Source: a virus. From it: a DNA stretch of 64,000 bases. Numbering within the stretch: position 1 is the first letter of the stretch; every line of letters begins with the position of its first letter. Under the pieces are notes generated by a model. It was not told where the DNA came from and did not search any database. It worked only from the letters and a program-made list of their open reading frames with translations. Positions 1 through 64,000 of this stretch are shown here, in pieces. The translations under genes and the position numbers were made by a program. The stretch covers positions 1-64,000 of IMG/VR virus record IMGVR_UViG_3300013772_000003. One strand, 5' to 3'.

Positions 1-1087
1 CAGGTGCAAATACTTTTCCTGTCCAATCCAATGCCCCTAATATTGGAGGCGTTTGCATTGTAGCATCATACGCAGGAAATCCTGAGAAGCCCCCTTTGAC
101 GTCCATAATCACCTGATTGTTCTCAGGAGATTTATTCACGTATTCGCGCAAATCGTTTAATAAAGAGTATTGTCTTTCTACAACTGCGTAAGCTTCTGCA
201 TAAGGAATGCTCCTTTGTTTCGCAAATGCCTCCACCTCGCTCTTCCATACCTCAAACTTCCCGTCCTTAATTTTAGGAGCTTTAGGATTATAGTACGCAG
301 GCTTCCCTGTCTCAGCGGTCGCTCGTTCCCCCTTCTCGTCAAAATAAATAACCTCTCCTAATGGAGAAGTAACCACAAGGTAAACCCCTGTACGAGGCTT
401 TCCTGCATTATCCGGTTTTAATAAAAAAGCTAAGTCATCAGGTTTTAAGTGTTTATTCTCTAAGCGAGTTGTACTCATCAAAGTGAGTTTCACTGCTCCG
501 ACACCTTCGATACGAGGAGTTTCTCCCTCTGGTGTATTCGCATACGCAGCAATGATTTTTTCCTTGATGTCGTTGTAGAACTTCTCCTTCTGCAAATACT
601 CCGCAGTCTGATTCTTTGGTTGTACATCACTTAAAAAAGACATAGGAATAATCAGTTCCGGTTCTTCTTCCGCAGGTTCCTCGTCTATGGTTTCTTCCTG
701 TACTACCGGGTCAAGAGATTCTTGTTGTATCTGTTCTTGCTTTTCTTTTAACTCCGCGATTTTATCTACGTCAGGAGAAACGAAATCTGTTACAAAATCT
801 ATGTTCTCAAAATTAGTTTCATGTCCGATAACTTCTGCAATAACAGGTGCAAGCATCTTCCTGATCGGTTGACGTAATCCCAGAGCAAGAGAAATGTGCT
901 GAGGCAATAAAGAAACATAAGATACACCCAGAGCTTTATCTCCGGTTTTACCTACAACCAAATTATACACAGAAGTAGAATATTCTTTAAAATCAAAAGG
1001 TTTATCTGTCGCTGAGTGGTCTAACAGATCTTTAAATACTTTAGCAAATAACTGCTCTTGTTGTTGTATCGTTAGTGTACAATTCAT
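1..1087 (-). CDS. Partial large virion/cargo-type protein (N-terminal 362 codons visible)
   Basis: An open frame runs from an ATG at 1087 off the left edge of the window, so only the N-terminal part is visible. It starts MNCTLTIQQQEQLF and has an acidic low-complexity stretch around residues 110-145 (many Glu/Gln). The start lies just beyond the stop of the 1495 aa gene (2 bases between), so it belongs to the same minus-strand operon. No catalytic motif is recognisable in the visible part. In crAss-like phages the genes following the tail block encode very large packaged proteins, including the virion RNA polymerase; this gene is in the right place for such a protein, but nothing seen here proves it. 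Continuation to the left would decide. Confidence 0.75.
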   Translation of the reverse strand, partial: MNCTLTIQQQEQLFAKVFKDLLDHSATDKPFDFKEYSTSVYNLVVGKTGDKALGVSYVSLLPQHISLALGLRQPIRKMLAPVIAEVIGHETNFENIDFVTDFVSPDVDKIAELKEKQEQIQQESLDPVVQEETIDEEPAEEEPELIIPMSFLSDVQPKNQTAEYLQKEKFYNDIKEKIIAAYANTPEGETPRIEGVGAVKLTLMSTTRLENKHLKPDDLAFLLKPDNAGKPRTGVYLVVTSPLGEVIYFDEKGERATAETGKPAYYNPKAPKIKDGKFEVWKSEVEAFAKQRSIPYAEAYAVVERQYSLLNDLREYVNKSPENNQVIMDVKGGFSGFPAYDATMQTPPILGALDWTGKVFAP

Positions 1088-1089
1088 AA

Positions 1090-4000
1090 TTATTTACAAC
1101 CTAAATTATTTAAAAAATCTTCTGTTACCTGTGCTGTTGTTTTCTTTTCCGCAGCATCTGCAACTTGTTTCAAGCGGTTAACATCCTGAGTAAAATCAGT
1201 AGTCTTTTCCTGATTTGTTTTAATCAATGTTTTTTCTGCCGGCGTTACTGTTGTTTTTGCTTGCTTCATGTGTGCTGTGTATTTAATATCATCCATCGTA
1301 ATATACCGATTATCTCCTTGTATTGGTAATCCGTTTACGTAGAAACCTTCTACATGAATTTTTCCGTTCTTGCTGCTCACACTCTTAATTTGTACATCCT
1401 GATACTTAGAATTTTTCAAAGTAACTACATCACCTTTTTTCAAAGTAGAAATATCAATCTTAGAAAACAACTCTATGTTTTTTGCTTCGATAGCTTCCGC
1501 AACATATTCATACCAACCGTCTACCGGAGGAATGGTTCCATCTACAAGCGCTTTTTCTACTTCCGCTTTCAACGCCTCTAATTCATCTTCCGTTTTAATA
1601 GCATCTAACTTACCTTGTAAATCAAACTTCTCGATAGCTGCTTCGTGTGCGGCTTCCTCTTTTTGTTTTACCTCTGCAAAACTTGGATTAACTTCTTGTC
1701 TTTGGAAATCTATAACCTCTCCGTTTTTAGAAGGCTCGTTCTTTACAAACAACATTCCAAGATTACCGTCATTCTTACTTCCGTTCTCTTTGTACGCTTT
1801 CAGGAGCTGTACAACGTTTGAGTGCGTCATAATACCTCCGCCGTCTGAAAGAGCGTTTGTTATCTCAGGAAGCGCTGTCAAGACGCGATCTTTAAATTCA
1901 TTGAATGACTCTACGGATTGTCTATCTGCGTAAATCTCTTTTAAAGGTTTACCTTCTGCATTAACATCTTCTCCTGCATAAACTTTTTCCTCTGGGTGAA
2001 GTGCGAACCAAGAATCAATTTTGTGCCAATCCTCGTCGGGTATTCCTGCAAAACCTGTCTTATCGTCACCGGTGTTCCAAGGATCTAATGCTGCGTTTTG
2101 TTCTACAACTACGTCCTTGCCTTTTTTAGCAACCACTTCTGCGGAGTCTATAGCACGCTGTCTTGTAGAAACAATTATCTTGGTTAAGGTCTCATCTACA
2201 TTTCCTTCTGCACCGTCTTCTACGTGTTTTTCTCCTTCAGGAGTAATATGTTCCTGTGTTGGACCAGAGTTAATTCCTTTTTCATCCTCTGCGGTTTCTC
2301 CGTGACGGAAGATTCTTATTTTACCGGTTGCGGTTTGGATGAAGGTTGGTTTGGTTGTTTCAACTGGTTCTTCTTTCGATTTTAAATCTTTAAGGTTAAA
2401 GTAGTCTGTAACAATATCAGCCGCTTTTTTGTAGTCAACACTATCTACCGGAATTGGAGTATGTGCCTGCGCAGCACTTACAAAATTATCAGGCAGTTTA
2501 TTCTCTTTAAAAATTTTATCCAATCCTTTATCATCTATCCAATAGCCTGCATCATGTAAATCATTTAATAAAGCATTTGCGTCTATATTATCACGGTATT
2601 TCTTATAAGCAGCTTCAAAGTTCTCCACACGTTTATCATGTGTTGCTTTGTTTACCTCAGCTAATATTGAAGCAAAGTCCATAAAATGATGCGGATCATT
2701 AAGCACGTTTACCGCCTTAGACAAATCCTTAGAATCTTGGTCAAGCGCATGAAAATCTTTTAAATTATCAAACGTACTTTTTATCTTTTCGTTAAACACA
2801 TGATCATCATTTTTCTTAGCGACCTTCTTAATATAACTTTGGTAAGAATTATAAAACTCCCTTTCTGCGGTATGTAAAAAATGTTCTTTTTCAAGTCCCT
2901 GTATTTCTCCCTTAGTTTCTAAGCGTTCTACACGATGTCTTTTATACTTCTTACCGTTACTAAGCAAAACGCTTCTACCTTGTACTGCTTTTACAAACCC
3001 ATGTTCACCACTAATAGTTTTAACTCTATCCCCAACTTGAATAGCCATGCTTTTCTTAAACTCCACAGATACTTCCGGCTTACGTCTCTCCTCAGAAACC
3101 AGAGATAATGCGTGCTTGTACATCAAAGTATTTTTCAGAATGTCTTCCGCGTTTTCAGCTTGCTCTTTAGTTTTTCTATACTCCGCTTGACTTCCCGGAA
3201 TACCTTTTAACGCCGCCGCTTGATCCTTTAGCATCTTGACATTCTGAGCAAGGTCTTGTACATTAAACAAAGAAGTATAATCCCCAGAAACCCCCTTTGA
3301 AAGAGGAGTGTTTGTACTCGCCTTGTCTGTTATAGCGCCCATCCTCTTGAGCGTCTGATTAAACGAGTGTGCAGAATATATAGCTACTTTCTGTGCGTCA
3401 TCAACTGCCTTCCAACGATGGGATTCTGTTATATATTTGTTCTGACGTTCTTGATACTGAACCTCTGTTTCTTTTTTTGTTTTTTCTCCTGCGTACTTAT
3501 TTGGATCAAATTCATTTTTAAATTGCTCCTTTATAACATCGTGCCTCTTTTGCAAGTAATCAAGATGCTCAACCGTTTCGTTGATTTTTCTCCTGATTGT
3601 TTTATCATCCGTCTGCTCTCCAAACGCGGCTTGCAAATCCTTTCCTTCCAACTTCGACATATCATTGAAGTAATCCTTCAACATCTCCGTCTTACCTGCT
3701 TTTGTTACATTGTATAGATGATTGAATAACGCTTCATCCTGAATATCCAAGAACTGTTTTTTGTCTCCACTCTCCTGCGCACCCTGCATATCCTTCTTAG
3801 CTTCGTACTGAGTCGCCATGTTCTCAGTAAAAGAATTATGTAATTGCTTCGGATCGTTCGCTAATTCGTTTATCGAATTCTCAACGGTAGCAGTAAATTC
3901 TTTTTTATATGCTTTTGCTTTTTCAAAACCAACTCTATCCTTTAAACGAGCAAGGCTCATTGAACCATATTTGTACAGGAGATGTTGTGGTGCTTGTATA

Positions 4001-5577
4001 AACCCCGCCATAAAGAATCCTGATGCAAAGTTTTCTAATCCCCGCCCAGAACCTTGATTTTTCAACCCTGCTCCCACTGAATTTAATAAACTAATTCCTT
4101 CACCATGTCCTCCATTAATTTCACTGTGATACAACTTCGTGTAATAATCAGAGGCAGCATCCTGAATAACAGCTTGTGTACTTTCCTGAATACCTTCTCC
4201 TAAATTGGTAGCCATGTATTTCAGCGTACCTTTTCCAATAGTTTTTGGATGAGCCAAAGTTTTTATTCCTCCGAGTATACTTTTTGAACGAAACTCAAAA
4301 GCAGACTTTAATCCTTTTGCTTTCCAAGACGCGTCTCCTGCTTCCATCACCCCCTCTATTCCCTTCATTGCTTCTGCGCGAGTGTTTGCAAGAGAACGAA
4401 ATCCTTTGAAGGAATTTTCAAACATCATCTTGTTTGTCAGGAATATTCCCAGTGTGTTTGCAAGGCTTGTGTTGAACCCTGCGGACTTCGCTTTATTATA
4501 AATATTTTCTGCAACATCCCCCGAAGGCATCTCTCCAAACTCCTTATAATGCTCTGCTACAAGTTTATCTTGCAAATCTCTTGAGGACTGAGAACCTTCA
4601 AGGGCAGACTCGGAACGAACTAAATTCATCCCTCGAGCGTCTTGATAGAACGAACCAAACGTTTTAAATGTCTTTCCCCACTCCCCTAATTTCTCAGCAT
4701 CTTTTAATTCTTTTACATAAGCTGCTGTGTGTTCAAGAGGATTTAATAATTTACCTATTGATTTTGCACCTGCACCAAACTTTGTATAAAAATCCTTAGC
4801 TGCTCTTACGTCCTTAATCGCATCCAATGCTTTATTAACACGTCCGATATTTCTTGCAGTATCCCATATTGTTTTAATACGCGCACCGGTACGTGCCATT
4901 ATTCCCAACTCTAACGGAGCAGCAGCACCTTCGGTAGCAACAGTTATCCCAGCCCCTATTATGTTCTCTGCTGCCATCTCTAACCCTATCCCGGCTGTGA
5001 ACATAGCATTAGACCCAAAGTTCAGTATAGTCGCTCCTACGCCTCCTCTGGAGATATTAGCGAGCTTCATATTCTCAGACATACTCTTGTCCACCCAATC
5101 TGAACTTGCAAAGGGAGAAACAAAAGCGCTTCCCAATAATTTCATTACAGGAACGAAGCCCCTGCGAGCATCGTCCATCAAAGTAGTGTTCTGATTATAG
5201 AACGCTTCGTTATCTCTATATGGATTAAATCCTAATTTAGAAAACTTTGGATCAGTATAATATCTTTCAAAGTGTTGATCGTTAGAACCCGCACCGTAAG
5301 CGTAACTCTTTCCCCAAAAAGACTTATCGTTAGCCCACGCACCGGCTTGTCCGATATAATCCCCCAACGCATTTGCGTGCGCCTCTGAATTATTTGTAGT
5401 AGGTTTCGGAGTTCCTGTTGTGTAATCTCCAACAAGCTGTTTGTTTATGCTTATTGATTTAGGTTGCGCTTGAAAAGGTACTGTAGTCTGAGGAGTACGC
5501 AGTTCGTTAGCAGCATCTAAAATACTTTTCTCTCCAAGAGGAACTATGGGATTTTGAATTTCTGTGTTTTCCTCCAT
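1090..5577 (-). CDS. Giant virion (cargo-type) protein with embedded histidine-phosphatase domain
   Basis: A 1495 aa protein in the cargo-gene block. Residues ~150-235 are hydrophobic/amphipathic and Gly/Ala-rich, a possible membrane-interacting region; the middle is mostly Lys/Glu-rich helix; an SH3/KOW-like stretch (QVGDRVKTISGEHGFV) follows it. Residues ~1085-1270 form a histidine-phosphatase superfamily branch 1 domain: RHGET with R1091/H1092, the STRQRAIDSAE motif with R1139/R1141, an acidic SFNEFKDRV segment, and MTHSNVV with H1252. These match the phosphate-pocket and catalytic His/Arg positions of phosphoglycerate-mutase-like phosphatases. A second small SH3-like segment (LKKGDVVTLKN) follows. 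The ATG overlaps the stop of the 987 aa gene by one base (translational coupling). Packaging and ejection are inferred from position; the substrate is unknown. Confidence 0.85.
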   Translation of the reverse strand: MEENTEIQNPIVPLGEKSILDAANELRTPQTTVPFQAQPKSISINKQLVGDYTTGTPKPTTNNSEAHANALGDYIGQAGAWANDKSFWGKSYAYGAGSNDQHFERYYTDPKFSKLGFNPYRDNEAFYNQNTTLMDDARRGFVPVMKLLGSAFVSPFASSDWVDKSMSENMKLANISRGGVGATILNFGSNAMFTAGIGLEMAAENIIGAGITVATEGAAAPLELGIMARTGARIKTIWDTARNIGRVNKALDAIKDVRAAKDFYTKFGAGAKSIGKLLNPLEHTAAYVKELKDAEKLGEWGKTFKTFGSFYQDARGMNLVRSESALEGSQSSRDLQDKLVAEHYKEFGEMPSGDVAENIYNKAKSAGFNTSLANTLGIFLTNKMMFENSFKGFRSLANTRAEAMKGIEGVMEAGDASWKAKGLKSAFEFRSKSILGGIKTLAHPKTIGKGTLKYMATNLGEGIQESTQAVIQDAASDYYTKLYHSEINGGHGEGISLLNSVGAGLKNQGSGRGLENFASGFFMAGFIQAPQHLLYKYGSMSLARLKDRVGFEKAKAYKKEFTATVENSINELANDPKQLHNSFTENMATQYEAKKDMQGAQESGDKKQFLDIQDEALFNHLYNVTKAGKTEMLKDYFNDMSKLEGKDLQAAFGEQTDDKTIRRKINETVEHLDYLQKRHDVIKEQFKNEFDPNKYAGEKTKKETEVQYQERQNKYITESHRWKAVDDAQKVAIYSAHSFNQTLKRMGAITDKASTNTPLSKGVSGDYTSLFNVQDLAQNVKMLKDQAAALKGIPGSQAEYRKTKEQAENAEDILKNTLMYKHALSLVSEERRKPEVSVEFKKSMAIQVGDRVKTISGEHGFVKAVQGRSVLLSNGKKYKRHRVERLETKGEIQGLEKEHFLHTAEREFYNSYQSYIKKVAKKNDDHVFNEKIKSTFDNLKDFHALDQDSKDLSKAVNVLNDPHHFMDFASILAEVNKATHDKRVENFEAAYKKYRDNIDANALLNDLHDAGYWIDDKGLDKIFKENKLPDNFVSAAQAHTPIPVDSVDYKKAADIVTDYFNLKDLKSKEEPVETTKPTFIQTATGKIRIFRHGETAEDEKGINSGPTQEHITPEGEKHVEDGAEGNVDETLTKIIVSTRQRAIDSAEVVAKKGKDVVVEQNAALDPWNTGDDKTGFAGIPDEDWHKIDSWFALHPEEKVYAGEDVNAEGKPLKEIYADRQSVESFNEFKDRVLTALPEITNALSDGGGIMTHSNVVQLLKAYKENGSKNDGNLGMLFVKNEPSKNGEVIDFQRQEVNPSFAEVKQKEEAAHEAAIEKFDLQGKLDAIKTEDELEALKAEVEKALVDGTIPPVDGWYEYVAEAIEAKNIELFSKIDISTLKKGDVVTLKNSKYQDVQIKSVSSKNGKIHVEGFYVNGLPIQGDNRYITMDDIKYTAHMKQAKTTVTPAEKTLIKTNQEKTTDFTQDVNRLKQVADAAEKKTTAQVTEDFLNNLGCK

Positions 5578-8540
5578 TACTGTTGTTCTTGTACAATTCC
5601 TTGTGCAGCTAAACTTTGATTAAGCGCTTCCACTGCTTTAGCACCTTTTACAACTTTAGGATTCTTATTGTGAACGTCCGTCAAATACTGATTATTCTGG
5701 GCTTCTAATGCTGTAAATTGATCATCCAAATTCTGAAACAAAGTTTTAGAATTAATGTGTGGTTGAATATCAATATAACTATAAGCCTTTGTCTCCACCT
5801 TTCCGTTATCATTCACAAAAGGAATAGTCGCGTCTATGTGATACCCTTGCCCATCCTTACGAGCCCTTACTGCATACGAACCGTCGTGAGAAAACTTCCT
5901 AACCACTTCGTCCCCACCATTAAGGATTATATCCGTTTTAGATGGAGCAATATCATTTTTATAAACAGGATTTTCAGTTTGGTCTTTAGGAACAAAAAAC
6001 GTTATTGAATTGTTTTCAGGAGGATTTCCTCCGAGGATTCCGGGTTTTTTATCTGTACCGGTAAGCGACCTTTCGTGCATCCATGACTGAGGCAATGTAA
6101 CAGTATACTGAACTAAGTTAGGATTGTTTGCGGCTATTCCCACTACCTTAAAATCTGTAACAGGGTGGTTCTTTCCTTTTCCAAAATCTCCCGATTTAAT
6201 TGCATTGAAAAAAGTCTGCGCCACAAGGCGAGCATTAGCATCGTCCCCTATTCCAGCGTAATCTTTGTCTGTAATATTATCTCCACTTCCCCAAATAACT
6301 TTCTCTACTTTTCCCTCCTTCAAATCCTGTTCTACTCCTAAAATTCCCTGAGTTCCTGATTGGTTGGGATGACTTAAGTCCGCTACCTGTGTGATTGGTT
6401 TAGTAGTCAATCCCCCAGACCCTCTTGACACAGAAACATTTTGAGAGTAATGAGCTAATTTTCCATTATCATTCTTCTCATACTCTGCGTACTTGTCCGC
6501 AAGTTTTGTGTACGTATCCTTTGCATCCTCCGCAGAATTAGCATCAAGAGATTTCTGCTTTGCCCAAGCAATAGCCGCAGGTTTATTCATACCGGAAGAC
6601 AATGCAAATTGGGTGTTAGCTTCAATGCGCTTATTAACATAACTACGCACAAACTCATTTTCACTAACAAACCTGTTGTCCTTAAATGCTAAATCTTTAG
6701 TCGCTTTCAAATCGGTATCTAAAGAAGCATCCGTATCAAACATTCCCTTTACTACTTTATCATTCTTCTCCTGAATGGTTCGTATTGTATTGGAAGCATC
6801 TGCAGTTAATTTTAACTTCGCTTCTAACGCATTTATATTCGATACTAAATTTCTTTGTTCAACCCCAAGGACAACTCCATTCTGTTTAGTAGAAGTATAA
6901 TCATCGTACACCGCCTTTACGGTGTTAAATGTTTTGGTTAAGTCTTTTACCTGCTTTTGTGTAAACTCTTCCGAAGCAAATGTTTTATCTTTCTCCGAGT
7001 TCCAATCGCGCCCTACAATCTGTTTAAAAGCATTCTTTGCGTTTGTAACTTTGTCCGGATCTTTTGAATTTTTTATAGTACCTACAAAATTATCCAACAC
7101 AGAAGTAACGTAAGTCTGAGCGTCATTAATTGTTTCTCCACCAAGTTCGTGCAGTTTTGCTTCATTGTCTCCTTTTACTGAAAACTGATGAGTAGAAGAC
7201 CCTGCTCCCGGTGCTTGCGCCGTTTGATTCGGATCTACTGTAGGATTATCTCTTTTGTGTTTTGCAGTTTCAAAATCTTTTTTAAATTGTTGTTCGTCTT
7301 TGTGCTTCATCCAATCATATTGGTGCGCAGAATTTTGTAACGACAATGCGTAAGAATGTTGTACAGCAGCTAATCCGTAAGGATCATCCTTTTGTGTTGA
7401 CTCAGAATGAAGTTGAGTCCACGACTCAGCGCCCAAATCAACATGGTCATGTAAATAGTCCGCAGCAAGAAGTCCTTGTACTTTAGTTATCAAAGATTTT
7501 CTGTCTCCGTTTAAAGGCGCTTTTACTAAGTTTGTTCCTTGCTCTGTAACCTTGTGGGCTCCCTCAGCGTTTTGTTGATTTCTTTTTACCTCTGCCCATG
7601 AGGTCGCTAATCCGTCATCTGGATTTTCAGGATCTACGCCATGTGTCTTTGCTAAACTTTCTACAACCGCCGCCTTATTACTTACAGCAGCTACTTGTTG
7701 CTTTAGATGAGAATCTCGTTTTAATGCTTTATCGGATAGCTCCTTGTATTTAGTATTCAGATAATGTGATTCGGCAGCATCAGCACTTCCAAACTCAGGA
7801 GTGGTTGCTTCTATTGTAGATTTCATATCTACATACGCTTGTGTTTGAAACATCTTTTGCATTGCAGGATCATTTCCAAACTTTGCCAGCAGGAGATTAT
7901 GCAACGGACGCTCTATTAAGGCGCCGTTCTTATGGGTGTATATCCACTTGCCGTCGCTTTGTGTTGCTACCACATCTATTTTCTGCTCATTCGCAAACTT
8001 TGCTATTTTACTTTGCACATCAATATATGGAGTAAAATCAGGAGCCTGCATCTTAAGTCTGTCCTCTCTACTTGCGTTTTTAAAATCTTTCGCCCAATAC
8101 GTTTGTTCCGCCATCCCTACATCCCAATACTGTCCTCCGCACTTATCCGGATCAGTGCAATCCTTCAAACTCTCTCCTTTACCTATATTGTTCTGCCATT
8201 GCTTAGTTTTCACCATATCGTTGATGATGTCCTTATTGTCGTATAAAGGACGAAACGCACCCATAGCAGCGCTTACATTCTGTTCTTGCGATAAATCTAA
8301 TTTAGAAATCTTTTTTACTTCTCCCTCCATCGCTTTGAAAAACTTATCTCTCGCTGCAATGTTTTCTTCTGCTAACATAGGAGCATTCAACAATGTACTA
8401 TATGCCTGACTTATTTGACTATGCGCAGCATCATACTGTCCCTGACGTGCTTGTAAAATATTCGCGTGGTAGTTTAAATCGGGGCGAAATGGTTGAAGAG
8501 CCGGGATAAAGTCTTGGTTGCCGTTGAGATATGTTGCCAC
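5577..8540 (-). CDS. crAss-like conserved large virion/cargo protein (987 aa)
   Basis: Begins with a GTG codon (GTG GCA ACA TAT). The N-terminal region with ALQPFRPDLNYHANILQ, the YSTLLN segment and LDLSQEQNVSAAMGAF resembles a family I know from crAss-like phages, where it sits beside the packaged proteins. The rest is charged and largely helical with no catalytic motif. It is encoded directly upstream of, and coupled to, the 1495 aa gene. A 112-base gap before the start holds a direct repeat and a promoter-like TTTG-N20-gATATTTG, suggesting its own transcription start. Likely role: a structural or ejected protein in the head or tail; inference from context and remembered family resemblance only. 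Confidence 0.85.
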   Translation of the reverse strand: MATYLNGNQDFIPALQPFRPDLNYHANILQARQGQYDAAHSQISQAYSTLLNAPMLAEENIAARDKFFKAMEGEVKKISKLDLSQEQNVSAAMGAFRPLYDNKDIINDMVKTKQWQNNIGKGESLKDCTDPDKCGGQYWDVGMAEQTYWAKDFKNASREDRLKMQAPDFTPYIDVQSKIAKFANEQKIDVVATQSDGKWIYTHKNGALIERPLHNLLLAKFGNDPAMQKMFQTQAYVDMKSTIEATTPEFGSADAAESHYLNTKYKELSDKALKRDSHLKQQVAAVSNKAAVVESLAKTHGVDPENPDDGLATSWAEVKRNQQNAEGAHKVTEQGTNLVKAPLNGDRKSLITKVQGLLAADYLHDHVDLGAESWTQLHSESTQKDDPYGLAAVQHSYALSLQNSAHQYDWMKHKDEQQFKKDFETAKHKRDNPTVDPNQTAQAPGAGSSTHQFSVKGDNEAKLHELGGETINDAQTYVTSVLDNFVGTIKNSKDPDKVTNAKNAFKQIVGRDWNSEKDKTFASEEFTQKQVKDLTKTFNTVKAVYDDYTSTKQNGVVLGVEQRNLVSNINALEAKLKLTADASNTIRTIQEKNDKVVKGMFDTDASLDTDLKATKDLAFKDNRFVSENEFVRSYVNKRIEANTQFALSSGMNKPAAIAWAKQKSLDANSAEDAKDTYTKLADKYAEYEKNDNGKLAHYSQNVSVSRGSGGLTTKPITQVADLSHPNQSGTQGILGVEQDLKEGKVEKVIWGSGDNITDKDYAGIGDDANARLVAQTFFNAIKSGDFGKGKNHPVTDFKVVGIAANNPNLVQYTVTLPQSWMHERSLTGTDKKPGILGGNPPENNSITFFVPKDQTENPVYKNDIAPSKTDIILNGGDEVVRKFSHDGSYAVRARKDGQGYHIDATIPFVNDNGKVETKAYSYIDIQPHINSKTLFQNLDDQFTALEAQNNQYLTDVHNKNPKVVKGAKAVEALNQSLAAQGIVQEQQ

Positions 8541-8574
8541 TTATTTTACGTTTTAATTGTTACAAATATCGTCT

Positions 8575-8660
8575 ACATTTTACATGTGTACAAAAAATAG
8601 TTTTCTCCGTGTTATTATGTGAAAAATAACATTTTAAATGTGCAGAAATAGTTTTATCCG
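8575..8660. repeat. Imperfect direct repeat (35 and 32 bp) before the 987 aa gene
   Basis: Plus-strand positions 8575-8609 and 8629-8660 share ACATTTTA-ATGTG, then (C)A-AAATAGTTTT-TCCG, differing by a few bases and a 3-base gap. On the coding (minus) strand the unit at 8575-8609 supplies TTTTTTG followed 20 bases later by GATATTTG, one base off the Bacteroidetes -7 box. Probably a promoter/regulatory duplication; the distal copy overlaps the stop codon of the 450 aa gene. Confidence 0.6.
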
Positions 8661-10006
8661 CCGTAACTGCCGGAACTTGTTTCGGACTGTTGCTCTCTTA
8701 GCTTGTCTACCTTATCCCATGCCTCTTTCTTAGTGTACCCACGCTTATTAATCAGATGGTTCACCACATCGTCTTCACTGCTGCCGTTTGCTCCTAAAGT
8801 TTGAGATAACTTTCTCAAACCATTTTGGTAATTCTCCTCTGCAAAATCTTTTCCGGGTTTGCTAAAAGAATGAGTACCCCCGGACAAAGGATTGACTTGA
8901 TACTGCCTTTGGATACCGTTTAACGCCTGAGCATTCGCCCTATTGGTTATCGCATCTATAAAACTACCACGTATCTGTGCCCGAGCTTGCGCTTTAGAAT
9001 TATCAAAGTTTTGATTCGCTATTACGTTCTTATCATACAGATTGGTCGCATTTGTTGCGTTATACTGCCCCGCCTCATTCAGAGCCCCAGTACGTTGCTG
9101 CTCGTTCAGATTAGAAGCGCTTACGTTCATGTTGTTGTATTTTCCAAGAATGTTTCCAGCCTGTCCAGCCGCTTGTCCTTGAATCGCGGACAGTCGTGCC
9201 GACAACTCCTGCGGACTGCCAAACATTCCTGCAGCCTGCGCTGCGATATTTGCTTGTTCTGAGTTCTGAGCAAGCTCCCTCGTAGGATCGTAAAAGGTTG
9301 CTTGAGGTAAATGCGGGCTGTACGGTGCCTGCCACGGAAGGTACTTATTGATACGATACCTATCCCCAACCGCGCCGGCAGTTTTGATAATGTCCTGTAA
9401 CCAAAAGTCAGCAGGAACTTGTTTATTGTTTCCTTTCACTACTGCGGTATCTACCACAGGAGGGGCTTTATCTTCGGTTCCTGCAACTTTAGTTTTATCT
9501 TCAACAGCCGGTGCCCCGTCTTTAGTCCATCCCGGAGCGAGCAGCGTATGATCACCAAACTTTCCGTTTTTACTTGTTCCCTCTACGTAATTTCCTTTTT
9601 TATCCGTTTGATTAAAATATCCCGGATGTTCTTTGTCGTACTGATCCTGAAACCACTGAACATCCTCAGCTTTGTGAGGGTTCCAATCAGGCTTCTGGTT
9701 AAACACCCAAGGATGCCTTGCTTTAAAATCAGCTTGTTCTGTAGCATCCCACTTTGCATTGCCGTACAAATTTCCTCCTGCTTCGGGTTGATTAGAAGCT
9801 CTTTTTGTCCTATCTATCCCAGAGGGAATAGGTTTATACCCCCTCTTCTCCTCTGATGCCACATGTGCTGCAACTTCAGGACTGTATGTGTTCACCTCCG
9901 ACCTCTTTCCTTGTGGAGTTGTTTTACTTGTGGCTGTCTTTGTCGCAGAAGTTTTATTCTTTCCAAGTAATTCCGCTAATCTTTCTGCTGGAGTTTTGTC
10001 TGCCAT
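8654..10006 (-). CDS. Putative virion/cargo protein (450 aa)
   Basis: The N-terminal third is low-complexity, Lys/Thr-rich (residues 1-70), followed by an aromatic segment around 85-125 (KARHPWVFNQ, DVQWFQDQYD), an acidic linker, and an Ala/Gln/Asn-rich helical region from ~220 to 350 (NSEQANIAAQAAGMFG, QAAGQAGNILGKYNN). The C-terminus has a short helix-turn-helix-like segment HLINKRGYTKKEAWDKVD and ends in Ser/Gly. Located 2 bases after the 358 aa gene, so in the same operon. No recognised enzyme motif. The Ala/Gln-rich helical composition is common among packaged internal proteins of short-tailed phages; function inferred from position only. Confidence 0.8.
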   Translation of the reverse strand: MADKTPAERLAELLGKNKTSATKTATSKTTPQGKRSEVNTYSPEVAAHVASEEKRGYKPIPSGIDRTKRASNQPEAGGNLYGNAKWDATEQADFKARHPWVFNQKPDWNPHKAEDVQWFQDQYDKEHPGYFNQTDKKGNYVEGTSKNGKFGDHTLLAPGWTKDGAPAVEDKTKVAGTEDKAPPVVDTAVVKGNNKQVPADFWLQDIIKTAGAVGDRYRINKYLPWQAPYSPHLPQATFYDPTRELAQNSEQANIAAQAAGMFGSPQELSARLSAIQGQAAGQAGNILGKYNNMNVSASNLNEQQRTGALNEAGQYNATNATNLYDKNVIANQNFDNSKAQARAQIRGSFIDAITNRANAQALNGIQRQYQVNPLSGGTHSFSKPGKDFAEENYQNGLRKLSQTLGANGSSEDDVVNHLINKRGYTKKEAWDKVDKLREQQSETSSGSYGG

Positions 10007-10008
10007 GA

Positions 10009-11085
10009 TTAATATATTTTACCGTTAGCTTTAAAGTGGTATCCTTCCTTCACCAATGTTGCAACATGTTCCGCATCGACCGTACCAAGGTCGTCTAAAG
10101 CAGAGTTTTTTACTTTAGGTGAAGCCGTCTGCGTGATGAATTGTTTTGCCTTTGCGGATTCGTTCTCCACATAAGGCTCGTTCTTTACAAATTGTAATGG
10201 TGTGTTTTCTGCGGCTAACCTTTTTCTCCACTCCGCTTTATTCATCGCAGATCGTGTTTCTGGAGTTGCCTCCTTAAACCCGTGATAACCTTGCGCCTGC
10301 TGCATCTCCCACGCCGCGTCTGGCTCATACCCCGATGTTGTTGTATATTGTAAGGGATCAACCACATTCAAACCAAGTTGAGCCTTCATCTGTCCCGGCG
10401 CAACAACACGTACCCTACGTAAAGTTTCTTCCCCACCTTTCTTAAAGAAATTAAACTTAGGTTGTCCTCCAAACCTTGCTTGTTCTTCATCCGGTTCTTC
10501 TTGGTCGCCCGCGTCCTGATCCTGTGCTCCAAATATTTCAGCAGGATTCATTCCGCTACTATGCAGATAAGGCTGTGCAATCATAGGAATTCCGTTGGGA
10601 AAACCTTTATGACTTTCCTGAATCAAACTGAGTTTTGCTAACTTCTCATTGTAATTCGCAATCATACTTTCTGCAGTATCCCGTTGTAGTTTATCTGTGT
10701 TTTTATCTGCAAGCACTTTTCTGTAGTTGTTGATGTCGTACTTCTTTGCGATTTCAGCAGGAGTGTATCCCGACTTACTTGCTGCCATATTAAATTGGGA
10801 GAGTATCGTCGGATCTGTAATGCGCATTGATTTATCCCGAGAGAATATAAAAGAATTTGGTGCAAGGTTTAATTTTGTACCGCCGGCGTAATGACGTTTT
10901 CCGGCAACCGTAAATGCCGCAGGTAATCCTGAGTCATCACTTGTTACTACTACCTCGCCGTTTTCTGCCTCCAAATTCGATTCGTCATCTGGAACTGGTT
11001 GTAGTGTCTTCTTCACCTCCGTAGGTTGCTTACCCAACTTTGTAGCCGAGTAAAACTTGAATGGGGTCATATTTCTTGCGTTCAT
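10009..11085 (-). CDS. crAss-like conserved virion/cargo protein (358 aa)
   Basis: The segment NLEAENGEVVVTSDDSG, the GKRHYAGGTKLNLAPNSFIF stretch, and the TPAEIAKKYDINNYRKVL and IANYNEKLAKL segments match a protein family I recognise from the cargo region of crAss-like phages. A QEEPDEEQARFGG acidic/Gly region follows, then KFNFFKKGGE, the Gly-Gly motif shared with the 597 and 779 aa neighbours. The ATG lies just beyond the TnpB element, so the element separates this gene from the upstream 147 aa gene with which it was probably once adjacent. Molecular role unknown. Confidence 0.85.
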   Translation of the reverse strand: MNARNMTPFKFYSATKLGKQPTEVKKTLQPVPDDESNLEAENGEVVVTSDDSGLPAAFTVAGKRHYAGGTKLNLAPNSFIFSRDKSMRITDPTILSQFNMAASKSGYTPAEIAKKYDINNYRKVLADKNTDKLQRDTAESMIANYNEKLAKLSLIQESHKGFPNGIPMIAQPYLHSSGMNPAEIFGAQDQDAGDQEEPDEEQARFGGQPKFNFFKKGGEETLRRVRVVAPGQMKAQLGLNVVDPLQYTTTSGYEPDAAWEMQQAQGYHGFKEATPETRSAMNKAEWRKRLAAENTPLQFVKNEPYVENESAKAKQFITQTASPKVKNSALDDLGTVDAEHVATLVKEGYHFKANGKIY

Positions 11086-11103
11086 CTATTTTAGACAAGG
11101 AAA

Positions 11104-11126
11104 CTCCGATGCCTTTAGGCTCGGAG
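11104..11126 (+). repeat. Left-end hairpin of the TnpB element
   Basis: Perfect arms CTCCGA/TCGGAG with an inner GCC/GGC stem and TTTA loop. It is the left-end counterpart of the hairpin at 12308-12330. Confidence 0.8.
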
Positions 11127-11190
11127 AGGAATTGTCGTACTCCCACTTTAAATTGTTAATAATTATTTTCAAATATGTGAAACTTATTAG

Positions 11191-11198
11191 TATATTTG
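11191..11198 (+). promoter_or_regulatory. Bacteroidetes-type -7 box of tnpB
   Basis: TATATTTG matches TAnnTTTG and ends 4 bases before the tnpB ATG at 11203, so the transcript would be nearly leaderless. A TTTTC about 20 bases upstream is a weak -33 candidate. Confidence 0.6.
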
Positions 11199-11202
11199 TA
11201 TT

Positions 11203-12327
11203 ATGAAATTGACTTTGAAGATAAAACTTTTGCCTAACAAGGAACAATTCGATTCTCTCAAAAACACTGTGAGCGAAGCGAATAAAGCCTGTAATAATAT
11301 TTCTAAAACTGCTTTCACAAAAAAACTTTACAATAACTTTAAATTGCACAAAGAGGTTTACTATTCTACAAAAGAACAATTCAATCTTTCTGCACAAATG
11401 GTTGTACGTTGCATTAGTAAAGTTGCTGATGCCTATAAATTGGATAAAAAAGTCCAAAGAGAGTTTCGTCCACTTGGTGCAATTACTTATGATTCCCGAA
11501 TACTTACTTACAAAACCACCGATACGCTTTCTATTTGGTGTATTGGTGGCAGACAAAATATTCCATTTATTTGCCATAATACAAACTACCTTCCTTACAT
11601 ACAGGGAGAAGCTGATTTGGTATTTAAGAATGGGAATTTTTACATATTCCAAACAGTTGAAGTTCCCGAAGAACCGATAAAAAATATTGAAGAGTTTATT
11701 GGTTGCGATTTCGGCTTGACCGATATAGTCGTAACATCTGATGGCATTAAACATTCTGCCGAAGGGCTTAATAATTATAGAGAAAAGAAACAACGGATTC
11801 GTAGTTCCGTTCAATCCAAAGGCACGAAGTCTTCTAAAAGACTTTTGAAACGGCTTAGTGGGAGAGAAAAAACTACGGCAACAATCCAAAATCATACTAT
11901 TGCAAAATCTATTGTAAAGTCTGCTAAAGAACAAGGTAAAGGAATTTCTATTGAAGATTTGACTGGAATAAGATTTACTTCCAAAAGAAGAAATAAAACT
12001 TTCAGAACAAAACTTGGTAAATGGAATTTTGGTCAATTGCGTTCTCATCTTACTTACAAATCTTTGCTTAGTGGTGTTAAACTTATTGTTGTTGAACCTC
12101 GTTATACTTCTCAAACGTGCAGTTGTTGCTTGCATATTGGTAAAAGGACTAACAAGGTTTTTAAGTGTACAAATCCAAACTGTAAAGTAGATGTAATTGA
12201 TGCAGATTTTAACGCTGCTCAAAATATCTCCTTGCTTGGGGCTTCCGTAAATAAGCCCGAAAGTTCGACTATGTATTGCTCTTTGCATTATGTTGTTAGT
12301 TCTAAAGCACCTATCCCTTTAGGGTAG
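11203..12327 (+). CDS. tnpB: TnpB RNA-guided nuclease (IS200/IS605 OrfB family)
   Basis: 374 aa, normal for TnpB. The RuvC-like site is complete: D169 in GCDFG, E251 in ISIEDL and the D333-A-D335 FNAAQN motif. A zinc-ribbon lies between the last two (C306xxC309 and C322xxxxC327), and the N-terminal half has the OrfB helix-turn-helix/WED-like region. TnpB proteins are RNA-guided DNA endonucleases whose omega-RNA overlaps the 3' end of the gene and ends at the element's right end; here that would be roughly 12150-12335, with a guide copied from the sequence just beyond. The gene lies opposite to the phage late operon and has its own promoter. No truncation or frameshift is seen, so it could be active. 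Confidence 0.95.
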   Translation: MKLTLKIKLLPNKEQFDSLKNTVSEANKACNNISKTAFTKKLYNNFKLHKEVYYSTKEQFNLSAQMVVRCISKVADAYKLDKKVQREFRPLGAITYDSRILTYKTTDTLSIWCIGGRQNIPFICHNTNYLPYIQGEADLVFKNGNFYIFQTVEVPEEPIKNIEEFIGCDFGLTDIVVTSDGIKHSAEGLNNYREKKQRIRSSVQSKGTKSSKRLLKRLSGREKTTATIQNHTIAKSIVKSAKEQGKGISIEDLTGIRFTSKRRNKTFRTKLGKWNFGQLRSHLTYKSLLSGVKLIVVEPRYTSQTCSCCLHIGKRTNKVFKCTNPNCKVDVIDADFNAAQNISLLGASVNKPESSTMYCSLHYVVSSKAPIPLG

Positions 12328-12335
12328 GTGTAATT
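12180..12335 (+). ncRNA. Predicted omega-RNA (reRNA) scaffold region of TnpB
   Basis: Inferred from known TnpB biology: the guide RNA scaffold overlaps the 3' part of tnpB and includes the right-end hairpin (12308-12330). The variable guide would be the bases immediately 3' of about 12331, which here lie at the end of the 147 aa gene. Extent is approximate; no direct evidence of transcription. Confidence 0.45.
12308..12330 (+). repeat. Right-end hairpin of the TnpB element
   Basis: Arms CACCTA/TAGGTG with inner CCC/GGG and TTTA loop; it contains the tnpB stop codon. Typical right-end structure of IS200/IS605 elements and the 3' part of the omega-RNA scaffold. Confidence 0.8.
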
Positions 12336-12339
12336 TACC

Positions 12340-12783
12340 TTACTTATCTTTAAAATGTTCTACTCGTTCAAATACAGGCTTTACAACCAACTTCAATGCT
12401 AATTTATCTATCCCAGACGCAGGTTCAAAGTGGAACTCTCCCTCTGATAGGACATCTTCTACTACAAATATTAAGTCTGCAAGAAAAGGGAGTTTCAATC
12501 GGGTGTAAGCCATGCTCGGAATCAATTCTTCAACCTTCGTTTCTCGAACGGCTCCCCCCGTCTCAGAGACCGTTGTACAAAACCCCGACTCAGAAATCAT
12601 ATCAGATATTGCCTCATTTATCTTACGAAGTCCTTCTATGTCTGAAAAGACTATGATTTCGCCCAAACCTCCCACAGCATCTCCCCCCTCAATTGCTTTA
12701 GCTACAACTTTATCATAATCTTTTTTATAAAAACTGTGTAATTCCTCCTTTATTTGTTCTATTAAATTCTGATCTGTTTTCAT
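12340..12783 (-). CDS. Hypothetical protein (147 aa)
   Basis: No family recognised. Acidic, helical N-terminus (IEQIKEELHSFYKKDYDKVV) and a mixed C-terminal half with LKLPFLADLIFVVEDVL. The start at 12783 is supported by a tandem ACCAAC leader (two copies within 30 bases upstream), an element shared with about ten other genes here. The stop codon lies about 10 bases from the right end of the TnpB element, so the element inserted immediately downstream and left the frame intact. Its position between the 597 and 358 aa genes makes a late, virion-related role likely. Confidence 0.75.
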   Translation of the reverse strand: MKTDQNLIEQIKEELHSFYKKDYDKVVAKAIEGGDAVGGLGEIIVFSDIEGLRKINEAISDMISESGFCTTVSETGGAVRETKVEELIPSMAYTRLKLPFLADLIFVVEDVLSEGEFHFEPASGIDKLALKLVVKPVFERVEHFKDK

Positions 12784-12807
12784 TTTATTGTTGGTTTTTG
12801 TTGGTTA

Positions 12808-14601
12808 CTAATCAAGGTACTCAATTTTATATCCTTTTGCCCGCAAAGCGCGGATTTCTTTCTCGCTCATATATTCCCCCTCATCATGTTGTCCACCCAT
12901 TTTCATGTTGCCCCGCGATTGTACCGGAGTATATTGATTGGGACGAAACGCTCCGCTATTACTTTCATAGTCGCCCCTATTCGCATTACCTGCTTGATTA
13001 ACTGAAAACTGGTTATCAGCATTTGTACGTTGCTTTAATAACTGTTGATTAGCAAAAGTATTCTGCGAATTTAATCCCGCTGTCAGGAAACTCATACCTC
13101 CTATAATTCCTTCCGCAGCTAATTGTCCGTTAAATCCTCGCTTCTGTCTTTGCTCGGGTTTCGCATTATTTAATTGCTGCGAAGAAACGCCGGAAGTAAT
13201 CGGATATGGATTATCTGTCTGCCCATTCATCATAGTTTGGTTTCCCGCCACTCCCGCACCTTCCGGAGTAGGTTCATTAGCGAAACTTCTTTGTTGTATC
13301 TGATTAGAAAGAAATCCAAAGGCACCTGATTGATTGTCAATTCTTAGTCCGCTGTCAGGAACGTAATCGTTATTGACTTCATTTCCTTCCCCCGCAGTCC
13401 CATCCAAATGCCCCATTCCCTGCATCCATTCTTTTGACATCACCTGTGTTCCTTGTTGTGCATACTGCTTTGGTTGCCCACCATACTTAGCCATTGCTTC
13501 TTGATGTAAACTTTGAAGGTTGTTTGCTTCCTCCATTGCAAGAGCAAAATGTGCATTGTTTGACAAGTAGCCCTTGAACGCATTGTTTCTGTTATTCAGG
13601 AAATCTTCTTGTGTTACTCCTTGAGGTGAACTTGATTTAGTTTGTCCGCCGGCTTTCATTACGTCTTTATGTGCGCTTTTGATAAGTGCTTTTAGAAACT
13701 CGCCGCCTCCTTGAAAAATATCTCCACCAAACTGATGCGTAGATGTGGGTGTGGGTGCAACTGATGCTGGCGGTGTTCCCCAAGTATCCCAATTACTTGG
13801 AGCATATTTCTTTTGAAGAGTAGCGCCATGCACCTTCTCATCATAGGGTACCATATCTTTTACAGAAGGAGCGCCTTCTGCGGGCATCTTTGTTGAATCT
13901 ATGACATATCTTTTATTTCCATAGGTAACGGGAAGGTACCCCGTAGGCTTCGCAGGCTGTTGTTCCCCGGGTTTAAGGGACTCTGCTTGATAACGAACAG
14001 TTGGTGTAGGATACCTCATTTGAGAGGTCTGACTGCCTACCCACTGATCGACCTGTACATTAGGATCTGATAATTTATGGTACTGTTGAACAGCTTTGAT
14101 AGTCTCCGGTGTTACCTTATTTTGAGGAAACTTACGTGTATAATCACTATCATTAAACTCCTTCAACATTTGGTCAGTATATGCCTGCTTTCCTTCAGGG
14201 GTGTTCATCTTTGGGTCGTTCTTCATCCCTTTGCTTTGCACAAATCCTTGGAAAGCATTCCATCCTCCGACATTAGCACCTTTAGGTATTTGGGTAGGAT
14301 CTTGATTAAAACGAACTTTCTTAGTAAGATCTACATTTGTAGTAGCTCCATATTGATTCCCTGAGTCAGCAGGAGAAGTTCCTTGTACATTCAAACCCTG
14401 TTGTGCAAACTGATAACCTCCACCATACTGAAAAAACGGATTATCGAAGTTGTTTTCATAATCTCCTTCTACAATATCTCCTCCAAACTGCAAGTGTCTT
14501 ACTTGTGGATAAGCATCGAAAAAAGAATTTTCATCAGGAAACTTCTTGTAGAATTCCTTCTCTGATTTTACTCCTGCTATACGTAAAAATTCCGCTTTCA
14601 T
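12808..14601 (-). CDS. Virion/cargo protein with peptidoglycan-binding-like segment (597 aa)
   Basis: The N-terminus (KSEKEFYKKFPDENSFFDAYP, residues ~13-33) precedes Gly-Gly repeats (LQFGGDIVEG, FFQYGGGYQFAQQG, TSTHQFGGDIFQGGGEF, KYGGQPKQYAQQG) of the kind shared with the 358 and 779 aa neighbours. A segment around residues 165-190 (TPETIKAVQQYHKLSDPN then VDQWVGSQTSQ) resembles a PG_binding_1 cell-wall-binding motif. The C-terminal third is Asn/Gln-rich and ends SEKEIRALRAKGYKIEYLD. It starts directly after the stop of the 237 aa gene (TAG then ATG). Possibly a packaged protein that contacts the wall during DNA entry; inferred, not shown. Confidence 0.8.
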   Translation of the reverse strand: MKAEFLRIAGVKSEKEFYKKFPDENSFFDAYPQVRHLQFGGDIVEGDYENNFDNPFFQYGGGYQFAQQGLNVQGTSPADSGNQYGATTNVDLTKKVRFNQDPTQIPKGANVGGWNAFQGFVQSKGMKNDPKMNTPEGKQAYTDQMLKEFNDSDYTRKFPQNKVTPETIKAVQQYHKLSDPNVQVDQWVGSQTSQMRYPTPTVRYQAESLKPGEQQPAKPTGYLPVTYGNKRYVIDSTKMPAEGAPSVKDMVPYDEKVHGATLQKKYAPSNWDTWGTPPASVAPTPTSTHQFGGDIFQGGGEFLKALIKSAHKDVMKAGGQTKSSSPQGVTQEDFLNNRNNAFKGYLSNNAHFALAMEEANNLQSLHQEAMAKYGGQPKQYAQQGTQVMSKEWMQGMGHLDGTAGEGNEVNNDYVPDSGLRIDNQSGAFGFLSNQIQQRSFANEPTPEGAGVAGNQTMMNGQTDNPYPITSGVSSQQLNNAKPEQRQKRGFNGQLAAEGIIGGMSFLTAGLNSQNTFANQQLLKQRTNADNQFSVNQAGNANRGDYESNSGAFRPNQYTPVQSRGNMKMGGQHDEGEYMSEKEIRALRAKGYKIEYLD

Positions 14602-15315
14602 CTATACTGGTATTTTAAAATTATCAAAACTTACGCAGGTGCCTTCCTCAAGTTCTTCCCGGTACTTTAGATACACTTTCAAATCTGCCTGCGCCTTAAT
14701 GTACTCAGGAAACGAAAGAGCCTCCTTAGACGGATAACCAAGTGCATATAATTCGCAACGCTCCTCTAACGCCTCCAAAGGAAAAAACTCATAATTAGCG
14801 TTTTTTATCATTACACAAGTTACTATATCTTTTTCAACTTTTCTTATAAAAAGTTCAGCGCCTCCCTTCTTACTATACCCAAGAACAAAGCCCCGGGAAG
14901 GACGCACTCTTTCAAATCGTCCCACCTCAAACAAAATTTTTATCTCCGCGCCATCTTTACCGGGAGTCTCTCCTTCTGTTAAACACTTTCTCACCAAATA
15001 TGTTCCGTGCGTTCTCTTTGTGTACTTCGCTACTACATGGTCGTAACAATGCTTTCTCATGTTTTCAAAACCCCCTTCCTGCTCTGTTTTTAAAGATTTC
15101 TCTAAAAGGAGTTGTTGTTCCCTCGTTTCCTTATAAAGTCTTTCAAAAGTTTCTTTAAGAAAATCTGTGTTCTCTATGCTCTCTATAACTCCCGCTTTTG
15201 CTTGCTCCAACGTGTGCCCTCCACCAAACATCTGAGTCCCTACTGTGAAAACAACACCGTAATAAACCCCGCCATCCTCTGCGCCTAACTTTTCTTCTGT
15301 TATTTTTACTTCCAT
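14602..15315 (-). CDS. Hypothetical protein (237 aa)
   Basis: A soluble, charged protein with no family I recognise. N-terminal segment VYYGVVFTVGTQMFGGGHTLEQAKAGV looks like an alpha/beta HicB-like small domain (residues ~17-50), but no HicA partner is present, so this is only a resemblance. The middle is helical (KETFERLYKETREQQLLLEKSL) and the C-terminal part is rich in beta-type residues. It is encoded between two cargo-type genes and abuts the 597 aa gene with no spacer, so it is probably cotranscribed with them. Confidence 0.75.
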   Translation of the reverse strand: MEVKITEEKLGAEDGGVYYGVVFTVGTQMFGGGHTLEQAKAGVIESIENTDFLKETFERLYKETREQQLLLEKSLKTEQEGGFENMRKHCYDHVVAKYTKRTHGTYLVRKCLTEGETPGKDGAEIKILFEVGRFERVRPSRGFVLGYSKKGGAELFIRKVEKDIVTCVMIKNANYEFFPLEALEERCELYALGYPSKEALSFPEYIKAQADLKVYLKYREELEEGTCVSFDNFKIPV

Positions 15316-15366
15316 ATTTATTTATTTTACCACTTTCTACGGGACTAATCTAAATAGGTTACAAAG

Positions 15367-17706
15367 TTAGTAATTATCCAACCAATTTTTAGTTTGTCCT
15401 CCACCTTTAAAAGCATCCAATATCTTATACGTTTTTGGGTCAACAATAAAATTGTTCTTAATGTCATAAGGTTTTCCTCCGATTAATCCCAAAGCTTCCA
15501 CTTTACGTAATGGTTTTTTATAATGCTTGTCTAATATTTTTTTATCTAACGCATCTTGTCTGGCATTAATAGGTCCTCGACTTTCCCAAGGATGCAAATC
15601 CCACCTATCATTAGATTGGAAATGTAAATTCCCTTCTGGGGTATGCTTTACGTCCCACCTAAAACTACCCATAATACCTGATGGATCGTTATCATAAATG
15701 CTGTGAGTAAATTCAGGGTTCTTAGATTTTTCCACTATTCTCCTTTGAACTCCTTTAAAATAGTCAGGATGGTTGCTGACGAACTTAGTTGGATCATCCC
15801 CCATATAAGGTTCGATTTGGTCACTTATAAACTTCTTCCTATCCATATCCACTCTTCTAAAATGATCTGGGTTCGGTTGGAATTTTTCAGGATTAATTTT
15901 ATACTTTCCTTCTCCGATCTGTGTAAAAGTGTTATGTTCTTGAGGTAATCCTAAAGCTGTTCTAAAAGCATCACTTCTGTTTTTTCCGGAACGCAATCCT
16001 TTTTCAATCCTTTCAATTTGGGAAGGGGAAGACTGACTCATTTTTTCTAAAACCGTTGCATTGGGATTATAACTCCCGGTCAATTCTTTCACTGCTTGTT
16101 TAAATGATTCAGGATGTCCCTCAAATCCTGCGGCAATATCCACAATCTTCTGTTCAGGATTCATGGTATATTTCACAAGATTAGGAATAAAATCCAATGC
16201 TTTTTGTTTTGCTCCGTATCCCACAGGATTTATCCCTTTATATATCGCTTCTTTACCTGCTTTCTTTAAAGTAGCTGCTGTTTTACCTATTGCAGGTCCT
16301 GCCATCTCATTAATCAAAGCATCTTGCATTACACCTGCGGAGTAATTAGCTGCCTGCATAGGATTACCGTGCGTTTTAATAACGTCTTCTTCGCTCATCG
16401 GCGAAAGTCGTGTAGCGTAACTTGCGAGCGTTCCTGCTGGATTATAAATCCAAGGATGTTCTAATTTTCTACTGATAGATTCCGAGCGGTTAATATCCTC
16501 CTGAGACATAGGTTTACTTGCGGATACTTGTGCTTGAGTTGATTGCGGACGATTTCTGATAGCATCTTGTTTCCACTTAGGAAGACTGTTGAACTCGATT
16601 TGTTCAGGAGAATATGGATGTAAGTTTTTATTGACCTGAGTGTTCCCACCACCCTCTTGGTAACGTTCTAACCACTCTCCCCCACCTTCAAATGTTTTAG
16701 TAAAAGATGCTCCTACATATCCCGGATAAGCACTTACACCTACTGTCCCCATCTTTCCGTTATAATTAACACCAATGTAAGGATTAAATTGCGAAGGCTT
16801 CTCCCAATCTGTCATAGACTTGCCTTGAAAATAATTACCAGCATTAACACTAAACTTCCCTTTTGCTGGTGTAAAGTCTAAACCAACATCATGATTAGTA
16901 GTTCCCATATAATCAGAAGACTCGTGATACCCGCTTAGTCCTTTATTCCCAATTAAACTGTTGTCTTTATAATCAGACACGTTTCCTAAATTTGGTTGAG
17001 GAAGAACTTCTCTCCCAACCTGTGCTTTAGGATTGTAAATATGTTTTCCATACGGTCCAAATACATCGTGATTACGTAACATTAATTCATTGATACTGGA
17101 CTGAATGTTTTTTGATGTATGACTTCTGTTATGTAAATTATGTTTACTTGTCGCATCTCTTAAATTATGTTGACCGCCGTGACGCATCTCTTCTTCTCCA
17201 TCATCCTGAGAACTCTCGTCAATCGGTTCTCCTGTTTCTTCATCAAGAAGGTTTCCGTCCTCGTCTGTACCTGCTACCTGAGCAAACAAAGTCCTCTGTG
17301 CATCAGATATAGGATTTCCCATTATATGTCCTTCTATCAATGCTTGTCGTGCATCCTCCGGAGATAAACCACCGTCAAATGCGTTCTGCTCTGTTTCTCC
17401 TCCATCTTGGTGTTTACGTTTCTTACTTTTTTTTGTGAAGTTGTAAGTCATCTCTTGTTGTCTGCGAACGTACTCCGCCCCAAAACCATCCCCACCATAC
17501 TGCGCCTTAATTGGAAACTCAATGACATGACTGCCTTTGAACACATACTCTCCGCCGGGTAACATGTGCTGAATATTGCCTAAGTTGTCAATGCCTATAA
17601 CTGGATGTGGAACATTCTGCATCGTAATTCTGTTGGAATTAATAACGTTGAAAGGGTTGTTCCGATCCGGTGAATTTTTTTTATATCCGTCCTTACTGGT
17701 TTTCAT
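15367..17706 (-). CDS. crAss-like virion/cargo protein (779 aa)
   Basis: The N-terminal segments ITMQNVPHPVIGIDNLGN and MLPGGEYVFKGSHVIEFPIK followed by AQYGGD match a family I recognise near the cargo genes of crAss-like phages. Gly/Gln-rich spacer with RHGGQHN follows; a beta-rich middle (NAGNYFQGKSMTDWEKPSQF, GVSAYPGYVGASFTKTFEGGGEW) could form a barrel or fibre-like unit. The C-terminal ~220 residues (from about IERIEKGLRSGKNRSDAF) form a distinct, basic, His/Trp-rich domain ending FKGGGQTKNWLDNY. It overlaps the end of the 84 aa gene by 14 bases. Role in the virion is inferred. Confidence 0.85.
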   Translation of the reverse strand: MKTSKDGYKKNSPDRNNPFNVINSNRITMQNVPHPVIGIDNLGNIQHMLPGGEYVFKGSHVIEFPIKAQYGGDGFGAEYVRRQQEMTYNFTKKSKKRKHQDGGETEQNAFDGGLSPEDARQALIEGHIMGNPISDAQRTLFAQVAGTDEDGNLLDEETGEPIDESSQDDGEEEMRHGGQHNLRDATSKHNLHNRSHTSKNIQSSINELMLRNHDVFGPYGKHIYNPKAQVGREVLPQPNLGNVSDYKDNSLIGNKGLSGYHESSDYMGTTNHDVGLDFTPAKGKFSVNAGNYFQGKSMTDWEKPSQFNPYIGVNYNGKMGTVGVSAYPGYVGASFTKTFEGGGEWLERYQEGGGNTQVNKNLHPYSPEQIEFNSLPKWKQDAIRNRPQSTQAQVSASKPMSQEDINRSESISRKLEHPWIYNPAGTLASYATRLSPMSEEDVIKTHGNPMQAANYSAGVMQDALINEMAGPAIGKTAATLKKAGKEAIYKGINPVGYGAKQKALDFIPNLVKYTMNPEQKIVDIAAGFEGHPESFKQAVKELTGSYNPNATVLEKMSQSSPSQIERIEKGLRSGKNRSDAFRTALGLPQEHNTFTQIGEGKYKINPEKFQPNPDHFRRVDMDRKKFISDQIEPYMGDDPTKFVSNHPDYFKGVQRRIVEKSKNPEFTHSIYDNDPSGIMGSFRWDVKHTPEGNLHFQSNDRWDLHPWESRGPINARQDALDKKILDKHYKKPLRKVEALGLIGGKPYDIKNNFIVDPKTYKILDAFKGGGQTKNWLDNY

Positions 17707-17947
17707 CGTCAGTTTTTGGATTTGGTTTCTTCAATAATTTTGCGGAAGCCCAGAGGTCGCAACAAAAATTTTCGTCAGGATAAGGTAGTTTATTATTCCC
17801 TCCCTGCCATTTCACAAATTCTTTATTCTTACATGTCTTATGATCCGTACCTAAGAACGAACAATTTTTACACATGCTGCCACCGTAAGGTACTTGAAGT
17901 CCTAATTTGTGTGATGCTGGGTATTTGAAATCGTGACCTCCGTACAT
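17693..17947 (-). CDS. Small Cys-cluster protein (84 aa)
   Basis: Five cysteines in the pattern CKNC-x8-CKN and, later, FCCDLW, preceded by VPYGGSM, suggest a metal- or Fe-S-binding mini-domain. Similar small Cys proteins occur next to phage structural genes, but I cannot name the family. The start overlaps the stop of the 76 aa gene by one base (TAATG) and the end overlaps the 779 aa gene by 14 bases, so translation is coupled on both sides. Confidence 0.7.
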   Translation of the reverse strand: MYGGHDFKYPASHKLGLQVPYGGSMCKNCSFLGTDHKTCKNKEFVKWQGGNNKLPYPDENFCCDLWASAKLLKKPNPKTDDENQ

Positions 17948-18177
17948 TACTCTATTTTTTCAAAACTACGTTTACCTTTCATTACTAATTCCTCAGACTC
18001 ATTCGTATCCAAATGGTTTAAATAAATGACATCCAAGTAATACTCCGTAGCAACAGCTACTACCTTAGAAGAAGCATTAACATAAGTTTCTAAAACAAAC
18101 CCTTTCCCTAACTCTCCGTCACTTCTATTATAAAAATAGATTTCCGGATATTTGCCTTGAAATCGTGCAGTATTCAT
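17947..18177 (-). CDS. Hypothetical small protein (76 aa)
   Basis: Mixed alpha/beta small protein (GKYPEIYFYNRSDGELGKGF), no family recognised. It is first in its group: TACATTTG at 18202-18209 (Bacteroidetes -7 type) is followed 5 bases later by the ACCAAC leader element, then the ATG. Coupled to the 84 aa gene downstream. Confidence 0.7.
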   Translation of the reverse strand: MNTARFQGKYPEIYFYNRSDGELGKGFVLETYVNASSKVVAVATEYYLDVIYLNHLDTNESEELVMKGKRSFEKIE

Positions 18178-18201
18178 CTTATTTTTATTTGTTGGTTTCT
18201 A

Positions 18202-18209
18202 CAAATGTA
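18202..18209 (-). promoter_or_regulatory. -7 box TACATTTG before the 76 aa gene
   Basis: Matches TAnnTTTG on the minus strand; an ACCAAC leader element (complement at 18191-18196) begins 5 bases downstream. No clear -33 box is visible. Confidence 0.5.
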
Positions 18210-18214
18210 GTAAA

Positions 18215-21200
18215 TTATCTTGGAGATTGTTGTAGTTTTTGATCAGCCAAAATCAACAGGATTTTAACCTTACCAACAATATCCTTACGTAACCACACAG
18301 AGTTCTGATAATTTCTGAATCTTTTGTGCTCCGTAGGCGATTTTGCATAATCAAGATTAGCGTTGTTCAAAGCACGCACATACCCATTTGGGCTCGTATT
18401 CCAAATCATACGCCTTGCATTAGAAAATTCCCCACGATCAGACGTTAGATCGACCATTTGGTTGAAACGATATTTGTTCTCTACCTTGCTATACAAAATA
18501 TCAACACTACCTGCATTGTATTGAGGAAACGAAAGCTCTTTCCAAGGATCATTGTGAATGATCGGATTGAATTTAAGCATACCACTGCACTGCTCCGGAT
18601 TCCATATCACGGCTTTATCAAAAAAGTATTCCAACATTAAATATCTGTCATGGCAATTCCCTGCATCATACAGATAGTTCTCCATCTGTAATTCAATGCT
18701 ACGCAGCACATTCACTTGCTGTCCCGTATTAACTCGAAACTCAACCTCAAAAGGATAGTCAACTCCAAAATAATTACAATAAGAATCACATAAAATATTA
18801 TGAACATACAATCCCCCGGCGCCCAAACTGTCCGTCTGTGTGGTAAGGAACGTGTTCTTACCCTGCATCGTTAACTCCGGTTTCCAGTCGTGAAATGAAA
18901 TCCATTCCTTAGTCTTCGGATCGTAGCTTGCGGTGAAGCTCGCATCCTCAAAGTACGTAGGATCACCAAGCTTTATAGGAAGAACTCCTCCCACCTTGAA
19001 ATCATTCCTACCCGTATATTGAATTGAATTTGGCACCATAGAAGCACTTGTCACTACTACAAAACCATCTTTTAGTTTGTAATCCTTCTTCATAAAATAC
19101 ACCAAAGTATTTTGCTGATCAAAGGTAGATTGTGTTCCTACACCTATAACCGGATTATCTGTTAACTCAAAATCAGGAAATGATTGTGTCAGCATACAAG
19201 GAAGGTACTGAGCAAACCACCAATTCAAGTCTGTTCCTGATATTTCGGACATTCCCGCGCCCAACTGGTATTGAAATATATTACCGGTGCTTTGAGAAAT
19301 CCAGTACACACCCATAGGCGTATTAATCACAGACAATCTACCTTGACAAGATGCTGTTTCAAAGGACTTCTCTGCGTTTACCAAACTCTGCAACGGACGC
19401 GAGAACAACGCTCCTGTACCGATGGTGATTTCTGTATTTCCCATCTGCAAATTTTCTATGCTAACCATCTGCAACGGAGATTGATTCCCAAAGAAAAACA
19501 AGGCTCCTGTCTTATTGATTGCTTTTATATCTGTTACCGGCGTTATAAAATCATGGTAATTATTCGCTAAAAATATTAACCACGCATCCTTAATTGATTC
19601 CGATGATTGTTGATTTATAGCAGCAAAAGGTAAAGAAAATAAAACACGATTCTTATAGTGTACAAAACAAGATTCGTAAATAATAGGATCGTAGTTTATT
19701 GGTTGAATATTTGCCCAACTGATAAACGATGGAAATAATTTTGAAATGCTTAAACTGTAATCGTATTTGAAATAATTTCCTGCCTTAATAATGTCAGGAT
19801 TCATATCAAACATTGCTTTCTCGTCGGTATAACGATATGGATCGTAGTAACGCTGATTAATATTATCACCCCAATCTCTTAACTCTGTATTTACATCGGA
19901 CTCTACGAAAAAGTCACGAACCCCTGAGTTGGACAAATACATGTACGCATCCTTTACTCCGAAAAAACCAGATAATCCTCCTCTATCAAAAGCGTGCAAA
20001 CTTTGAGGCAAAAGATTAGTCCAAGAGCCTGTGGTAAATGCGGTTCCTAAACCAGAAATAACCTCAGCAATATCCCACTTATGCGTATCCATCCAATACA
20101 TAGGACGCGGCACATACTCCTTTAAACGATAATCAAATTCATATCCGTTAGGCTGTCCGTACATCCAATCGTAAAAGAAAAACATTGTGTTCTTCTCTGT
20201 GTAACGGGATACATACGTATCGCCACCAAATAGGACAGGGCTTACCACAGGAAACTTCCCTGCTGTACTAATAGTGCAAGAGCCTATTGGTATTTGATGT
20301 ACGCCGCCGATTTGTCCATATTGATTTTGAAGACGATTTTTAAGAGCCGTATAAGAACAGATGCTGAATGTGTTGAGAGGAATCAAAGGGTCCTGATGAG
20401 TAGGTCCAAGTCCTGTAGCTGTGTGTAAAGTTTGTTTTGTGTTATCTCCTGCCAAAAGACTTAACCCTACTGCTGTTTGTAAAGCAACAGATTTACCTCT
20501 GAATAAGTTATTAACCCTATACCCCGTACCTAAATCCTGCAATTGATCTTCAAGGTAGATTTCGTCAGAGATTGTTCTGCGAGTTTCTCCCAAGGAAGTG
20601 TTTGCAAACCCATCATAAAAACAATGAGACATATATTGTAGGGCATGTTGCTCCCAATTCAAAAAAGCTCTAATTAGATCAAGCGTTGTGTCCGTTCCTT
20701 GAGACCAGTAATTCACAAAAGCGGGAATTCCATTCAACATTCTTAAGAACGTAGGCACATTATCCCCGTCATCCTCTGTGGTTTGTTTTCCGTACCCGGT
20801 TGTTGACGGGACAATGTTGGTTGCATTAGCTAATCCTGCCAAGGCAAGATTCCACGCCTCTCTTCCCAATCCCGTTAAGGCAGTTATACCCGCTTGTGCT
20901 CCTCCAGTGAATCCTGTATCGACTCCACCCTCAGCCAAATCTGCTGCGGCGACTGCGGCGTCTCCCGTAGCAATAGCTGCAATTGTAGTAGGGACGGGAA
21001 CTAAATTATCCAAACCCCACGCTCCAGCTCCCGCAGGACCAACAAAAATACCAGACTCAACGGTTCCAATCCTTGTCGGATAAATTCTGGTTGTAGTACG
21101 CTGTCCAAGCGAGGAAATCATTGCAATACCTACCCCGGCGATTACCGCAGAAACAAAAGCTAAATCTGTAACAAACTTATGTCTTGGGTGCAGGTGAGGT

Positions 21201-23326
21201 TCAACAAAGGCTCCCGAAGCTGTCCCTACTAAATGCCCATACACCTTCAACTCCTTCATAGATAAATAAGGATTTCTGAATTGCGTGTCAGGAGAATGGA
21301 AAGTAAAAACATTATCCCTCACTGCGCTGTTGGGAGGGTACGTGACTGTGTTTACAACTCCTGTTCCAACCGACTCCGCTGTTTCTGTCAGAGAAGAAGT
21401 AATAAAATAATCAGCGCCTACATCATTGTATGGGTAGTTTGGATAAAGTCCGTTTCGTGTAGTAGAACCTCCCGGAATAACATACTCAAACATATTATTT
21501 ATGATCCCCTTCGCTACAATCGTTTTGTTTCCCTCGCGACTTCCCCTTAAAATACGGTATCCCACAATACCCGGAACCGGTGTTAACCCGTCATTTAAAA
21601 GTGGTTTTTTTATGTTCTCGTATTTTGTACCTAAAATTCTTATTGCAGGCTTACCCCCAAAATTAGGGCTGCTGTTGGTATAGTGCTGAACTGATGTATC
21701 TGACGGTGTTCCCCACAATCTCTGTTCAGGAAACTTGTGGTGTCTGATTGGTTTACCGCATAAATCATAATCTGTCGCGCTCGTTCCCGGGTACGGAGGA
21801 GTAAAGGCACCAAACGTACTTGCATTATATACTAATGGTTTGTCATCAGGATAAAACTCGGTGGATTCATGGTATCCCATCAAACCTTCTGATAATAAAA
21901 ACCCTTCTCCGTCAGGTGACGGTGTGTTTGGAGGATATGTAAAAGTCAACTGCGCCGTGTTATAAACCTCGAAAACTTTTTCAGAACTCAAAGGATCTAA
22001 CCAATCGGTAGTCCCACCAACTGCGTTTTCCACCAACCCAATTAATGTACCAGAAGTAATGGGTATAACAGGTCTACCGGGAATATGATAGGAAGAACTT
22101 AAGTCTCCGTCATCATATATCCACTGAATAAACTCGCAATAATTTTCATCACGCAAACGACTCGTAGCACTTCCTCCTTTACGATAGTAGTCCGCAGGAA
22201 ACTCTGTGCTTACCCACTTGGTCACAATTTGATTAGCAAGAGGTTGATAGTTGAAATCAAATTTGTTTGTTGGACTTGTACGTAATAAATAATTTCCTAC
22301 TTCATAGATTGCATCAGACTTATCTGCTATTGGGTTATGTAATGGTATCCAAGCTAACGGAACAGTTGTAAGTGTTGGGTCAATAATGTCAATTGAAATT
22401 CTTTTCTGACGCGTGCTGTATGTACCAAATGATTTAGCCTCTGTTTGCTGATTTACAACACTCACTACAACGAGTTCAAACTCATCGAAGCGGTCATCCA
22501 TACTGTCAATAATAACATCAATAGAGCCGGCTACATTCGAATGATCGAATAAAGGTTGTACGTTGGACGGAGCAAAATAATCAGTAACACGTTGTCCGTT
22601 TACTTTATAAGCCGCGATTACAAAATAAGAACCGTTAAAAAGACTTCCGCCTCCTGAACCTTTAACTACATGTAGACACGGGGCATTAACTAATTTTGCA
22701 AGGCGAATCGCATCAGTATCAACAACAAATCCTGTGTATTGTACTGGCGCAAGCGCAACGTAGTTTACACAAGTAATACAACCAACAGGGTAAAAAGGAG
22801 AGCTTGGAGGTTGTGTACCTAACTGAGTATTTCCTGAGGAATCAGTGCACAATTGTACGAACTGAGGTTTGTCCACATTCAGTGTACGATCCGGATTATT
22901 CCCATCCGCCCAATAGATATGCCAAGAGCAATCGAAGTTTTCTTTTGATACCCCTATAATTAAATTTGCACGATTAAAGTTTAAGAGAGGAAAGCCTGCG
23001 GGGTAATATGAATCATTCGCGATTGTTGTGTACGTCTCAGTACCTTCAACAAATCTTCCTATTTCTGAATTAACATCGTTAGTAGAAAATACTATCCAAT
23101 TATCTGCAAATAAATAAATGAATCCAACGATTGTGTATGGAGCTTTGATGCACTCTTTGTTGCTGGGTTCTGACGAAATATCAAATATGTCGCCGGTCGG
23201 AGACCAGTTGGTAGCATTGCGTGCAAAAGTCCATTGCGAAGACTTCGAGTGGAAGTCCTTTACGTCGGTATTGAGACCTCTGTCGAAGGAATCTGTCTTG
23301 TTATTATTTGGGTCTTGTTGTGCCAC
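18215..23326 (-). CDS. crAss-like tail stabilisation / muzzle protein (1703 aa)
   Basis: The N-terminus (SFDRGLNTDVKDFHSKSSQW then TFARNATN, YTIVGFIYLFADNWIVFST, NSEIGRF, SWHIYWADGNNPDRTLN) is the characteristic start of the giant tail 'stabilisation'/muzzle protein of crAss-like phages, which closes the end of the tail. A Gly/Ala-rich hydrophobic stretch (VTDLAFVSAVIAGVGIAMIS and following, residues ~720-860) interrupts the beta-rich body and could insert in or occlude the channel. Start codon is GTG, 5 bases after the stop of the 365 aa ring protein gene, so both are translated from one message. Long for the family, but the N-terminal match is strong. Confidence 0.9.
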   Translation of the reverse strand: MAQQDPNNNKTDSFDRGLNTDVKDFHSKSSQWTFARNATNWSPTGDIFDISSEPSNKECIKAPYTIVGFIYLFADNWIVFSTNDVNSEIGRFVEGTETYTTIANDSYYPAGFPLLNFNRANLIIGVSKENFDCSWHIYWADGNNPDRTLNVDKPQFVQLCTDSSGNTQLGTQPPSSPFYPVGCITCVNYVALAPVQYTGFVVDTDAIRLAKLVNAPCLHVVKGSGGGSLFNGSYFVIAAYKVNGQRVTDYFAPSNVQPLFDHSNVAGSIDVIIDSMDDRFDEFELVVVSVVNQQTEAKSFGTYSTRQKRISIDIIDPTLTTVPLAWIPLHNPIADKSDAIYEVGNYLLRTSPTNKFDFNYQPLANQIVTKWVSTEFPADYYRKGGSATSRLRDENYCEFIQWIYDDGDLSSSYHIPGRPVIPITSGTLIGLVENAVGGTTDWLDPLSSEKVFEVYNTAQLTFTYPPNTPSPDGEGFLLSEGLMGYHESTEFYPDDKPLVYNASTFGAFTPPYPGTSATDYDLCGKPIRHHKFPEQRLWGTPSDTSVQHYTNSSPNFGGKPAIRILGTKYENIKKPLLNDGLTPVPGIVGYRILRGSREGNKTIVAKGIINNMFEYVIPGGSTTRNGLYPNYPYNDVGADYFITSSLTETAESVGTGVVNTVTYPPNSAVRDNVFTFHSPDTQFRNPYLSMKELKVYGHLVGTASGAFVEPHLHPRHKFVTDLAFVSAVIAGVGIAMISSLGQRTTTRIYPTRIGTVESGIFVGPAGAGAWGLDNLVPVPTTIAAIATGDAAVAAADLAEGGVDTGFTGGAQAGITALTGLGREAWNLALAGLANATNIVPSTTGYGKQTTEDDGDNVPTFLRMLNGIPAFVNYWSQGTDTTLDLIRAFLNWEQHALQYMSHCFYDGFANTSLGETRRTISDEIYLEDQLQDLGTGYRVNNLFRGKSVALQTAVGLSLLAGDNTKQTLHTATGLGPTHQDPLIPLNTFSICSYTALKNRLQNQYGQIGGVHQIPIGSCTISTAGKFPVVSPVLFGGDTYVSRYTEKNTMFFFYDWMYGQPNGYEFDYRLKEYVPRPMYWMDTHKWDIAEVISGLGTAFTTGSWTNLLPQSLHAFDRGGLSGFFGVKDAYMYLSNSGVRDFFVESDVNTELRDWGDNINQRYYDPYRYTDEKAMFDMNPDIIKAGNYFKYDYSLSISKLFPSFISWANIQPINYDPIIYESCFVHYKNRVLFSLPFAAINQQSSESIKDAWLIFLANNYHDFITPVTDIKAINKTGALFFFGNQSPLQMVSIENLQMGNTEITIGTGALFSRPLQSLVNAEKSFETASCQGRLSVINTPMGVYWISQSTGNIFQYQLGAGMSEISGTDLNWWFAQYLPCMLTQSFPDFELTDNPVIGVGTQSTFDQQNTLVYFMKKDYKLKDGFVVVTSASMVPNSIQYTGRNDFKVGGVLPIKLGDPTYFEDASFTASYDPKTKEWISFHDWKPELTMQGKNTFLTTQTDSLGAGGLYVHNILCDSYCNYFGVDYPFEVEFRVNTGQQVNVLRSIELQMENYLYDAGNCHDRYLMLEYFFDKAVIWNPEQCSGMLKFNPIIHNDPWKELSFPQYNAGSVDILYSKVENKYRFNQMVDLTSDRGEFSNARRMIWNTSPNGYVRALNNANLDYAKSPTEHKRFRNYQNSVWLRKDIVGKVKILLILADQKLQQSPR

Positions 23327-23331
23327 ACGAA

Positions 23332-24429
23332 TTATCTACTAAGTGATGCACCCGAAGCTGCGGAATAATCAAAACCGTTATAACTCGAAAACATGGAGTA
23401 ATATTTGTTCCATTGTGCCTTCCTGTTTACAACGTACATCTCATTCATCTCCGTCCAGTTAGGTGTGCGCACAATTGCTTTTGCAGCCCCCTGAGCAATC
23501 TTTCTCTTCTCAGTGAAGTAATGCAACTTCTGTACCATATCCTCCCCCTGCATCATTAGATTTTCACAAATTCTTTCCTTAAGGGCATATTGGTGAAATT
23601 CCGAAATAACTTCGTGATCAGGAACCAATAAATTTCCCTCTTCGTCCTCAAGCATTCCTTCGTATGAGAGATAGACTTGTCCGCAACCATTGTTATGATG
23701 CCAGTTGGTGTACAACCACCCATCTTTAATCCACGCTTCATCTGCGGATCGCATATACAAACCCGGACAGCCGCACTCTATGCCTTGAGCATTGTTTATA
23801 AAACGTAATGGGTGCAGGTGGTTATAAGTCCTTGTGCCGGTACTTACCTTTTGTATTACTTCTACACAATCCCCTTTACAGTTCAGGAAGACTCTTGGTT
23901 TTTTCCACCAGTCCCCACCCGGTTCTTTTGGATTGAAAACAGCTTCCTCACAAACATTTGTTGGAGCACATGAACACGGAGTTGCTCCGCATCCACAAGA
24001 AGGAGTTGCTGTCTGCAACACGGCTGTACCACATCCACAGGGAACCAAATGACAGTTAGAACACACTACCGGAGCAGCACAAAGATTAACAGAAGCAGGT
24101 ACAGACCGCACTTTAGGAATCAATTTCTCTTCAAGATGGGTTCCCTGCGGCACTACAAAAGTTTCTGTATGACTTCCGCACATCATTGCAAAATTCACAG
24201 TATAAAAGTCTTCTGGAAGTCTAACTCTCCCCTTCTCCAAATCAAGTAGAGTTTCTTTAGTTTTATAGATACGCAGTCCTAATATATAATTACACCTGCG
24301 AGCAACACGTATCAAAGACGCAGGATCAATAAGGTTCTCCAAGGCATACGCAGAAAAGTCAATACGTACGTCACTTAGAAGTTGGTCAAACGTCTGGTAC
24401 TTTAAAGTATAGTTAGAAATTCCTGACAT
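23332..24429 (-). CDS. crAss-like tail ring/hub protein (365 aa)
   Basis: N-terminal segments LKYQTFDQLLSDVRIDF, ASLIRVARRCNYILGLRIYK, TKETLLDLEKGRVRLPEDFY and VNFAMMC are typical of a conserved crAss-like tail ring protein found directly upstream of the muzzle gene. An unusual Cys-rich insertion follows (CSNCHLVPCGCGTAVL, CGCGATPCSC; residues ~120-165), which could bind metal or form disulfides. The C-terminal half is helical with aromatic residues. It lies 4 bases after the 223 aa gene. The assignment rests on remembered family features and position. Confidence 0.85.
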   Translation of the reverse strand: MSGISNYTLKYQTFDQLLSDVRIDFSAYALENLIDPASLIRVARRCNYILGLRIYKTKETLLDLEKGRVRLPEDFYTVNFAMMCGSHTETFVVPQGTHLEEKLIPKVRSVPASVNLCAAPVVCSNCHLVPCGCGTAVLQTATPSCGCGATPCSCAPTNVCEEAVFNPKEPGGDWWKKPRVFLNCKGDCVEVIQKVSTGTRTYNHLHPLRFINNAQGIECGCPGLYMRSADEAWIKDGWLYTNWHHNNGCGQVYLSYEGMLEDEEGNLLVPDHEVISEFHQYALKERICENLMMQGEDMVQKLHYFTEKRKIAQGAAKAIVRTPNWTEMNEMYVVNRKAQWNKYYSMFSSYNGFDYSAASGASLSR

Positions 24430-24433
24430 CTGA

Positions 24434-25105
24434 TTACTGTTTAAGTGCAGAAATATTATCTGCTGCTGGTTCTTTCGGTATCTGAATTGTTCCTAATAAA
24501 TCATTCTTCACATTCTGCTCAATCTCTGCAAATAAATATTCCGGTATATGCGTCTCCTCATCCTGTGCTAACTTGCAAGGATCGCCACAACACAGATATT
24601 GTTCTACGCTGTTTTCAGGAAGTACTTCCATCTTCGCCGCGTCCCACTCAATATCCGGAAAATAAACCTTCTTATCTATAAACCAGTAGTAATGATTTTG
24701 GTTGTATTTGTAAGTAGAGGAGTTAGCAATGTCCACAAACGTTGCAGGATTTGTTTTAATGCAAATAATGGAGCCATCAATTGAAGTAATAGAACGAAAC
24801 AGCGGACCATACGTTCCTTCAAAAATATCAGGCAAGTCCTCCTTAGTTCTTTTGATAGTACATCCTGATTTGATTCCACCGCAACACGCAGCTACTTTGT
24901 CGACCTCTTCAAGCTCTACACAAGGAAGTGTTACAAACAGACTCTGAAATTTCATTATCTTGTTCTGATCATCAAGTCGCTTCAAATATAGTTTAGCATA
25001 CTTTATAGCAAGAGAATATAAGAAACGGTCTGTCAGGAAAGCATCTTGTTTCGCCGCCTTCACGATGTTTCTCATTCTTGATATGGTATCTCTTCTTCGC
25101 TGCAT
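24434..25105 (-). CDS. crAss-like tail ring/tubular protein (223 aa)
   Basis: Segments TISRMRNIVKAAKQDAFLTD, RFLYSLAIKYAKLYLKRLDD, CCGGIKSGCTIKRTKEDLP, EGTYGPLFRSITSIDGS and YYWFIDKKVYFPDIEWDA correspond to a strongly conserved crAss-like tail protein family in this genomic position. Several cysteines (CC, CCGDPC) may be structural. The ATG overlaps the stop of the 212 aa gene by one base. Expected to form a ring of the short tail between connector and muzzle. Confidence 0.85.
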   Translation of the reverse strand: MQRRRDTISRMRNIVKAAKQDAFLTDRFLYSLAIKYAKLYLKRLDDQNKIMKFQSLFVTLPCVELEEVDKVAACCGGIKSGCTIKRTKEDLPDIFEGTYGPLFRSITSIDGSIICIKTNPATFVDIANSSTYKYNQNHYYWFIDKKVYFPDIEWDAAKMEVLPENSVEQYLCCGDPCKLAQDEETHIPEYLFAEIEQNVKNDLLGTIQIPKEPAADNISALKQ

Positions 25106-25743
25106 TAAATTATACCGTCAAATTCATTGTAAGTTAATAACAATTCCGCAGCCTGCTTCATTGCAAATTCTTTTTTATAAAACTTATCTTTACGCCAACG
25201 CATAGCTAAATCTTTTTTAGCAGGGGAGAAGTAGGTACGGTTTGCATCAAACATTTTTCCTATTATTCGCAGGTGCTTTTTGAATACTTTGAACTCCCAC
25301 AAATACTTATTAGGCATGTCATAACTATCAGAACTAATGTCCAAAGATACCAAAGGAAAAATTCCCCCTCCTGTGTTCACTCTATTATGAACAACAACTC
25401 CTAACCTCGCAGAAGCAACATCAGCTATCCGTTTTCTTTTACCTTTTTTTACAGTCACAACCTGCAATTTACCCATACGATTGGGTAATGTTACTCCTGC
25501 ACGACTATCAATAGCTGCTTGCATCATGTTTTCATTAAATGCTTGCAAAATGGAAGTAAGCTCTGCGTCTTTTAATTTACATTCTTTGTGTTCAGCGCGA
25601 AATTGTTTATGTGCAAACGTAGGCGCCTTCCAGTTATTCCTATCATCCAATACTCCAATCTTGTTCTTCCTGACTCCTTTCACAGAGTCCGTAAATTTAG
25701 GCGCTTTCGGATGTGCGGGCGTATATGGAGTAAACTCATTCAT
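25105..25743 (-). CDS. Tail-region protein with IHF/HU-like segment (212 aa)
   Basis: The middle part (LTSILQAFNENMMQAAIDSR then GVTLPNRMGKLQVVTVKKGK) resembles the core of IHF/HU-type proteins as they appear in crAss-like tail gene blocks, where IHF-like genes lie beside tail tubular and stabilisation genes. The flanks are basic (many Lys/Arg), fitting nucleic-acid or DNA-channel contact. It is the first gene after a strong terminator (25755-25787), so it probably begins a transcription unit running to the muzzle gene. IHF-like assignment is tentative. Confidence 0.75.
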   Translation of the reverse strand: MNEFTPYTPAHPKAPKFTDSVKGVRKNKIGVLDDRNNWKAPTFAHKQFRAEHKECKLKDAELTSILQAFNENMMQAAIDSRAGVTLPNRMGKLQVVTVKKGKRKRIADVASARLGVVVHNRVNTGGGIFPLVSLDISSDSYDMPNKYLWEFKVFKKHLRIIGKMFDANRTYFSPAKKDLAMRWRKDKFYKKEFAMKQAAELLLTYNEFDGII

Positions 25744-25754
25744 ATTTTTCTCTT

Positions 25755-25787
25755 CTTAAACAAAACCCCCGAGCAAAACGCTCAGGG
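25755..25787 (-). terminator. Rho-independent terminator after the 407 aa fibre gene
   Basis: On the minus strand an 8-bp stem CCCTGAGC/GCTCGGGG with GTTTT loop is followed by GGTTTTGTTT. It lies in the 92-base gap between the fibre island and the ring-protein genes. Confidence 0.75.
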
Positions 25788-25835
25788 CTCTGCTATTAAC
25801 TCAAAAGCAAAACCAACAGATGCTCGAGCAATATT

Positions 25836-27059
25836 TTAATAACAAGCACCATTAAAAGTCACTGTTCCGGTTGCTCCTTCTGACTCAGCCCTCACCACCG
25901 ACCCCGTAACAGCACAAACTGTTGTACTTGACGGCGATCCGTAGGAAAACAACTGTACCGTAGTCACAGCTCCGTTACAAGCAGTGTACCTAAAGGTCAC
26001 CTTTCCTTCAACATCCCCTTCTGTAGAGGTCAAAGTAGTGCTCTGACAATTGCATAAACAATTTCCTGTGTCTTGAGCTATTGTATAATCTGAGGGTGCC
26101 GGGGGAACACCTGCTGTACAAAAATCAACAGTTTTTCCCGGTTGTAACAAACTTACGGGATTCCCCACACTTCCTCCTGCGGGATACCCTTGCCCTGTAC
26201 AACTGGTAACTACGAAGGCAGAACAAGTCCCCAAAACAGCAGTTGCTGTCGCAGTAGTTCCTGACGCTGGAGGAACAACTGTTACTAAAGGGGCTGTGGT
26301 ATATCCTGTACCCGCATTATCAAGTATAATTTCAATCACGGTTCCATAGTCAGCTACAACATTAAAGGTAGCATCCGTAGTGTTTCCCCCCATAAAAGCG
26401 GGATCAGGTTTTAGAGTGTCTCCCGTATTATATCCAACACCCTGAGCAGTTATAGTCCCCAAAACCACGGCACCTGTATTATCAACAGTAAACGTACCTT
26501 GACCTCCGGAACCTGAACCAGAAATAACTAAAAGAGGCACCTCCGTGAATGTTTGCGATACGTTCCCATTATAGCCGGAACCATTGCTTGTAAAGGTAAT
26601 GCCTGTTGTTAAAATAAATCCTGTACCTACCACGCCATGCGCAAGCGCTGTTACCCCCGAAGGAGGTGCTGCTACCATTACGGTGGGATTTGTTCCTACT
26701 GTATACCCACTACCTTCGTTGTCAACTGTAATAGAAGCTAACGCAACACTGTTACAAGTAGCTAAATACCTTTTGCAGGAAGGAGATGGTACAAACGGTG
26801 TGCTAAAATAAACACGCCCGTCAGTAGAACTTACGTCTTCACAACAAGCTTGAGCATACCCGTCAAATTCAACTGTAGGGCAGCTTTCGTTGTCTAAACA
26901 AGGAATGGCTATAGGCACAGAACAAAGTGTGCCGCCGCCGAGACAAGTTGTGTCAACACAGGTATATCCCCCTGAATTATTCAGTCGATAGCAAACTCTG
27001 TGGCAGCCTGTATAGTCTGTCTTAAAAGTTACGGTTATTGTTGCTGGTACACACGCCAT
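25836..27059 (-). CDS. Cys-rich fibre/appendage protein with GxGY repeats (407 aa)
   Basis: Start chosen at 27059 (MACVPATITV) because upstream in-frame codons back to 27134 would overlap the preceding gene and the ATG is preceded by AAACAACAACC. Residues ~1-95 are Cys-rich with paired Cys (CHRVCYRLNN, CTCVDTTC-like). The body holds tandem units with DNEGSGYTVGTNPTVMV, GSGYN, GVGYNTGD and NAGTGYTTAPLVTVVPP, the Gly-Tyr repeat typical of phage tail fibres. A C-terminal Cys domain (CLCNCQSTTL to end) follows. Likely a disulfide- or metal-stabilised appendage. It is the last gene of the fibre island and is followed by a terminator. Confidence 0.8.
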   Translation of the reverse strand: MACVPATITVTFKTDYTGCHRVCYRLNNSGGYTCVDTTCLGGGTLCSVPIAIPCLDNESCPTVEFDGYAQACCEDVSSTDGRVYFSTPFVPSPSCKRYLATCNSVALASITVDNEGSGYTVGTNPTVMVAAPPSGVTALAHGVVGTGFILTTGITFTSNGSGYNGNVSQTFTEVPLLVISGSGSGGQGTFTVDNTGAVVLGTITAQGVGYNTGDTLKPDPAFMGGNTTDATFNVVADYGTVIEIILDNAGTGYTTAPLVTVVPPASGTTATATAVLGTCSAFVVTSCTGQGYPAGGSVGNPVSLLQPGKTVDFCTAGVPPAPSDYTIAQDTGNCLCNCQSTTLTSTEGDVEGKVTFRYTACNGAVTTVQLFSYGSPSSTTVCAVTGSVVRAESEGATGTVTFNGACY

Positions 27060-27079
27060 TGGTTGTTGTTTTAAATAAT

Positions 27080-27634
27080 TTATACTGCTAAAGTTGTTAC
27101 TAAAATTGTTAATGATGTACAGGAGGTTCCACAAATAGACTTTACCTGAATGTAGTAAGAAGTGCTTGGAAGCAATCCGCCAATTAAATCAGAAGGATTT
27201 GCTGTCTGCGCTATTACTGGATTAAGAAGCCATGTACTTGATGTAGTTGCTCTGTACTCTACTTGGTATCCACCGGTCGCCACAAGAACAGGAAGCCATT
27301 TCAAAGCAACGGTTGTTGAAGTAATGTTTGTACTCTGTACTCCCAGTACACTTTGACAAGGTGATGTTGGATAAGCACATCCCGGGTTTGTAGCAAGAAG
27401 AGCGAACAACTGAATAATACTATCCAAACGTTGTCCTTTCATTATACCTAAATCCGCAATAGTATCTCCGGTATAAACAACACAGCCTGCACTGAATGTT
27501 TCAGGACAAGGGTCCCCGTTTGGACACAAAGGCGCTGTACAAGGCATACAAGTAAGCAGGGGCAAATCTTTGCATCCGCAGTCCACTGCACAACCGCACT
27601 TCTTCTTATTTATTGGCGAACACCCACATCCCAT
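27080..27634 (-). CDS. Cys-rich appendage protein with fibronectin III domain (184 aa)
   Basis: The first ~60 residues are extremely Cys-rich (MGCGCSPINKKKCGCAVDCG and CMPCTAPLCPNGDPC). Residues ~50-80 (CVVYTGDTIADLGIMKGQRL) repeat a motif also found at the start of the 500 aa neighbour. The C-terminal ~85 residues form a fibronectin type III domain (STTVALKWLPVLVATGGYQV, LLPSTSYYIQVKSICG). Fn3 domains on phage appendages are thought to bind carbohydrates weakly. Same operon as the 500 and 407 aa genes. Confidence 0.8.
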   Translation of the reverse strand: MGCGCSPINKKKCGCAVDCGCKDLPLLTCMPCTAPLCPNGDPCPETFSAGCVVYTGDTIADLGIMKGQRLDSIIQLFALLATNPGCAYPTSPCQSVLGVQSTNITSTTVALKWLPVLVATGGYQVEYRATTSSTWLLNPVIAQTANPSDLIGGLLPSTSYYIQVKSICGTSCTSLTILVTTLAV

Positions 27635-27646
27635 AATTTCTATTAT

Positions 27647-29149
27647 TTAAGGTATACTGATTAATGCTGTTATTGCACTCGGAGGAGGACATGGATTAGG
27701 CAACGTTGTTACCACCGTAAGCGGACACGTTTGTACTCCATTATTTCCTACAACAAAAATTCTTATCTTATATGTAGTTCCTTTTGTTAAGCCACTGAAT
27801 GTACCCGATACCGTGGTTGGATTTAATTCAGGGAAAGTTTGACTTTGTAATAAAGTATTTCCTGTACTATCGTAAAGAGCTACCGTATATGTTTTAGTTC
27901 CCGAAATGTGTGGGAAAGAGAAGAACATTGAGGTTAAGCCTGCTATGAACGTTGTTGCAGGGCAATTCAAAGTACAAACAAAGATGTATTCCAAGCAAGA
28001 CTCACAAACTGTACCCAAAGTATTATCCTTAAGACATATATCTGAGGTAATGGTGAGATTATCCCCTACGTTCAACGGAGTTCCTCCTATACTAACTGTA
28101 AACCCTCCCGGATTATTCATGGTTGCCACAAGAGGAATTGTCACATTTATGTTATGTCCGGACTGATCCGCAATATTAAACACAGTTCCTGCAATACTAC
28201 ACTCCACTAAACCTTGGGGAATGGAACCGGTAAAGAACAAAATAAGATTATTAACCGTAGGCATTGTCGCCTGCACTTGAATAGATACCCCTTGACAAGG
28301 AGTAGCACAACAATTCAATTGAATGTTTGTAACAGCGCTGCGTAAATCAGAAACAGTCAACCAAAGGTTTGTAATAGCATCTCCCACATTATTAACAACT
28401 GTCCTCCATCCCGGAATAGAACCCATTGTTCCTCCTTGTGTCCCTAATGCAGGAAGCGTATTGAGTCCTGTAGGCTGTGTTGCAATTCCGTTAAATAAAT
28501 CAGAAGGTTGTCCCGTAGCGGCGCGTAGTTCACAGAACTGTTTTTCCAATGCCTGTAAAACAATATCAATGGTTGTTGGAGCTGCTCCTAAAACACAAAC
28601 AGGGGTAATGCTTGGAAGTGCGGGAGGAGTAGTTAAAATAGTAGCAACCGTCTTCTCAACAACACCTAAGCGTGCTCCTTGATTTTGCAAACTCTGTACA
28701 GTAAATCCTTGTTGGGATAAAAGCTCACAAAAAGTATTTCCAATAAGCGTTACATAGTCTGTAAGTTGGGAGGTAATAACCATATCCAACGTCTTGGGAT
28801 CTTGGTACTGAAAACAGGACGCTAAATTTACAACACAATCAGGACACCCTTTAGTTCCTCCTGTTGGACTTTCAATTCCTTCTAACGCACAAATCCTATC
28901 AATAAGTAATTGTAATAATTGTGTAAAATCTTCGGGAGCACAACGAGTAAGGTCAAAACACGATAAATCATACGAAGTTACGTCGAGCTCAGAAATTACG
29001 ATACAAAGTTTGCAAGCCAAATCATGCACATTCTTTGTAAGACAATCCCCTTTTTTGATTCCTACACAAGGAATAGACTCTCCCTCATAAATTACGCATT
29101 GCGAACTTTGGGATATGCAATTACTATCGTTGTAATTTGTAGGCTTCAT
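27647..29149 (-). CDS. Fibre/appendage protein (500 aa)
   Basis: N-terminal region (SQCVIYEGESIPCVGIKKGD, then helical LACKLCIVISEL) resembles the CVVYTGDTI...GIMKG segment of the 184 aa protein and may be a shared anchoring module. A central predicted coiled/fibrous part (residues ~130-280) is followed by beta-sandwich-like units; the last ~90 residues (SGTFSGLTKGTTYKIRIFVV) look like a fibronectin-type domain. Many Cys throughout. The start follows an ACTCCAC leader and a TAACTTTG box at 29166-29173. Confidence 0.8.
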   Translation of the reverse strand: MKPTNYNDSNCISQSSQCVIYEGESIPCVGIKKGDCLTKNVHDLACKLCIVISELDVTSYDLSCFDLTRCAPEDFTQLLQLLIDRICALEGIESPTGGTKGCPDCVVNLASCFQYQDPKTLDMVITSQLTDYVTLIGNTFCELLSQQGFTVQSLQNQGARLGVVEKTVATILTTPPALPSITPVCVLGAAPTTIDIVLQALEKQFCELRAATGQPSDLFNGIATQPTGLNTLPALGTQGGTMGSIPGWRTVVNNVGDAITNLWLTVSDLRSAVTNIQLNCCATPCQGVSIQVQATMPTVNNLILFFTGSIPQGLVECSIAGTVFNIADQSGHNINVTIPLVATMNNPGGFTVSIGGTPLNVGDNLTITSDICLKDNTLGTVCESCLEYIFVCTLNCPATTFIAGLTSMFFSFPHISGTKTYTVALYDSTGNTLLQSQTFPELNPTTVSGTFSGLTKGTTYKIRIFVVGNNGVQTCPLTVVTTLPNPCPPPSAITALISIP

Positions 29150-29165
29150 TTGTGGAGTATTGTTG

Positions 29166-29173
29166 CAAAGTTA
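29166..29173 (-). promoter_or_regulatory. -7 box TAACTTTG before the 500 aa fibre gene
   Basis: Matches TAnnTTTG on the minus strand, followed after 7 bases by the leader motif ACTCCAC (29152-29158) and the ATG at 29149. It overlaps the end of the preceding 707 aa gene. No clear -33 box. Confidence 0.45.
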
Positions 29174-31294
29174 TAATTTTCTTGGAGTAGTTATCCCGGA
29201 TGTTGAAGGATTGTTAAAAGTTATTACCGCTCCTTCCATCACCACCACATCTTCACAAGGAGTTACTAACGTTATTGTTGCTGTTATGTCTGTTGGTGTA
29301 GGACACGCTATTGGTGTTGGAGGTGTAGGAGGAGTTAGTACAGGACACGGTGTACAGCAAGTTATTGGCGGACACGTCCTACAAAGCGCCGGATCGTATA
29401 TCGCACGTAAATCAAGCAACTCTTTTTTAATTATCCACTTCTGTAAATCCTCTCCGCAGCACGTTGTTATTCCGTAACGACGTTTCTTCATCTTGTTGTA
29501 AACCTGTTCTGCAAATTCACAATTCACTTTCTCAGTGTATTCAGGAGAACATCCCGGCGTGTTATACCCCGGTTTTACTTTACGTTGTCTCAGTAATTCG
29601 GGTGCAGGGCAAACTAAAGGAGGATTACAAAGAGCGCAAGTACCAAAAGAAGTCATTACAACCACTGGTTCAGACCCGCGACAAGTGCCGGAAATGTTTA
29701 CTGTCCAGCACTGATTTACACAACCTTTAATTTGAATTACTTGTCCAACATATTGAGATAAGTCTGTATCTGTAATTATTGGATTTTCCTTTTCAGCGCA
29801 ATCACTAAGAACGTAGCATTTCTTAGCGCAAGTAGTACAATCAATAAACGATTTTGGATTAGTAATAGGTGTAGATTGCGTACATCCAGTAGCCGCACTG
29901 ACTTGCCAACATATTCCGGGGTATCCGTCAATCTGAACAGCTTGTCCTATATACGCCGTTAAAACGGTGTTTGTTGTTACTGTTTGCTTTTCGTCCGCAC
30001 AATTCGTAAGCTTGAAGCAGGGTAAGCAGGAAATGCAGGTATCCGAGGTACTTACATACGTTACCGGTACAGAGCCCGTACAATTTGGCGCACTCATCAC
30101 AGACCAACACCCTGCATAAGTTCCGGACAAGTTCACGGTCATACCTATGCTTGTAGATAAATTTGTACTTGTAATAATAATTGTGCCGGTAATACAATTG
30201 GTAAGCTTAAAACAAGGTGCGCACGTTTGGCAATTATCGAACGCTACAACATTAGATACCGTAATTGTAGTAGTACAGTCAGTAGCAGTGGTAACGGACC
30301 AACATCCCGGAAACTCTGCAATAGTTATAGCTTGTCCTGTACCTACGTAGGCAGATAAATCGGTACTAACAACGTGGGTTAAACTTTTATCAGCGCAATT
30401 GGTGATTAAAAAACAACAGTTGTATGGAATGCTTTCTATAATAGAACACATTAATTCCTGTCCGCAAGTATTTAACGCGTATCCAGAAGGGCAAGAATAT
30501 CCACTAAATTGCCCCGTTTGAAAAGTCTGCCCTATTTTATTTGTTGTTGTAAAAATAGTAACCGCACTTAGTTGAGCAGGAGTTGTGATCAAAGCAAGTT
30601 GAGAAGGAGTTGCATGATACACCTCCGCAGCAAATGAAGCAATCCGACCCTGATTAAGCCCCTCTAATGTAAGTATATTAATTCCTGCCTTTAGCGTTAT
30701 AGGAAATACATGCCAATAATTGAAGTTAAACGTAGGTGCGCCTACTCCGGGGACAGAAAAATCAAGCGCAACAATTAACTGCCCGTTAATGCTAAAACGC
30801 GTTTCGTTGTCCGCAGCCATCCCTATACAATAGGTGCCGGCAACAGGAACGTCTACACACGCAGAAAACCCGATCCATTCATTAATCGGACACTGATTTA
30901 AAGCATTAACTGTTCCTGTGGTGGTACAATCATATTCTGTTAAAGGCTGAGTAGTCCATATACCTGCATTATTAAGTCTTCCGTCTACTACAACAGCGTC
31001 TCCCCACAAAGGGTTTACAATATTGTTAGTCACTGCAAGCGTAACGGTTCCAGAAGCGTCTTGCAATGTAGTAGGAGCCGAGGCAACAGGACGAATAGGA
31101 AAGATTAATCCCGATATATCCTGATAAAAATTTGCACCATTCTGACCATAAACACTACTCTTATTACCAGTTCCAACATGGTATGTTATCCCGTTATTTG
31201 TAGCAGCAACACTTGTCGTCTTTATACAATTCAACCCACTCTGGTCAATTACATAACCTTTAGGACACGGACAAGTATTTAGAGAAGTAGCCAA
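29171..31294 (-). CDS. Large Cys-repeat fibre/adhesin protein with PA14-like domain (707 aa)
   Basis: Domain order: short Cys N-terminus (CPCPKGYVIDQSGLNC); a PA14/lectin-like beta domain around residues 60-230 (GTYCIGMAADNETRFSINGQ, TLKAGINILTLEGLNQG); then about four tandem ~62-residue repeats from ~295 to ~560, each starting C-x-LTNC or similar, containing S-x-YVGQ or equivalent, GCWxV and ending C-xx-C. A C-terminal helical basic part (VKPGYNTPGCSPEYTEKVNC, YNKMKKRRYGITTCCGEDLQ) and a Pro/Cys-rich tail follow. PA14 domains bind carbohydrate in other proteins, so receptor or surface adhesion is a reasonable guess. Flanked by two other Cys-rich genes. Confidence 0.8.
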   Translation of the reverse strand: MATSLNTCPCPKGYVIDQSGLNCIKTTSVAATNNGITYHVGTGNKSSVYGQNGANFYQDISGLIFPIRPVASAPTTLQDASGTVTLAVTNNIVNPLWGDAVVVDGRLNNAGIWTTQPLTEYDCTTTGTVNALNQCPINEWIGFSACVDVPVAGTYCIGMAADNETRFSINGQLIVALDFSVPGVGAPTFNFNYWHVFPITLKAGINILTLEGLNQGRIASFAAEVYHATPSQLALITTPAQLSAVTIFTTTNKIGQTFQTGQFSGYSCPSGYALNTCGQELMCSIIESIPYNCCFLITNCADKSLTHVVSTDLSAYVGTGQAITIAEFPGCWSVTTATDCTTTITVSNVVAFDNCQTCAPCFKLTNCITGTIIITSTNLSTSIGMTVNLSGTYAGCWSVMSAPNCTGSVPVTYVSTSDTCISCLPCFKLTNCADEKQTVTTNTVLTAYIGQAVQIDGYPGICWQVSAATGCTQSTPITNPKSFIDCTTCAKKCYVLSDCAEKENPIITDTDLSQYVGQVIQIKGCVNQCWTVNISGTCRGSEPVVVMTSFGTCALCNPPLVCPAPELLRQRKVKPGYNTPGCSPEYTEKVNCEFAEQVYNKMKKRRYGITTCCGEDLQKWIIKKELLDLRAIYDPALCRTCPPITCCTPCPVLTPPTPPTPIACPTPTDITATITLVTPCEDVVVMEGAVITFNNPSTSGITTPRKL

Positions 31295-31301
31295 TTTTTA
31301 T

Positions 31302-31496
31302 TTATCCGTAGTTATGTTGATAGGTTATTGATTGAATTTGTATTCCTACTGGAAAACTATTTACAGGAGATTGTACCGTGTTTTGTTGTATTACGCTTCC
31401 TTGTACGCACGCGGGACAAACCTTCACCCCTGATGAGTTAAGCCCCCATCCGCAGGGGCACCCCTTCTCTAAATTACAGCCACTGCAAATTGCCAT
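31302..31496 (-). CDS. Small Cys-rich appendage protein (64 aa)
   Basis: Six cysteines in the first 30 residues (CSGCNLEKGCPCGW, CPACVQG) resemble the N-terminal Cys module of the 707 aa protein (CPCPKGYVIDQSG); the rest is Val/Gln-rich. The ATG follows an ACCAAC leader. It ends 7 bases before the 707 aa gene and probably works with it. Confidence 0.7.
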   Translation of the reverse strand: MAICSGCNLEKGCPCGWGLNSSGVKVCPACVQGSVIQQNTVQSPVNSFPVGIQIQSITYQHNYG

Positions 31497-31528
31497 TGTA
31501 TGTTGATTTTTGTTGGTTTAATTTTATT

Positions 31529-32167
31529 TTAACTTCCTGTTGTTGCTATCCATTGACCTGTAATATTTAATCCACTTGCCACTTGAGTTAAAGTAATATC
31601 ATAGGAAGTATTTCTTATTGCTGAAATTAGCCCCGTCCAGCCGTTATTACCAATACTAAATCCTATTCCTACGTTTATACAATTTGAAATATCTACAAAT
31701 ACACTAAGCGGGTCAGTCCCATCGCAGTCCTGAGTTATACCATTACTAAATCCTCTTGAATAGAGCGTACCTCTATCTAAATTAAAGACCACTCCTTCCC
31801 ATGATTTTAATTTCTTTATTGTAGGAATAGTCAGCGTCCATGTTCCATCTAAATTATTTACAAGAGCGATCCCCGCAGCTACTTTATTAATTGTGGCTGC
31901 ACTTCCATCGGCGGATAAAGTAAATGTTCCTGATTCTACTGTGTCACCTCCCGAAGGTAAATTATTCACCTGAGTCTGCAACGCTGTTACTTGCGCCTGC
32001 ACCGGAGCTGTGATTTGAGATACTAAATCTATTTCATCAATAACCAATGCAGTGTATCCGCCACCTACCTGCGGGTTAGGACGCCCTAATATAAAGACAT
32101 CTCCTACCTCAACTGTTTTTGCAACTGCGCCAGCACTGTACAAAGCATTAAAATCTACTATGTTCAT
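31529..32167 (-). CDS. Short fibre-like protein (212 aa)
   Basis: N-terminal ~60 residues (NALYSAGAVAKTVEVGDVFI) are followed by a helical heptad segment (SQITAPVQAQVTALQTQVNN) that fits a trimeric coiled coil, then ~120 beta-rich residues (NNLDGTWTLTIPTIKKLKSW, NVGIGFSIGNNGWTGLISAI). This layout fits a small trimeric fibre or head decoration fibre. No family named. Located between the 185 aa protein gene and the Cys-rich island. Confidence 0.7.
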   Translation of the reverse strand: MNIVDFNALYSAGAVAKTVEVGDVFILGRPNPQVGGGYTALVIDEIDLVSQITAPVQAQVTALQTQVNNLPSGGDTVESGTFTLSADGSAATINKVAAGIALVNNLDGTWTLTIPTIKKLKSWEGVVFNLDRGTLYSRGFSNGITQDCDGTDPLSVFVDISNCINVGIGFSIGNNGWTGLISAIRNTSYDITLTQVASGLNITGQWIATTGS

Positions 32168-32179
32168 ATTTTATATTTT

Positions 32180-32737
32180 TTATCGTCTACACGAAGTTGT
32201 GCGACATCTTAATTTATCAAGTAATCTAAGCGCGTAAGCAAATAATTCCATTCCCTTCTTAGGCTCCAAACAAAACTCAACTTTTGCCTTAGCTGCTTTC
32301 AGAATACTTTCGATCTCGCGCAACTCTTCAAACTTCTCGTCTACTTTATCGCTCGGTTCGCAAGCACCTAAATCCAAATCACAATAAATACTTTGAATAA
32401 TGTTCAACGCTTTTGTAATTCTTAGATGGTTATACTCTACGTACACGTACTCATTCGGAGACACACTGTATTTCAGGATATATATTCCGTCAGGTAAATC
32501 AAAGTAGTCTGTTCCGCAGCGTTCCTTCTGTAATCCTAAATCGCAAGCTGTAAAATTATACATGAATCCCGGTTGTGGATTAGGTATCTCAATAGGAGTA
32601 GTAAACCCGGGCGTTGTAATAAGCAGGCGCACACAAGTAACCGGAGAATCCACGTTATAAGAACTTGAATCCGCCAAGCGAAGGATGCAGCCATTGAGCG
32701 TGTCTGGACATTCTAAGGAAAGTCTATGTTTTGCCAT
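32180..32737 (-). CDS. crAss-like conserved virion-block protein (185 aa)
   Basis: DLPDGIYILKYSVSPNEYVY, VEYNHLRITKAL and the C-terminal helix LKAAKAKVEFCLEPKKGMEL match a small protein I recognise from crAss-like structural regions; beta N-terminal domain followed by a helical C-terminus. It begins after a terminator (32751-32794) and an ACTCCAC leader at 32742-32748, so it probably starts a transcription unit. Precise function unknown. Confidence 0.75.
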   Translation of the reverse strand: MAKHRLSLECPDTLNGCILRLADSSSYNVDSPVTCVRLLITTPGFTTPIEIPNPQPGFMYNFTACDLGLQKERCGTDYFDLPDGIYILKYSVSPNEYVYVEYNHLRITKALNIIQSIYCDLDLGACEPSDKVDEKFEELREIESILKAAKAKVEFCLEPKKGMELFAYALRLLDKLRCRTTSCRR

Positions 32738-32750
32738 CTCGGTGGAGTAT

Positions 32751-32794
32751 AAATAAAAAGAGGAAGGGGCTTGAAAAAAACCTCTTCCCCTCTT
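32751..32794 (-). terminator. Rho-independent terminator after the 447 aa gene
   Basis: On the minus strand AGAGGGGAAG pairs with CTTCCTCTTT (two G-U pairs) around a T-rich loop, followed by TTTTTATTT. It lies 17 bases past the stop of the 447 aa gene. Confidence 0.65.
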
Positions 32795-32810
32795 TATATT
32801 TTAGTTAAGA

Positions 32811-34154
32811 TTAAGGAGCTAATGGAGTACAAGGTGTGCAAGCCTCTACTTCTAAAGTATTACATTCTCCTGCACAACCTGCTAACCAGTTTGCAACAAA
32901 CGTTTCAAACGATCCATTGATGAGACTTGTAATGATCTCTAAACGATACTGCTCTTCTTTTGGAGTTCTTACGTTGTCATGTGTTACAACATGGTGTATA
33001 AGCACATACTGATAGTAACGAGCTGTAGGGGATCTGCTGATTGCAGTTAACTCCTGATTACCTTGTGTAATCTCACGGATACGCAAATCAGAGTTAAACG
33101 GATTCTGACGATACTCTTCAGACATGATTAGATCACGTAACGCCTTCTCACCAGAGCCCATTGATTGTAAGCCCGGACACTCTGTATAAACACAAAGACC
33201 AGTAAATTCGCAAGGATCTCCTTCAAAATCTACTAACTCAGCATAAAATTTAAGTGGTTCGATCTCGTAATGATCTGTGTATTGGAAAGTACAATCAAGG
33301 AAGTTTGTAGAAACAAACGCACCTAAAATACGCATACCTGCATATTTACCTGCTAAGAAGCCCGGAGATACATACTTATCCCACTCACTTACTCCGCCGT
33401 TGGTTCCGGGAGCATACCATGCTGTACCGTTTTGATCGTAAACAATAGGAGACAAGAAATCCTTCATGTAAGGACTTGTTGTAATTTGACTTGCCCAAGA
33501 GATAAACACAAGAGTTGAATCAATAGCGGCAGGAACCGGACCTGTGCAACATGCAGCAGGAAAAGTCACTAATTGATATGCGTTGTGGTTAAGCGCACGC
33601 AATACCGGACCTCCTTTGATGTCGATACGTAAGCTGTAAGACTCTCCACAAAGGAAAGTAAAACAACACTTTGGATCAGTTGGTGATAATGTTTTTGTGT
33701 AATTGGTAGTACCAATGTGCATCACTTGTTGTTGTGGTGCACATGGATCTACGCGATAAAACTTCGTTACCTTATTAGGGTCGATCTTACGAGACTTTGG
33801 AGTCTCAGTAACACCTCCGTATGTAGGAGATAAAATATCATTTGTAAATACCGAAGCCGAAGCTAACAGTAAAGGACAGCAACCAAGACCAGAACCGCCT
33901 CCGGCTACTGATTTAAAAGTTGAAGCATCAAACATACCAAAAGTACCCGTACCAAACGTACCAAACGTAGATAAAGCGTTGTAGGGAGCAACCGAAGAGT
34001 TTCCGACTGCGGGGTTTCCGGGGGTTTGATTTAAAATTTGGGTTGATAAGCCTGCGGTGATTACGAAACCATTTGAGAGATTTGCGTTTGCATTACCTTT
34101 GGTTGTTTGCGTTCCTACGAATACCTTCGTGGGCGCGTGGTTAAAATAAGCCAT
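32811..34154 (-). CDS. crAss-like conserved virion protein (447 aa)
   Basis: N-terminal ~90 residues are low-complexity Gly/Thr/Phe (STFGTFGTGTFGMFDASTF), then an ordered body (KIDPNKVTKFYRVDPCAPQQ, CCFTFLCGESYSLRIDIKGG, VLRALNHNAYQLV, EYRQNPFNSDLRIREI) that resembles a structural protein conserved in crAss-like genomes between the connector and tail genes. It has its own promoter (34202-34234) and an ACTCCAC leader and is followed by a terminator, so it appears to be a monocistronic, probably highly expressed gene. Possible tail sheath-like or ring component; function not proven. Confidence 0.8.
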   Translation of the reverse strand: MAYFNHAPTKVFVGTQTTKGNANANLSNGFVITAGLSTQILNQTPGNPAVGNSSVAPYNALSTFGTFGTGTFGMFDASTFKSVAGGGSGLGCCPLLLASASVFTNDILSPTYGGVTETPKSRKIDPNKVTKFYRVDPCAPQQQVMHIGTTNYTKTLSPTDPKCCFTFLCGESYSLRIDIKGGPVLRALNHNAYQLVTFPAACCTGPVPAAIDSTLVFISWASQITTSPYMKDFLSPIVYDQNGTAWYAPGTNGGVSEWDKYVSPGFLAGKYAGMRILGAFVSTNFLDCTFQYTDHYEIEPLKFYAELVDFEGDPCEFTGLCVYTECPGLQSMGSGEKALRDLIMSEEYRQNPFNSDLRIREITQGNQELTAISRSPTARYYQYVLIHHVVTHDNVRTPKEEQYRLEIITSLINGSFETFVANWLAGCAGECNTLEVEACTPCTPLAP

Positions 34155-34201
34155 GTGGAGTGTTTTTAGTTTAGTTTTTCAAGTGACGTTCACTAATGCA
34201 G

Positions 34202-34234
34202 CAAAGATATATCAACAACTCTGATTCAATCAAA
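34202..34234 (-). promoter_or_regulatory. Promoter TTTG-N21-TATCTTTG for the 447 aa gene
   Basis: On the minus strand TTTG (34231-34234) is separated by 21 bases from TATCTTTG (34202-34209), matching the Bacteroidetes primary sigma consensus. The leader then contains ACTCCAC (34155-34161) directly before the ATG. Confidence 0.7.
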
Positions 34235-34248
34235 AAAGTTTTCAACAC

Positions 34249-34959
34249 CTAATTATTTTCATCTACTGTTTTTTGGTCACGTTGTATTTGAAGTAATGAT
34301 TCGATGTCCCCAGCGAGTTTCTTAGCGGTATCTACAATCATAAGTTCTATCATATCATCGTTAAACTCACTTGTTACGTCCACCGTTGGGGTAAGTCCCG
34401 TATAAGAATCTTTCACCCCTGCAATCTGAATATGTCGAGGCTGTTTGTAGTATGTGAGCGTAACGTCCTGTACATCGAACTTATTATCGGTATATATTTT
34501 AAACTTGTTGCTACCAAATGTTGCAAATGTTTCCGCCCATTCAAAAGAAGGTTGCTTGTTTACATCTCTCAGGAGAATATCTGGGTTTGCCTCTTCTCCA
34601 ATGTAAATTACTAATCTGCGCGGTTCAGGACAACATTCATTAATTGCGTTTGCGGAAATTCTTTTGAAGCGCAAGTAATCTGCGGGAAGTACTGCTGCTG
34701 TTTCAAAAAACTCCTGACGATTGTTCATAAGTAGTTTCGAAGTCGTAACCAAAAGCATCTGAAAATCATCAATACGTGATGTAGACTCCTCATCGCCCTC
34801 ACGCTTTATATTTAGACCGTGCAAATTTCGTCGGGTAAACAACGGCTGTACTGTATTGTAAGCATCCACTATTGTCCATGCAGGCAAATTAGTAAAATCA
34901 TTTGAATCTAATTTATTCAGCGCTACTTTAATTTTTAAAAGAATGGCGGCGTTTAACAT
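34249..34959 (-). CDS. Head-tail connector / tail-tubular adaptor protein (236 aa)
   Basis: A helical N-terminus (KIKVALNKLDSNDF) is followed by VLPADYLRFKRISANAIN, LTYYKQPRHIQIAGV, and a C-terminal EFNDDMIELMIVDTAKKLAG plus DIESLLQIQRDQ. This pattern (short beta core, YxKxPR segment, and a 'D/E-LIVD-A...AGD-E' helix) is typical of adaptor/tail-tubular proteins of short-tailed phages and crAss-like ring proteins. It would bind below the portal. It has its own -7 box at 34979-34986 and an ACTCCAT leader. Confidence 0.8.
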   Translation of the reverse strand: MLNAAILLKIKVALNKLDSNDFTNLPAWTIVDAYNTVQPLFTRRNLHGLNIKREGDEESTSRIDDFQMLLVTTSKLLMNNRQEFFETAAVLPADYLRFKRISANAINECCPEPRRLVIYIGEEANPDILLRDVNKQPSFEWAETFATFGSNKFKIYTDNKFDVQDVTLTYYKQPRHIQIAGVKDSYTGLTPTVDVTSEFNDDMIELMIVDTAKKLAGDIESLLQIQRDQKTVDENN

Positions 34960-34978
34960 GTTATGGAGTTTTAGTATA

Positions 34979-34986
34979 CAAAGATA
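34979..34986 (-). promoter_or_regulatory. -7 box TATCTTTG for the connector gene
   Basis: TAnnTTTG match on the minus strand; ACTCCAT (34963-34969) begins 9 bases downstream, then the ATG at 34959. It follows the terminator at 35002-35029 immediately. Confidence 0.6.
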
Positions 34987-35001
34987 AACACAAATTTACA
35001 T

Positions 35002-35029
35002 AAAAAAGAAATGCTCCGTTAAGAGCATT
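35002..35029 (-). terminator. Rho-independent terminator after the 40 aa gene
   Basis: Perfect 7-bp stem AATGCTC/GAGCATT with TTAACG loop, followed on the minus strand by TCTTTTTTA. Confidence 0.75.
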
Positions 35030-35056
35030 ATCTTTTGTTGAACCTCTTCACAGAGA

Positions 35057-35179
35057 TTATTTCTTTACTTTAGCAGGAGCGTTAGTGCTTTTTTTGTTTA
35101 CACCTTTAACTACTTTAGCTTTAGGATTACCACTTGACATACCACCAGTTGTTCCTGATTTTGCTTTTTTTGCTTTCAT
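35057..35179 (-). CDS. Tiny Lys-rich basic protein in the head block (40 aa)
   Basis: A short frame starting MKAKKAKSGTTGG and ending PAKVKK, with 13 lysines and no acidic residue. The ATG is preceded by the ACCAAC leader and A-rich sequence, and the stop is followed by a good terminator, both of which support a real gene. Placed between two structural genes, it may bind packaged DNA or neutralise charge; this is inference. Confidence 0.65.
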   Translation of the reverse strand: MKAKKAKSGTTGGMSSGNPKAKVVKGVNKKSTNAPAKVKK

Positions 35180-35209
35180 TTTGTTTTTGTTTTTATTTGT
35201 TGGTTTAAA

Positions 35210-36235
35210 TTATTTCTGCCACTCGAGTTCAACTGATTTTTGTACCGACTCTAACACTCTCTCGTTCATAGGACTGTTCAAGTATGCTACCACCTCTGCA
35301 ACGTTAGCACCGCATCTTGTGTGAGAATCTGCGTGCCAAATACCATCCGGTTTTGCTATCAGGAAATTGTATATACATGCGTCCTTAACGATTGCAATAA
35401 GCTTCAGGTCCTCGATTTTCATGTCGATAGTATCCAAAAACTTCTTAGCTGCATACTTCATGGTTTTCTCTTCGCCGCGACCATTGATATACGCATCCGC
35501 ATCTTCGTATAATGAATCAAGCGGTGTAGAAGGTTTGTATCCTACACAGTCAATTAATATATTCTTCAATACAAAACGCAATTTCTCCGCGTCGTTTTCA
35601 AACAACTTCTGCATCTGCTCAATCGCTTTGTTTTTAAGCTTGCTGAGAGTAACTTTATCAGAAACTGTTTTTTCAAAACGATCTAAGTACCATTTGAATT
35701 TGTTTGTTTTGCGAGCAACCTCATAAGAAGGAGCAACTGAATCATATCCGCCGGCTTCAAGCACACGAAGTTTAATCAGATCGTATGGGTTGTTTGCCGT
35801 GTCCAGCATGACCGCTTCGTTGGTCAGACGTAATTCGTTTTCGCGCTTACCCCAAAAAGTTTTATTCTGAGGATGCACCGTCTTTACCTTCGCCCAAAAC
35901 TCAGCAGGGTCTAACTCCGCATCTTTTGGAGACATTGGGTTTGAACCAATCATCTGTTCAAGATAAATTACGTCCTTGCGAATTTCTTTTATTTTCGCTT
36001 TACGTTCTTTTTCCTCCAAGCGCATTACTGCAGGAGAAAATTCGTCTAAGCCAGTGATGTACTTTAAACCACTTCCTGAATCAGAGCAAGTAATTTGCTC
36101 TCCGTGGGTGGTTCCTTCGTGAATAACAAGTCCATTTTTAGATAACCCAAGATCTCCCGGGTCTTCTACGATAAAAGGACGAATCGCTAATTTAGGTAAT
36201 GTTTTTGGTTTGGGTGCTTCTGCTACTGTACTCAT
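35210..36235 (-). CDS. Conserved head-block protein (341 aa)
   Basis: Start set at 36235 (MSTVAEAPKPKTLPKLA): it follows two ACCAAC leader copies, while the longer in-frame start at 36271 would lie inside a terminator hairpin. Features: Pro/Lys N-terminus, a charged helix (RLEEKERKAKIKEIRKDV), PAEFWAKVKTVHPQNKTFWG, and helical C-terminal half with KFKWYLDRFEKTVSDKVTL. No enzyme motif. Found between the head fibre and connector genes, so probably an auxiliary capsid or head-completion protein of the crAss-like type; tentative. Confidence 0.8.
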   Translation of the reverse strand: MSTVAEAPKPKTLPKLAIRPFIVEDPGDLGLSKNGLVIHEGTTHGEQITCSDSGSGLKYITGLDEFSPAVMRLEEKERKAKIKEIRKDVIYLEQMIGSNPMSPKDAELDPAEFWAKVKTVHPQNKTFWGKRENELRLTNEAVMLDTANNPYDLIKLRVLEAGGYDSVAPSYEVARKTNKFKWYLDRFEKTVSDKVTLSKLKNKAIEQMQKLFENDAEKLRFVLKNILIDCVGYKPSTPLDSLYEDADAYINGRGEEKTMKYAAKKFLDTIDMKIEDLKLIAIVKDACIYNFLIAKPDGIWHADSHTRCGANVAEVVAYLNSPMNERVLESVQKSVELEWQK

Positions 36236-36257
36236 ATTGTTGGTTATTTGTTGGTTT

Positions 36258-36292
36258 AAAAAAAATCCCACACCTTTTGTTGATATGGGATT
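36258..36292 (-). terminator. Rho-independent terminator after the head-fibre gene
   Basis: Stem AATCCCA/TGGGATT with a 15-base loop, followed on the minus strand by seven T. Starts 10 bases past the head-fibre stop codon. Confidence 0.75.
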
Positions 36293-36301
36293 ATAGAATC
36301 A

Positions 36302-37318
36302 TTACGATACTTTCAAGAAAGATATAGTTGTAGATGCTGCATTTGTAGTACTTGAATTAGGACCAAATTGCACTGCTGCTGTGTTACCAGCGGCAGCCAT
36401 TAAAGCGATCTTATCGCCGGCACTAACTGCAACTATTACAGTTCTTGACATCTGAGTAGTATTCAGAGTTCCAGACATTGTGTATGGTATTGGTAACATA
36501 CCGGCGACATTTGCTCCTTGATATATCACAATACCTGCATCTGCTGGTCCTGATAAAGGAGTTGCTGCATAACTCATTTGGTACCTACCGGCTGTTGTAA
36601 AAGTAAATATAGTACCAGTACCTCCACCAACGGGACCTACCCCAACTACAGATGTAATACTTGCATCTAATAGATCACCCGTAGTAAATGTTATTGGTTG
36701 TGCTGCTGCAATTGTTCCGGGTTGAGATCCAATTTGAGAATATTGAGCAGAAACTAAAGATGTTCCGCCGCTCGAAACAACACTAAGAGGACTTGCTGCG
36801 GTACCAGTTCCCGTCAAAGTTGTATCTGTTGTTATCCCAGCACAGCCTAAACTACAAGCAAAAGATACCCAAGTGTTACAACCGGTTTTGGTTATCCACA
36901 CAGAACCTCCTGATGCAATAGTAATGGCAGCATTTACAGCTCCTCCATCTATTGTATCGCCTACGCAAGGGAATATGCTTAATGTACCGGGACCTGAATT
37001 CTTTATGATTACAGGACCTGCCGCGTCAAGCGTAACATTTCCTGTGCAACAATTGCAAGAAGATGTAGGCGAACACGGACCTATATTACAAGGAAGGTTT
37101 ACACTGTCCCCTGTTGTTGCTGTTGTTACAATATTTATACCAACGATTAGTAATGTACCCGAAGCTTGACCACCTCCCGCAAATGCGGTTATAGATTGAT
37201 TCATGTTGAATTGGTTAAGTTGGTCTACAATAGCATTCAGTTCCCCATAGTTAGCAAGAGTTGCATCACTTGGTTCAAGTATGTAAGGATTGGGGCGTTT
37301 TGGAGTGAAATGGTTCAT
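36302..37318 (-). CDS. Head fibre / C1q-like decoration protein (338 aa)
   Basis: Short N-terminal anchoring segment (MNHFTPKRPNPYILEPSDAT, NYGELNAIVDQLNQFNM), then a beta-helical or Gly/Thr-rich shaft with a Cys cluster (CNIGPCSPTSSCNCC), and a C-terminal ~140-residue jelly-roll resembling C1q/TNF domains (FTFTTAGRYQMSYAAT, GDKIALMAAAGNTAAV). Short trimeric head fibres next to the capsid gene are known in crAss-like phages. The leader carries ACCAAC and a hairpin at 37378-37403; a terminator follows. The LAGLIDADG gene separates it from the capsid gene. Confidence 0.75.
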   Translation of the reverse strand: MNHFTPKRPNPYILEPSDATLANYGELNAIVDQLNQFNMNQSITAFAGGGQASGTLLIVGINIVTTATTGDSVNLPCNIGPCSPTSSCNCCTGNVTLDAAGPVIIKNSGPGTLSIFPCVGDTIDGGAVNAAITIASGGSVWITKTGCNTWVSFACSLGCAGITTDTTLTGTGTAASPLSVVSSGGTSLVSAQYSQIGSQPGTIAAAQPITFTTGDLLDASITSVVGVGPVGGGTGTIFTFTTAGRYQMSYAATPLSGPADAGIVIYQGANVAGMLPIPYTMSGTLNTTQMSRTVIVAVSAGDKIALMAAAGNTAAVQFGPNSSTTNAASTTISFLKVS

Positions 37319-37377
37319 CTATTATAGTTTTATAATGACGTTGGTTTTTTAAATTTTTTATACTTCTTTTACCGAGT

Positions 37378-37403
37378 ACGGGAACCTTTTTAGGGGCTCC
37401 CGT
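37378..37403 (+). terminator. Strong hairpin with T-run on the plus side
   Basis: 9-bp stem ACGGGAACC/GGCTCCCGT (one G-U) followed on the plus strand by TTTTTCG. It lies between the LAGLIDADG gene stop and the head-fibre leader. On the minus strand there is no T-run, so it may instead be a processing or leader structure of the late message. Confidence 0.5.
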
Positions 37404-37469
37404 TTTTCGATTTTAAAATCCTTCTCGCTTGGAAGTATGGAAGTGGGCGAGGGGATTATTATTTTTATT

Positions 37470-38420
37470 TTAATAGATTATGTTGTATCTTTTTAATATC
37501 TCAAGATATGTTGCGTACTTTCTGTCAAGATAAGTTGTAGAGTCTTTGTAGAGAACTTGAATGACTTTAACCATATCTTGTCCGTAATAGTGAACTTGGT
37601 AATGCCCCAACCCTTCCGCCTTGCTGGGATACTTATCTTTTATTCCCGCCTCTTTGCTACAAAAAATTATAAAATCAAAGACGGTTTCCAAAGTACCACA
37701 AAGCATCATTTGAGGAGTATCTTTGCGATTATAAACTCCTCCGTCCCCATCTACCGCCCCTCTCCAAAAGTCTCTCGACCATTTTAAGTCGGGATGTGGT
37801 TTGGCTGTGTAACTTTTCGCACTATCAAAACCGAGTTCTCTCAAACGATCATACATTCTTTTTGAATATACCCTAAGTCGAGCTATATCTTTGTTTTTAG
37901 GAAAGTCTATTGTTTTGTTACATCCCAAAAACTCTCTATACTTCTCAACGTGCTTTACATCATTAGAGTGTATGCCTAACTCTATCCCAACCTCCTTACC
38001 TAACTGGCGAACGTGCCCATCAGCGTAAAGAAATCCTACCCAGTACAATGCGTCAGGAGTCAGTACATCAAAACAATTTTCGTTTAAAACGCTTCCCCAC
38101 CGCAGTCTCCATTGGTCGGATTTAGTTTTATACTTAACTTCTTTTGTTTTAAGAAGGTTTCGAATTGTCTTCCGGGTTAAACCCAAAGTTTGCTCTATAT
38201 AGATTTGAGGCTTACCTTGCTCATACAGCTCTATGACCTGTTTGAGTTTTTCTTGGTACCTCTCCGCTTCTGCAGCAACATAATCAATTTCAAAGAACGA
38301 TAATACTTTTTTTACTGTTTGTTGTGATGAGGAAGTGAGTTCACAAATTTTGGTGAGAATCACTCCCTCATTATACAACTTTAATATTAATTCGGACTTC
38401 TCTCTGCTTTTCTGATACAT
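37470..38420 (-). CDS. LAGLIDADG homing endonuclease with N-terminal HTH segments
   Basis: 316 aa. Two helix-turn-helix-like segments occupy residues ~23-43 (TKICELTSSSQQTVKKVL) and ~74-91 (YIEQTLGLTRKTIRNLLK). Two LAGLIDADG motifs follow: LYWVGFLYADGH (~125-136) and FWRGAVDGDGGV (~214-225), each with its catalytic acidic residue. The protein would cut a long target in DNA lacking the insertion and spread by repair. It is free-standing, between capsid and head-fibre genes, with its own promoter (38436-38465). No intron or intein is apparent in the neighbours. Confidence 0.9.
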   Translation of the reverse strand: MYQKSREKSELILKLYNEGVILTKICELTSSSQQTVKKVLSFFEIDYVAAEAERYQEKLKQVIELYEQGKPQIYIEQTLGLTRKTIRNLLKTKEVKYKTKSDQWRLRWGSVLNENCFDVLTPDALYWVGFLYADGHVRQLGKEVGIELGIHSNDVKHVEKYREFLGCNKTIDFPKNKDIARLRVYSKRMYDRLRELGFDSAKSYTAKPHPDLKWSRDFWRGAVDGDGGVYNRKDTPQMMLCGTLETVFDFIIFCSKEAGIKDKYPSKAEGLGHYQVHYYGQDMVKVIQVLYKDSTTYLDRKYATYLEILKRYNIIY

Positions 38421-38435
38421 ATCCTTATATTTCTA

Positions 38436-38465
38436 CAAAGATATGAAAAGTAATTTAAAATCCAA
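38436..38465 (-). promoter_or_regulatory. Promoter TTG-N19-TATCTTTG for the LAGLIDADG gene
   Basis: TATCTTTG at 38436-38443 and TTG at 38463-38465 on the minus strand, spaced 19 bases: a full match to the Bacteroidetes primary promoter. It lies in the 59-base gap after the capsid gene. Confidence 0.75.
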
Positions 38466-38479
38466 TAACTATTTTATCA

Positions 38480-40114
38480 TCACATACTAAAACCCGTAAT
38501 TGGGTTCTTCAACGTGATTTTTAATATCTTACTCGGATCTTTTACCCAAACCGCTTTGTGAGCCTGCTGCATAAACACTCTGAATCCAGAGAATTCTCCG
38601 CTTGACTGATGTCCATTGCGACCTAAGTAGTCCATAGTACCGTTTTGGTATCTCCAACGTAAAGCACCAGCATCTCCTTCTTTTTGTAACAGGAAGATGT
38701 TGTCGTTCGTGTTGTTAGTTACGTCAAAAATCAAGAAACTATAAGAAGATAATGGATACCCGTCGATCAACGGATTCTCAATATCGTTCGTGTTAAAGTT
38801 GTCTAACGCCGGGTTAATTTTGAAAGTCAAATTAGCCAAGAAAGGAATTTTGTACTTAGTGTACGCATATCCGAATCCTAAGTTCATGCTCTGACCTTGG
38901 ATTGCTCCGATACCGTCTTTCTCCGCTGCTTGGATAAGGAATCCAGCACTTGCTGCTTCCTGCGCGATAAGTTCGTTTACCATACGCATTCCTCCCATAC
39001 CTGTTTGCACTTCGATTTCGCGAAGAGAATCAGGACCGGTTAAACCCACACGACCCGCGTAGAAGTTGTATAACTGAGAACGGAATAAATCAAGAGAGAA
39101 GCTTGCTTTGTTGTAAACATATTTGTATGCGCTGTCTAACTGCTTCCAAAGACCAGTTGACATACGTAAATCATCAGCACCATCGCGCTGAATACGTCCA
39201 CCTTTACCCCACATCAAATAAGTTTCGATGTCAAGAGCCACTTTAGAAACGTGAGCCGCTTCCATTGCAGTTAAGAAAGTATAAGATAAACGTCCATCAG
39301 CATAAGCGTCTTTCATATACGCACCACCTTTCTTCGCTTTTAACTGCTCAAGAGAGGTGATTGTTGCGATTGAAGGATCGTTTTTATCCTTGATGTTCCA
39401 AATTTCTGTTACGTTTAACGCCCCTTGTGCGCTTACTCCGTTTTTTGCCATTAAAGCTGCACGATCAGTCACTGTAAAGTGAGCGTTAGCATCAGTTTGC
39501 CCAACGAAGTTGTACCACTGACGAGCGCCTGAACGAATCGAAACGTCATCATATTTACCCGGATACTCTCCAGTAGCACTTGTTACACGAAACACCTTAG
39601 TTCCATTAGCAAGATACTTATTATCCAAGAAATTTACGTTTGCGTTATTCACCAAACGAACTGTGTAAATAAATCCATCACCTATTGGTAAAATAGGATC
39701 AGCAGTCACATACATCTCAGCACCGTTGAATTTATCGAAGGTGAAGATTGCGCTGTGACCAAACTCCTGACGGTTTAATTTCACACGGAAAGTGCTTCCG
39801 TCAATACCTTTTGTGGTATTTGATGGATCAATGTCCTCAATGATATAAGGAAGATCCTGAGAAATTGGAGTTTCCCAAGTATATTCTCCGCGAATACCGG
39901 CAACTTTGATTGTGTTTTTTCCTCCAAAAGAAGAAAATTGATATAAAGGCATCTCGACTTTTTGAGTCATTGCCCAAATATCCACAGGACCTAAATCCAT
40001 AGGTTTCACATCATGCAACATATTGCGCATGTGGTAAGAGTCAATGTGAGAAGACGCATTCAGTGTTGTGTCTCGTAGGAATATCCCCGAGCCGGAGAAA
40101 TTAGGAGTTGCCAT
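38480..40114 (-). CDS. Major capsid protein (544 aa)
   Basis: Position after portal and scaffold-like genes, length and composition fit the HK97-fold major capsid protein of crAss-like phages. Features: N-terminal GSGIFLRDTTLNASSHIDSY, IWAMTQKVEMPLYQFSSFGG, EYTWETPISQDLPYIIEDID, and a beta-rich C-terminus with SSYSFLIFDVTNN. No cleavage site is evident. The ATG is preceded by an ACTCCAC leader at 40117-40123. Fold assignment is by context and remembered family resemblance. Confidence 0.85.
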   Translation of the reverse strand: MATPNFSGSGIFLRDTTLNASSHIDSYHMRNMLHDVKPMDLGPVDIWAMTQKVEMPLYQFSSFGGKNTIKVAGIRGEYTWETPISQDLPYIIEDIDPSNTTKGIDGSTFRVKLNRQEFGHSAIFTFDKFNGAEMYVTADPILPIGDGFIYTVRLVNNANVNFLDNKYLANGTKVFRVTSATGEYPGKYDDVSIRSGARQWYNFVGQTDANAHFTVTDRAALMAKNGVSAQGALNVTEIWNIKDKNDPSIATITSLEQLKAKKGGAYMKDAYADGRLSYTFLTAMEAAHVSKVALDIETYLMWGKGGRIQRDGADDLRMSTGLWKQLDSAYKYVYNKASFSLDLFRSQLYNFYAGRVGLTGPDSLREIEVQTGMGGMRMVNELIAQEAASAGFLIQAAEKDGIGAIQGQSMNLGFGYAYTKYKIPFLANLTFKINPALDNFNTNDIENPLIDGYPLSSYSFLIFDVTNNTNDNIFLLQKEGDAGALRWRYQNGTMDYLGRNGHQSSGEFSGFRVFMQQAHKAVWVKDPSKILKITLKNPITGFSM

Positions 40115-40158
40115 TTGTGGAGTTTTTAGTTGTTAAGTTGTTGTTTTTTTTGTTTAGT

Positions 40159-41469
40159 TTAATCTCGTTTAAAAGGATTAACCGGATCTCGACGTTTCAG
40201 CGTCTTGACCGTTCTTCCTGCGGCTGCGTCATCGTCATCCTCTGTTGTAGATGCATTACGACTTGCCTGTTCAATTTTTAATTTTTTTACTGTCTCTGTT
40301 ACCTTTGCAGTAGCTCCTTGTTCGCGTGCTTTAGCAAGAAATCCTTCTTTATCTTTTAGAATCCATGCCACCAAAGCAACAGTTTCTAAATCCCGATTTT
40401 TACCAAATTGTTTGCTTTCCAGAAGATACGCCATTTCGTTAGCCTGCCTTCCGTTCATATCTGTAAACTTAGGAAGTACTAATGCGTGATATAATCCTTT
40501 TTGTGTCTTATCGTCCAACTTCAACCCCCCAAGTACTTTAGGAGCTAACGTATTGAAAACATTATCCATATATTCAGCCGCTCCTGCTTCTGCATTTCTG
40601 CGAGCCTGTTCCACCCTTTTCACGTTTTGTTCAATTCTTTGTTGTTGAGCAGAATCTAATTTGGGTTTAAACTGTTTTGCTTTTTTCTCAAGTTCTTCTT
40701 TATCTTTAAGGGACGCAATCTCTTCGTCAAGCTCTTCGGGAGAGGAATTGTCTCTCATCTGCAAATAATTGCGTACAATAGCTTCTTGCCCCTCCTCAGT
40801 TTCTACATCAAGGTTTGTTGTATCAGCAACCTGAGTTACCACTCTTAAAATATGATGTACATCCTGAGCAGTGTACCCCCCTTTAGCCCCCTTTAAGTTC
40901 TCTAAATAAACAAATGCGGTTTGAAACTCTTCCGGTAATGAATCAAAAAAAGCAACAGGAATCTCTTCCTTTACTTTATCTTCACGATGCGCAAGATTGA
41001 GTTCAATAAATTCTTTGTAGTCATCCTTAGTCCACTCTTCCATAGGCTTTGGATCATCCAACGCGACAAACTTTTCTTCTTTTATAAGTTCGCTCATCAA
41101 CTGTTGAAGTCCACCTTTTTGAAATTCTGGACGACCTTTTTTCTTTTTTTCTTCCTCAGTGTCTTCGTTCTGAGCTTCTGCTATAATATCTGCAGCACTT
41201 TTATCTTTATCCTTATCTACAGCTAAAAGTTCAGCAGCTTTTTTATCAGCCTCTGCTTTTACAGTGTCTGCAGCTTTCTTCTTGTCGTCAGCTATTTCTT
41301 TTTCAAGTGCTGCTGCGTCAAGAGGCTCGTCAGTGTCTCTTGTAAATGACTTTTTTTCTGTGGTTTGGGTGATAACATTCTCACCAGTGGCAATACCTAA
41401 TAACTCAGCGACAGCTTGGTTATCCAAGGTAACTTGTGAAATCTCGGTATTTTCGGTATTGTCTGCCAT
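40159..41469 (-). CDS. Scaffold-like / head assembly protein (436 aa)
   Basis: Acidic and Lys-rich, predicted mostly helical: residues ~40-115 are low-complexity Asp/Glu/Lys/Ala (KEIADDKKKAADTVKAEADK), the centre is ordered (DDYKEFIELNLAHREDKV), and residues ~250-320 form a further charged helix (EEIASLKDKEELEKKAKQF). Ends basic (VKTLKRRDPVNPFKRD). This composition and the slot between portal and capsid genes are typical of scaffolding proteins. The leader contains two ACCAAC copies. Confidence 0.75.
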   Translation of the reverse strand: MADNTENTEISQVTLDNQAVAELLGIATGENVITQTTEKKSFTRDTDEPLDAAALEKEIADDKKKAADTVKAEADKKAAELLAVDKDKDKSAADIIAEAQNEDTEEEKKKKGRPEFQKGGLQQLMSELIKEEKFVALDDPKPMEEWTKDDYKEFIELNLAHREDKVKEEIPVAFFDSLPEEFQTAFVYLENLKGAKGGYTAQDVHHILRVVTQVADTTNLDVETEEGQEAIVRNYLQMRDNSSPEELDEEIASLKDKEELEKKAKQFKPKLDSAQQQRIEQNVKRVEQARRNAEAGAAEYMDNVFNTLAPKVLGGLKLDDKTQKGLYHALVLPKFTDMNGRQANEMAYLLESKQFGKNRDLETVALVAWILKDKEGFLAKAREQGATAKVTETVKKLKIEQASRNASTTEDDDDAAAGRTVKTLKRRDPVNPFKRD

Positions 41470-41562
41470 ACTATTGTTGGTTTAGTTGGTTTTTTGTCTT
41501 AGGTTTTACCCCAATACAAAGCAAAAATAAATAATAATTGTGTAGAAGTATGAGGAAAGTTA

Positions 41563-42117
41563 TTAACAGGCGACTTTAAAGTTTAAATTTGCAAATTCTC
41601 CAAAATGTTTTTGTGCAGCAGAATCATAAGCCATTGCTGCCATTAATTCTCCTTCTGGAGTGAAAGGAAAAAGTCCTAATCTTATCTTTGTTCTATCGGG
41701 ACATATTTGCGATAACCAGTAAGTATACTCATACTCTCTAATTCCGGGCTTTCTTTTATTTGTACGAACACACTTCTGTATATACTTACACACTCCTAAA
41801 AACCCAGAGCTACTACCCGCTCTTGAAATTGTATTTACTGCATTTTGCTTTGGAGTAGCTATTCGTAAGTTTTTTCGTTGGTTATCTAATGTATCATGAT
41901 TCTCGTGGTCTACAACCTTCTTATCCCCCTTAATACATCCCATAAGTTGCCGGTGCATTTTTATGTGATTACGTGTCCCGTCCCTACGCTCCGCATACCA
42001 AGCAGGCGCTTTACGACTCTCATCCCGATGCGCAAACCACTTCCATTGCATCAAGAAATCATAATCCTCGTCATCTACTTGTGCAAATTTTCCTTGTGTT
42101 AGCGGAATTAATTTCAT
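41563..42117 (-). CDS. HNH homing endonuclease with AP2-like DNA-binding domain (184 aa)
   Basis: N-terminal VDDEDYDFLMQWKWFAHRD is the usual start of HNH-AP2 phage endonucleases. The HNH core follows at ~50-90 (KMHRQLMG, VVDHENHDTLDNQRKNLRIA), with NAVNTISRAGSSSGFLGVCK leading into the C-terminal AP2-like domain (TKIRLGLFPFTPEGELMAAM, AYDSAAQKHFGEFANLNF). The ATG overlaps the portal gene's end by 4 bases, so it is translated by coupling to portal. Related to the gene at 62867-63346. Confidence 0.9.
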   Translation of the reverse strand: MKLIPLTQGKFAQVDDEDYDFLMQWKWFAHRDESRKAPAWYAERRDGTRNHIKMHRQLMGCIKGDKKVVDHENHDTLDNQRKNLRIATPKQNAVNTISRAGSSSGFLGVCKYIQKCVRTNKRKPGIREYEYTYWLSQICPDRTKIRLGLFPFTPEGELMAAMAYDSAAQKHFGEFANLNFKVAC

Positions 42118-44888
42118 TTCTTTTTTGTTTTGTTTTTAGCAGCAAGTTCTGATTTTGATTTATTTTCTTTGGCTATTTGTAAATCTATGTTTTTCATCTG
42201 CATCTGTAACGCCATTTTCTCTCGCTGCACCTGCTGCTTGTCATTATTTAAAAGCTGTTTAGATTGCTCTTTGCTTTTTTCCAAATTCATTTGTTCGGTG
42301 AATGCGTCTTGTTTTTGTATTAAGCCCATTGCATCAAGAAATTCATTCTGCCCATTCGCGTCCACATCAACCGCACTACCATAACCAGCAGCACGTATCT
42401 CAGCAACAAGAACATTATTCTTCTCTCTGTTCGCTGCTAACACAGCCTCTCTATCATAAGCTAATTGGGATTCTTTTGCTATAGCTTCGTTTTGTGCATC
42501 CTGCATTTGTTGTTCATGCGCACGCTCTTCCTCTTTTGCCTTGGACGTTTTTTCTTCTATAGTTTTGAGTACGTGCATAACTTCCGCCTTAGAATCACCG
42601 TTAAACATCAGATCTCCTAAATCGTATATGGTAGCACCCGTAGTATTGTTAGTCATCGCCTGCTTCTTAAATTCTTCAAGAAGAGTTCTTGTCATTGAGT
42701 CCGTTGTACATTCCACGCCGATTTGGGCAAGAAGCAACTCTGTTCCGTTGATTTCAAAATTCACACGCTCATCTTTAGATGTCACGTACTGCAATCGTAT
42801 AGAAGGTTTGGTAGACTGATAAAACTGAGCAAGGTCTGTTCTCATCTGATGGACCCTTGGGAGTAAACGATCTGTATACCTTGTGAAATAAGGCTCTGTT
42901 TGTGCATAAGAAGCGTTCAGATTCTGTTCCGCACCGGTTGCAGTCTGTCTGCCCAACTCTTGTCCCATACGCTGAGGAGTCACTCCTATTGAAGAATATG
43001 CTTCCTGTTTAAAATGGTTTGCAAGATTGATACGACTTAATAGACGCTGCGTCTGTGACAGATCAAGTTGAGCATACGGCTGTCCACTTATCTGTCCTTC
43101 CATATTAGCAACAGAGGTATCAATGGGAATTACTCCAAAATTCTTTGCAGCTACAAAAGCTTTTGCAAAGTTGTTTTTTCCCCAATCCTCTCCAAGAGAA
43201 TGTTGTGGAAGTGCATTTTGATCAAGCATAATAACAGTACCAATCTCGTCGATCAGGATGTCCTGAATCTGATTGTTCACCATATTGTACCCCACCTGAA
43301 ACGGTTTCAATAAGTCTACAAGAGAAATAGAACGAGTATTATAGTCAGAAAATACTGCACCCTCAACCGGCAACTTACACCCGTAAAGCGTTTTGTCCCC
43401 CTTAAATTGAAACTTCAAGGGACCCATTTGGTTTTGATTTATTCCAAGATAGAGTGGATTCACTCCGCCGGGATTCTTCATTCCCCACCAACTTGGACGG
43501 TTAGGACCTATTTTAAGTCCTCCCCATGTTTGGTTAATCCAAATCCATTCTATGTGCTCACCAAAAACCAATGTGTCAGCATCTTTGTTTTTTAGCAGGA
43601 GGTTGTTGTAAACCGGATGATCGGTCACTTTATAGTCCTCATCAACGATGTCTGTAATTGTTTCCCCGTTCTCCTTAATCTTTGTAAGATGCCCTACCTT
43701 ACGCTGAGATTTCCAATAAATAGTAGATGCGCGTAATAAAAACGTAGAGCCCAAATCCGTGTAATCTTCCTGCTGACTCATTATCCAATTGATAATATCG
43801 CCATTATTGGCATCTAAATCGCGGGTAGAAACAAGTTGTCTGTAAGCTAAACCCGGAGGTGCTGTGTTCCACTCATGGCTTTGCGTAGCATCATAATATG
43901 ATCCATCGTTTTGGTACCCGGATAATCCATAACCAACAGCTCTAACAGGGTAAAGTATCTCCAAAGATTCCAATTGCTCTGCGGTCATTAACCATCCATA
44001 CTTATCTACAACGTCTGCCACGGTAAGCATTTCTACGTTTCCTACATAATTACCTTCGGACACGTAACGAACCGAAGGAGACTTATGGTAAAAGGTTGTA
44101 ACCGGGTTCCATGCCTCAATATCATAATCATCTTCCAACATACGGAAGTGAAAAAAAGCTCTGTCGGCAGACAGGCTATTACTAAAGTTAAGTTCCTCTA
44201 ACTCTTTTAATTTAAAATGCGCTGTATCTGCGTGGAATTGGTGCATCGCCCACTGCTCTGACATACTGCGATAAGTCTTACTGTAAAATTGGTGTATCTC
44301 AGGAAGCGACTTCAAACTGTCTGGGGAAAGCTGTTGCTTCATCTGCTCCTGAACCTGTGGATCATTCGGGTCAAGTCCTTGTTGAATCATATTGTTCAAC
44401 ATTTGCTTCTCCGCGTCTGCCATAAGCACGTCACTTATTTGAGAAATTTTTTGAGCGTCTTTTTCGTTTTGTGAAAACTCATCGGTGTTATAAAAAGTAA
44501 TTTTACTGTTTCGTTTTGCAAACTCAGAGCAGAAAGTATTTATGATTGGAGGAATGAGGGGATAAAAACCAAGCTCCAAACCGATAGGCGCTTCTTTCTG
44601 TGTAAGAACTTCTGCAAGGTCGCGCATCTCATTATCCTGAACAACCATGTAATCACTGTTGTCAATAATTCCTTTGGACAGTTTATAATTTTTCATCAGT
44701 CGCGGAGCGTTGCGACGTATTTGTTTTAGTCCGTTCCATTCTAAAAAATCTATGGTGCTCGCTAAATGTTCGGGTGTTTTATCTTTGCGAGGAAGCATCT
44801 GAATCGGCATACTAAGAACGCCCATAGAATTAGTCTCTGGCGAAGCTTTCTTTCCTTTGAACAAATCGTAACTTGACAAAACTTGCAT
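42114..44888 (-). CDS. Portal protein (924 aa)
   Basis: Directly follows the terminase gene. Large portal with N-terminal helical region (NGLKQIRRNAPRLMKNYKLS), central NPVTTFYHKSPSVRYVSEGN, LYGCKLPVEGAVFSDYNTRS, and SIGVTPQRMGQELGRQTATG, a stretch typical of portal wing/stem regions; the C-terminal ~200 residues are Gln/Lys/Glu-rich coiled coil (barrel extension). Long, as in crAss-like phages. It has a TATATTTG box (44913-44920) and an ACTCCAC leader. The HNH-AP2 gene is coupled to its stop codon. Confidence 0.88.
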   Translation of the reverse strand: MQVLSSYDLFKGKKASPETNSMGVLSMPIQMLPRKDKTPEHLASTIDFLEWNGLKQIRRNAPRLMKNYKLSKGIIDNSDYMVVQDNEMRDLAEVLTQKEAPIGLELGFYPLIPPIINTFCSEFAKRNSKITFYNTDEFSQNEKDAQKISQISDVLMADAEKQMLNNMIQQGLDPNDPQVQEQMKQQLSPDSLKSLPEIHQFYSKTYRSMSEQWAMHQFHADTAHFKLKELEELNFSNSLSADRAFFHFRMLEDDYDIEAWNPVTTFYHKSPSVRYVSEGNYVGNVEMLTVADVVDKYGWLMTAEQLESLEILYPVRAVGYGLSGYQNDGSYYDATQSHEWNTAPPGLAYRQLVSTRDLDANNGDIINWIMSQQEDYTDLGSTFLLRASTIYWKSQRKVGHLTKIKENGETITDIVDEDYKVTDHPVYNNLLLKNKDADTLVFGEHIEWIWINQTWGGLKIGPNRPSWWGMKNPGGVNPLYLGINQNQMGPLKFQFKGDKTLYGCKLPVEGAVFSDYNTRSISLVDLLKPFQVGYNMVNNQIQDILIDEIGTVIMLDQNALPQHSLGEDWGKNNFAKAFVAAKNFGVIPIDTSVANMEGQISGQPYAQLDLSQTQRLLSRINLANHFKQEAYSSIGVTPQRMGQELGRQTATGAEQNLNASYAQTEPYFTRYTDRLLPRVHQMRTDLAQFYQSTKPSIRLQYVTSKDERVNFEINGTELLLAQIGVECTTDSMTRTLLEEFKKQAMTNNTTGATIYDLGDLMFNGDSKAEVMHVLKTIEEKTSKAKEEERAHEQQMQDAQNEAIAKESQLAYDREAVLAANREKNNVLVAEIRAAGYGSAVDVDANGQNEFLDAMGLIQKQDAFTEQMNLEKSKEQSKQLLNNDKQQVQREKMALQMQMKNIDLQIAKENKSKSELAAKNKTKKK

Positions 44889-44912
44889 GGTGTGGAGTAT
44901 TAGATATTGTTA

Positions 44913-44920
44913 CAAATATA
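44913..44920 (-). promoter_or_regulatory. -7 box TATATTTG before portal
   Basis: TAnnTTTG match on the minus strand, followed after 14 bases by ACTCCAC (44892-44898) and the ATG. No convincing -33 box. Confidence 0.5.
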
Positions 44921-44939
44921 ATTCATTTTATTTTAAACC

Positions 44940-47183
44940 TTACCCGAAGTTCTTAAAAGGATTTCTGTCCGGTTTATACACGCTTCCTTTTTGTTGTTGT
45001 CCTAAGTGTTTAAATGCTGTCTTTTTTATATCGTAAGGATTGACATAATCCTTTTTTTGTTCCTTATCCAAATTCTCTTTTACCTTCTTATTTCCTCTTA
45101 TTGCGTGCTGCACCTTCAAAAAGGCAACTAATGCTGCAAATGCTACAAGTCTATCCACGTTAAGCCCTTTAACGTATGCCTCCATCTCTTTCAGGAGCAT
45201 TATGTCTGGAATACGTTCTATTCCGTAAGTTACTTTTACCGGCGTTCCGTCAGGCAAAAATTCGGTGTGAAGTTCCTCTTTTAAAAAATCTATTGCATAG
45301 TTTAAATAGTCATTAGAAAAAACCGTGCCTGTATTTCTCCACCCAAATTCACAAGGAGTGTTGTTGGTTGTAGCTCCGAACTCTTTCCTAAAAATCATTT
45401 GATCACCGGGAACTAAATATTTTGTTTTCTTCTTATGCTTCATGTGCTGAATAAATCCAGAAATATTCACCTCCACAACAGTCCACGCATTGTACAACTC
45501 AATTAACATTTCGCACAACTCATGGTTTTTGTTTACATCTTCATGCCTTCCGCACCATGATGCCACGATCTTACCCCCTTCTATGAAAATTTTAGTTTCT
45601 CCTTTCTGTGTACGCTCTACCTCAATATCTCGCTTATAAACAATAATGCTCACCAAAGACACTGATGAATTTGTACCTCCAACGTCAACCGGATCTATTG
45701 ACGCATAGTAGGTGTCCCATTCTGGATTATCCCTCGGACGCTCATAAATAGTAATACAGCCCTCTTTGCTATTTGCCCGCTTTGATAAAGGGAACTCCAT
45801 AATGGGAGATTTGTTTGTAGGTTTAAAAATAACTTTCCCGTTTTCATTCCTCTCCAACTCCACAAACTCCATCGGATAGGCTTTTGTTTCAATACGACGC
45901 ATTTGTGCCGCAAGAAGATTTGTAGGAAAAATAGAATCCTTACGAATCGCAAAAGCCTCTTTAATAGATAAAGGACGCTGAGAGCAATAATACCTATAAG
46001 ATTCGGGCTTCTTTAGTTTCGCACGTTTGCGTCTACGTTCTATCTCAGCGAGGGCTCCTTCTTTGTTTGTATTTCCCCATTTATCATAGAACTTCACGAC
46101 CTCACCTCCCGTCTCATCTTCCTCATCGTCAGAACCAGAAACATAATTCCACCACTCTGGAGCAAAGAATCCAACCTTTTCTCCAAACTCCGCATCATCC
46201 TCAATCTCGTTTACACACCCAAGAAAATCATTATCTTCAGGATTCAAAATGTAGTGCTTCAATGCATCCGCTTTTTCCAATTCCCCCACCGCTCCGGAGT
46301 ACATGATCAACCCCGTAGTTAATCCTCCCAAAGACACGTTAGAAGTAATATATTCGTGAGTCTTTGCTCCTGTACCGTTTTTACCAAACTCTTCTCCAAA
46401 AATAACGGTTGCAATACCTCCAACGCCGTTGGTGGGGTCTTGCTTAGTTGTAAATCCTTTTGCAATAGACATATTCCCTACATACCCAGAGCCATCCTTT
46501 TTCTTCCTACGTATCTGCCAGTCTAACTTTTTTGAAGGGTCGAATCCTCGTTTCCATCCGCAGTACGTGTTAACATGATCTCGATACTTCTCCATAAGTC
46601 CCCACGAATCCTTCACGGAAATTTCATCAGACGCGAATACTTTAGCAACAGAGCCCTTCCCAAACCAAATGTCATTCATAATGATTGACATATTCTTCAG
46701 AGAATATCCTGCTTGACGTTTCTTTAAAATAACTCCATATTTTCTGCGTAAAATACAACGAAGGATATACAAATAATAATGGTAGTCTCCGTCGTAAATT
46801 TCAGGAAGGTCTGGACGCTTTTTTACTTTATCAGGTATTGGACAATAATTAAGATACCAATACATCAATCCGGGAACTGCATACTCTAATTTTTCAGATT
46901 TCTTTTTGTAGATAACAAATCCATCGAACTTACATTTTTCTTTTTCTGCATCCCAATGTTTTTTGAAGTCAAGGGATTTGCTCATGTAAACAGGGTATTG
47001 TCCTGTCTTCTGCCAAATCTTTCCTTGTGCGTTCCAATACCCGTCTGTATATTTTAAACGATAATTCCCGGGATACTTTACTTGCGAATTTATGTATTGG
47101 ATTACTTCCCTCTGTGTTTCAAACTCAGTGGTTCCCCATGTTTCGGTATCGAGATTATATGTAGGGGCGGAGTAGTAACTCAT
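44940..47183 (-). CDS. terL: Terminase large subunit (747 aa)
   Basis: ATPase-nuclease packaging motor. A Walker A-like KKRQAGYS lies at residues 154-161, and a Walker B-type VIFGEEFG with E264/E265 follows. The RNase H-like nuclease half begins at YASIDPVDVGG with D497; a second acidic strand is VVEVNISGF, and a third candidate is the helix DIMLLKEMEAYV near ~690. The C-terminal tail is basic. Length fits crAss-like TerL. Its start overlaps the stop of the 164 aa gene by one base and it lies upstream of portal, the usual order. Confidence 0.92.
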   Translation of the reverse strand: MSYYSAPTYNLDTETWGTTEFETQREVIQYINSQVKYPGNYRLKYTDGYWNAQGKIWQKTGQYPVYMSKSLDFKKHWDAEKEKCKFDGFVIYKKKSEKLEYAVPGLMYWYLNYCPIPDKVKKRPDLPEIYDGDYHYYLYILRCILRRKYGVILKKRQAGYSLKNMSIIMNDIWFGKGSVAKVFASDEISVKDSWGLMEKYRDHVNTYCGWKRGFDPSKKLDWQIRRKKKDGSGYVGNMSIAKGFTTKQDPTNGVGGIATVIFGEEFGKNGTGAKTHEYITSNVSLGGLTTGLIMYSGAVGELEKADALKHYILNPEDNDFLGCVNEIEDDAEFGEKVGFFAPEWWNYVSGSDDEEDETGGEVVKFYDKWGNTNKEGALAEIERRRKRAKLKKPESYRYYCSQRPLSIKEAFAIRKDSIFPTNLLAAQMRRIETKAYPMEFVELERNENGKVIFKPTNKSPIMEFPLSKRANSKEGCITIYERPRDNPEWDTYYASIDPVDVGGTNSSVSLVSIIVYKRDIEVERTQKGETKIFIEGGKIVASWCGRHEDVNKNHELCEMLIELYNAWTVVEVNISGFIQHMKHKKKTKYLVPGDQMIFRKEFGATTNNTPCEFGWRNTGTVFSNDYLNYAIDFLKEELHTEFLPDGTPVKVTYGIERIPDIMLLKEMEAYVKGLNVDRLVAFAALVAFLKVQHAIRGNKKVKENLDKEQKKDYVNPYDIKKTAFKHLGQQQKGSVYKPDRNPFKNFG

Positions 47184-47677
47184 TATTCATCATAGCTACT
47201 TTGCTGCGTCCCACGTAACGTAGAAACCTCCTCTTGAAAAACTTTTTCCAATTGTTGAAATTCAGAAACTATTTTTCCAACGGACTTCAGCATCCCTGAA
47301 ATTGTAGCGTCCGAACCGTCTCTTCCTGACGTCAACTTTGTTGTGGATAAGTACTCCCCCATATTCTCCAATCCTTCCTTCGCATGATAATAGAACCGAC
47401 GAGTAGGAGTCAAATATAATTCATTTGCCTTATCCAACGCTGTCTCTATATCAGCGTCATCTAAAGAAAAGTCAATCCCCATATCACGGGCAATAGTTTC
47501 AGACTTATCTGCCTCCGGAACCCCTGCGTAGGGACTACTGGGATTAGTCATAAATTCAACGTAAGAAATAGCAGGTATCGGATCTTTAAATTTGCCTACA
47601 AGCACTTTAAACTCAGGGATGAGTAGGCATGTTGGAGTCAGTACCACCTTGTTATTTTCTACATCAAAAATCTTCAC
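47183..47677 (-). CDS. Conserved protein upstream of TerL (164 aa)
   Basis: Mixed alpha/beta N-terminus (NKVVLTPTCLLIPEFKVLVG) and helical C-terminal half with a potential coiled coil (SVGKIVSEFQQLEKVFQEEV). It overlaps both neighbours by 1-4 bases. The slot directly before TerL would suit a small terminase subunit, but no DNA-binding motif is clear, so this stays a hypothesis. Confidence 0.7.
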   Translation of the reverse strand: MKIFDVENNKVVLTPTCLLIPEFKVLVGKFKDPIPAISYVEFMTNPSSPYAGVPEADKSETIARDMGIDFSLDDADIETALDKANELYLTPTRRFYYHAKEGLENMGEYLSTTKLTSGRDGSDATISGMLKSVGKIVSEFQQLEKVFQEEVSTLRGTQQSSYDE

Positions 47678-48510
47678 GTTTTCTTCCTTAAATTATGTCT
47701 GTTATCCTTCAACCAATTGAAAATCGCTTCCACTTCCGACCTTAAATACTTCGCTTCATACGGAACAATCTTGTCCACAACGGGATTCCCCCAATCATCC
47801 AGAAGAATTATTGGGTCGCCGTATTGATCTTCCCCTGCAATCGCAAAAACAGCATGTTCGATAATTAATTTTCCAACTGATAATTGCGGATTGTGCTTGA
47901 GCATCATATAGGCATACATACTTAACTGCAAGGAATACGCTTGAAAATTGCAATCCTCAAGATGAGAAACAGGCGTCAACATCATCTTAGAAGTCCCCGA
48001 ATAAGGATTGAAGTAACTCTCGGTTTCTATCTTCTGATTTGTTTTGTAATCTCGTACGTTCAAAATATTATTAGCCACCTCTACATAGTCTACCTGTCCA
48101 CACACACCAACCGTTTTTAGGTAAACCATGTGCTCAGGATAAATCCAACCGTTCTCCAGTTTTTGTTCGGGCGCCTTTTTTACGCCTTCCTCCTCAATAG
48201 GAGCCTGCACCATAAATTCCTCTCCGGAAATGTCCACCGTTTCGCACGATAATAACTCAGCCTCCTGAACCTTGTGGTAGGCAGTTCCTACATCACAACT
48301 TCTGTCCGCTTTATTTTTCCAAATCCATTGAATCTCTTCCGGGTCCATCCCATACCATTTGGATTTTTTGTTCTTGGAACACCTCAAAGACATTCCTTTT
48401 GGATCAAAATTTTCTTTGAATTGCCCAGCAAGTGTGCTGACCGATACCCAATCTATTCCATCAGGAAGAACAGACTCGTAACGATGTCCATCTGTAACGA
48501 ACGTGATCAA
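47674..48510 (-). CDS. PD-(D/E)XK nuclease, RecB/Cas4-like (278 aa)
   Basis: Motifs in order: GTAYHKVQE (H79), GQVDYVEVANN (D141), VRDYKTNQK (D154-x-K156) and, after ~40 residues, FQAYSLQLSMYAYMM with the QxxxY motif. This is the RecB-type exonuclease core. Such genes are conserved next to terminase in crAss-like phages, suggesting DNA end processing for packaging or recombination. The ATG overlaps the 80 aa gene's stop by 4 bases. Confidence 0.9.
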   Translation of the reverse strand: MITFVTDGHRYESVLPDGIDWVSVSTLAGQFKENFDPKGMSLRCSKNKKSKWYGMDPEEIQWIWKNKADRSCDVGTAYHKVQEAELLSCETVDISGEEFMVQAPIEEEGVKKAPEQKLENGWIYPEHMVYLKTVGVCGQVDYVEVANNILNVRDYKTNQKIETESYFNPYSGTSKMMLTPVSHLEDCNFQAYSLQLSMYAYMMLKHNPQLSVGKLIIEHAVFAIAGEDQYGDPIILLDDWGNPVVDKIVPYEAKYLRSEVEAIFNWLKDNRHNLRKKT

Positions 48511-48749
48511 AATATTTGAATAAAGTTTGAGTTATAAGCCTCGCGGTTTGTGTTCTTAATCCACTTATCGAACTCCGTTGTAACCATCGACATTATTGTC
48601 TGCCCTTTGACCATAATTACTTTATGATTGTCATCCGCAAATTCTACGTCATAACTATATGGAGGAATACCTGCAAGTTCTTCTACTTTCCAGTTCTGAG
48701 GCTTCCACTCCTCTTCTTTCATTTTCTTAATAAATACTTCGATCGTCAT
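48507..48749 (-). CDS. Hypothetical small protein (80 aa)
   Basis: No family recognised; alternating charged helix (IKKMKEEEWKPQNWKVEELA) and beta part (SYDVEFADDNHKVIMVKGQT). It shares general layout with the 78 aa neighbour (W, then beta strands, then a helix with W near the end), so the two may be old paralogues; the similarity is weak. Coupled to the PD-(D/E)XK gene. Confidence 0.7.
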   Translation of the reverse strand: MTIEVFIKKMKEEEWKPQNWKVEELAGIPPYSYDVEFADDNHKVIMVKGQTIMSMVTTEFDKWIKNTNREAYNSNFIQIF

Positions 48750-48752
48750 AAC

Positions 48753-48989
48753 TTAAAATATAAAACCTTTCGTTTTCTCTTTGTACCAACTCTCAAAATT
48801 CTCAGCATCCAACGCTCGCACGGTAAGTTCGGAAATCAATAATTGTCGAGTACCTTTGCGGAACGTTATATCCATTATTGTGTAATCCTCTACTAAATAG
48901 CTACTAAGATCGTAATTAGGAACAATGCCGTAAGAAGGCTTTTCCCAATCCTTTGTCTTCATTAATGTTTCAAAACACGCTACATCCAT
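48753..48989 (-). CDS. Hypothetical small protein (78 aa)
   Basis: KTKDWEKPSYG followed by beta-type strands and an AENFESWYKEK helix, similar in layout to the 80 aa protein that follows 3 bases after its stop. Encoded 2 bases after the 130 aa gene, so part of one operon. Function unknown. Confidence 0.65.
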   Translation of the reverse strand: MDVACFETLMKTKDWEKPSYGIVPNYDLSSYLVEDYTIMDITFRKGTRQLLISELTVRALDAENFESWYKEKTKGFIF

Positions 48990-48991
48990 AA

Positions 48992-49384
48992 CTATTTATC
49001 CGTTATAATTTTTCGACACCTCTTACACCGCATACCCACCTGTCCATTTAAACATGTGAAGTTTTTTGGCATACCAAAATACGTTCTTGAAACTTCGTCT
49101 CTGCCCAACACTTCTCCGCTTTCCTGCACGCAAAACCGCACAGCATCCCACTCATGTTTGCAAAAAACTTTGCGAAAATAATTACGCAAGAAAGGAGGAA
49201 CAAAAGCGGTTAGAATTTCCCTCCTCTTATCTCTGCGTTTCTTACTCCTGATTAACCAGTCCCTAATGTCATCCTCTCTAAACTGCTTATGCAAAATATA
49301 TATTTTGTTTTTTTTTGTTTGTTCGCTCCAATCTGGATCAAGCAAAATCGACGCTTCTAACTCTTTTCTTTGCTTTTTAGTCAT
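48992..49384 (-). CDS. Zinc-ribbon-like small protein (130 aa)
   Basis: Basic helical N-terminus (RSKKRRDKRREI), then CKHEWDAVRFC and, near the end, CLNGQVGMRCKRCRK. The CxHxW...CxxC pattern is a common phage zinc-ribbon, likely a nucleic-acid or protein-contact domain. Tightly packed with neighbours. Confidence 0.75.
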   Translation of the reverse strand: MTKKQRKELEASILLDPDWSEQTKKNKIYILHKQFREDDIRDWLIRSKKRRDKRREILTAFVPPFLRNYFRKVFCKHEWDAVRFCVQESGEVLGRDEVSRTYFGMPKNFTCLNGQVGMRCKRCRKIITDK

Positions 49385-49385
49385 G

Positions 49386-49514
49386 TTAACGCTTTATCAT
49401 GTTCATGTTGGTGAACTTTGGGTTTTCGCGAAAGGTTTTGAGCCAATCTAAGAAGTGTTTGTTACGTTGATTCGCACTTGTCTTTGCTGTTCTTTTTCGT
49501 CCTTGCTTACTCAT
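49386..49514 (-). CDS. Tiny Lys/Arg-rich protein (42 aa)
   Basis: Starts MSKQGRKRTAKTSANQRNK and continues HFLDWLKTFREN. The ATG at 49514 lies 2 bases after the 69 aa gene's stop; upstream in-frame codons would run into that gene. Highly basic, may bind nucleic acid; no family. Confidence 0.6.
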   Translation of the reverse strand: MSKQGRKRTAKTSANQRNKHFLDWLKTFRENPKFTNMNMIKR

Positions 49515-49516
49515 AA

Positions 49517-49726
49517 CTATACCTCTAAAAGTTTCTTTGCTTCCTCGGCGTCCACCGCCTCGATAATTTCCACCACATGCTCTGCCCAAGTTTTATCGCA
49601 CATTTCCTGCTCCAATATTCCAACCAATTCTGTGGTACCCTCGGCTTTACTCCGTTCCATTTTTCCCTTCTTCCATATCCCAAACTTATGGGTTAATACT
49701 TCGATTACTTTTTCTCTATTTTTCAT
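49517..49726 (-). CDS. Small paralogous protein A (69 aa)
   Basis: MKNREKVIEVLTHKFGIWKK...LVGILEQEM...AEEAKKLLEV. It is clearly related to the adjacent 70 aa protein (same start, same internal GIL-Q segment, same AxEAKKL-EV end), so the two arose by tandem duplication. One base separates the genes. Function unknown. Confidence 0.7.
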   Translation of the reverse strand: MKNREKVIEVLTHKFGIWKKGKMERSKAEGTTELVGILEQEMCDKTWAEHVVEIIEAVDAEEAKKLLEV

Positions 49727-49727
49727 A

Positions 49728-49940
49728 TTATACTTCTGTTAGTTTTTTAGCTTCCTGCGCGTCTATCATTCCAATAATGTCCACGACACTCCTCGCCAAA
49801 TCTTCATGGGTCAAGGTGGGTTGGTCTAATATTCCAATGGTTTGCGTAGCACCGTCCTCCATCTGTTGCACTATTTTTCCCTCTCGCCACATCTTAAACT
49901 GGCGAGTTAATGCTTCAACAACTACTTCTTTGTTTTTCAT
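49728..49940 (-). CDS. Small paralogous protein B (70 aa)
   Basis: MKNKEVVVEALTRQFKMWRE...TIGILDQPTL...AQEAKKLTEV, a tandem paralogue of the 69 aa protein. Encoded 2 bases after the 114 aa zinc-ribbon gene. Function unknown. Confidence 0.7.
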   Translation of the reverse strand: MKNKEVVVEALTRQFKMWREGKIVQQMEDGATQTIGILDQPTLTHEDLARSVVDIIGMIDAQEAKKLTEV

Positions 49941-49942
49941 AT

Positions 49943-50287
49943 CTATTCGTTTTTAATTCCGGTCTTCTCTCTGAATTTCTTTTCCTGTTCCTCTGTCAAC
50001 TCTGCATCCCATAAAGGAAATCTACCTTGGTCTTTAAGCGTACAATAACTGCTCAAGCTCCGGCTTTTAAATTTTATTCTGCATCCGCATCCTGCACAAG
50101 TGGGCGCTCCCGGTACCACAGCTATAGGAGAAGTACCCTCTTTATCATAAAGCCCGCAAGCATTGCTTTCACAGAGCTTAGTCCTCTTTTCTGCTATCGT
50201 CTCCACATAGCTGTTCGGAAACCAAGTGTACCGAATCCCTTCGGCTATTTTCCATCTGTTCTTCCAAATATTTAATAATTTTTTCAT
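49943..50287 (-). CDS. Four-Cys zinc-ribbon protein (114 aa)
   Basis: Helical N-terminus (NIWKNRWKIAEGIRYTWFP) then CESNACGLYD and CAGCGCRIKFKSRSLSSYC, a zinc-ribbon arrangement seen in small proteins upstream of terminase in crAss-like phages. Its first 110 bases overlap the end of the 177 aa gene in another frame. The conserved-looking N-terminal helix supports this early start. Confidence 0.75.
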   Translation of the reverse strand: MKKLLNIWKNRWKIAEGIRYTWFPNSYVETIAEKRTKLCESNACGLYDKEGTSPIAVVPGAPTCAGCGCRIKFKSRSLSSYCTLKDQGRFPLWDAELTEEQEKKFREKTGIKNE

Positions 50288-50711
50288 CTACTGTTCCTTT
50301 CTCTTTTAATTGCTTCAAGTATTCAGGATAATGTTCCTCCCGCATCTCGTTCTGTTTTTTTCTTATGTCCGCTTTTTTCTTATGTTCCTGTTGGAATACA
50401 TTATAAATCGCCTCTACTCTGTTAAACTCCTCCCTGTACTTATTACATACTGCCTGTTTTTTTACGCTGCCTCCGTGATTCTGAGTAGCCTTAATCCGCT
50501 TTCGCAAAGACAATAATCTCTTTTCCAACCTCCAATGCTTCAGGTAGAATGTTCCAAGCCCGGGCATCTCAAGCTTCGTCCTCTCCAACTTCGCCATTTC
50601 CTTCCGGTAATATTTCCAATACCAAAGAACCAACACCTTAACCTCGGACTCAGGCAGCGACAGTTGCTCTGCTGTCTGTTTTACTATTTTTGTCCAGTGC
50701 GTCGGCTTCAA
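50178..50711 (-). CDS. IHF/HU-like small protein (177 aa)
   Basis: N-terminal ~70 residues (THWTKIVKQTAEQLSLPESE, KVLVLWYWKYYRKEMAKL, LEMPGLGTFYLKHWRLEKRL) resemble a diverged HU/IHF module of the crAss-like type; 'PGLGTFYL' matches the IHF 'GFGTFxV' strand. The rest is a charged coiled coil ending acidic. It overlaps the 136 aa gene by 62 bases and the 114 aa gene by 110 bases. Likely DNA-binding or virion-associated; inferred. Confidence 0.75.
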   Translation of the reverse strand: MKPTHWTKIVKQTAEQLSLPESEVKVLVLWYWKYYRKEMAKLERTKLEMPGLGTFYLKHWRLEKRLLSLRKRIKATQNHGGSVKKQAVCNKYREEFNRVEAIYNVFQQEHKKKADIRKKQNEMREEHYPEYLKQLKEKGTVDEKIIKYLEEQMENSRRDSVHLVSEQLCGDDSRKED

Positions 50712-51060
50712 GTCTGATTATTTTATACTTCAACAAGATATTCCCAGATGTCTGTATTCCCAACTCAGGATTCAGGGATATTCTCTTTTTTCCCGCACCC
50801 TCTTTTATACATAATTTACTTTTCTCGATCCGTGACAAACAGTTGTTTACTGCGGAAGGGCTTCCCATCACCTTCAATTCAGATGCCAACGCGCAGAACT
50901 CAGTCAAACGCATCTTTCCTCGGCAACCCAAAAGCGCCAAACACTCCAGTTCCGTCGCATTTAAAACAACCTTATGTAAAAAGCAATACACAACGATTTG
51001 TAGCTTTACAATATCATTCAAATCATGACGGATGGTTTTATCTACCTGATTAAATACCAC
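50650..51060 (-). CDS. Winged-helix-like conserved small protein (136 aa)
   Basis: DKTIRHDLNDIVKLQIVVYC, LNATELECLALLGCRGKMRL, MGSPSAVNNCLSRIEKSKLC and AGKKRISLNPELGIQTSGNI form a helix-turn-helix/wing arrangement and match a small protein I recognise upstream of the terminase in crAss-like genomes. Probably a DNA-binding regulator or packaging partner. The 1-base overlap with the 78 aa gene's end implies coupling. Confidence 0.75.
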   Translation of the reverse strand: MVFNQVDKTIRHDLNDIVKLQIVVYCFLHKVVLNATELECLALLGCRGKMRLTEFCALASELKVMGSPSAVNNCLSRIEKSKLCIKEGAGKKRISLNPELGIQTSGNILLKYKIIRLEADALDKNSKTDSRATVAA

Positions 51061-51296
51061 TACGCTGGTTTCTTAGGATTATCCGCAGGTTCTTCTTTTT
51101 GGGAAGATTCGAACTCCGCCATTTTAGCTTTCACTAATTTGCGGTTCAAAATGTGAGAGTCAATTTTAAATTGTAACGCCACTAACTCCTCCTGCTTACG
51201 AAGCAAAGGAAGTTGCGCATCGCAAAACGCATCAAGGTTCTTAGCGTATTCGTCTAAAGTGTCTTTTGTTGGTTGTTGTTCTATTATTTCTGACAT
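51060..51296 (-). CDS. Conserved small helical protein (78 aa)
   Basis: Start at 51296 (MSEIIEQQPTKDTLDEY): the more upstream ATG at 51317 lies in the promoter/leader region (TATTTTTG at 51315-51322, leader ACCAACTCC). Residues ~20-65 form one long helix (FCDAQLPLLRKQEELVALQF), tail Lys/Pro-rich. First gene of the operon leading to terminase. Function unknown. Confidence 0.7.
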   Translation of the reverse strand: MSEIIEQQPTKDTLDEYAKNLDAFCDAQLPLLRKQEELVALQFKIDSHILNRKLVKAKMAEFESSQKEEPADNPKKPA

Positions 51297-51314
51297 GGAG
51301 TTGGTTTTATGTCC

Positions 51315-51343
51315 CAAAAATAATAAACAATGTGTTATTGTTA
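51315..51343 (-). promoter_or_regulatory. Promoter TATTTTTG upstream of the packaging operon
   Basis: TATTTTTG (51315-51322) on the minus strand is preceded by a T6C run ending 21 bases upstream, the same arrangement as the promoter at 34202. The leader combines both recurrent elements, ACCAAC and ACTCCAT (51295-51301). Confidence 0.55.
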
Positions 51344-51467
51344 GAAAAAAGTTTTTAACAACGTGTTTTTATGCAGAAAATAAAAACAAAAAACACCAGC
51401 TATGGAGGCGACGTTTCTATATTTTCATTGGGAAACCCTAAAATAACCTAAGAAACATTTTTAATTC

Positions 51468-51502
51468 CTACACAAATAAATATTTTTAGTGTAATTGTGT
51501 AG
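51468..51502. repeat. Inverted repeat between lysozyme and packaging operon
   Basis: CTACACAA (51468-51475) and TTGTGTAG (51495-51502), 8 of 8 bases, 19-base AT-rich spacer. It lies 10 bases past the lysozyme stop. No T-run follows on the minus strand, so it may be an operator rather than a terminator. Confidence 0.55.
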
Positions 51503-51511
51503 AAAATATTT

Positions 51512-52111
51512 TTAGGACAAATGTGCTGGGTTGACTTTCGAAACATCCACATGTCCCGTAATTCCGGGTACAGTTGCTGCATCTGAGTATTGCCACCAAT
51601 ACCAATCCGGAAGTCCTACCGGCACTTTAGGCGCAGCTCCGTTGTTGTACTCGGCGATCCAAATCTTGATGTTGGGAAAATCAGCAGCTACAAAATGTTC
51701 CGATTCAAAAAATGCTAATCCGGAATACAACATCAGATTTGTTTTTCCTGCTTCCCTAAGCACGTTAAAGAACGTCTTAGCCCACAAAATCACCTGTGCC
51801 GGCGGAAGATTCATCTTGTTTGTTTCGATGTCCAAGGCTAATGGGAGTTTTGTTTCAGGAATATTAGACAGGCTTGCTATAAAGTAATTTGCCTCCGCAG
51901 TTGCGTCTGTTACTACGTCAGGAACATTTAGTGTTGCAAAGTGATACGCGCCAAAATCTATACCAAGCAAATGACACTGGGTTGCGTTATACACGAACTT
52001 ACTGTCCATACAGCCCACACCTTCGTTTGCTTTCAGCATTGCTCCTAATATAGCAGGCTTTACCTTACTCCACACTACGTTGGAATTGTTTGAAGAAATA
52101 TCTATGATCAT
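51512..52111 (-). CDS. GH25 lysozyme (endolysin), 199 aa
   Basis: Muramidase of glycoside hydrolase family 25. MIIDISSNN gives the first-strand Asp (D4), E30 follows in KANEG, the catalytic DxE motif is LALDIET with D94/E96, and IWIAEYN plus YWWQYSD...GHVDVSK complete the barrel. Single domain, no signal peptide and no cell-wall-binding module, as expected for an endolysin released by a holin. Last gene of the lysis cassette. Confidence 0.93.
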   Translation of the reverse strand: MIIDISSNNSNVVWSKVKPAILGAMLKANEGVGCMDSKFVYNATQCHLLGIDFGAYHFATLNVPDVVTDATAEANYFIASLSNIPETKLPLALDIETNKMNLPPAQVILWAKTFFNVLREAGKTNLMLYSGLAFFESEHFVAADFPNIKIWIAEYNNGAAPKVPVGLPDWYWWQYSDAATVPGITGHVDVSKVNPAHLS

Positions 52112-52116
52112 TTTGT

Positions 52117-52386
52117 TTAATTATGGTTTAAAAGCTTTTCAATAATCCACACAATTGCGGTGCCTATGACGCCCCCTATTGTGCCAATTATTCCTATCTT
52201 CGCCTTCTTAATCGCCTGCGTTGTTTCATACGTGGAGATAAAACTATCTAATTTGGACTGAATTTGTGCCACCTGAGCAACCAAACCCTTCTTACCGGTG
52301 CCTTCATCATTATGAAGATACATAAGTATCTTATTAACATTATCTTTCAAGTATTCAATATCTCTTTCTGACATAACCTTAGACAT
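52117..52386 (-). CDS. Holin candidate (XhlA-like), 89 aa
   Basis: Amphipathic helical N-terminal two-thirds (ERDIEYLKDNVNKILMYLHN, QIQSKLDSFISTYETTQAIK) and one C-terminal membrane segment (IGIIGTIGGVIGTAIVWIIE, ~69-88). This resembles XhlA-type small membrane proteins paired with phage lysozymes. It lies 5 bases before the lysozyme gene. Holin function is inferred from position and topology. Confidence 0.75.
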   Translation of the reverse strand: MSKVMSERDIEYLKDNVNKILMYLHNDEGTGKKGLVAQVAQIQSKLDSFISTYETTQAIKKAKIGIIGTIGGVIGTAIVWIIEKLLNHN

Positions 52387-53527
52387 TCGAATTGTTTATC
52401 TTTTGTAACTCTTTATCATACCATTTATCTGCTCGAACTTTTTCCAAATATACTTTCTTTTTTTCTAAATAATCGACAGAGGTCTGGTTTGTTTTCAGCT
52501 CAATTGCTGCGCGATATGCCTGCTTCTTCTTTGCTAATTCTAAATCACTCTCTACAACAGAGGAGTTAACCACGGCATCCTGCTGCACAAATTCCGCCAA
52601 AGCTTGTTCATAAATTTTATTGTTACTCATCGCCTTAACCAGCACGGGAGAAACCTCTATAAGGATAAACAACATGGTAATGAAATTATCTGCCAAATTC
52701 ACCGTATCACTGCTCTCTTTTAAAACAGAAAGCGCTCTAAGTCGCATAAGTAAATCTGGTTGTTCAGGAAATATTATCTTTTTTGTGCTGTCCATTTCCC
52801 GCAATTGCTTCTGCAATCCGGAAATCCTTTCTGCGTTGTATTGTTCGTATGTACGAGTTTGGGCAACCAACTCCTGTCTACGTGTAGAAATCTCAGACGC
52901 TATTTTTGACAATAGTACTCGACTTTTTTGTAATTGTGCTGCAAATGTATTTACCGTGTCTCTTTTTGCTTTATATAAAAGCACTGCGTGGGCTACAGTT
53001 ACAGACTTCTCACGGACCACAAGCTCCTTTAATATTGCGTCCTCAGAATGCCCAATTGCTTTTTTATCTTGATCAATAAGCCGTATAAGATCCTGCTTGT
53101 TCCTATTAAACCGGTCTTCTTCTGTGTTCTTCCGCGCTTGTTGCTCCTGTTGTATTGTTTCTTTAACAGAGACCTCAAACAATTTCAGTTCAAGAGGTTT
53201 TGATATTGTGATCGCCAACACTAAGCTGATTAAAATCCGAGGAAGTACTGAGAAAATTTTGTTCAATAATTTGGTTCCTGTGAACGCAGTAGCTACAATA
53301 TACCGGTCCAAATTAAAAATAAGGCTTCCCCACAACACCCCAAAAAGGACAGAATAAAAAGGATTACCAAATACAAAGTAAAGAGCATATCCGCCGGAAA
53401 CACACGCCAACAGAGCTGTCAGGAAGACAGAAAGTCCCACACTAACCGCCTTGGTTGTTTCTGTAGGACATTTTTCTAAAACGCGCTTATCTACTCCACT
53501 ACAAAATATGATAAACCGTTTGAACAT
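52379..53527 (-). CDS. DUF4407-like membrane protein (382 aa)
   Basis: N-terminal membrane segments ~27-47 and ~56-75, the conserved LIFNLDRYIV motif, a third segment (IFSVLPRILISLVLAITISK, ~90-110), then a long charged coiled coil (~120-270), and a last membrane segment (FITMLFILIEVSPVLVKAM) before a charged tail. This is the DUF4407 layout. The coiled coil would lie on one side of the inner membrane, as in a spanin- or envelope-linking protein. It overlaps the holin candidate gene by 8 bases. A role in lysis or superinfection exclusion is possible but unproven. Confidence 0.8.
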   Translation of the reverse strand: MFKRFIIFCSGVDKRVLEKCPTETTKAVSVGLSVFLTALLACVSGGYALYFVFGNPFYSVLFGVLWGSLIFNLDRYIVATAFTGTKLLNKIFSVLPRILISLVLAITISKPLELKLFEVSVKETIQQEQQARKNTEEDRFNRNKQDLIRLIDQDKKAIGHSEDAILKELVVREKSVTVAHAVLLYKAKRDTVNTFAAQLQKSRVLLSKIASEISTRRQELVAQTRTYEQYNAERISGLQKQLREMDSTKKIIFPEQPDLLMRLRALSVLKESSDTVNLADNFITMLFILIEVSPVLVKAMSNNKIYEQALAEFVQQDAVVNSSVVESDLELAKKKQAYRAAIELKTNQTSVDYLEKKKVYLEKVRADKWYDKELQKINNSNV

Positions 53528-53529
53528 TT

Positions 53530-53808
53530 TTATTCTTGTTTTTCACAGGCATCCAAAGTCTCCAACATCTGAGCCTTTGCCGCAATAGTTAAAGTGGAAT
53601 GTTCATTTATAAACTCCACCAAATTTTTTAAATCCGATTTGTCCAGCGTTACCTCTTTATTATCGTAAAAAGACTGTGCCCATCCGAAAAATTTAAGAGC
53701 GTCACCCTTTGCAGCGTTAGCTAATTGTTCTGCAAGAACTTTTCCCATAGGAGCTATAGGTGTTTTATCCAAGCCTAAAATGTCTTTGTTTAAATTTATC
53801 TTTATCAT
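53530..53808 (-). CDS. Hypothetical small protein (92 aa)
   Basis: Acidic, helical: GKVLAEQLANAAKGDALKFF, WAQSFYDNKEVTLDKSDLKN. The leader has TATATTTG (53822-53829) then ACCAAC 6 bases later, which supports a promoter and start here. Two bases before the DUF4407-like gene. No family named. Confidence 0.7.
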   Translation of the reverse strand: MIKINLNKDILGLDKTPIAPMGKVLAEQLANAAKGDALKFFGWAQSFYDNKEVTLDKSDLKNLVEFINEHSTLTIAAKAQMLETLDACEKQE

Positions 53809-53821
53809 AGTTGGTTTTTTA

Positions 53822-53829
53822 CAAATATA
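53822..53829 (-). promoter_or_regulatory. -7 box TATATTTG before the lysis cassette
   Basis: TAnnTTTG on the minus strand, followed after 6 bases by the ACCAAC leader element and the ATG at 53808. It would drive the 92 aa gene and the lysis cassette. Confidence 0.55.
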
Positions 53830-53830
53830 A

Positions 53831-54292
53831 TCATTTTTGATTTAATTCTTTTAGGTAGGCGTTTATGGAGTGATGAACTCCGAGCGTTTTGGAAAGCGCC
53901 CATGTAAGCCACTTACCGTCTTTATTCAACTTTCCCTCCACTTCCTGTTGTCCGGTAGCTGCGGAAATAGTAATATTACCTTTTCCATAAAGCGTGTCCC
54001 TTTGATCTGTAACCAATCGCTCAATTAGTTTTCCCCCGGCAGCATTACCAATAAGATCCTCTCCAATAGCAACATGTAACATTAAATATTTAAGGGCATT
54101 CCACACTTGGTAGATTAATTTTAACCAATACTCTATGAAGTGCCCAATACCAAGATAAAATCTTACTTGAAATACTTTAATAATAGAACAAAACAGGTTG
54201 TAGATAATCCCAACTAAAATAATGATTCCAAAAACAATTGTTCCAGATAACAGCAATAATATCGGGGTGATTTCTTTCAGCAGCAATTTCAT
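53831..54292 (-). CDS. Membrane-anchored protein (153 aa)
   Basis: N-terminal hydrophobic half (LLLSGTIVFGIIILVGIIYN, then a second segment IEYWLKLIYQVWNALKYLML) and a soluble C-terminal half (NAAGGKLIERLVTDQRD, GNITISAATGQQEVEGKLNK). Adjacent to the fibre and lysis genes; no family recognised. Confidence 0.7.
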   Translation of the reverse strand: MKLLLKEITPILLLLSGTIVFGIIILVGIIYNLFCSIIKVFQVRFYLGIGHFIEYWLKLIYQVWNALKYLMLHVAIGEDLIGNAAGGKLIERLVTDQRDTLYGKGNITISAATGQQEVEGKLNKDGKWLTWALSKTLGVHHSINAYLKELNQK

Positions 54293-54525
54293 TAATTATT
54301 AGGATAATTAGCGGCAATAAAATCTAAGGCAGCCTGATTTAGTATTGCCTTATCCGCATCAATACTTGTTGAGGTTGTTAGCGGCACATCAAACGTATCT
54401 GTCTTTACAAACCCGTGAGTGTCGCCATCTATACCGGTTACAACGGAAATTTTTTGAGTGCCTGTACCATCGAGATTATCTTTAAATTGCCCTTCTAAGA
54501 TTAGATTAATTAAAATGTATTTCAT
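54292..54525 (-). CDS. Small protein following the 736 aa fibre (77 aa)
   Basis: Start set at 54525 (MKYILINLILEGQFKD): the longer frame would overlap the fibre gene's end, and this ATG follows AAAAACAAACAAC. The C-terminal AALDFIAANYPNN matches AAQAYITAHYPNI of the small gene after the other fibre (57125-57364), so the two are paralogues. Possible fibre chaperone or tip partner. Confidence 0.7.
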   Translation of the reverse strand: MKYILINLILEGQFKDNLDGTGTQKISVVTGIDGDTHGFVKTDTFDVPLTTSTSIDADKAILNQAALDFIAANYPNN

Positions 54526-54538
54526 GTTGTTTGTTTTT

Positions 54539-56749
54539 TTATTGTGATTGAAACCAAGCATTAGGTGTTGAACAGTAAACGAAATTAGCTGCCGAATTTG
54601 TTCCGGTTGTTAAAATAGTCCCGTTAATAGTTGCAGCCCCAGTACCCGATTGTAAAGTTATTGCGGTAATTATTTGTGAAATTGCTATTCCAAACACCTG
54701 CCCGTTTACCGGATTGGGAGGAAAAGTAATTGTAAGTGCCGCTAATGTACCGGCAGGGTTACACACTAATTGTGATACCTGCTGCGTTGCTGTTACCGTA
54801 GCAGATGTTACGGGCGTAGTATATTGAACGCTGTTAGCGGCTATCGGAAATCTACCTACCGTAGTGTTTGGAGTAATATAAAAATTTGTACCATCCGGCT
54901 CTATCGTTAATGCTTCTGCGACCGTAGTCAAAGTCCCTGCCGTAAATTTTAAAGGAGCCGTACCTGCGCTTGCTGTTCCTGCTGCTAAATGAAGTAAGGC
55001 GGTCGGTGCAGTTGTAGCCCCTCCTAAATAAGTACTACCTGTATGCTGAACATTACCTACTATACCCAATCCCCACGCCCTTGTAATTGTAGCATTAGTA
55101 CCTGCTGTGGGTGCGCCATTAATGTATTGGGTAAAAGCATCTGATATTGTACTTGCTGCAACAAAAGCATGAGGACGCGCTTTTATTAAGAAGTCGTTGT
55201 TTTGTGTTATAGCCCCCGTGTTATGTGTTTGAGTACTTGAAAAATCAAAAAACACAGCATTATTATCAGTAGATGCTGTACTACCAGTATTTAAACCTGG
55301 TTTTACTTTAAATGTAGGAACTGCACCAGTTGTTTGAGCAACAGTTGATAAATCTAACCAACCAAGACCCATGGTCATTGTTGAATTATTACTATTTATT
55401 CTCCAAACAAAATTACTTGCTGCCCTCATATAATAAGCACCACCTGAATAGAAAATATAATCAGTTGTTTGAGCGCCCGGATATAAATAAGACCCATAAT
55501 TAATGTTATGACTTGCATCTGTTTTTAACCCTGTGCTTGTTGTTATTTGATCCGCATCATTATAATAAGGTATTTGATATTGTGCTGATGTTCCTGTTTT
55601 ACCTACTAACGTAGTAGCCACAGGTGGTAAAGTTGTTATAACAGATGCTTGTTGTGCAAAGGTTGTATTAAATGCCCCTGTAGTAGCTAAATTACCCGCA
55701 AGTGTAAGTGTATTACTTCCGTTATTAACCCCCGTACCTCCGTAAGTAGGACTAATAAGAGTACCGTTCCAAGTTCCTGTAGTAATTACCCCTGTATTTG
55801 CAGTTACTACTAATCCGTTAAGGCTTGTAACTCCGGTAAGAGCCCCTAAAGTCAAGGTGATTGCCGGTGTTGTAGAGGCATTTGCGACCGATCCGCTTAC
55901 TCCCTGATTAGTTACTACGGACACAGTAGTCACACTACCAGACCCCGCAGCAGCCCAACTTGTATTCGTCCCATCTGTGGTCAAGAACAGTCCACCAAAA
56001 GTAGCCTGTGAAGGAGCTAACGCATTAAAAGCATTGTTTGCTGTGGTTTGCCCGGTTCCTCCGTTTGTAATGCCTAAAGTGCCGGTAATAGTAGAGGTAC
56101 TTAATGCTACCGTAAACCCGGCGCCCGTAGCTCCCGAAGTTAACGTGCCGACCCCTACCAACGACGGCAAAGAAGTTACCGCCGTAGTAACTAATGTTCC
56201 TGTTGTTGGTAATGTAATGTTGGTTGTACCGGTTGTGGTAAGAGTAACTCCGAATTCTCCTGAGACAAGAACGGGATTCACAGCTATAGTCTCTATTATA
56301 TTATTATATGTAAGGTTACTCAGGTAAATCCCTTTTATCTCTACGGAATAAATTAATGCTACAAACGCATCAGTATACACTCCGGAAGTGGTCCACGCAC
56401 CGGTAAGTGTATTAAGAGTTGCTGTAACTATCGTGCCTCCCGCTGTAGTAGGGCTTTGAAACGTCGGCTTATTGCTGCCATCAATCTTCGAAAGAACGCA
56501 ATTACCCGCGAGACCAAACTCATCCGCGTTAATGGTTGCTTGGGCTGGGAGGGTAAGGGTGCCGCTTGCTCCTGACACAACCTCATAATATGTAATCTTG
56601 TACTCATTGTTTTTTAGTGTTGTGACGTCTACGCTTACTGCGTTAACATCTGTCATAGTAGCAAAAACATTAGCAATGCTGGGACTATTAGCGCCATCTA
56701 ATGCCTGTACAATCTCTGTTGAGAATATCTGCCTTAATTCTACTCCCAT
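54539..56749 (-). CDS. Tail fibre (736 aa)
   Basis: The N-terminal anchor RQIFSTEIVQALDGANSPS (residues ~6-24) then NVFATMTDVNAV is shared with the 372 aa fibre. The body is Thr/Gly/Asn-rich beta: TTNITLPTTGTLVTT, LGITNGGTGQTTANNAFNAL and a second GGTG repeat (ISPTYGGTGVNNGSNTLTLA), hallmarks of phage tail fibre shafts. The C-terminal part probably carries the receptor-binding tip. Followed by a paralogous small gene. Confidence 0.85.
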   Translation of the reverse strand: MGVELRQIFSTEIVQALDGANSPSIANVFATMTDVNAVSVDVTTLKNNEYKITYYEVVSGASGTLTLPAQATINADEFGLAGNCVLSKIDGSNKPTFQSPTTAGGTIVTATLNTLTGAWTTSGVYTDAFVALIYSVEIKGIYLSNLTYNNIIETIAVNPVLVSGEFGVTLTTTGTTNITLPTTGTLVTTAVTSLPSLVGVGTLTSGATGAGFTVALSTSTITGTLGITNGGTGQTTANNAFNALAPSQATFGGLFLTTDGTNTSWAAAGSGSVTTVSVVTNQGVSGSVANASTTPAITLTLGALTGVTSLNGLVVTANTGVITTGTWNGTLISPTYGGTGVNNGSNTLTLAGNLATTGAFNTTFAQQASVITTLPPVATTLVGKTGTSAQYQIPYYNDADQITTSTGLKTDASHNINYGSYLYPGAQTTDYIFYSGGAYYMRAASNFVWRINSNNSTMTMGLGWLDLSTVAQTTGAVPTFKVKPGLNTGSTASTDNNAVFFDFSSTQTHNTGAITQNNDFLIKARPHAFVAASTISDAFTQYINGAPTAGTNATITRAWGLGIVGNVQHTGSTYLGGATTAPTALLHLAAGTASAGTAPLKFTAGTLTTVAEALTIEPDGTNFYITPNTTVGRFPIAANSVQYTTPVTSATVTATQQVSQLVCNPAGTLAALTITFPPNPVNGQVFGIAISQIITAITLQSGTGAATINGTILTTGTNSAANFVYCSTPNAWFQSQ

Positions 56750-56764
56750 CTCTTTAAACGTATA

Positions 56765-57115
56765 TTATTTCTTCAATACCGAGTCCAAGTAACTCATAAA
56801 CTCAAATGCTTCTTTGGATGTAGAGTTGATGATAACATTTTCCTCAACACATTTTTTCAGGAGATCGTACTCGTTCTCCTCCAAATCAATCTGACCTGAA
56901 GCATTTTTTAGTTTGTCTATAAGTTCTAACCGTTTTCCTAACTCAGAAGTACCTGCCTTATTCCAGCCTCCGGACGGAGCAGACTCTGCCGCAAGAACAA
57001 ATAAACTAAAATAAGAAGTGGTGTCGGAAGCTTGTTCTGCCTGCGTAATAGATCCTTTGTCCCAAATGATTTTTTTGTTTGGAAAAATAATTTCTTTGTC
57101 TACAATGTTTCTCAT
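56765..57115 (-). CDS. Hypothetical protein between fibre genes (116 aa)
   Basis: Helical, acidic C-terminal half (IDLEENEYDLLKKCVEENV, SKEAFEFMSYLDSVLKK), N-terminal beta piece (KEIIFPNKKIIWDKGSITQ). The leader has ACCAAC. No family named; context suggests fibre assembly or an adaptor. Confidence 0.7.
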   Translation of the reverse strand: MRNIVDKEIIFPNKKIIWDKGSITQAEQASDTTSYFSLFVLAAESAPSGGWNKAGTSELGKRLELIDKLKNASGQIDLEENEYDLLKKCVEENVIINSTSKEAFEFMSYLDSVLKK

Positions 57116-57124
57116 ACTTGTTGG

Positions 57125-57364
57125 TTATATATTGGGATAATGAGCTGTTATGTATGCCTGTGCAGCAGCTTGCAATTTTGTATCAATCTCAACTTGTGAA
57201 TCAGTTTTTAAAAAGTTGAAGGTGCTTAACTGTTTAGAATAAAAGTCAGAATAAGCATTTCCAACTATATTCGAAATTACCACTATCTGCCAATCGCGAC
57301 TTACTCCATCTTTGTTGTCTACAGGAGCACCAACTACATTTGCATCTTTTAATTCGTAGGTCAT
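57125..57364 (-). CDS. Small protein following the 372 aa fibre (79 aa)
   Basis: Beta N-terminus (VDNKDGVSRDWQIVVISNIV) and helix ending AAQAYITAHYPNI; paralogue of the 77 aa gene after the 736 aa fibre. Suggests duplication of a fibre plus partner unit. Confidence 0.7.
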   Translation of the reverse strand: MTYELKDANVVGAPVDNKDGVSRDWQIVVISNIVGNAYSDFYSKQLSTFNFLKTDSQVEIDTKLQAAAQAYITAHYPNI

Positions 57365-57381
57365 ATTATTTGTTTTTTAAA

Positions 57382-58500
57382 TTATACTATTGATAATACC
57401 CCAAGATTATTCCAAACATCCCCCGTTACTAATCCCGCAGAAGAAACCGGTAAATTTCCTATGTTTAATGTTGAGGTGGATGTGGCTGCGTTACCGCCAA
57501 TACCTACGTTTGCATTAAATCTAAGTCTTTGGTTTCCCAAGGATGCGTCAGATGTTCCTACAATTAATGAGTTAGTTAATTCATTTGCTGCAGTTGTCCT
57601 TGCCCTATTATCAATAAACAACATATAGTTTGCCGCAGTTTGATTTAAACCAGAGTAACTTCCAAGAAAAATATTATTACTTCCATTGTTAGAATTACCC
57701 GCTGCGTATCCTGCGGCAAAATTCAAATCACCGTTTGAAGTCGATAACCCTGAGGTTGGAGTAATGACTACATTATAGCTTCCCGTTGTATTAGTATTAA
57801 AAGAATTAGTACCAATAATTATATTTAATGAACCTGATGTATTTGCAGTTGCTGAATTACTACCAAATACCTGATTATTAGAACCTGCTCCGTTTGATGT
57901 TAGCAACCTATTACCAACAGCCGTGTTTTCATTTCCAGTAACACTTCCCACCAACACAGAATACCCAACAGCAGTGTTATCTGCACCAGATGTTAGTGAT
58001 TTAAGTGATAAATATCCCACAGCAGTATTGGCTTGACCAGTTGTTGTAGACTGTAAACAATTTACTCCCAATACAGTGTTATTGCCAAACAATCCAGCAC
58101 CTCTACCAATAGTCATGTCCATCAACAAAGTATACCCATCATTTCTAACAGAAAACAAGTTAGCCGTTACACTGTCTTGTGCTACAAAAGCATAATTAAC
58201 TGACCCAAAATCTAAACCTGCTACACGAAGTCTTGCAAACGCATTCGGAACATAACCAATTCCTACATTACCTACCGCGCTAATTCGCACTCTCTCGACA
58301 TTATTGGTTACAATAGGAAAATCAAAATTGTCGTTTGTACCTATGTATTGTTCTGAGCCATTAGTGTTCCCGTTTAAATCCCACGCGGACCCCACCGGTA
58401 TATCAGCAAGTGTGGCAAAAGGATTTCCTAATGTAGGAGTGTGTGCCTGTTCTAAGGCTTGAACAATATCTGTCGAAAATAATTGTCTTTCTATTACCAT
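57382..58500 (-). CDS. Tail fibre with YadA-head-like repeats (372 aa)
   Basis: N-terminal anchor RQLFSTDIVQALEQAHTPT then NPFATLADI, as in the 736 aa fibre. From ~residue 155, repeats of about 22 residues with the pattern NTAVGY-x-L-x-x-x-T-x-G resemble the beta-roll head of trimeric adhesins. The C-terminal part (ELTNSLIVGTSDASLGNQRL) is similar to repeat caps. Likely trimeric host-binding fibre. Confidence 0.85.
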   Translation of the reverse strand: MVIERQLFSTDIVQALEQAHTPTLGNPFATLADIPVGSAWDLNGNTNGSEQYIGTNDNFDFPIVTNNVERVRISAVGNVGIGYVPNAFARLRVAGLDFGSVNYAFVAQDSVTANLFSVRNDGYTLLMDMTIGRGAGLFGNNTVLGVNCLQSTTTGQANTAVGYLSLKSLTSGADNTAVGYSVLVGSVTGNENTAVGNRLLTSNGAGSNNQVFGSNSATANTSGSLNIIIGTNSFNTNTTGSYNVVITPTSGLSTSNGDLNFAAGYAAGNSNNGSNNIFLGSYSGLNQTAANYMLFIDNRARTTAANELTNSLIVGTSDASLGNQRLRFNANVGIGGNAATSTSTLNIGNLPVSSAGLVTGDVWNNLGVLSIV

Positions 58501-58506
58501 GACGTA

Positions 58507-58860
58507 TTAAACTACGGTATCAATTCTAACAGATCCTGCTGTAACAGTATAAGGCATTCCCAAAAGGGTTTTACCTGACGCAGAGTCAAACCCATAAAAA
58601 GTAGAAGCATTGGCTGTAACGCCATTTATGGTTCCGGTAAAACCGGTAGAAGTTGTAAATCCTATGGAAGTAGCGCCGGCAGCAACTGAACCGGAAGCGG
58701 CAGTACTTATAGAGGTAACGGTTTGTGTCCCTCCTGCACCAGCTCCTGCCGCAATTATAATAAGTTGATCCTGAATAACCTTCTGCATCTGCAGCATTGA
58801 CAACTGCCACTTAAAGTTGTTGCCTTTACTGCCGTCTGTGTGATCGTGACCTACGCCCAT
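58507..58860 (-). CDS. Short fibre-associated structural protein (117 aa)
   Basis: MGVGHDHTDGSKGNNFKWQL followed by a short helix and a Gly/Ala/Thr-rich beta part (AGAGAGGTQTVTSISTAASG, GATSIGFTTSTGFTGTINGV). First gene of the leftward unit, with ACTCCAC leader (58867-58873) and a TATCTTTA box. Probably a small fibre/baseplate piece. Confidence 0.7.
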   Translation of the reverse strand: MGVGHDHTDGSKGNNFKWQLSMLQMQKVIQDQLIIIAAGAGAGGTQTVTSISTAASGSVAAGATSIGFTTSTGFTGTINGVTANASTFYGFDSASGKTLLGMPYTVTAGSVRIDTVV

Positions 58861-59129
58861 GATGTTGTGGAGTTAATGAGTTTGGTGTAAAGATAGTGTG
58901 GATTCAGGAAAATTTCGATACTCGCGGGCTTAGTGTAGCCAAAAACTTATTAACAATGTGTTTTTTGTAACAAAGTACTCCGTAAATTTGCCTCAGTTGA
59001 GGATAGCTTTTTAGAAGGGGCTGTACTCCACAACCAAAATATTAAAAATAGTCGCAGTCACACTGCACAAAATATCCCTTAACCAAAGCCCCTTCTGTTT
59101 ACTCGGTTGGGGATTTTTGTTTTTAGGAT
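58861..59129. promoter_or_regulatory. Divergent control region between left and right arms
   Basis: 269 bp without genes, where leftward (58860) and rightward (59130) transcription diverge. Contents: leftward TATCTTTA box at 58888-58895 and ACTCCAC leader; rightward TAAATTTG at 58983-58990; a CCTCA/TGAGG palindrome at 58991-59002; a 10-bp perfect inverted repeat, AGAAGGGGCT at 59013-59022 with AGCCCCTTCT at 59087-59096; and a plus-strand ACTCCAC near 59025. Suits an operator/attenuator or replication control region; no origin motif proven. Confidence 0.6.
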
Positions 59130-59843
59130 ATGTACATAGCAATAGACACCATACAATACAGTGCAGATAGCGCAGAAGCAAAAGACCTTGCTGCCTTCCT
59201 TTGGTTTAAAAGCAAGTACTCAAATTCCTGTTACTTTAAATGGTCTTTAAAATCTATTGCAGATAAAACAAAAGTTTCTCGCACTGTAGTTCGCAAATAC
59301 ATCCAAAAATTCATCGAACTCGGCTGGTGCCGAGTGCATGGGAAAAATCTTATCTTCAAAAAAACCTCTGAATTATACCTCATTAATACAAGAAAATTAT
59401 ATGTAAAAATAAACCTTGAAGGGTCGATGCGAGACATCCTTGAGGAACTATTCCTCGCACTATTAAAAAGAAAAGCAAATCAATTTGACTTCGTTAAGCA
59501 ACTCTGGGGAGACAAAAGAAATGGTAACACTGAATCTGTTGGACACTACAAAAAAATTCAAAAATTTTGTAAAGGTCGAGAGGTAAAGCAAAGTGCAATC
59601 CAAGGATTTTCTTATTCGCTATCAAAATGCGCCAATCTTTTTAACACATCTATACCAACAACCTCAAGAATACTTCGGAGTTTATACAAAAAAGGAAAGT
59701 TTGTAACCGTAAAAAACTCCGTAGTTCTTGGAAGTATTAAAAAATCTCGCGGAATGCGAGAAGCATTAAACCACGTTCCGGGAGCCTTTGTTTCTTCCTC
59801 CGGACTTATAATAAAGAAACTATGCAATTCATATATTTTTTAA
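59130..59843 (+). CDS. Double winged-helix DNA-binding protein (237 aa)
   Basis: Two helix-turn-helix segments: LKSIADKTKVSRTVVRKYIQ (residues ~40-60, followed by KFIELGWCRVHGKNLIF as wing) and LSKCANLFNTSIPTTSRILR (~165-185). Basic overall. Tandem winged helices are found in replication initiators and phage early regulators; the place at the start of the rightward arm fits either. Which one cannot be decided from sequence. Confidence 0.8.
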   Translation: MYIAIDTIQYSADSAEAKDLAAFLWFKSKYSNSCYFKWSLKSIADKTKVSRTVVRKYIQKFIELGWCRVHGKNLIFKKTSELYLINTRKLYVKINLEGSMRDILEELFLALLKRKANQFDFVKQLWGDKRNGNTESVGHYKKIQKFCKGREVKQSAIQGFSYSLSKCANLFNTSIPTTSRILRSLYKKGKFVTVKNSVVLGSIKKSRGMREALNHVPGAFVSSSGLIIKKLCNSYIF

Positions 59844-59951
59844 GCATGTTCTTTTTTGATAACATATTATGGTAACTCATAAGGTTATGTGCTTAGTTAT
59901 AATTTTTTATATATTAATAGCAGTAGTATACGCACCATACAGCACAGAGAG

Positions 59952-60587
59952 ATGAGAAGAAAGAGGACGTCCAAAGCACATAAGTCGTTTATCAAGAAGT
60001 TGTTTAGACGACAAGACCCTAAAGCCTTTGTGGGCATATACAAGATAACTTGTAGCATTACGGAAGAATTCTATATAGGAAGTTCAACGGACATCTCTAA
60101 AAGATGGAAGTGGCATCTATACGAACTTAAAAACAAAGTGCATGGTAATTATCGCTTACAAGGACTATACAACACGCACGGAGAAAAGGGATTGACTTTT
60201 GAAATCATTTGGAAGTCAAACATAAAGCCTATGGACAGGGTAAAGCTATACGAAATAGAGCAGGGGCACATTGACAGGCTCAAACCCACTATTAATATCG
60301 AACTGATTGTATCTATCGACGGCAAAAGGGCGGCTGCTAAAGCAAGACCTGCAAAAATAAAAGCTCTAAAAGGAAACGACCAGCCCCTCCCACAACATAA
60401 ACCAAAGAAAAAACAGCCCAAGAACAAAAAGTACAACCACCTCAAAAGAAAAGATAATAGTCCGACGGGTCTTGCAAAACGTATTGCAAAGGCGATTGCG
60501 ATTCTAAACGCGCCCCCACGACCGGGAGGGGTAAATCCCCACAAAAGAAAACATACCTATAACGCAGGTAATAGAAAAATGTGGTGA
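59952..60587 (+). CDS. GIY-YIG homing endonuclease (211 aa)
   Basis: Start set at 59952 (MRRKRTSKAHKSF), which follows an AGAGAG stretch; a longer frame from 59889 adds an unlikely N-terminus. GIY-YIG core: VGIYKITCSITEEFYIGSST (Tyr-Ile-Gly), the following SKRWKWHLYELKN with the conserved Arg, and YEIEQGHIDRLKPTINIE with the metal-binding Glu. The C-terminal ~90 residues are Lys/Arg/Pro-rich and probably bind DNA. Free-standing homing gene. Confidence 0.88.
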   Translation: MRRKRTSKAHKSFIKKLFRRQDPKAFVGIYKITCSITEEFYIGSSTDISKRWKWHLYELKNKVHGNYRLQGLYNTHGEKGLTFEIIWKSNIKPMDRVKLYEIEQGHIDRLKPTINIELIVSIDGKRAAAKARPAKIKALKGNDQPLPQHKPKKKQPKNKKYNHLKRKDNSPTGLAKRIAKAIAILNAPPRPGGVNPHKRKHTYNAGNRKMW

Positions 60588-60618
60588 ACCTAATACCAGA
60601 ATAACTACCACTTGCCGG

Positions 60619-60795
60619 TTACTCCACAACATGTCCTGAAGATTCCATAACGGGAAACTCTTGCTCCTTTTCAGGATCATTAAATCTGTGGTATACCCAT
60701 ACCTTACTGGTGTAAGTTTGCTTGTTCTTCTTTGCGTGCACAACACGAAGAAATGCTGCTACTTTTTGTAGCGTTGTTTTTTGTTCGGCTTCCAT
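60619..60795 (-). CDS. Small hypothetical protein (58 aa)
   Basis: Starts MEAEQKTTLQKVAAFLRV, ends ESSGHVVE. The A-rich leader AAAAACAAAAGGT precedes the ATG. A longer opposite-phase frame on the same strand looks like a shadow. It begins a group of small minus-strand genes inside the rightward arm. Confidence 0.55.
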   Translation of the reverse strand: MEAEQKTTLQKVAAFLRVVHAKKNKQTYTSKVWVYHRFNDPEKEQEFPVMESSGHVVE

Positions 60796-60952
60796 ACCTT
60801 TTGTTTTTAGTGAACATTAAAGGTATCTTAAGCACAAAGAGGTTGGTGGTAAAATTCGATGAAATGGGAGTTTTTATAGCCAAATAAAGCAAATAAAAAG
60901 TAGAAATATCTACTTCCTGAAAAAAACACAGGATCAGCTTGGAAAGAGCCGG

Positions 60953-61339
60953 TTACTTGCGCAAAATTCTGTCATAAAACAACGAGAACACTACATTCCA
61001 CAAGCAACCTGATACACAGAACATAAGTACAAAACAGTACCAAGGAAGTTCTATTGTCGCAGTGTGGGCGATGTATCCTACTAAGGCAATCGTTGCACAA
61101 AGACAAACAATCATAATACTTTTGAAGCAATGCCATGCATCTGTGAAGGCTACAGGAATACTCCGTTGCGGTTTAGTAGGATCGCTGTCTACATATTTAT
61201 TCTTCCAACTAATACTTGGGTCCCAAAAAGTAGCGTTCTTATTCCAGAAAACAGAAGTAGTGTAATGATGTACCAAAGTGTCCATAACAGCATTGGATGC
61301 GGCAGCAATCATAAATAGGAGTATTGAAAGTATGATCAT
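60953..61339 (-). CDS. Membrane protein (128 aa)
   Basis: Three membrane segments (~2-20, IMIVCLCATIALVGYIAHTA ~75-94, and CFVLMFCVSGCLWNVVFSLF ~102-121). The intervening loop has FWNKNATFWDPSISWKNKYV, a motif I have seen in small Bacteroidetes and phage membrane proteins. Overlaps the 109 aa gene by 4 bases. Function unknown; possibly envelope modification. Confidence 0.7.
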   Translation of the reverse strand: MIILSILLFMIAAASNAVMDTLVHHYTTSVFWNKNATFWDPSISWKNKYVDSDPTKPQRSIPVAFTDAWHCFKSIMIVCLCATIALVGYIAHTATIELPWYCFVLMFCVSGCLWNVVFSLFYDRILRK

Positions 61340-61665
61340 CTTGTCCGCCCGGCTTTATCATCCTGATAATTCTGATACGTCTTGAATAGGTTTACCCAAA
61401 ACATCAGGTTAAGTATTCCGGTGAGTACCCAAAACGAAGTTAACTCCATCGCGCCGGAGTGCACCTGCACTATTCCTGTTATCTGAGAGATTATATAAAA
61501 CAGGTAAATAAATATTTCTACTACTGTGTAAGGGGCGCCTTTTCCAAGTATCCATTGGATAAACGTTTTTTTATTTGCGTTGTCGATTGGTTCCATATTG
61601 CAAAGGTAGGAAAATATTGTACAGCAAAAAGCCGGTACTATTATTCCCGAATCAAAAAATCCCAT
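61336..61665 (-). CDS. Membrane protein (109 aa)
   Basis: Membrane segments: N-terminal (IIVPAFCCTIFSYLC), YTVVEIFIYLFYIISQITGI and SFWVLTGILNLMFWVNLF. The start at 61665 follows TATCTTTG-N6-ACCAAC, a leader used elsewhere; an internal ATG at 61596 has TACCTTTG upstream, so a shorter form is possible. Coupled to the 128 aa membrane gene. Confidence 0.65.
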   Translation of the reverse strand: MGFFDSGIIVPAFCCTIFSYLCNMEPIDNANKKTFIQWILGKGAPYTVVEIFIYLFYIISQITGIVQVHSGAMELTSFWVLTGILNLMFWVNLFKTYQNYQDDKAGRTR

Positions 61666-61688
61666 GTTGGTTATGTGTTGGTATAAGG

Positions 61689-61696
61689 CAAAGATA
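61689..61696 (-). promoter_or_regulatory. -7 box TATCTTTG before the membrane gene pair
   Basis: TAnnTTTG on the minus strand, 6 bases before ACCAAC (complement at 61677-61682); a second ACCAAC copy sits directly before the ATG. Confidence 0.55.
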
Positions 61697-62146
61697 GAAA
61701 AATTTTTTTATATAATTTTTTTTGGTACTTTAAAACCTATGTACAGGGTCGTGTTTAGCTTGTACCCCCCTACTCACCGGCACCCCAAACCAAATGGGCA
61801 CCCTACCCCCACCTCTTAAATAAACTCAATCCTATAGTATAGGGAATTATCCAAAGAGACTCCTTTTCTTGTCCAGAGAATATTCTTTATTTGAATAGCT
61901 TGTTCTCTTCTTATGATATGTTATCTACTTCAGGATATTCTTTGTTGTTCTTATCCTTGCCTCGCTCCTTGATTGTATATTAGTGATTACCCCGCGTTTA
62001 GGGGACATTAAGCCCCTCGATTACGCAGATTTGGTATACCAAAGGGTTTATTGTCTCCGCTCGGCACAGCAATCGCATATTGCCGTTCATTATCAATCAC
62101 TTACAATCTCACCCCAAATCATTATAAACCCTTAATCTATCTTCAC
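61697..62146. other. 450-bp non-coding region with palindromes
   Basis: No credible gene. Contains a 13-bp odd palindrome CCTATA-G-TATAGG at 61831-61843, a perfect 14-bp palindrome TTTGGTATACCAAA at 62030-62043, a C-rich stretch at 61764-61816, an AGGGG/CCCCT inverted repeat at ~62000-62017, and the first TCTCACCCC leader copy at 62107-62115. Likely regulatory or replication-related; no origin signature is provable by eye. Confidence 0.55.
62107..62146 (+). promoter_or_regulatory. TCTCACCCC leader, copy 1
   Basis: TCTCACCCCAAA at 62107-62118, then a C/A-rich stretch with CCCTTAA, and ATG at 62147. Confidence 0.6.
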
Positions 62147-62278
62147 ATGGAAACAATCGTATCACCTGCCGCATATAATGCTGCTGTAAAAGCCTTAAAA
62201 AAGGCACAAAACAAATTGATGAAAGCTCGTGTAGAACATGAGATAGCTTTGATTAACTACACTAAACAAGTAAGCTAA
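62147..62278 (+). CDS. Tiny helical protein (43 aa)
   Basis: METIVSPAAYNAAVKALKKA followed by a Lys/Glu helix ending NYTKQVS. The start fits the repeated TCTCACCCC leader. Two bases (CA-ATG junction) before the next gene's ATG at 62280. Confidence 0.65.
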   Translation: METIVSPAAYNAAVKALKKAQNKLMKARVEHEIALINYTKQVS

Positions 62279-62279
62279 C

Positions 62280-62519
62280 ATGGAAAACCTATTCGAAACA
62301 TTAGGGGAGTGCTTACGCCCCGAACTTAGCGCTGAACTACATAAACGTCAGACTAAGTGTACTATCATTCAGGATATTGACCGCGCTTGGTTGCTTGCTA
62401 AAGCTAAACACCTCAGCCCCAAACAATTCGATTACCTTTATGAACTTGACATAGATCAACTCTATGAAGTACAGAATAACATTCGCAATCTTTGTCCTCT
62501 CATTCAATCTCACCCCTAA
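62280..62519 (+). CDS. Small protein (79 aa)
   Basis: MENLFETLGECLRPELSAEL, then helical (IIQDIDRAWLLAKAKHLSPK). Adjacent to the 43 aa gene; the stop codon lies inside the second TCTCACCCC copy (C-terminal ...LIQSHP). No family recognised. Confidence 0.7.
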   Translation: MENLFETLGECLRPELSAELHKRQTKCTIIQDIDRAWLLAKAKHLSPKQFDYLYELDIDQLYEVQNNIRNLCPLIQSHP

Positions 62520-62540
62520 CCCCTTAAAACCTCATCACAA
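62508..62540 (+). promoter_or_regulatory. TCTCACCCC leader, copy 2
   Basis: TCTCACCCCTAACC at 62508-62521 then CCTTAAAACCTCATCACAA and ATG at 62541, 24 bases after the CCCC block. Confidence 0.6.
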
Positions 62541-62747
62541 ATGATCATATCTATTATCATGGAGGGCGCACTTAAATTAGTGCAGCTAATCCGGTACAGC
62601 AACAACCAAAGAGTTGCGAGAATCTTTAACCCAAAGGACAGCCGTGTTCCTGAAAGAGTGTTAGACCTTGATAATCAGGGGAGAGCAATCGACGATGAAA
62701 CCGGTAAAACCTATAGGTTTAATATCAGGAATTGCGCAGAAGCGTAA
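62541..62747 (+). CDS. Small protein (68 aa)
   Basis: MIISIIMEGALKLVQLIRYS, then RIFNPKDSRVPERVLDLDNQ. Possibly starts at the internal Met (MEGALK). No family. Followed by a strong terminator at 62790-62829. Confidence 0.7.
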   Translation: MIISIIMEGALKLVQLIRYSNNQRVARIFNPKDSRVPERVLDLDNQGRAIDDETGKTYRFNIRNCAEA

Positions 62748-62789
62748 ATCACAATGATCGAGCCAGTGGAGTGGCTTAGTTGTTAGAGT

Positions 62790-62829
62790 ACAGCGTTCCA
62801 AGCTTCGGTTTGGGCGCTGTTTCTTTTTA
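62790..62829 (+). terminator. Strong UUCG-loop terminator
   Basis: A 13-bp stem (ACAGCG at 62790-62795 with CGCTGT at 62815-62820, then TT-CCAAGC with GTTTGG) closed by a TTCG tetraloop and followed by TTTCTTTTTA. The 5' flank 62774-62790 resembles a tRNA D-arm (see findings). Confidence 0.8.
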
Positions 62830-62853
62830 TTAGGATTTGTCAGTCGTGTGTTA

Positions 62854-62861
62854 TATCTTTG
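62854..62861 (+). promoter_or_regulatory. -7 box TATCTTTG before the second HNH-AP2 gene
   Basis: TAnnTTTG ending 5 bases before the ATG at 62867, implying a near-leaderless transcript. Confidence 0.55.
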
Positions 62862-62866
62862 TAGGT

Positions 62867-63346
62867 ATGAAAGAAATAAAACTTACCAAAGGACTTGTCG
62901 CCCTTGTGGACGATGAGGATTACGAATGGTTAAATAAAACCAAATGGCACGCAAAGACAGACAAATTAGGATACACCTACGCCTATGGAAACTTCAATAA
63001 AAAGAGGAGAACAATGCACAGGGTAATTATGGAGCAAACAAACCCCATAAATATTGTAGATCATAGAGACACGGACGGACTAAATAACCAACGACATAAT
63101 TTAAGAGTTTGCACAAAAACCCAAAACAATTGGAACAGTGTTAAAAGAAAAGACAGTAAGAATAACCACAAAGGGATAAGAAAACACTATAATAAGTTTG
63201 TAGTAGAAGTCCGAGTTAACAGGAAACTAATCACTGTCGGGCGCTACAATACTGAATTAGAAGCTATCATCGCATACAACGAATTCATCTTAAAAGAAAG
63301 GGGTGAATTTGCAGTCCTTATCCCACTACCTCATTCTCACCCCTAA
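62867..63346 (+). CDS. HNH homing endonuclease with AP2-like domain (159 aa)
   Basis: Start at 62867 (MKEIKLTKGLVALVDDED), directly after the TATCTTTG box. HNH core: TMHRVIMEQTNPINIVDHRD, GLNNQRHNLRVCTK. AP2-like C-terminus: HKGIRKHYNKFVVEVRVNRK, YNTELEAIIAYNEF. Same family as 41563-42117. Its last codons run into the TCTCACCCC copy 3. Sits as its own cassette between a terminator and the next leader. Confidence 0.88.
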   Translation: MKEIKLTKGLVALVDDEDYEWLNKTKWHAKTDKLGYTYAYGNFNKKRRTMHRVIMEQTNPINIVDHRDTDGLNNQRHNLRVCTKTQNNWNSVKRKDSKNNHKGIRKHYNKFVVEVRVNRKLITVGRYNTELEAIIAYNEFILKERGEFAVLIPLPHSHP

Positions 63347-63367
63347 CCACACTAAAATTCATCACAC
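63335..63367 (+). promoter_or_regulatory. TCTCACCCC leader, copy 3
   Basis: TCTCACCCCTAACC at 63335-63348, then CATCACAC and ATG at 63368, 24 bases after the CCCC block. Confidence 0.6.
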
Positions 63368-63526
63368 ATGAAAACAAAAACATTATCACGTATTGGGTTA
63401 GCAGGAGTATTCCTGTCTATACTTATCATAGGAGTCGGGGCACTTATCCTGAACTCAGAGCTTTGCGCAGATGCAGGAGTATGTTTACTTCTTATGTCCG
63501 CAGCAATCAAAGCGTACACAGACTAA
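63368..63526 (+). CDS. Tiny membrane protein (52 aa)
   Basis: MKTKTLSRIGLAGVFLSILI: short basic N-terminus, one hydrophobic segment (LAGVFLSILIIGVGALIL), then a Cys-containing tail (ELCADAGVCLLLMS). Signal-peptide-like or single-pass. Start fits the repeated leader copy 3. Confidence 0.65.
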   Translation: MKTKTLSRIGLAGVFLSILIIGVGALILNSELCADAGVCLLLMSAAIKAYTD

Positions 63527-63629
63527 TCACATTCCATTTGTGATGGAAGTAATGCCCCCACACCTACCAGCACAGGATGTATCCTCGACGACTAAGCTGA
63601 ATGCTATCGAGGGATTGGGGGTAATTACA

Positions 63630-63824
63630 TTAGAACTTCCGACCTCGCCCCTTAACCTTATTGAGAGTAATCTCCATCAGGATAACAGTATTACCCTTGA
63701 TGTCGAACTCCCTCTTCCCTCGGTACGCTTTCCAATACGGTATATCATAGCGCATACAAGAGTTGAAGAGGGTTGTGTCGGCATTGAGTTGCACAACACC
63801 ATTAATAGTTACCAAATACATCAT
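63630..63824 (-). CDS. Small basic protein (64 aa)
   Basis: MMYLVTINGVVQLNADTTLF...DIKGNTVILMEITLNKVKGRGRKF. The start is chosen because TATATTTG lies at 63829-63836 with a TTG 20 bases farther upstream, a good Bacteroidetes promoter, giving a leaderless message. The overlapping plus-strand frame has no comparable support. Confidence 0.6.
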   Translation of the reverse strand: MMYLVTINGVVQLNADTTLFNSCMRYDIPYWKAYRGKREFDIKGNTVILMEITLNKVKGRGRKF

Positions 63825-63828
63825 GTTG

Positions 63829-63859
63829 CAAATATACACATAATAGATTTGCAATCCAA
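63829..63859 (-). promoter_or_regulatory. Promoter TTG-N20-TATATTTG for the 64 aa gene
   Basis: TATATTTG at 63829-63836, TTG at 63857-63859 on the minus strand, 20-base spacing; ATG 4 bases downstream of the box. Confidence 0.6.
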
Positions 63860-63866
63860 CACCTTT

Positions 63867-63910
63867 TCTCACCCCAAATTATCATTTAAACCCCTTAAAA
63901 ACCCAAAACC
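63867..63910 (+). promoter_or_regulatory. TCTCACCCC leader, copy 4
   Basis: TCTCACCCCAAA at 63867-63878, then CCCCTTAAAAACCC and ATG at 63911. Confidence 0.6.
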
Positions 63911-64000
63911 ATGAACATCACAATCCATCCAACAGCCCCAAAATACACAAGTAAAGCGGGTAATGAAGTATTCCGTTACATAGTAAAGGGATCTCTTGAG
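63911..64000 (+). CDS. Partial gene at the right edge (30 codons visible)
   Basis: Starts MNITIHPTAPKYTSKAGNEV after the fourth TCTCACCCC leader and continues off the window. Too short to assign. Confidence 0.6.
   Translation, partial: MNITIHPTAPKYTSKAGNEVFRYIVKGSLE

Follow-up and report, generated by a model that had tools for sequence, protein, structure and literature searches.

What does a histidine phosphatase do within a giant protein of a crAss-like phage, and how would such an enzyme enter a host cell? These questions are raised by a 1495-aa protein (hereafter protein A) encoded in the window, i.e., the whole stretch of DNA analyzed here, which spans bases 1-64,000 of a viral contig 74,772 bases long. 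Judging from its portal, its muzzle-family protein and its crAss ring proteins 1 and 2, the source phage is crAss-like. The genes and regions relevant to the argument are:

2..1087 (-): start of protein B, the next giant gene, with MNC at the N-terminus; cut by the contig end after 362 residues
1090..5577 (-): protein A, a predicted 1495-aa giant cargo protein of the crAss001 gp47 family, with the single cysteine C1494
1093..1122 (-): C-terminal motif EDFLNNLGCK of A, residues 1486-1495, containing this lone cysteine
2338..5430 (-): conserved N-terminal core of A, residues ~50-1080, the sole part common to its relatives
5577..8540 (-): a 987-aa neighbor, present at the same place in relatives, without a terminal cysteine
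18215..23326 (-): protein of the muzzle family, matching the annotated muzzle of csAssE-Sib (E 2.5e-62)
23332..25105 (-): crAss tail ring proteins 1 and 2 (PF24228 and PF25702)
42114..44888 (-): portal protein, phrog_6547 (PHROG, E 2e-84)

The ORF of A is intact. As it is open under translation table 11, an alternative genetic code was ruled out, and so was a chimeric contig, because the family core, the phosphatase, the family C-terminal motif and the MNC of B follow one another in order on one contig.

Several other genes of the window deserve a brief record. The 987-aa neighbor (5577-8540) has two cysteines near its start, six residues apart, and a pair with the same spacing is present in most of its relatives. 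Two ORFs of 450 and 358 aa (8654-11085) correspond to separate parts of a single 820-aa protein of a relative, and the gene appears to be split in this phage. A glycosyl hydrolase family 25 lysozyme (51512-52111; E 6e-30), a DUF4407 protein (52379-53527; E 3.4e-54), and GIY-YIG and HNH endonuclease genes (59889-60587 and 62837-63346), the latter two probably homing or mobile, were also identified.

The preliminary description took the bulk of A for a packaged crAss-like cargo protein, and this assignment could be placed on a firmer footing. A comparison of A with annotated phage records gave no protein match at E 1e-5, and none of its relatives turned up when viral contigs were scanned with the whole protein. 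The relatives were reached via relatives of the portal protein in viral contigs, and two further scans yielded 38 loci, some of which overlap. What the close relatives have in common with A is the core, and they lack the phosphatase. A profile of 25 A cores matched crAss001 gp47 (E 7.8e-7), cr85_1 gp56 (E 8.5e-15), the 2208-aa protein of csAssE-Sib (E 1.3e-12) and, weakly, phi4:1 gp038 (E 7.4e-5), with no clear match to cargo proteins of other kinds. The gene order, in which A follows the muzzle gene and lies ahead of the polymerase chain B, is also that of gp47-type cargo. It should be stressed that crAss001 gp45, 46, 47, 49, and 50 were detected in virions by mass spectrometry (PMC10172136), and that the notes of the database record for phi4:1 gp038 assign it to the virion on the basis of proteomics. 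By profile similarity and gene order, A is a member of the crAss001 gp47 virion-cargo family, and it is very likely packaged as cargo in this phage as well. What did not survive is the picture of an isolated oddity, since the phosphatase turned out to be one option in a variable enzyme region. The phosphatase itself comprises the following parts:

1798..2313 (-): predicted histidine phosphatase domain, branch 1, residues 1089-1260
2293..2307 (-): RHGET, residues 1091-1095, with R1091 and the nucleophile H1092
2152..2169 (-): STRQRA, residues 1137-1142, with the pocket arginine R1141
2068..2088 (-): LDPWNTG, residues 1164-1170, with P1166 at the usual position of the catalytic Glu
1885..1911 (-): ESFNEFKDR, residues 1223-1231, identical in the two other viral histidine phosphatases found
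1816..1830 (-): MTHSN, residues 1250-1254, with the second pocket histidine H1252

The domain had been proposed for residues ~1085-1270, and a Pfam search bore this out, as residues 1089-1260 matched PF00300 (His_Phos_1) with E 9.8e-13 and 48.6 bits against a curated cut-off of 21.7. The NCBIfam alpha-ribazole phosphatase model matched the same stretch (E 8.5e-8), under its equivalog cut-off, and a profile of the A domain with one viral relative retrieved Bacillus PhoE/YhfR (E 2.7e-12) from the PDB. The AlphaFold2 model, which covers residues 1075-1285, was of modest confidence (mean pLDDT 60.5, pTM 0.66). All the Foldseek PDB matches listed for it belong to the histidine phosphatase superfamily (best E 4.7e-7, probability 1.00), in agreement with the alpha/beta phosphatase fold expected earlier, and structure alignment of the model by VIA gave Z values of up to 9.1. 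The domain is divergent, being 13-23% identical to solved structures, and, like the rest of A before C1494, it is devoid of cysteine. The viral copies match phrog_12933, a family without a named function. Sequence profiles and the predicted fold make it near certain that residues 1089-1260 form a branch 1 histidine phosphatase domain.

All four pocket residues are present in A (R1091, H1092, R1141, and H1252), and RHGET and MTHSN were found where the preliminary description had placed them. From STRQRA both R1139 and R1141 had been assigned to the pocket; R1141 was retained as the arginine of the S-x-x-x-R-A motif, and R1139 was rejected in its favor. Similarly, the "full set" of residues claimed earlier is complete for the phosphate pocket and does not extend to the general acid, since the PhoE-type Glu aligns with P1166, in a loop of low confidence in the model. 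The other viral copies, L003 and G001, have P or A at this position. Lacking a Glu at the customary position, the enzyme may be only weakly active or inactive. Three aspartates (D1165, D1171, and D1172) are located near P1166 in the sequence, and one of them could act as the general acid. We consider catalytic activity of the domain rather probable.

Two other readings of the domain have to be weighed here. It may be a relic or a phosphate/ligand-binding module serving for binding or packing without catalysis, for which both the proline or alanine in place of Glu in the three viral copies and the divergence from solved structures speak. However, the four pocket residues have been kept despite this divergence, the P/A-W pattern common to the three copies suggests a subfamily using another acid rather than decay, and the nearby aspartates argue in the same direction, so that we regard this reading as possible but doubtful. 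It was also considered that the phosphatase acts late in the producing cell, in assembly or in pre-lysis control of the host, its presence in the virion being incidental. This would be consistent with the late expression reported for crAss-like cargo genes (PMC10136315), but for such a role a free enzyme would suffice, whereas this one forms part of a cargo protein with relatives that are packaged in virions, which makes a purely late function quite unlikely.

The phosphatase is rare, being present in one of the 26 A proteins and in one permuted copy, that of G001. Searching annotated phage records with the domain gave no match over most of its length, and a scan of viral contigs revealed only two viral relatives; L167, a candidate for a third, was discarded as spurious, the match lying within an unrelated protein that resembles a portal. 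A scan of genome contigs added one weak bacterial relative. In G001 (L104, ORF 8684-19900, minus strand), where A and the polymerase form a single fused protein, the C-terminus of this protein holds the histidine phosphatase in two pieces with the order swapped: profile positions 71-159 come first and are followed by 1-73, an arrangement like that of a circular permutation. The evidence for this permutation is that of the sequence, because the AlphaFold model of the permuted domain reached a pLDDT of 34. Both phosphatases are located close to the end of a protein followed by a gene break. In the literature searched, no paper joins crAss-like phages with a histidine phosphatase, which agrees with the earlier remark that such a fusion was not known to have been described; so far as the searched papers go, a phosphatase on a cargo protein is new.

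Enzyme modules on A-type proteins are already known, given the annotation of p-crAss gp45 ("RNAP associated protein fused to zincin protease") and the PDDEXK domains published for large transcription-associated proteins of crAss-like phages (Yutin 2021, PMC7886860). The former resembles A in that an enzyme is fused to an A-type cargo protein (so classified by position and the cysteine rule) ending in a C-terminal cysteine (1956 of 1957), but it carries a zincin instead of a phosphatase and two further cysteines, and no direct profile match between it and the core of A from the window was found. The latter likewise have an enzyme domain within a giant cargo protein, in that case a nuclease, and a phosphatase is not mentioned there. 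Among the 26 C-terminal parts compared in this work, Pfam indicated PDDEXK_1 in 11 and His_Phos_1 in that of the window only, and motif searches added further nucleases and zincin motifs. The C-terminal region of A thus looks like a variable enzyme region, occupied by a nuclease in many relatives and by a phosphatase here.

A larger surprise than the phosphatase is the architecture of terminal cysteines, which the preliminary description did not notice. In the window, A has a single cysteine, C1494 of 1495, second from the C-terminus, and all complete A relatives in the set likewise have a single one, at most 10 residues from the C-terminus. For the metagenomic A proteins this amounts to a C-terminal cysteine in 23/23 and to no other cysteine in 42,902 residues. 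When the named crAss-like phages are compared, a cysteine is always present at the C-terminus of the first cargo protein (14/14) and never at its N-terminus (0), middle proteins have cysteines at both ends (7/7), and the last protein has an N-terminal cysteine (13/13) and never a C-terminal one (0), while terminal cysteines occur in 0-7% of background ORFs of the same loci. As homologous proteins are not independent, no probability was attached to these counts. In the 26 C-terminal parts, whose mean column identity is 12%, few columns are near-invariant, that of the cysteine being among them, and B relatives have a cysteine at residue 3-7, their N-termini differing otherwise.

The pattern can be followed along individual genomes. 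In phi14:2, the only cysteines are C1797 of 1797 in g067, C3 and C2179 of 2180 in g066 (the virion RNA polymerase), and C3 in g065. The series of crAss001 consists of gp47 (C2339), gp50 (C5, C2404, and one internal cysteine), and gp49 (C5), and that of phi4:1 of gp038 (C1957), gp037 (C4 and C516), and gp035 (C3). Extra internal cysteines are present in some first, middle, and last members of the named phages. It is also worth mentioning that crAss002 gp33 was counted from a start codon that differs from its annotation (probably MSC..., L158 16243), and that the last giant gene of csAssE-Sib (L159 1-1500), which looks split by a frameshift and probably starts with MTSTC..., needs a non-annotated start and was left out of the counts. 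A cargo-block gene of p-crAss, gp47 (L152 35141-37714; 857 aa), has a lone cysteine at position 856 and lies outside the series. No description of terminal cysteines in crAss-like cargo was found in the literature searched (mostly papers available without subscription), and the pattern is apparently unreported.

The position of these cysteines is best understood from gene breaks and fusions. Profiles of B relatives matched phi14:2 g066 (E 1.2e-28) and crAss001 gp50 (E 2.8e-24) with their C-terminal half, and their N-terminal portion, which carries a zincin motif in 23/23, matched the C-terminal part of crAss001 gp47 (E 6.7e-9). These matches came from longer B relatives; an alignment of the 362 residues of B from the window with partial relatives produced none. 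The B relatives are predicted to be zincin plus virion RNA polymerase chains, and since their matches are split over gp47 and gp50/g066, the domain order is shared and the gene break displaced: it falls before the zincin in the group of the window and after it in crAss001 gp47. In cr1_1, Fpv3, and G001, A and B are fused, with no cysteine near the lost junction, and the short middle proteins inserted in phi4:1 (gp037) and L139 have cysteines at both ends. On the basis of the displaced break and the cysteine-free fusions, the cysteines track breaks and not sequence. The summed length of the cargo series is 4,300-6,558 residues. In phage N4, gp50 (a single-chain polymerase of 3500 aa), gp51, and gp52 have 0 cysteines.

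The simplest reading of this pattern is that a disulfide replaces the peptide bond between successive cargo proteins, because the cysteines follow the breaks, inserted proteins have them at both ends, and the single-chain N4 polymerase is free of them. We infer, with somewhat more than even confidence, that the cargo proteins are coupled end to end by disulfides for ordered ejection. Disulfides are present in the crAss001 tail, there with partner proteins, and ejection in that phage is thought to proceed from N to C with partly unfolded chains passing constrictions of <50 angstroms (PMC10172136). Under the proposed mechanism, A would be packaged in virions and, on infection, would be ejected into the host before the DNA. 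The lone C-terminal cysteine of A would pair with the residue-3 cysteine of B, later members would pair likewise, and the cargo would form one head-to-tail chain, which would thread out from N to C with A leading and with B and any last protein pulled by the preceding end. The reducing cytoplasm would then free the cargo proteins, which would refold. The phosphatase, delivered with A, would refold there too and, as infection begins, might hydrolyze a small phosphomonoester, be it a nucleotide, a cofactor, or a signal. The nearest solved relatives of the phosphatase act mostly on small phosphomonoesters. No protein of the thioredoxin or Dsb family was detected among 20 further window proteins scanned.

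The terminal cysteines might instead anchor each protein to a third part of the virion (e.g., the portal or a core protein), or mark the ends for processing or folding. This would be in line with the disulfide bonds of crAss001 tail proteins to their partners (PMC10172136) and with the terminal cysteine of p-crAss gp47, which does not obey the rule. However, it does not account for the missing N-terminal cysteine of the first protein and C-terminal cysteine of the last, for the cysteines at both ends of inserted middle proteins, or for the loss of cysteines at fused junctions, and we find it rather unlikely. Far less probable still is that they are functionless leftovers of a general avoidance of cysteine, kept by descent. 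Cysteines are scarce or absent in many of the virion proteins here, and the ejected proteins of N4 have none, but avoidance predicts zero cysteines and not exactly one at the end, and neither the near-invariance of this residue in such divergent C-terminal parts nor the C at residue 3-7 of all the dissimilar B N-termini would be expected from it. Disulfide coupling of successive proteins is preferred on these grounds. On balance, the best overall explanation comprises a cargo protein A with a variable enzyme region, a phosphatase in that region, and a disulfide-linked chain.

Amongst known systems, crAss001 gp47 is close to A in its homologous core, its place between muzzle and polymerase, and its lone C-terminal cysteine, but it has PD-(D/E)XK and zincin motifs in place of the histidine phosphatase, and the gene of A ends earlier in the shared domain order. 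PhoE/YhfR, CobC, RosC, and phrog_12933 share with the A domain the fold, the RHG, the S-x-x-x-R-A, and the second histidine; unlike A, they are small free enzymes, and PhoE has Glu where A has P1166. The virion RNA polymerase of phage N4 is, as crAss-like cargo, giant, ejected, and cysteine-avoiding. It is, however, one cysteine-free chain, whereas in crAss-like phages the cargo consists of several chains that bear terminal cysteines.

One puzzle of phage biology is how megadaltons of folded protein pass in order through a narrow tail, and in the human gut few viruses are as abundant as the crAss-like phages. The leading cargo protein may be viewed as a platform for swapped early-infection enzymes, now including a phosphatase. 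It seems moderately likely that A, the virion RNA polymerase, and the last subunit are stitched via their terminal cysteines into one reducible chain, the leading member of which delivers, in this phage, a phosphatase. Such coupling, if real, is a new way to order protein ejection, and a reducible end-to-end chain, which can be tested with cultured isolates, would answer the question of ejection order.
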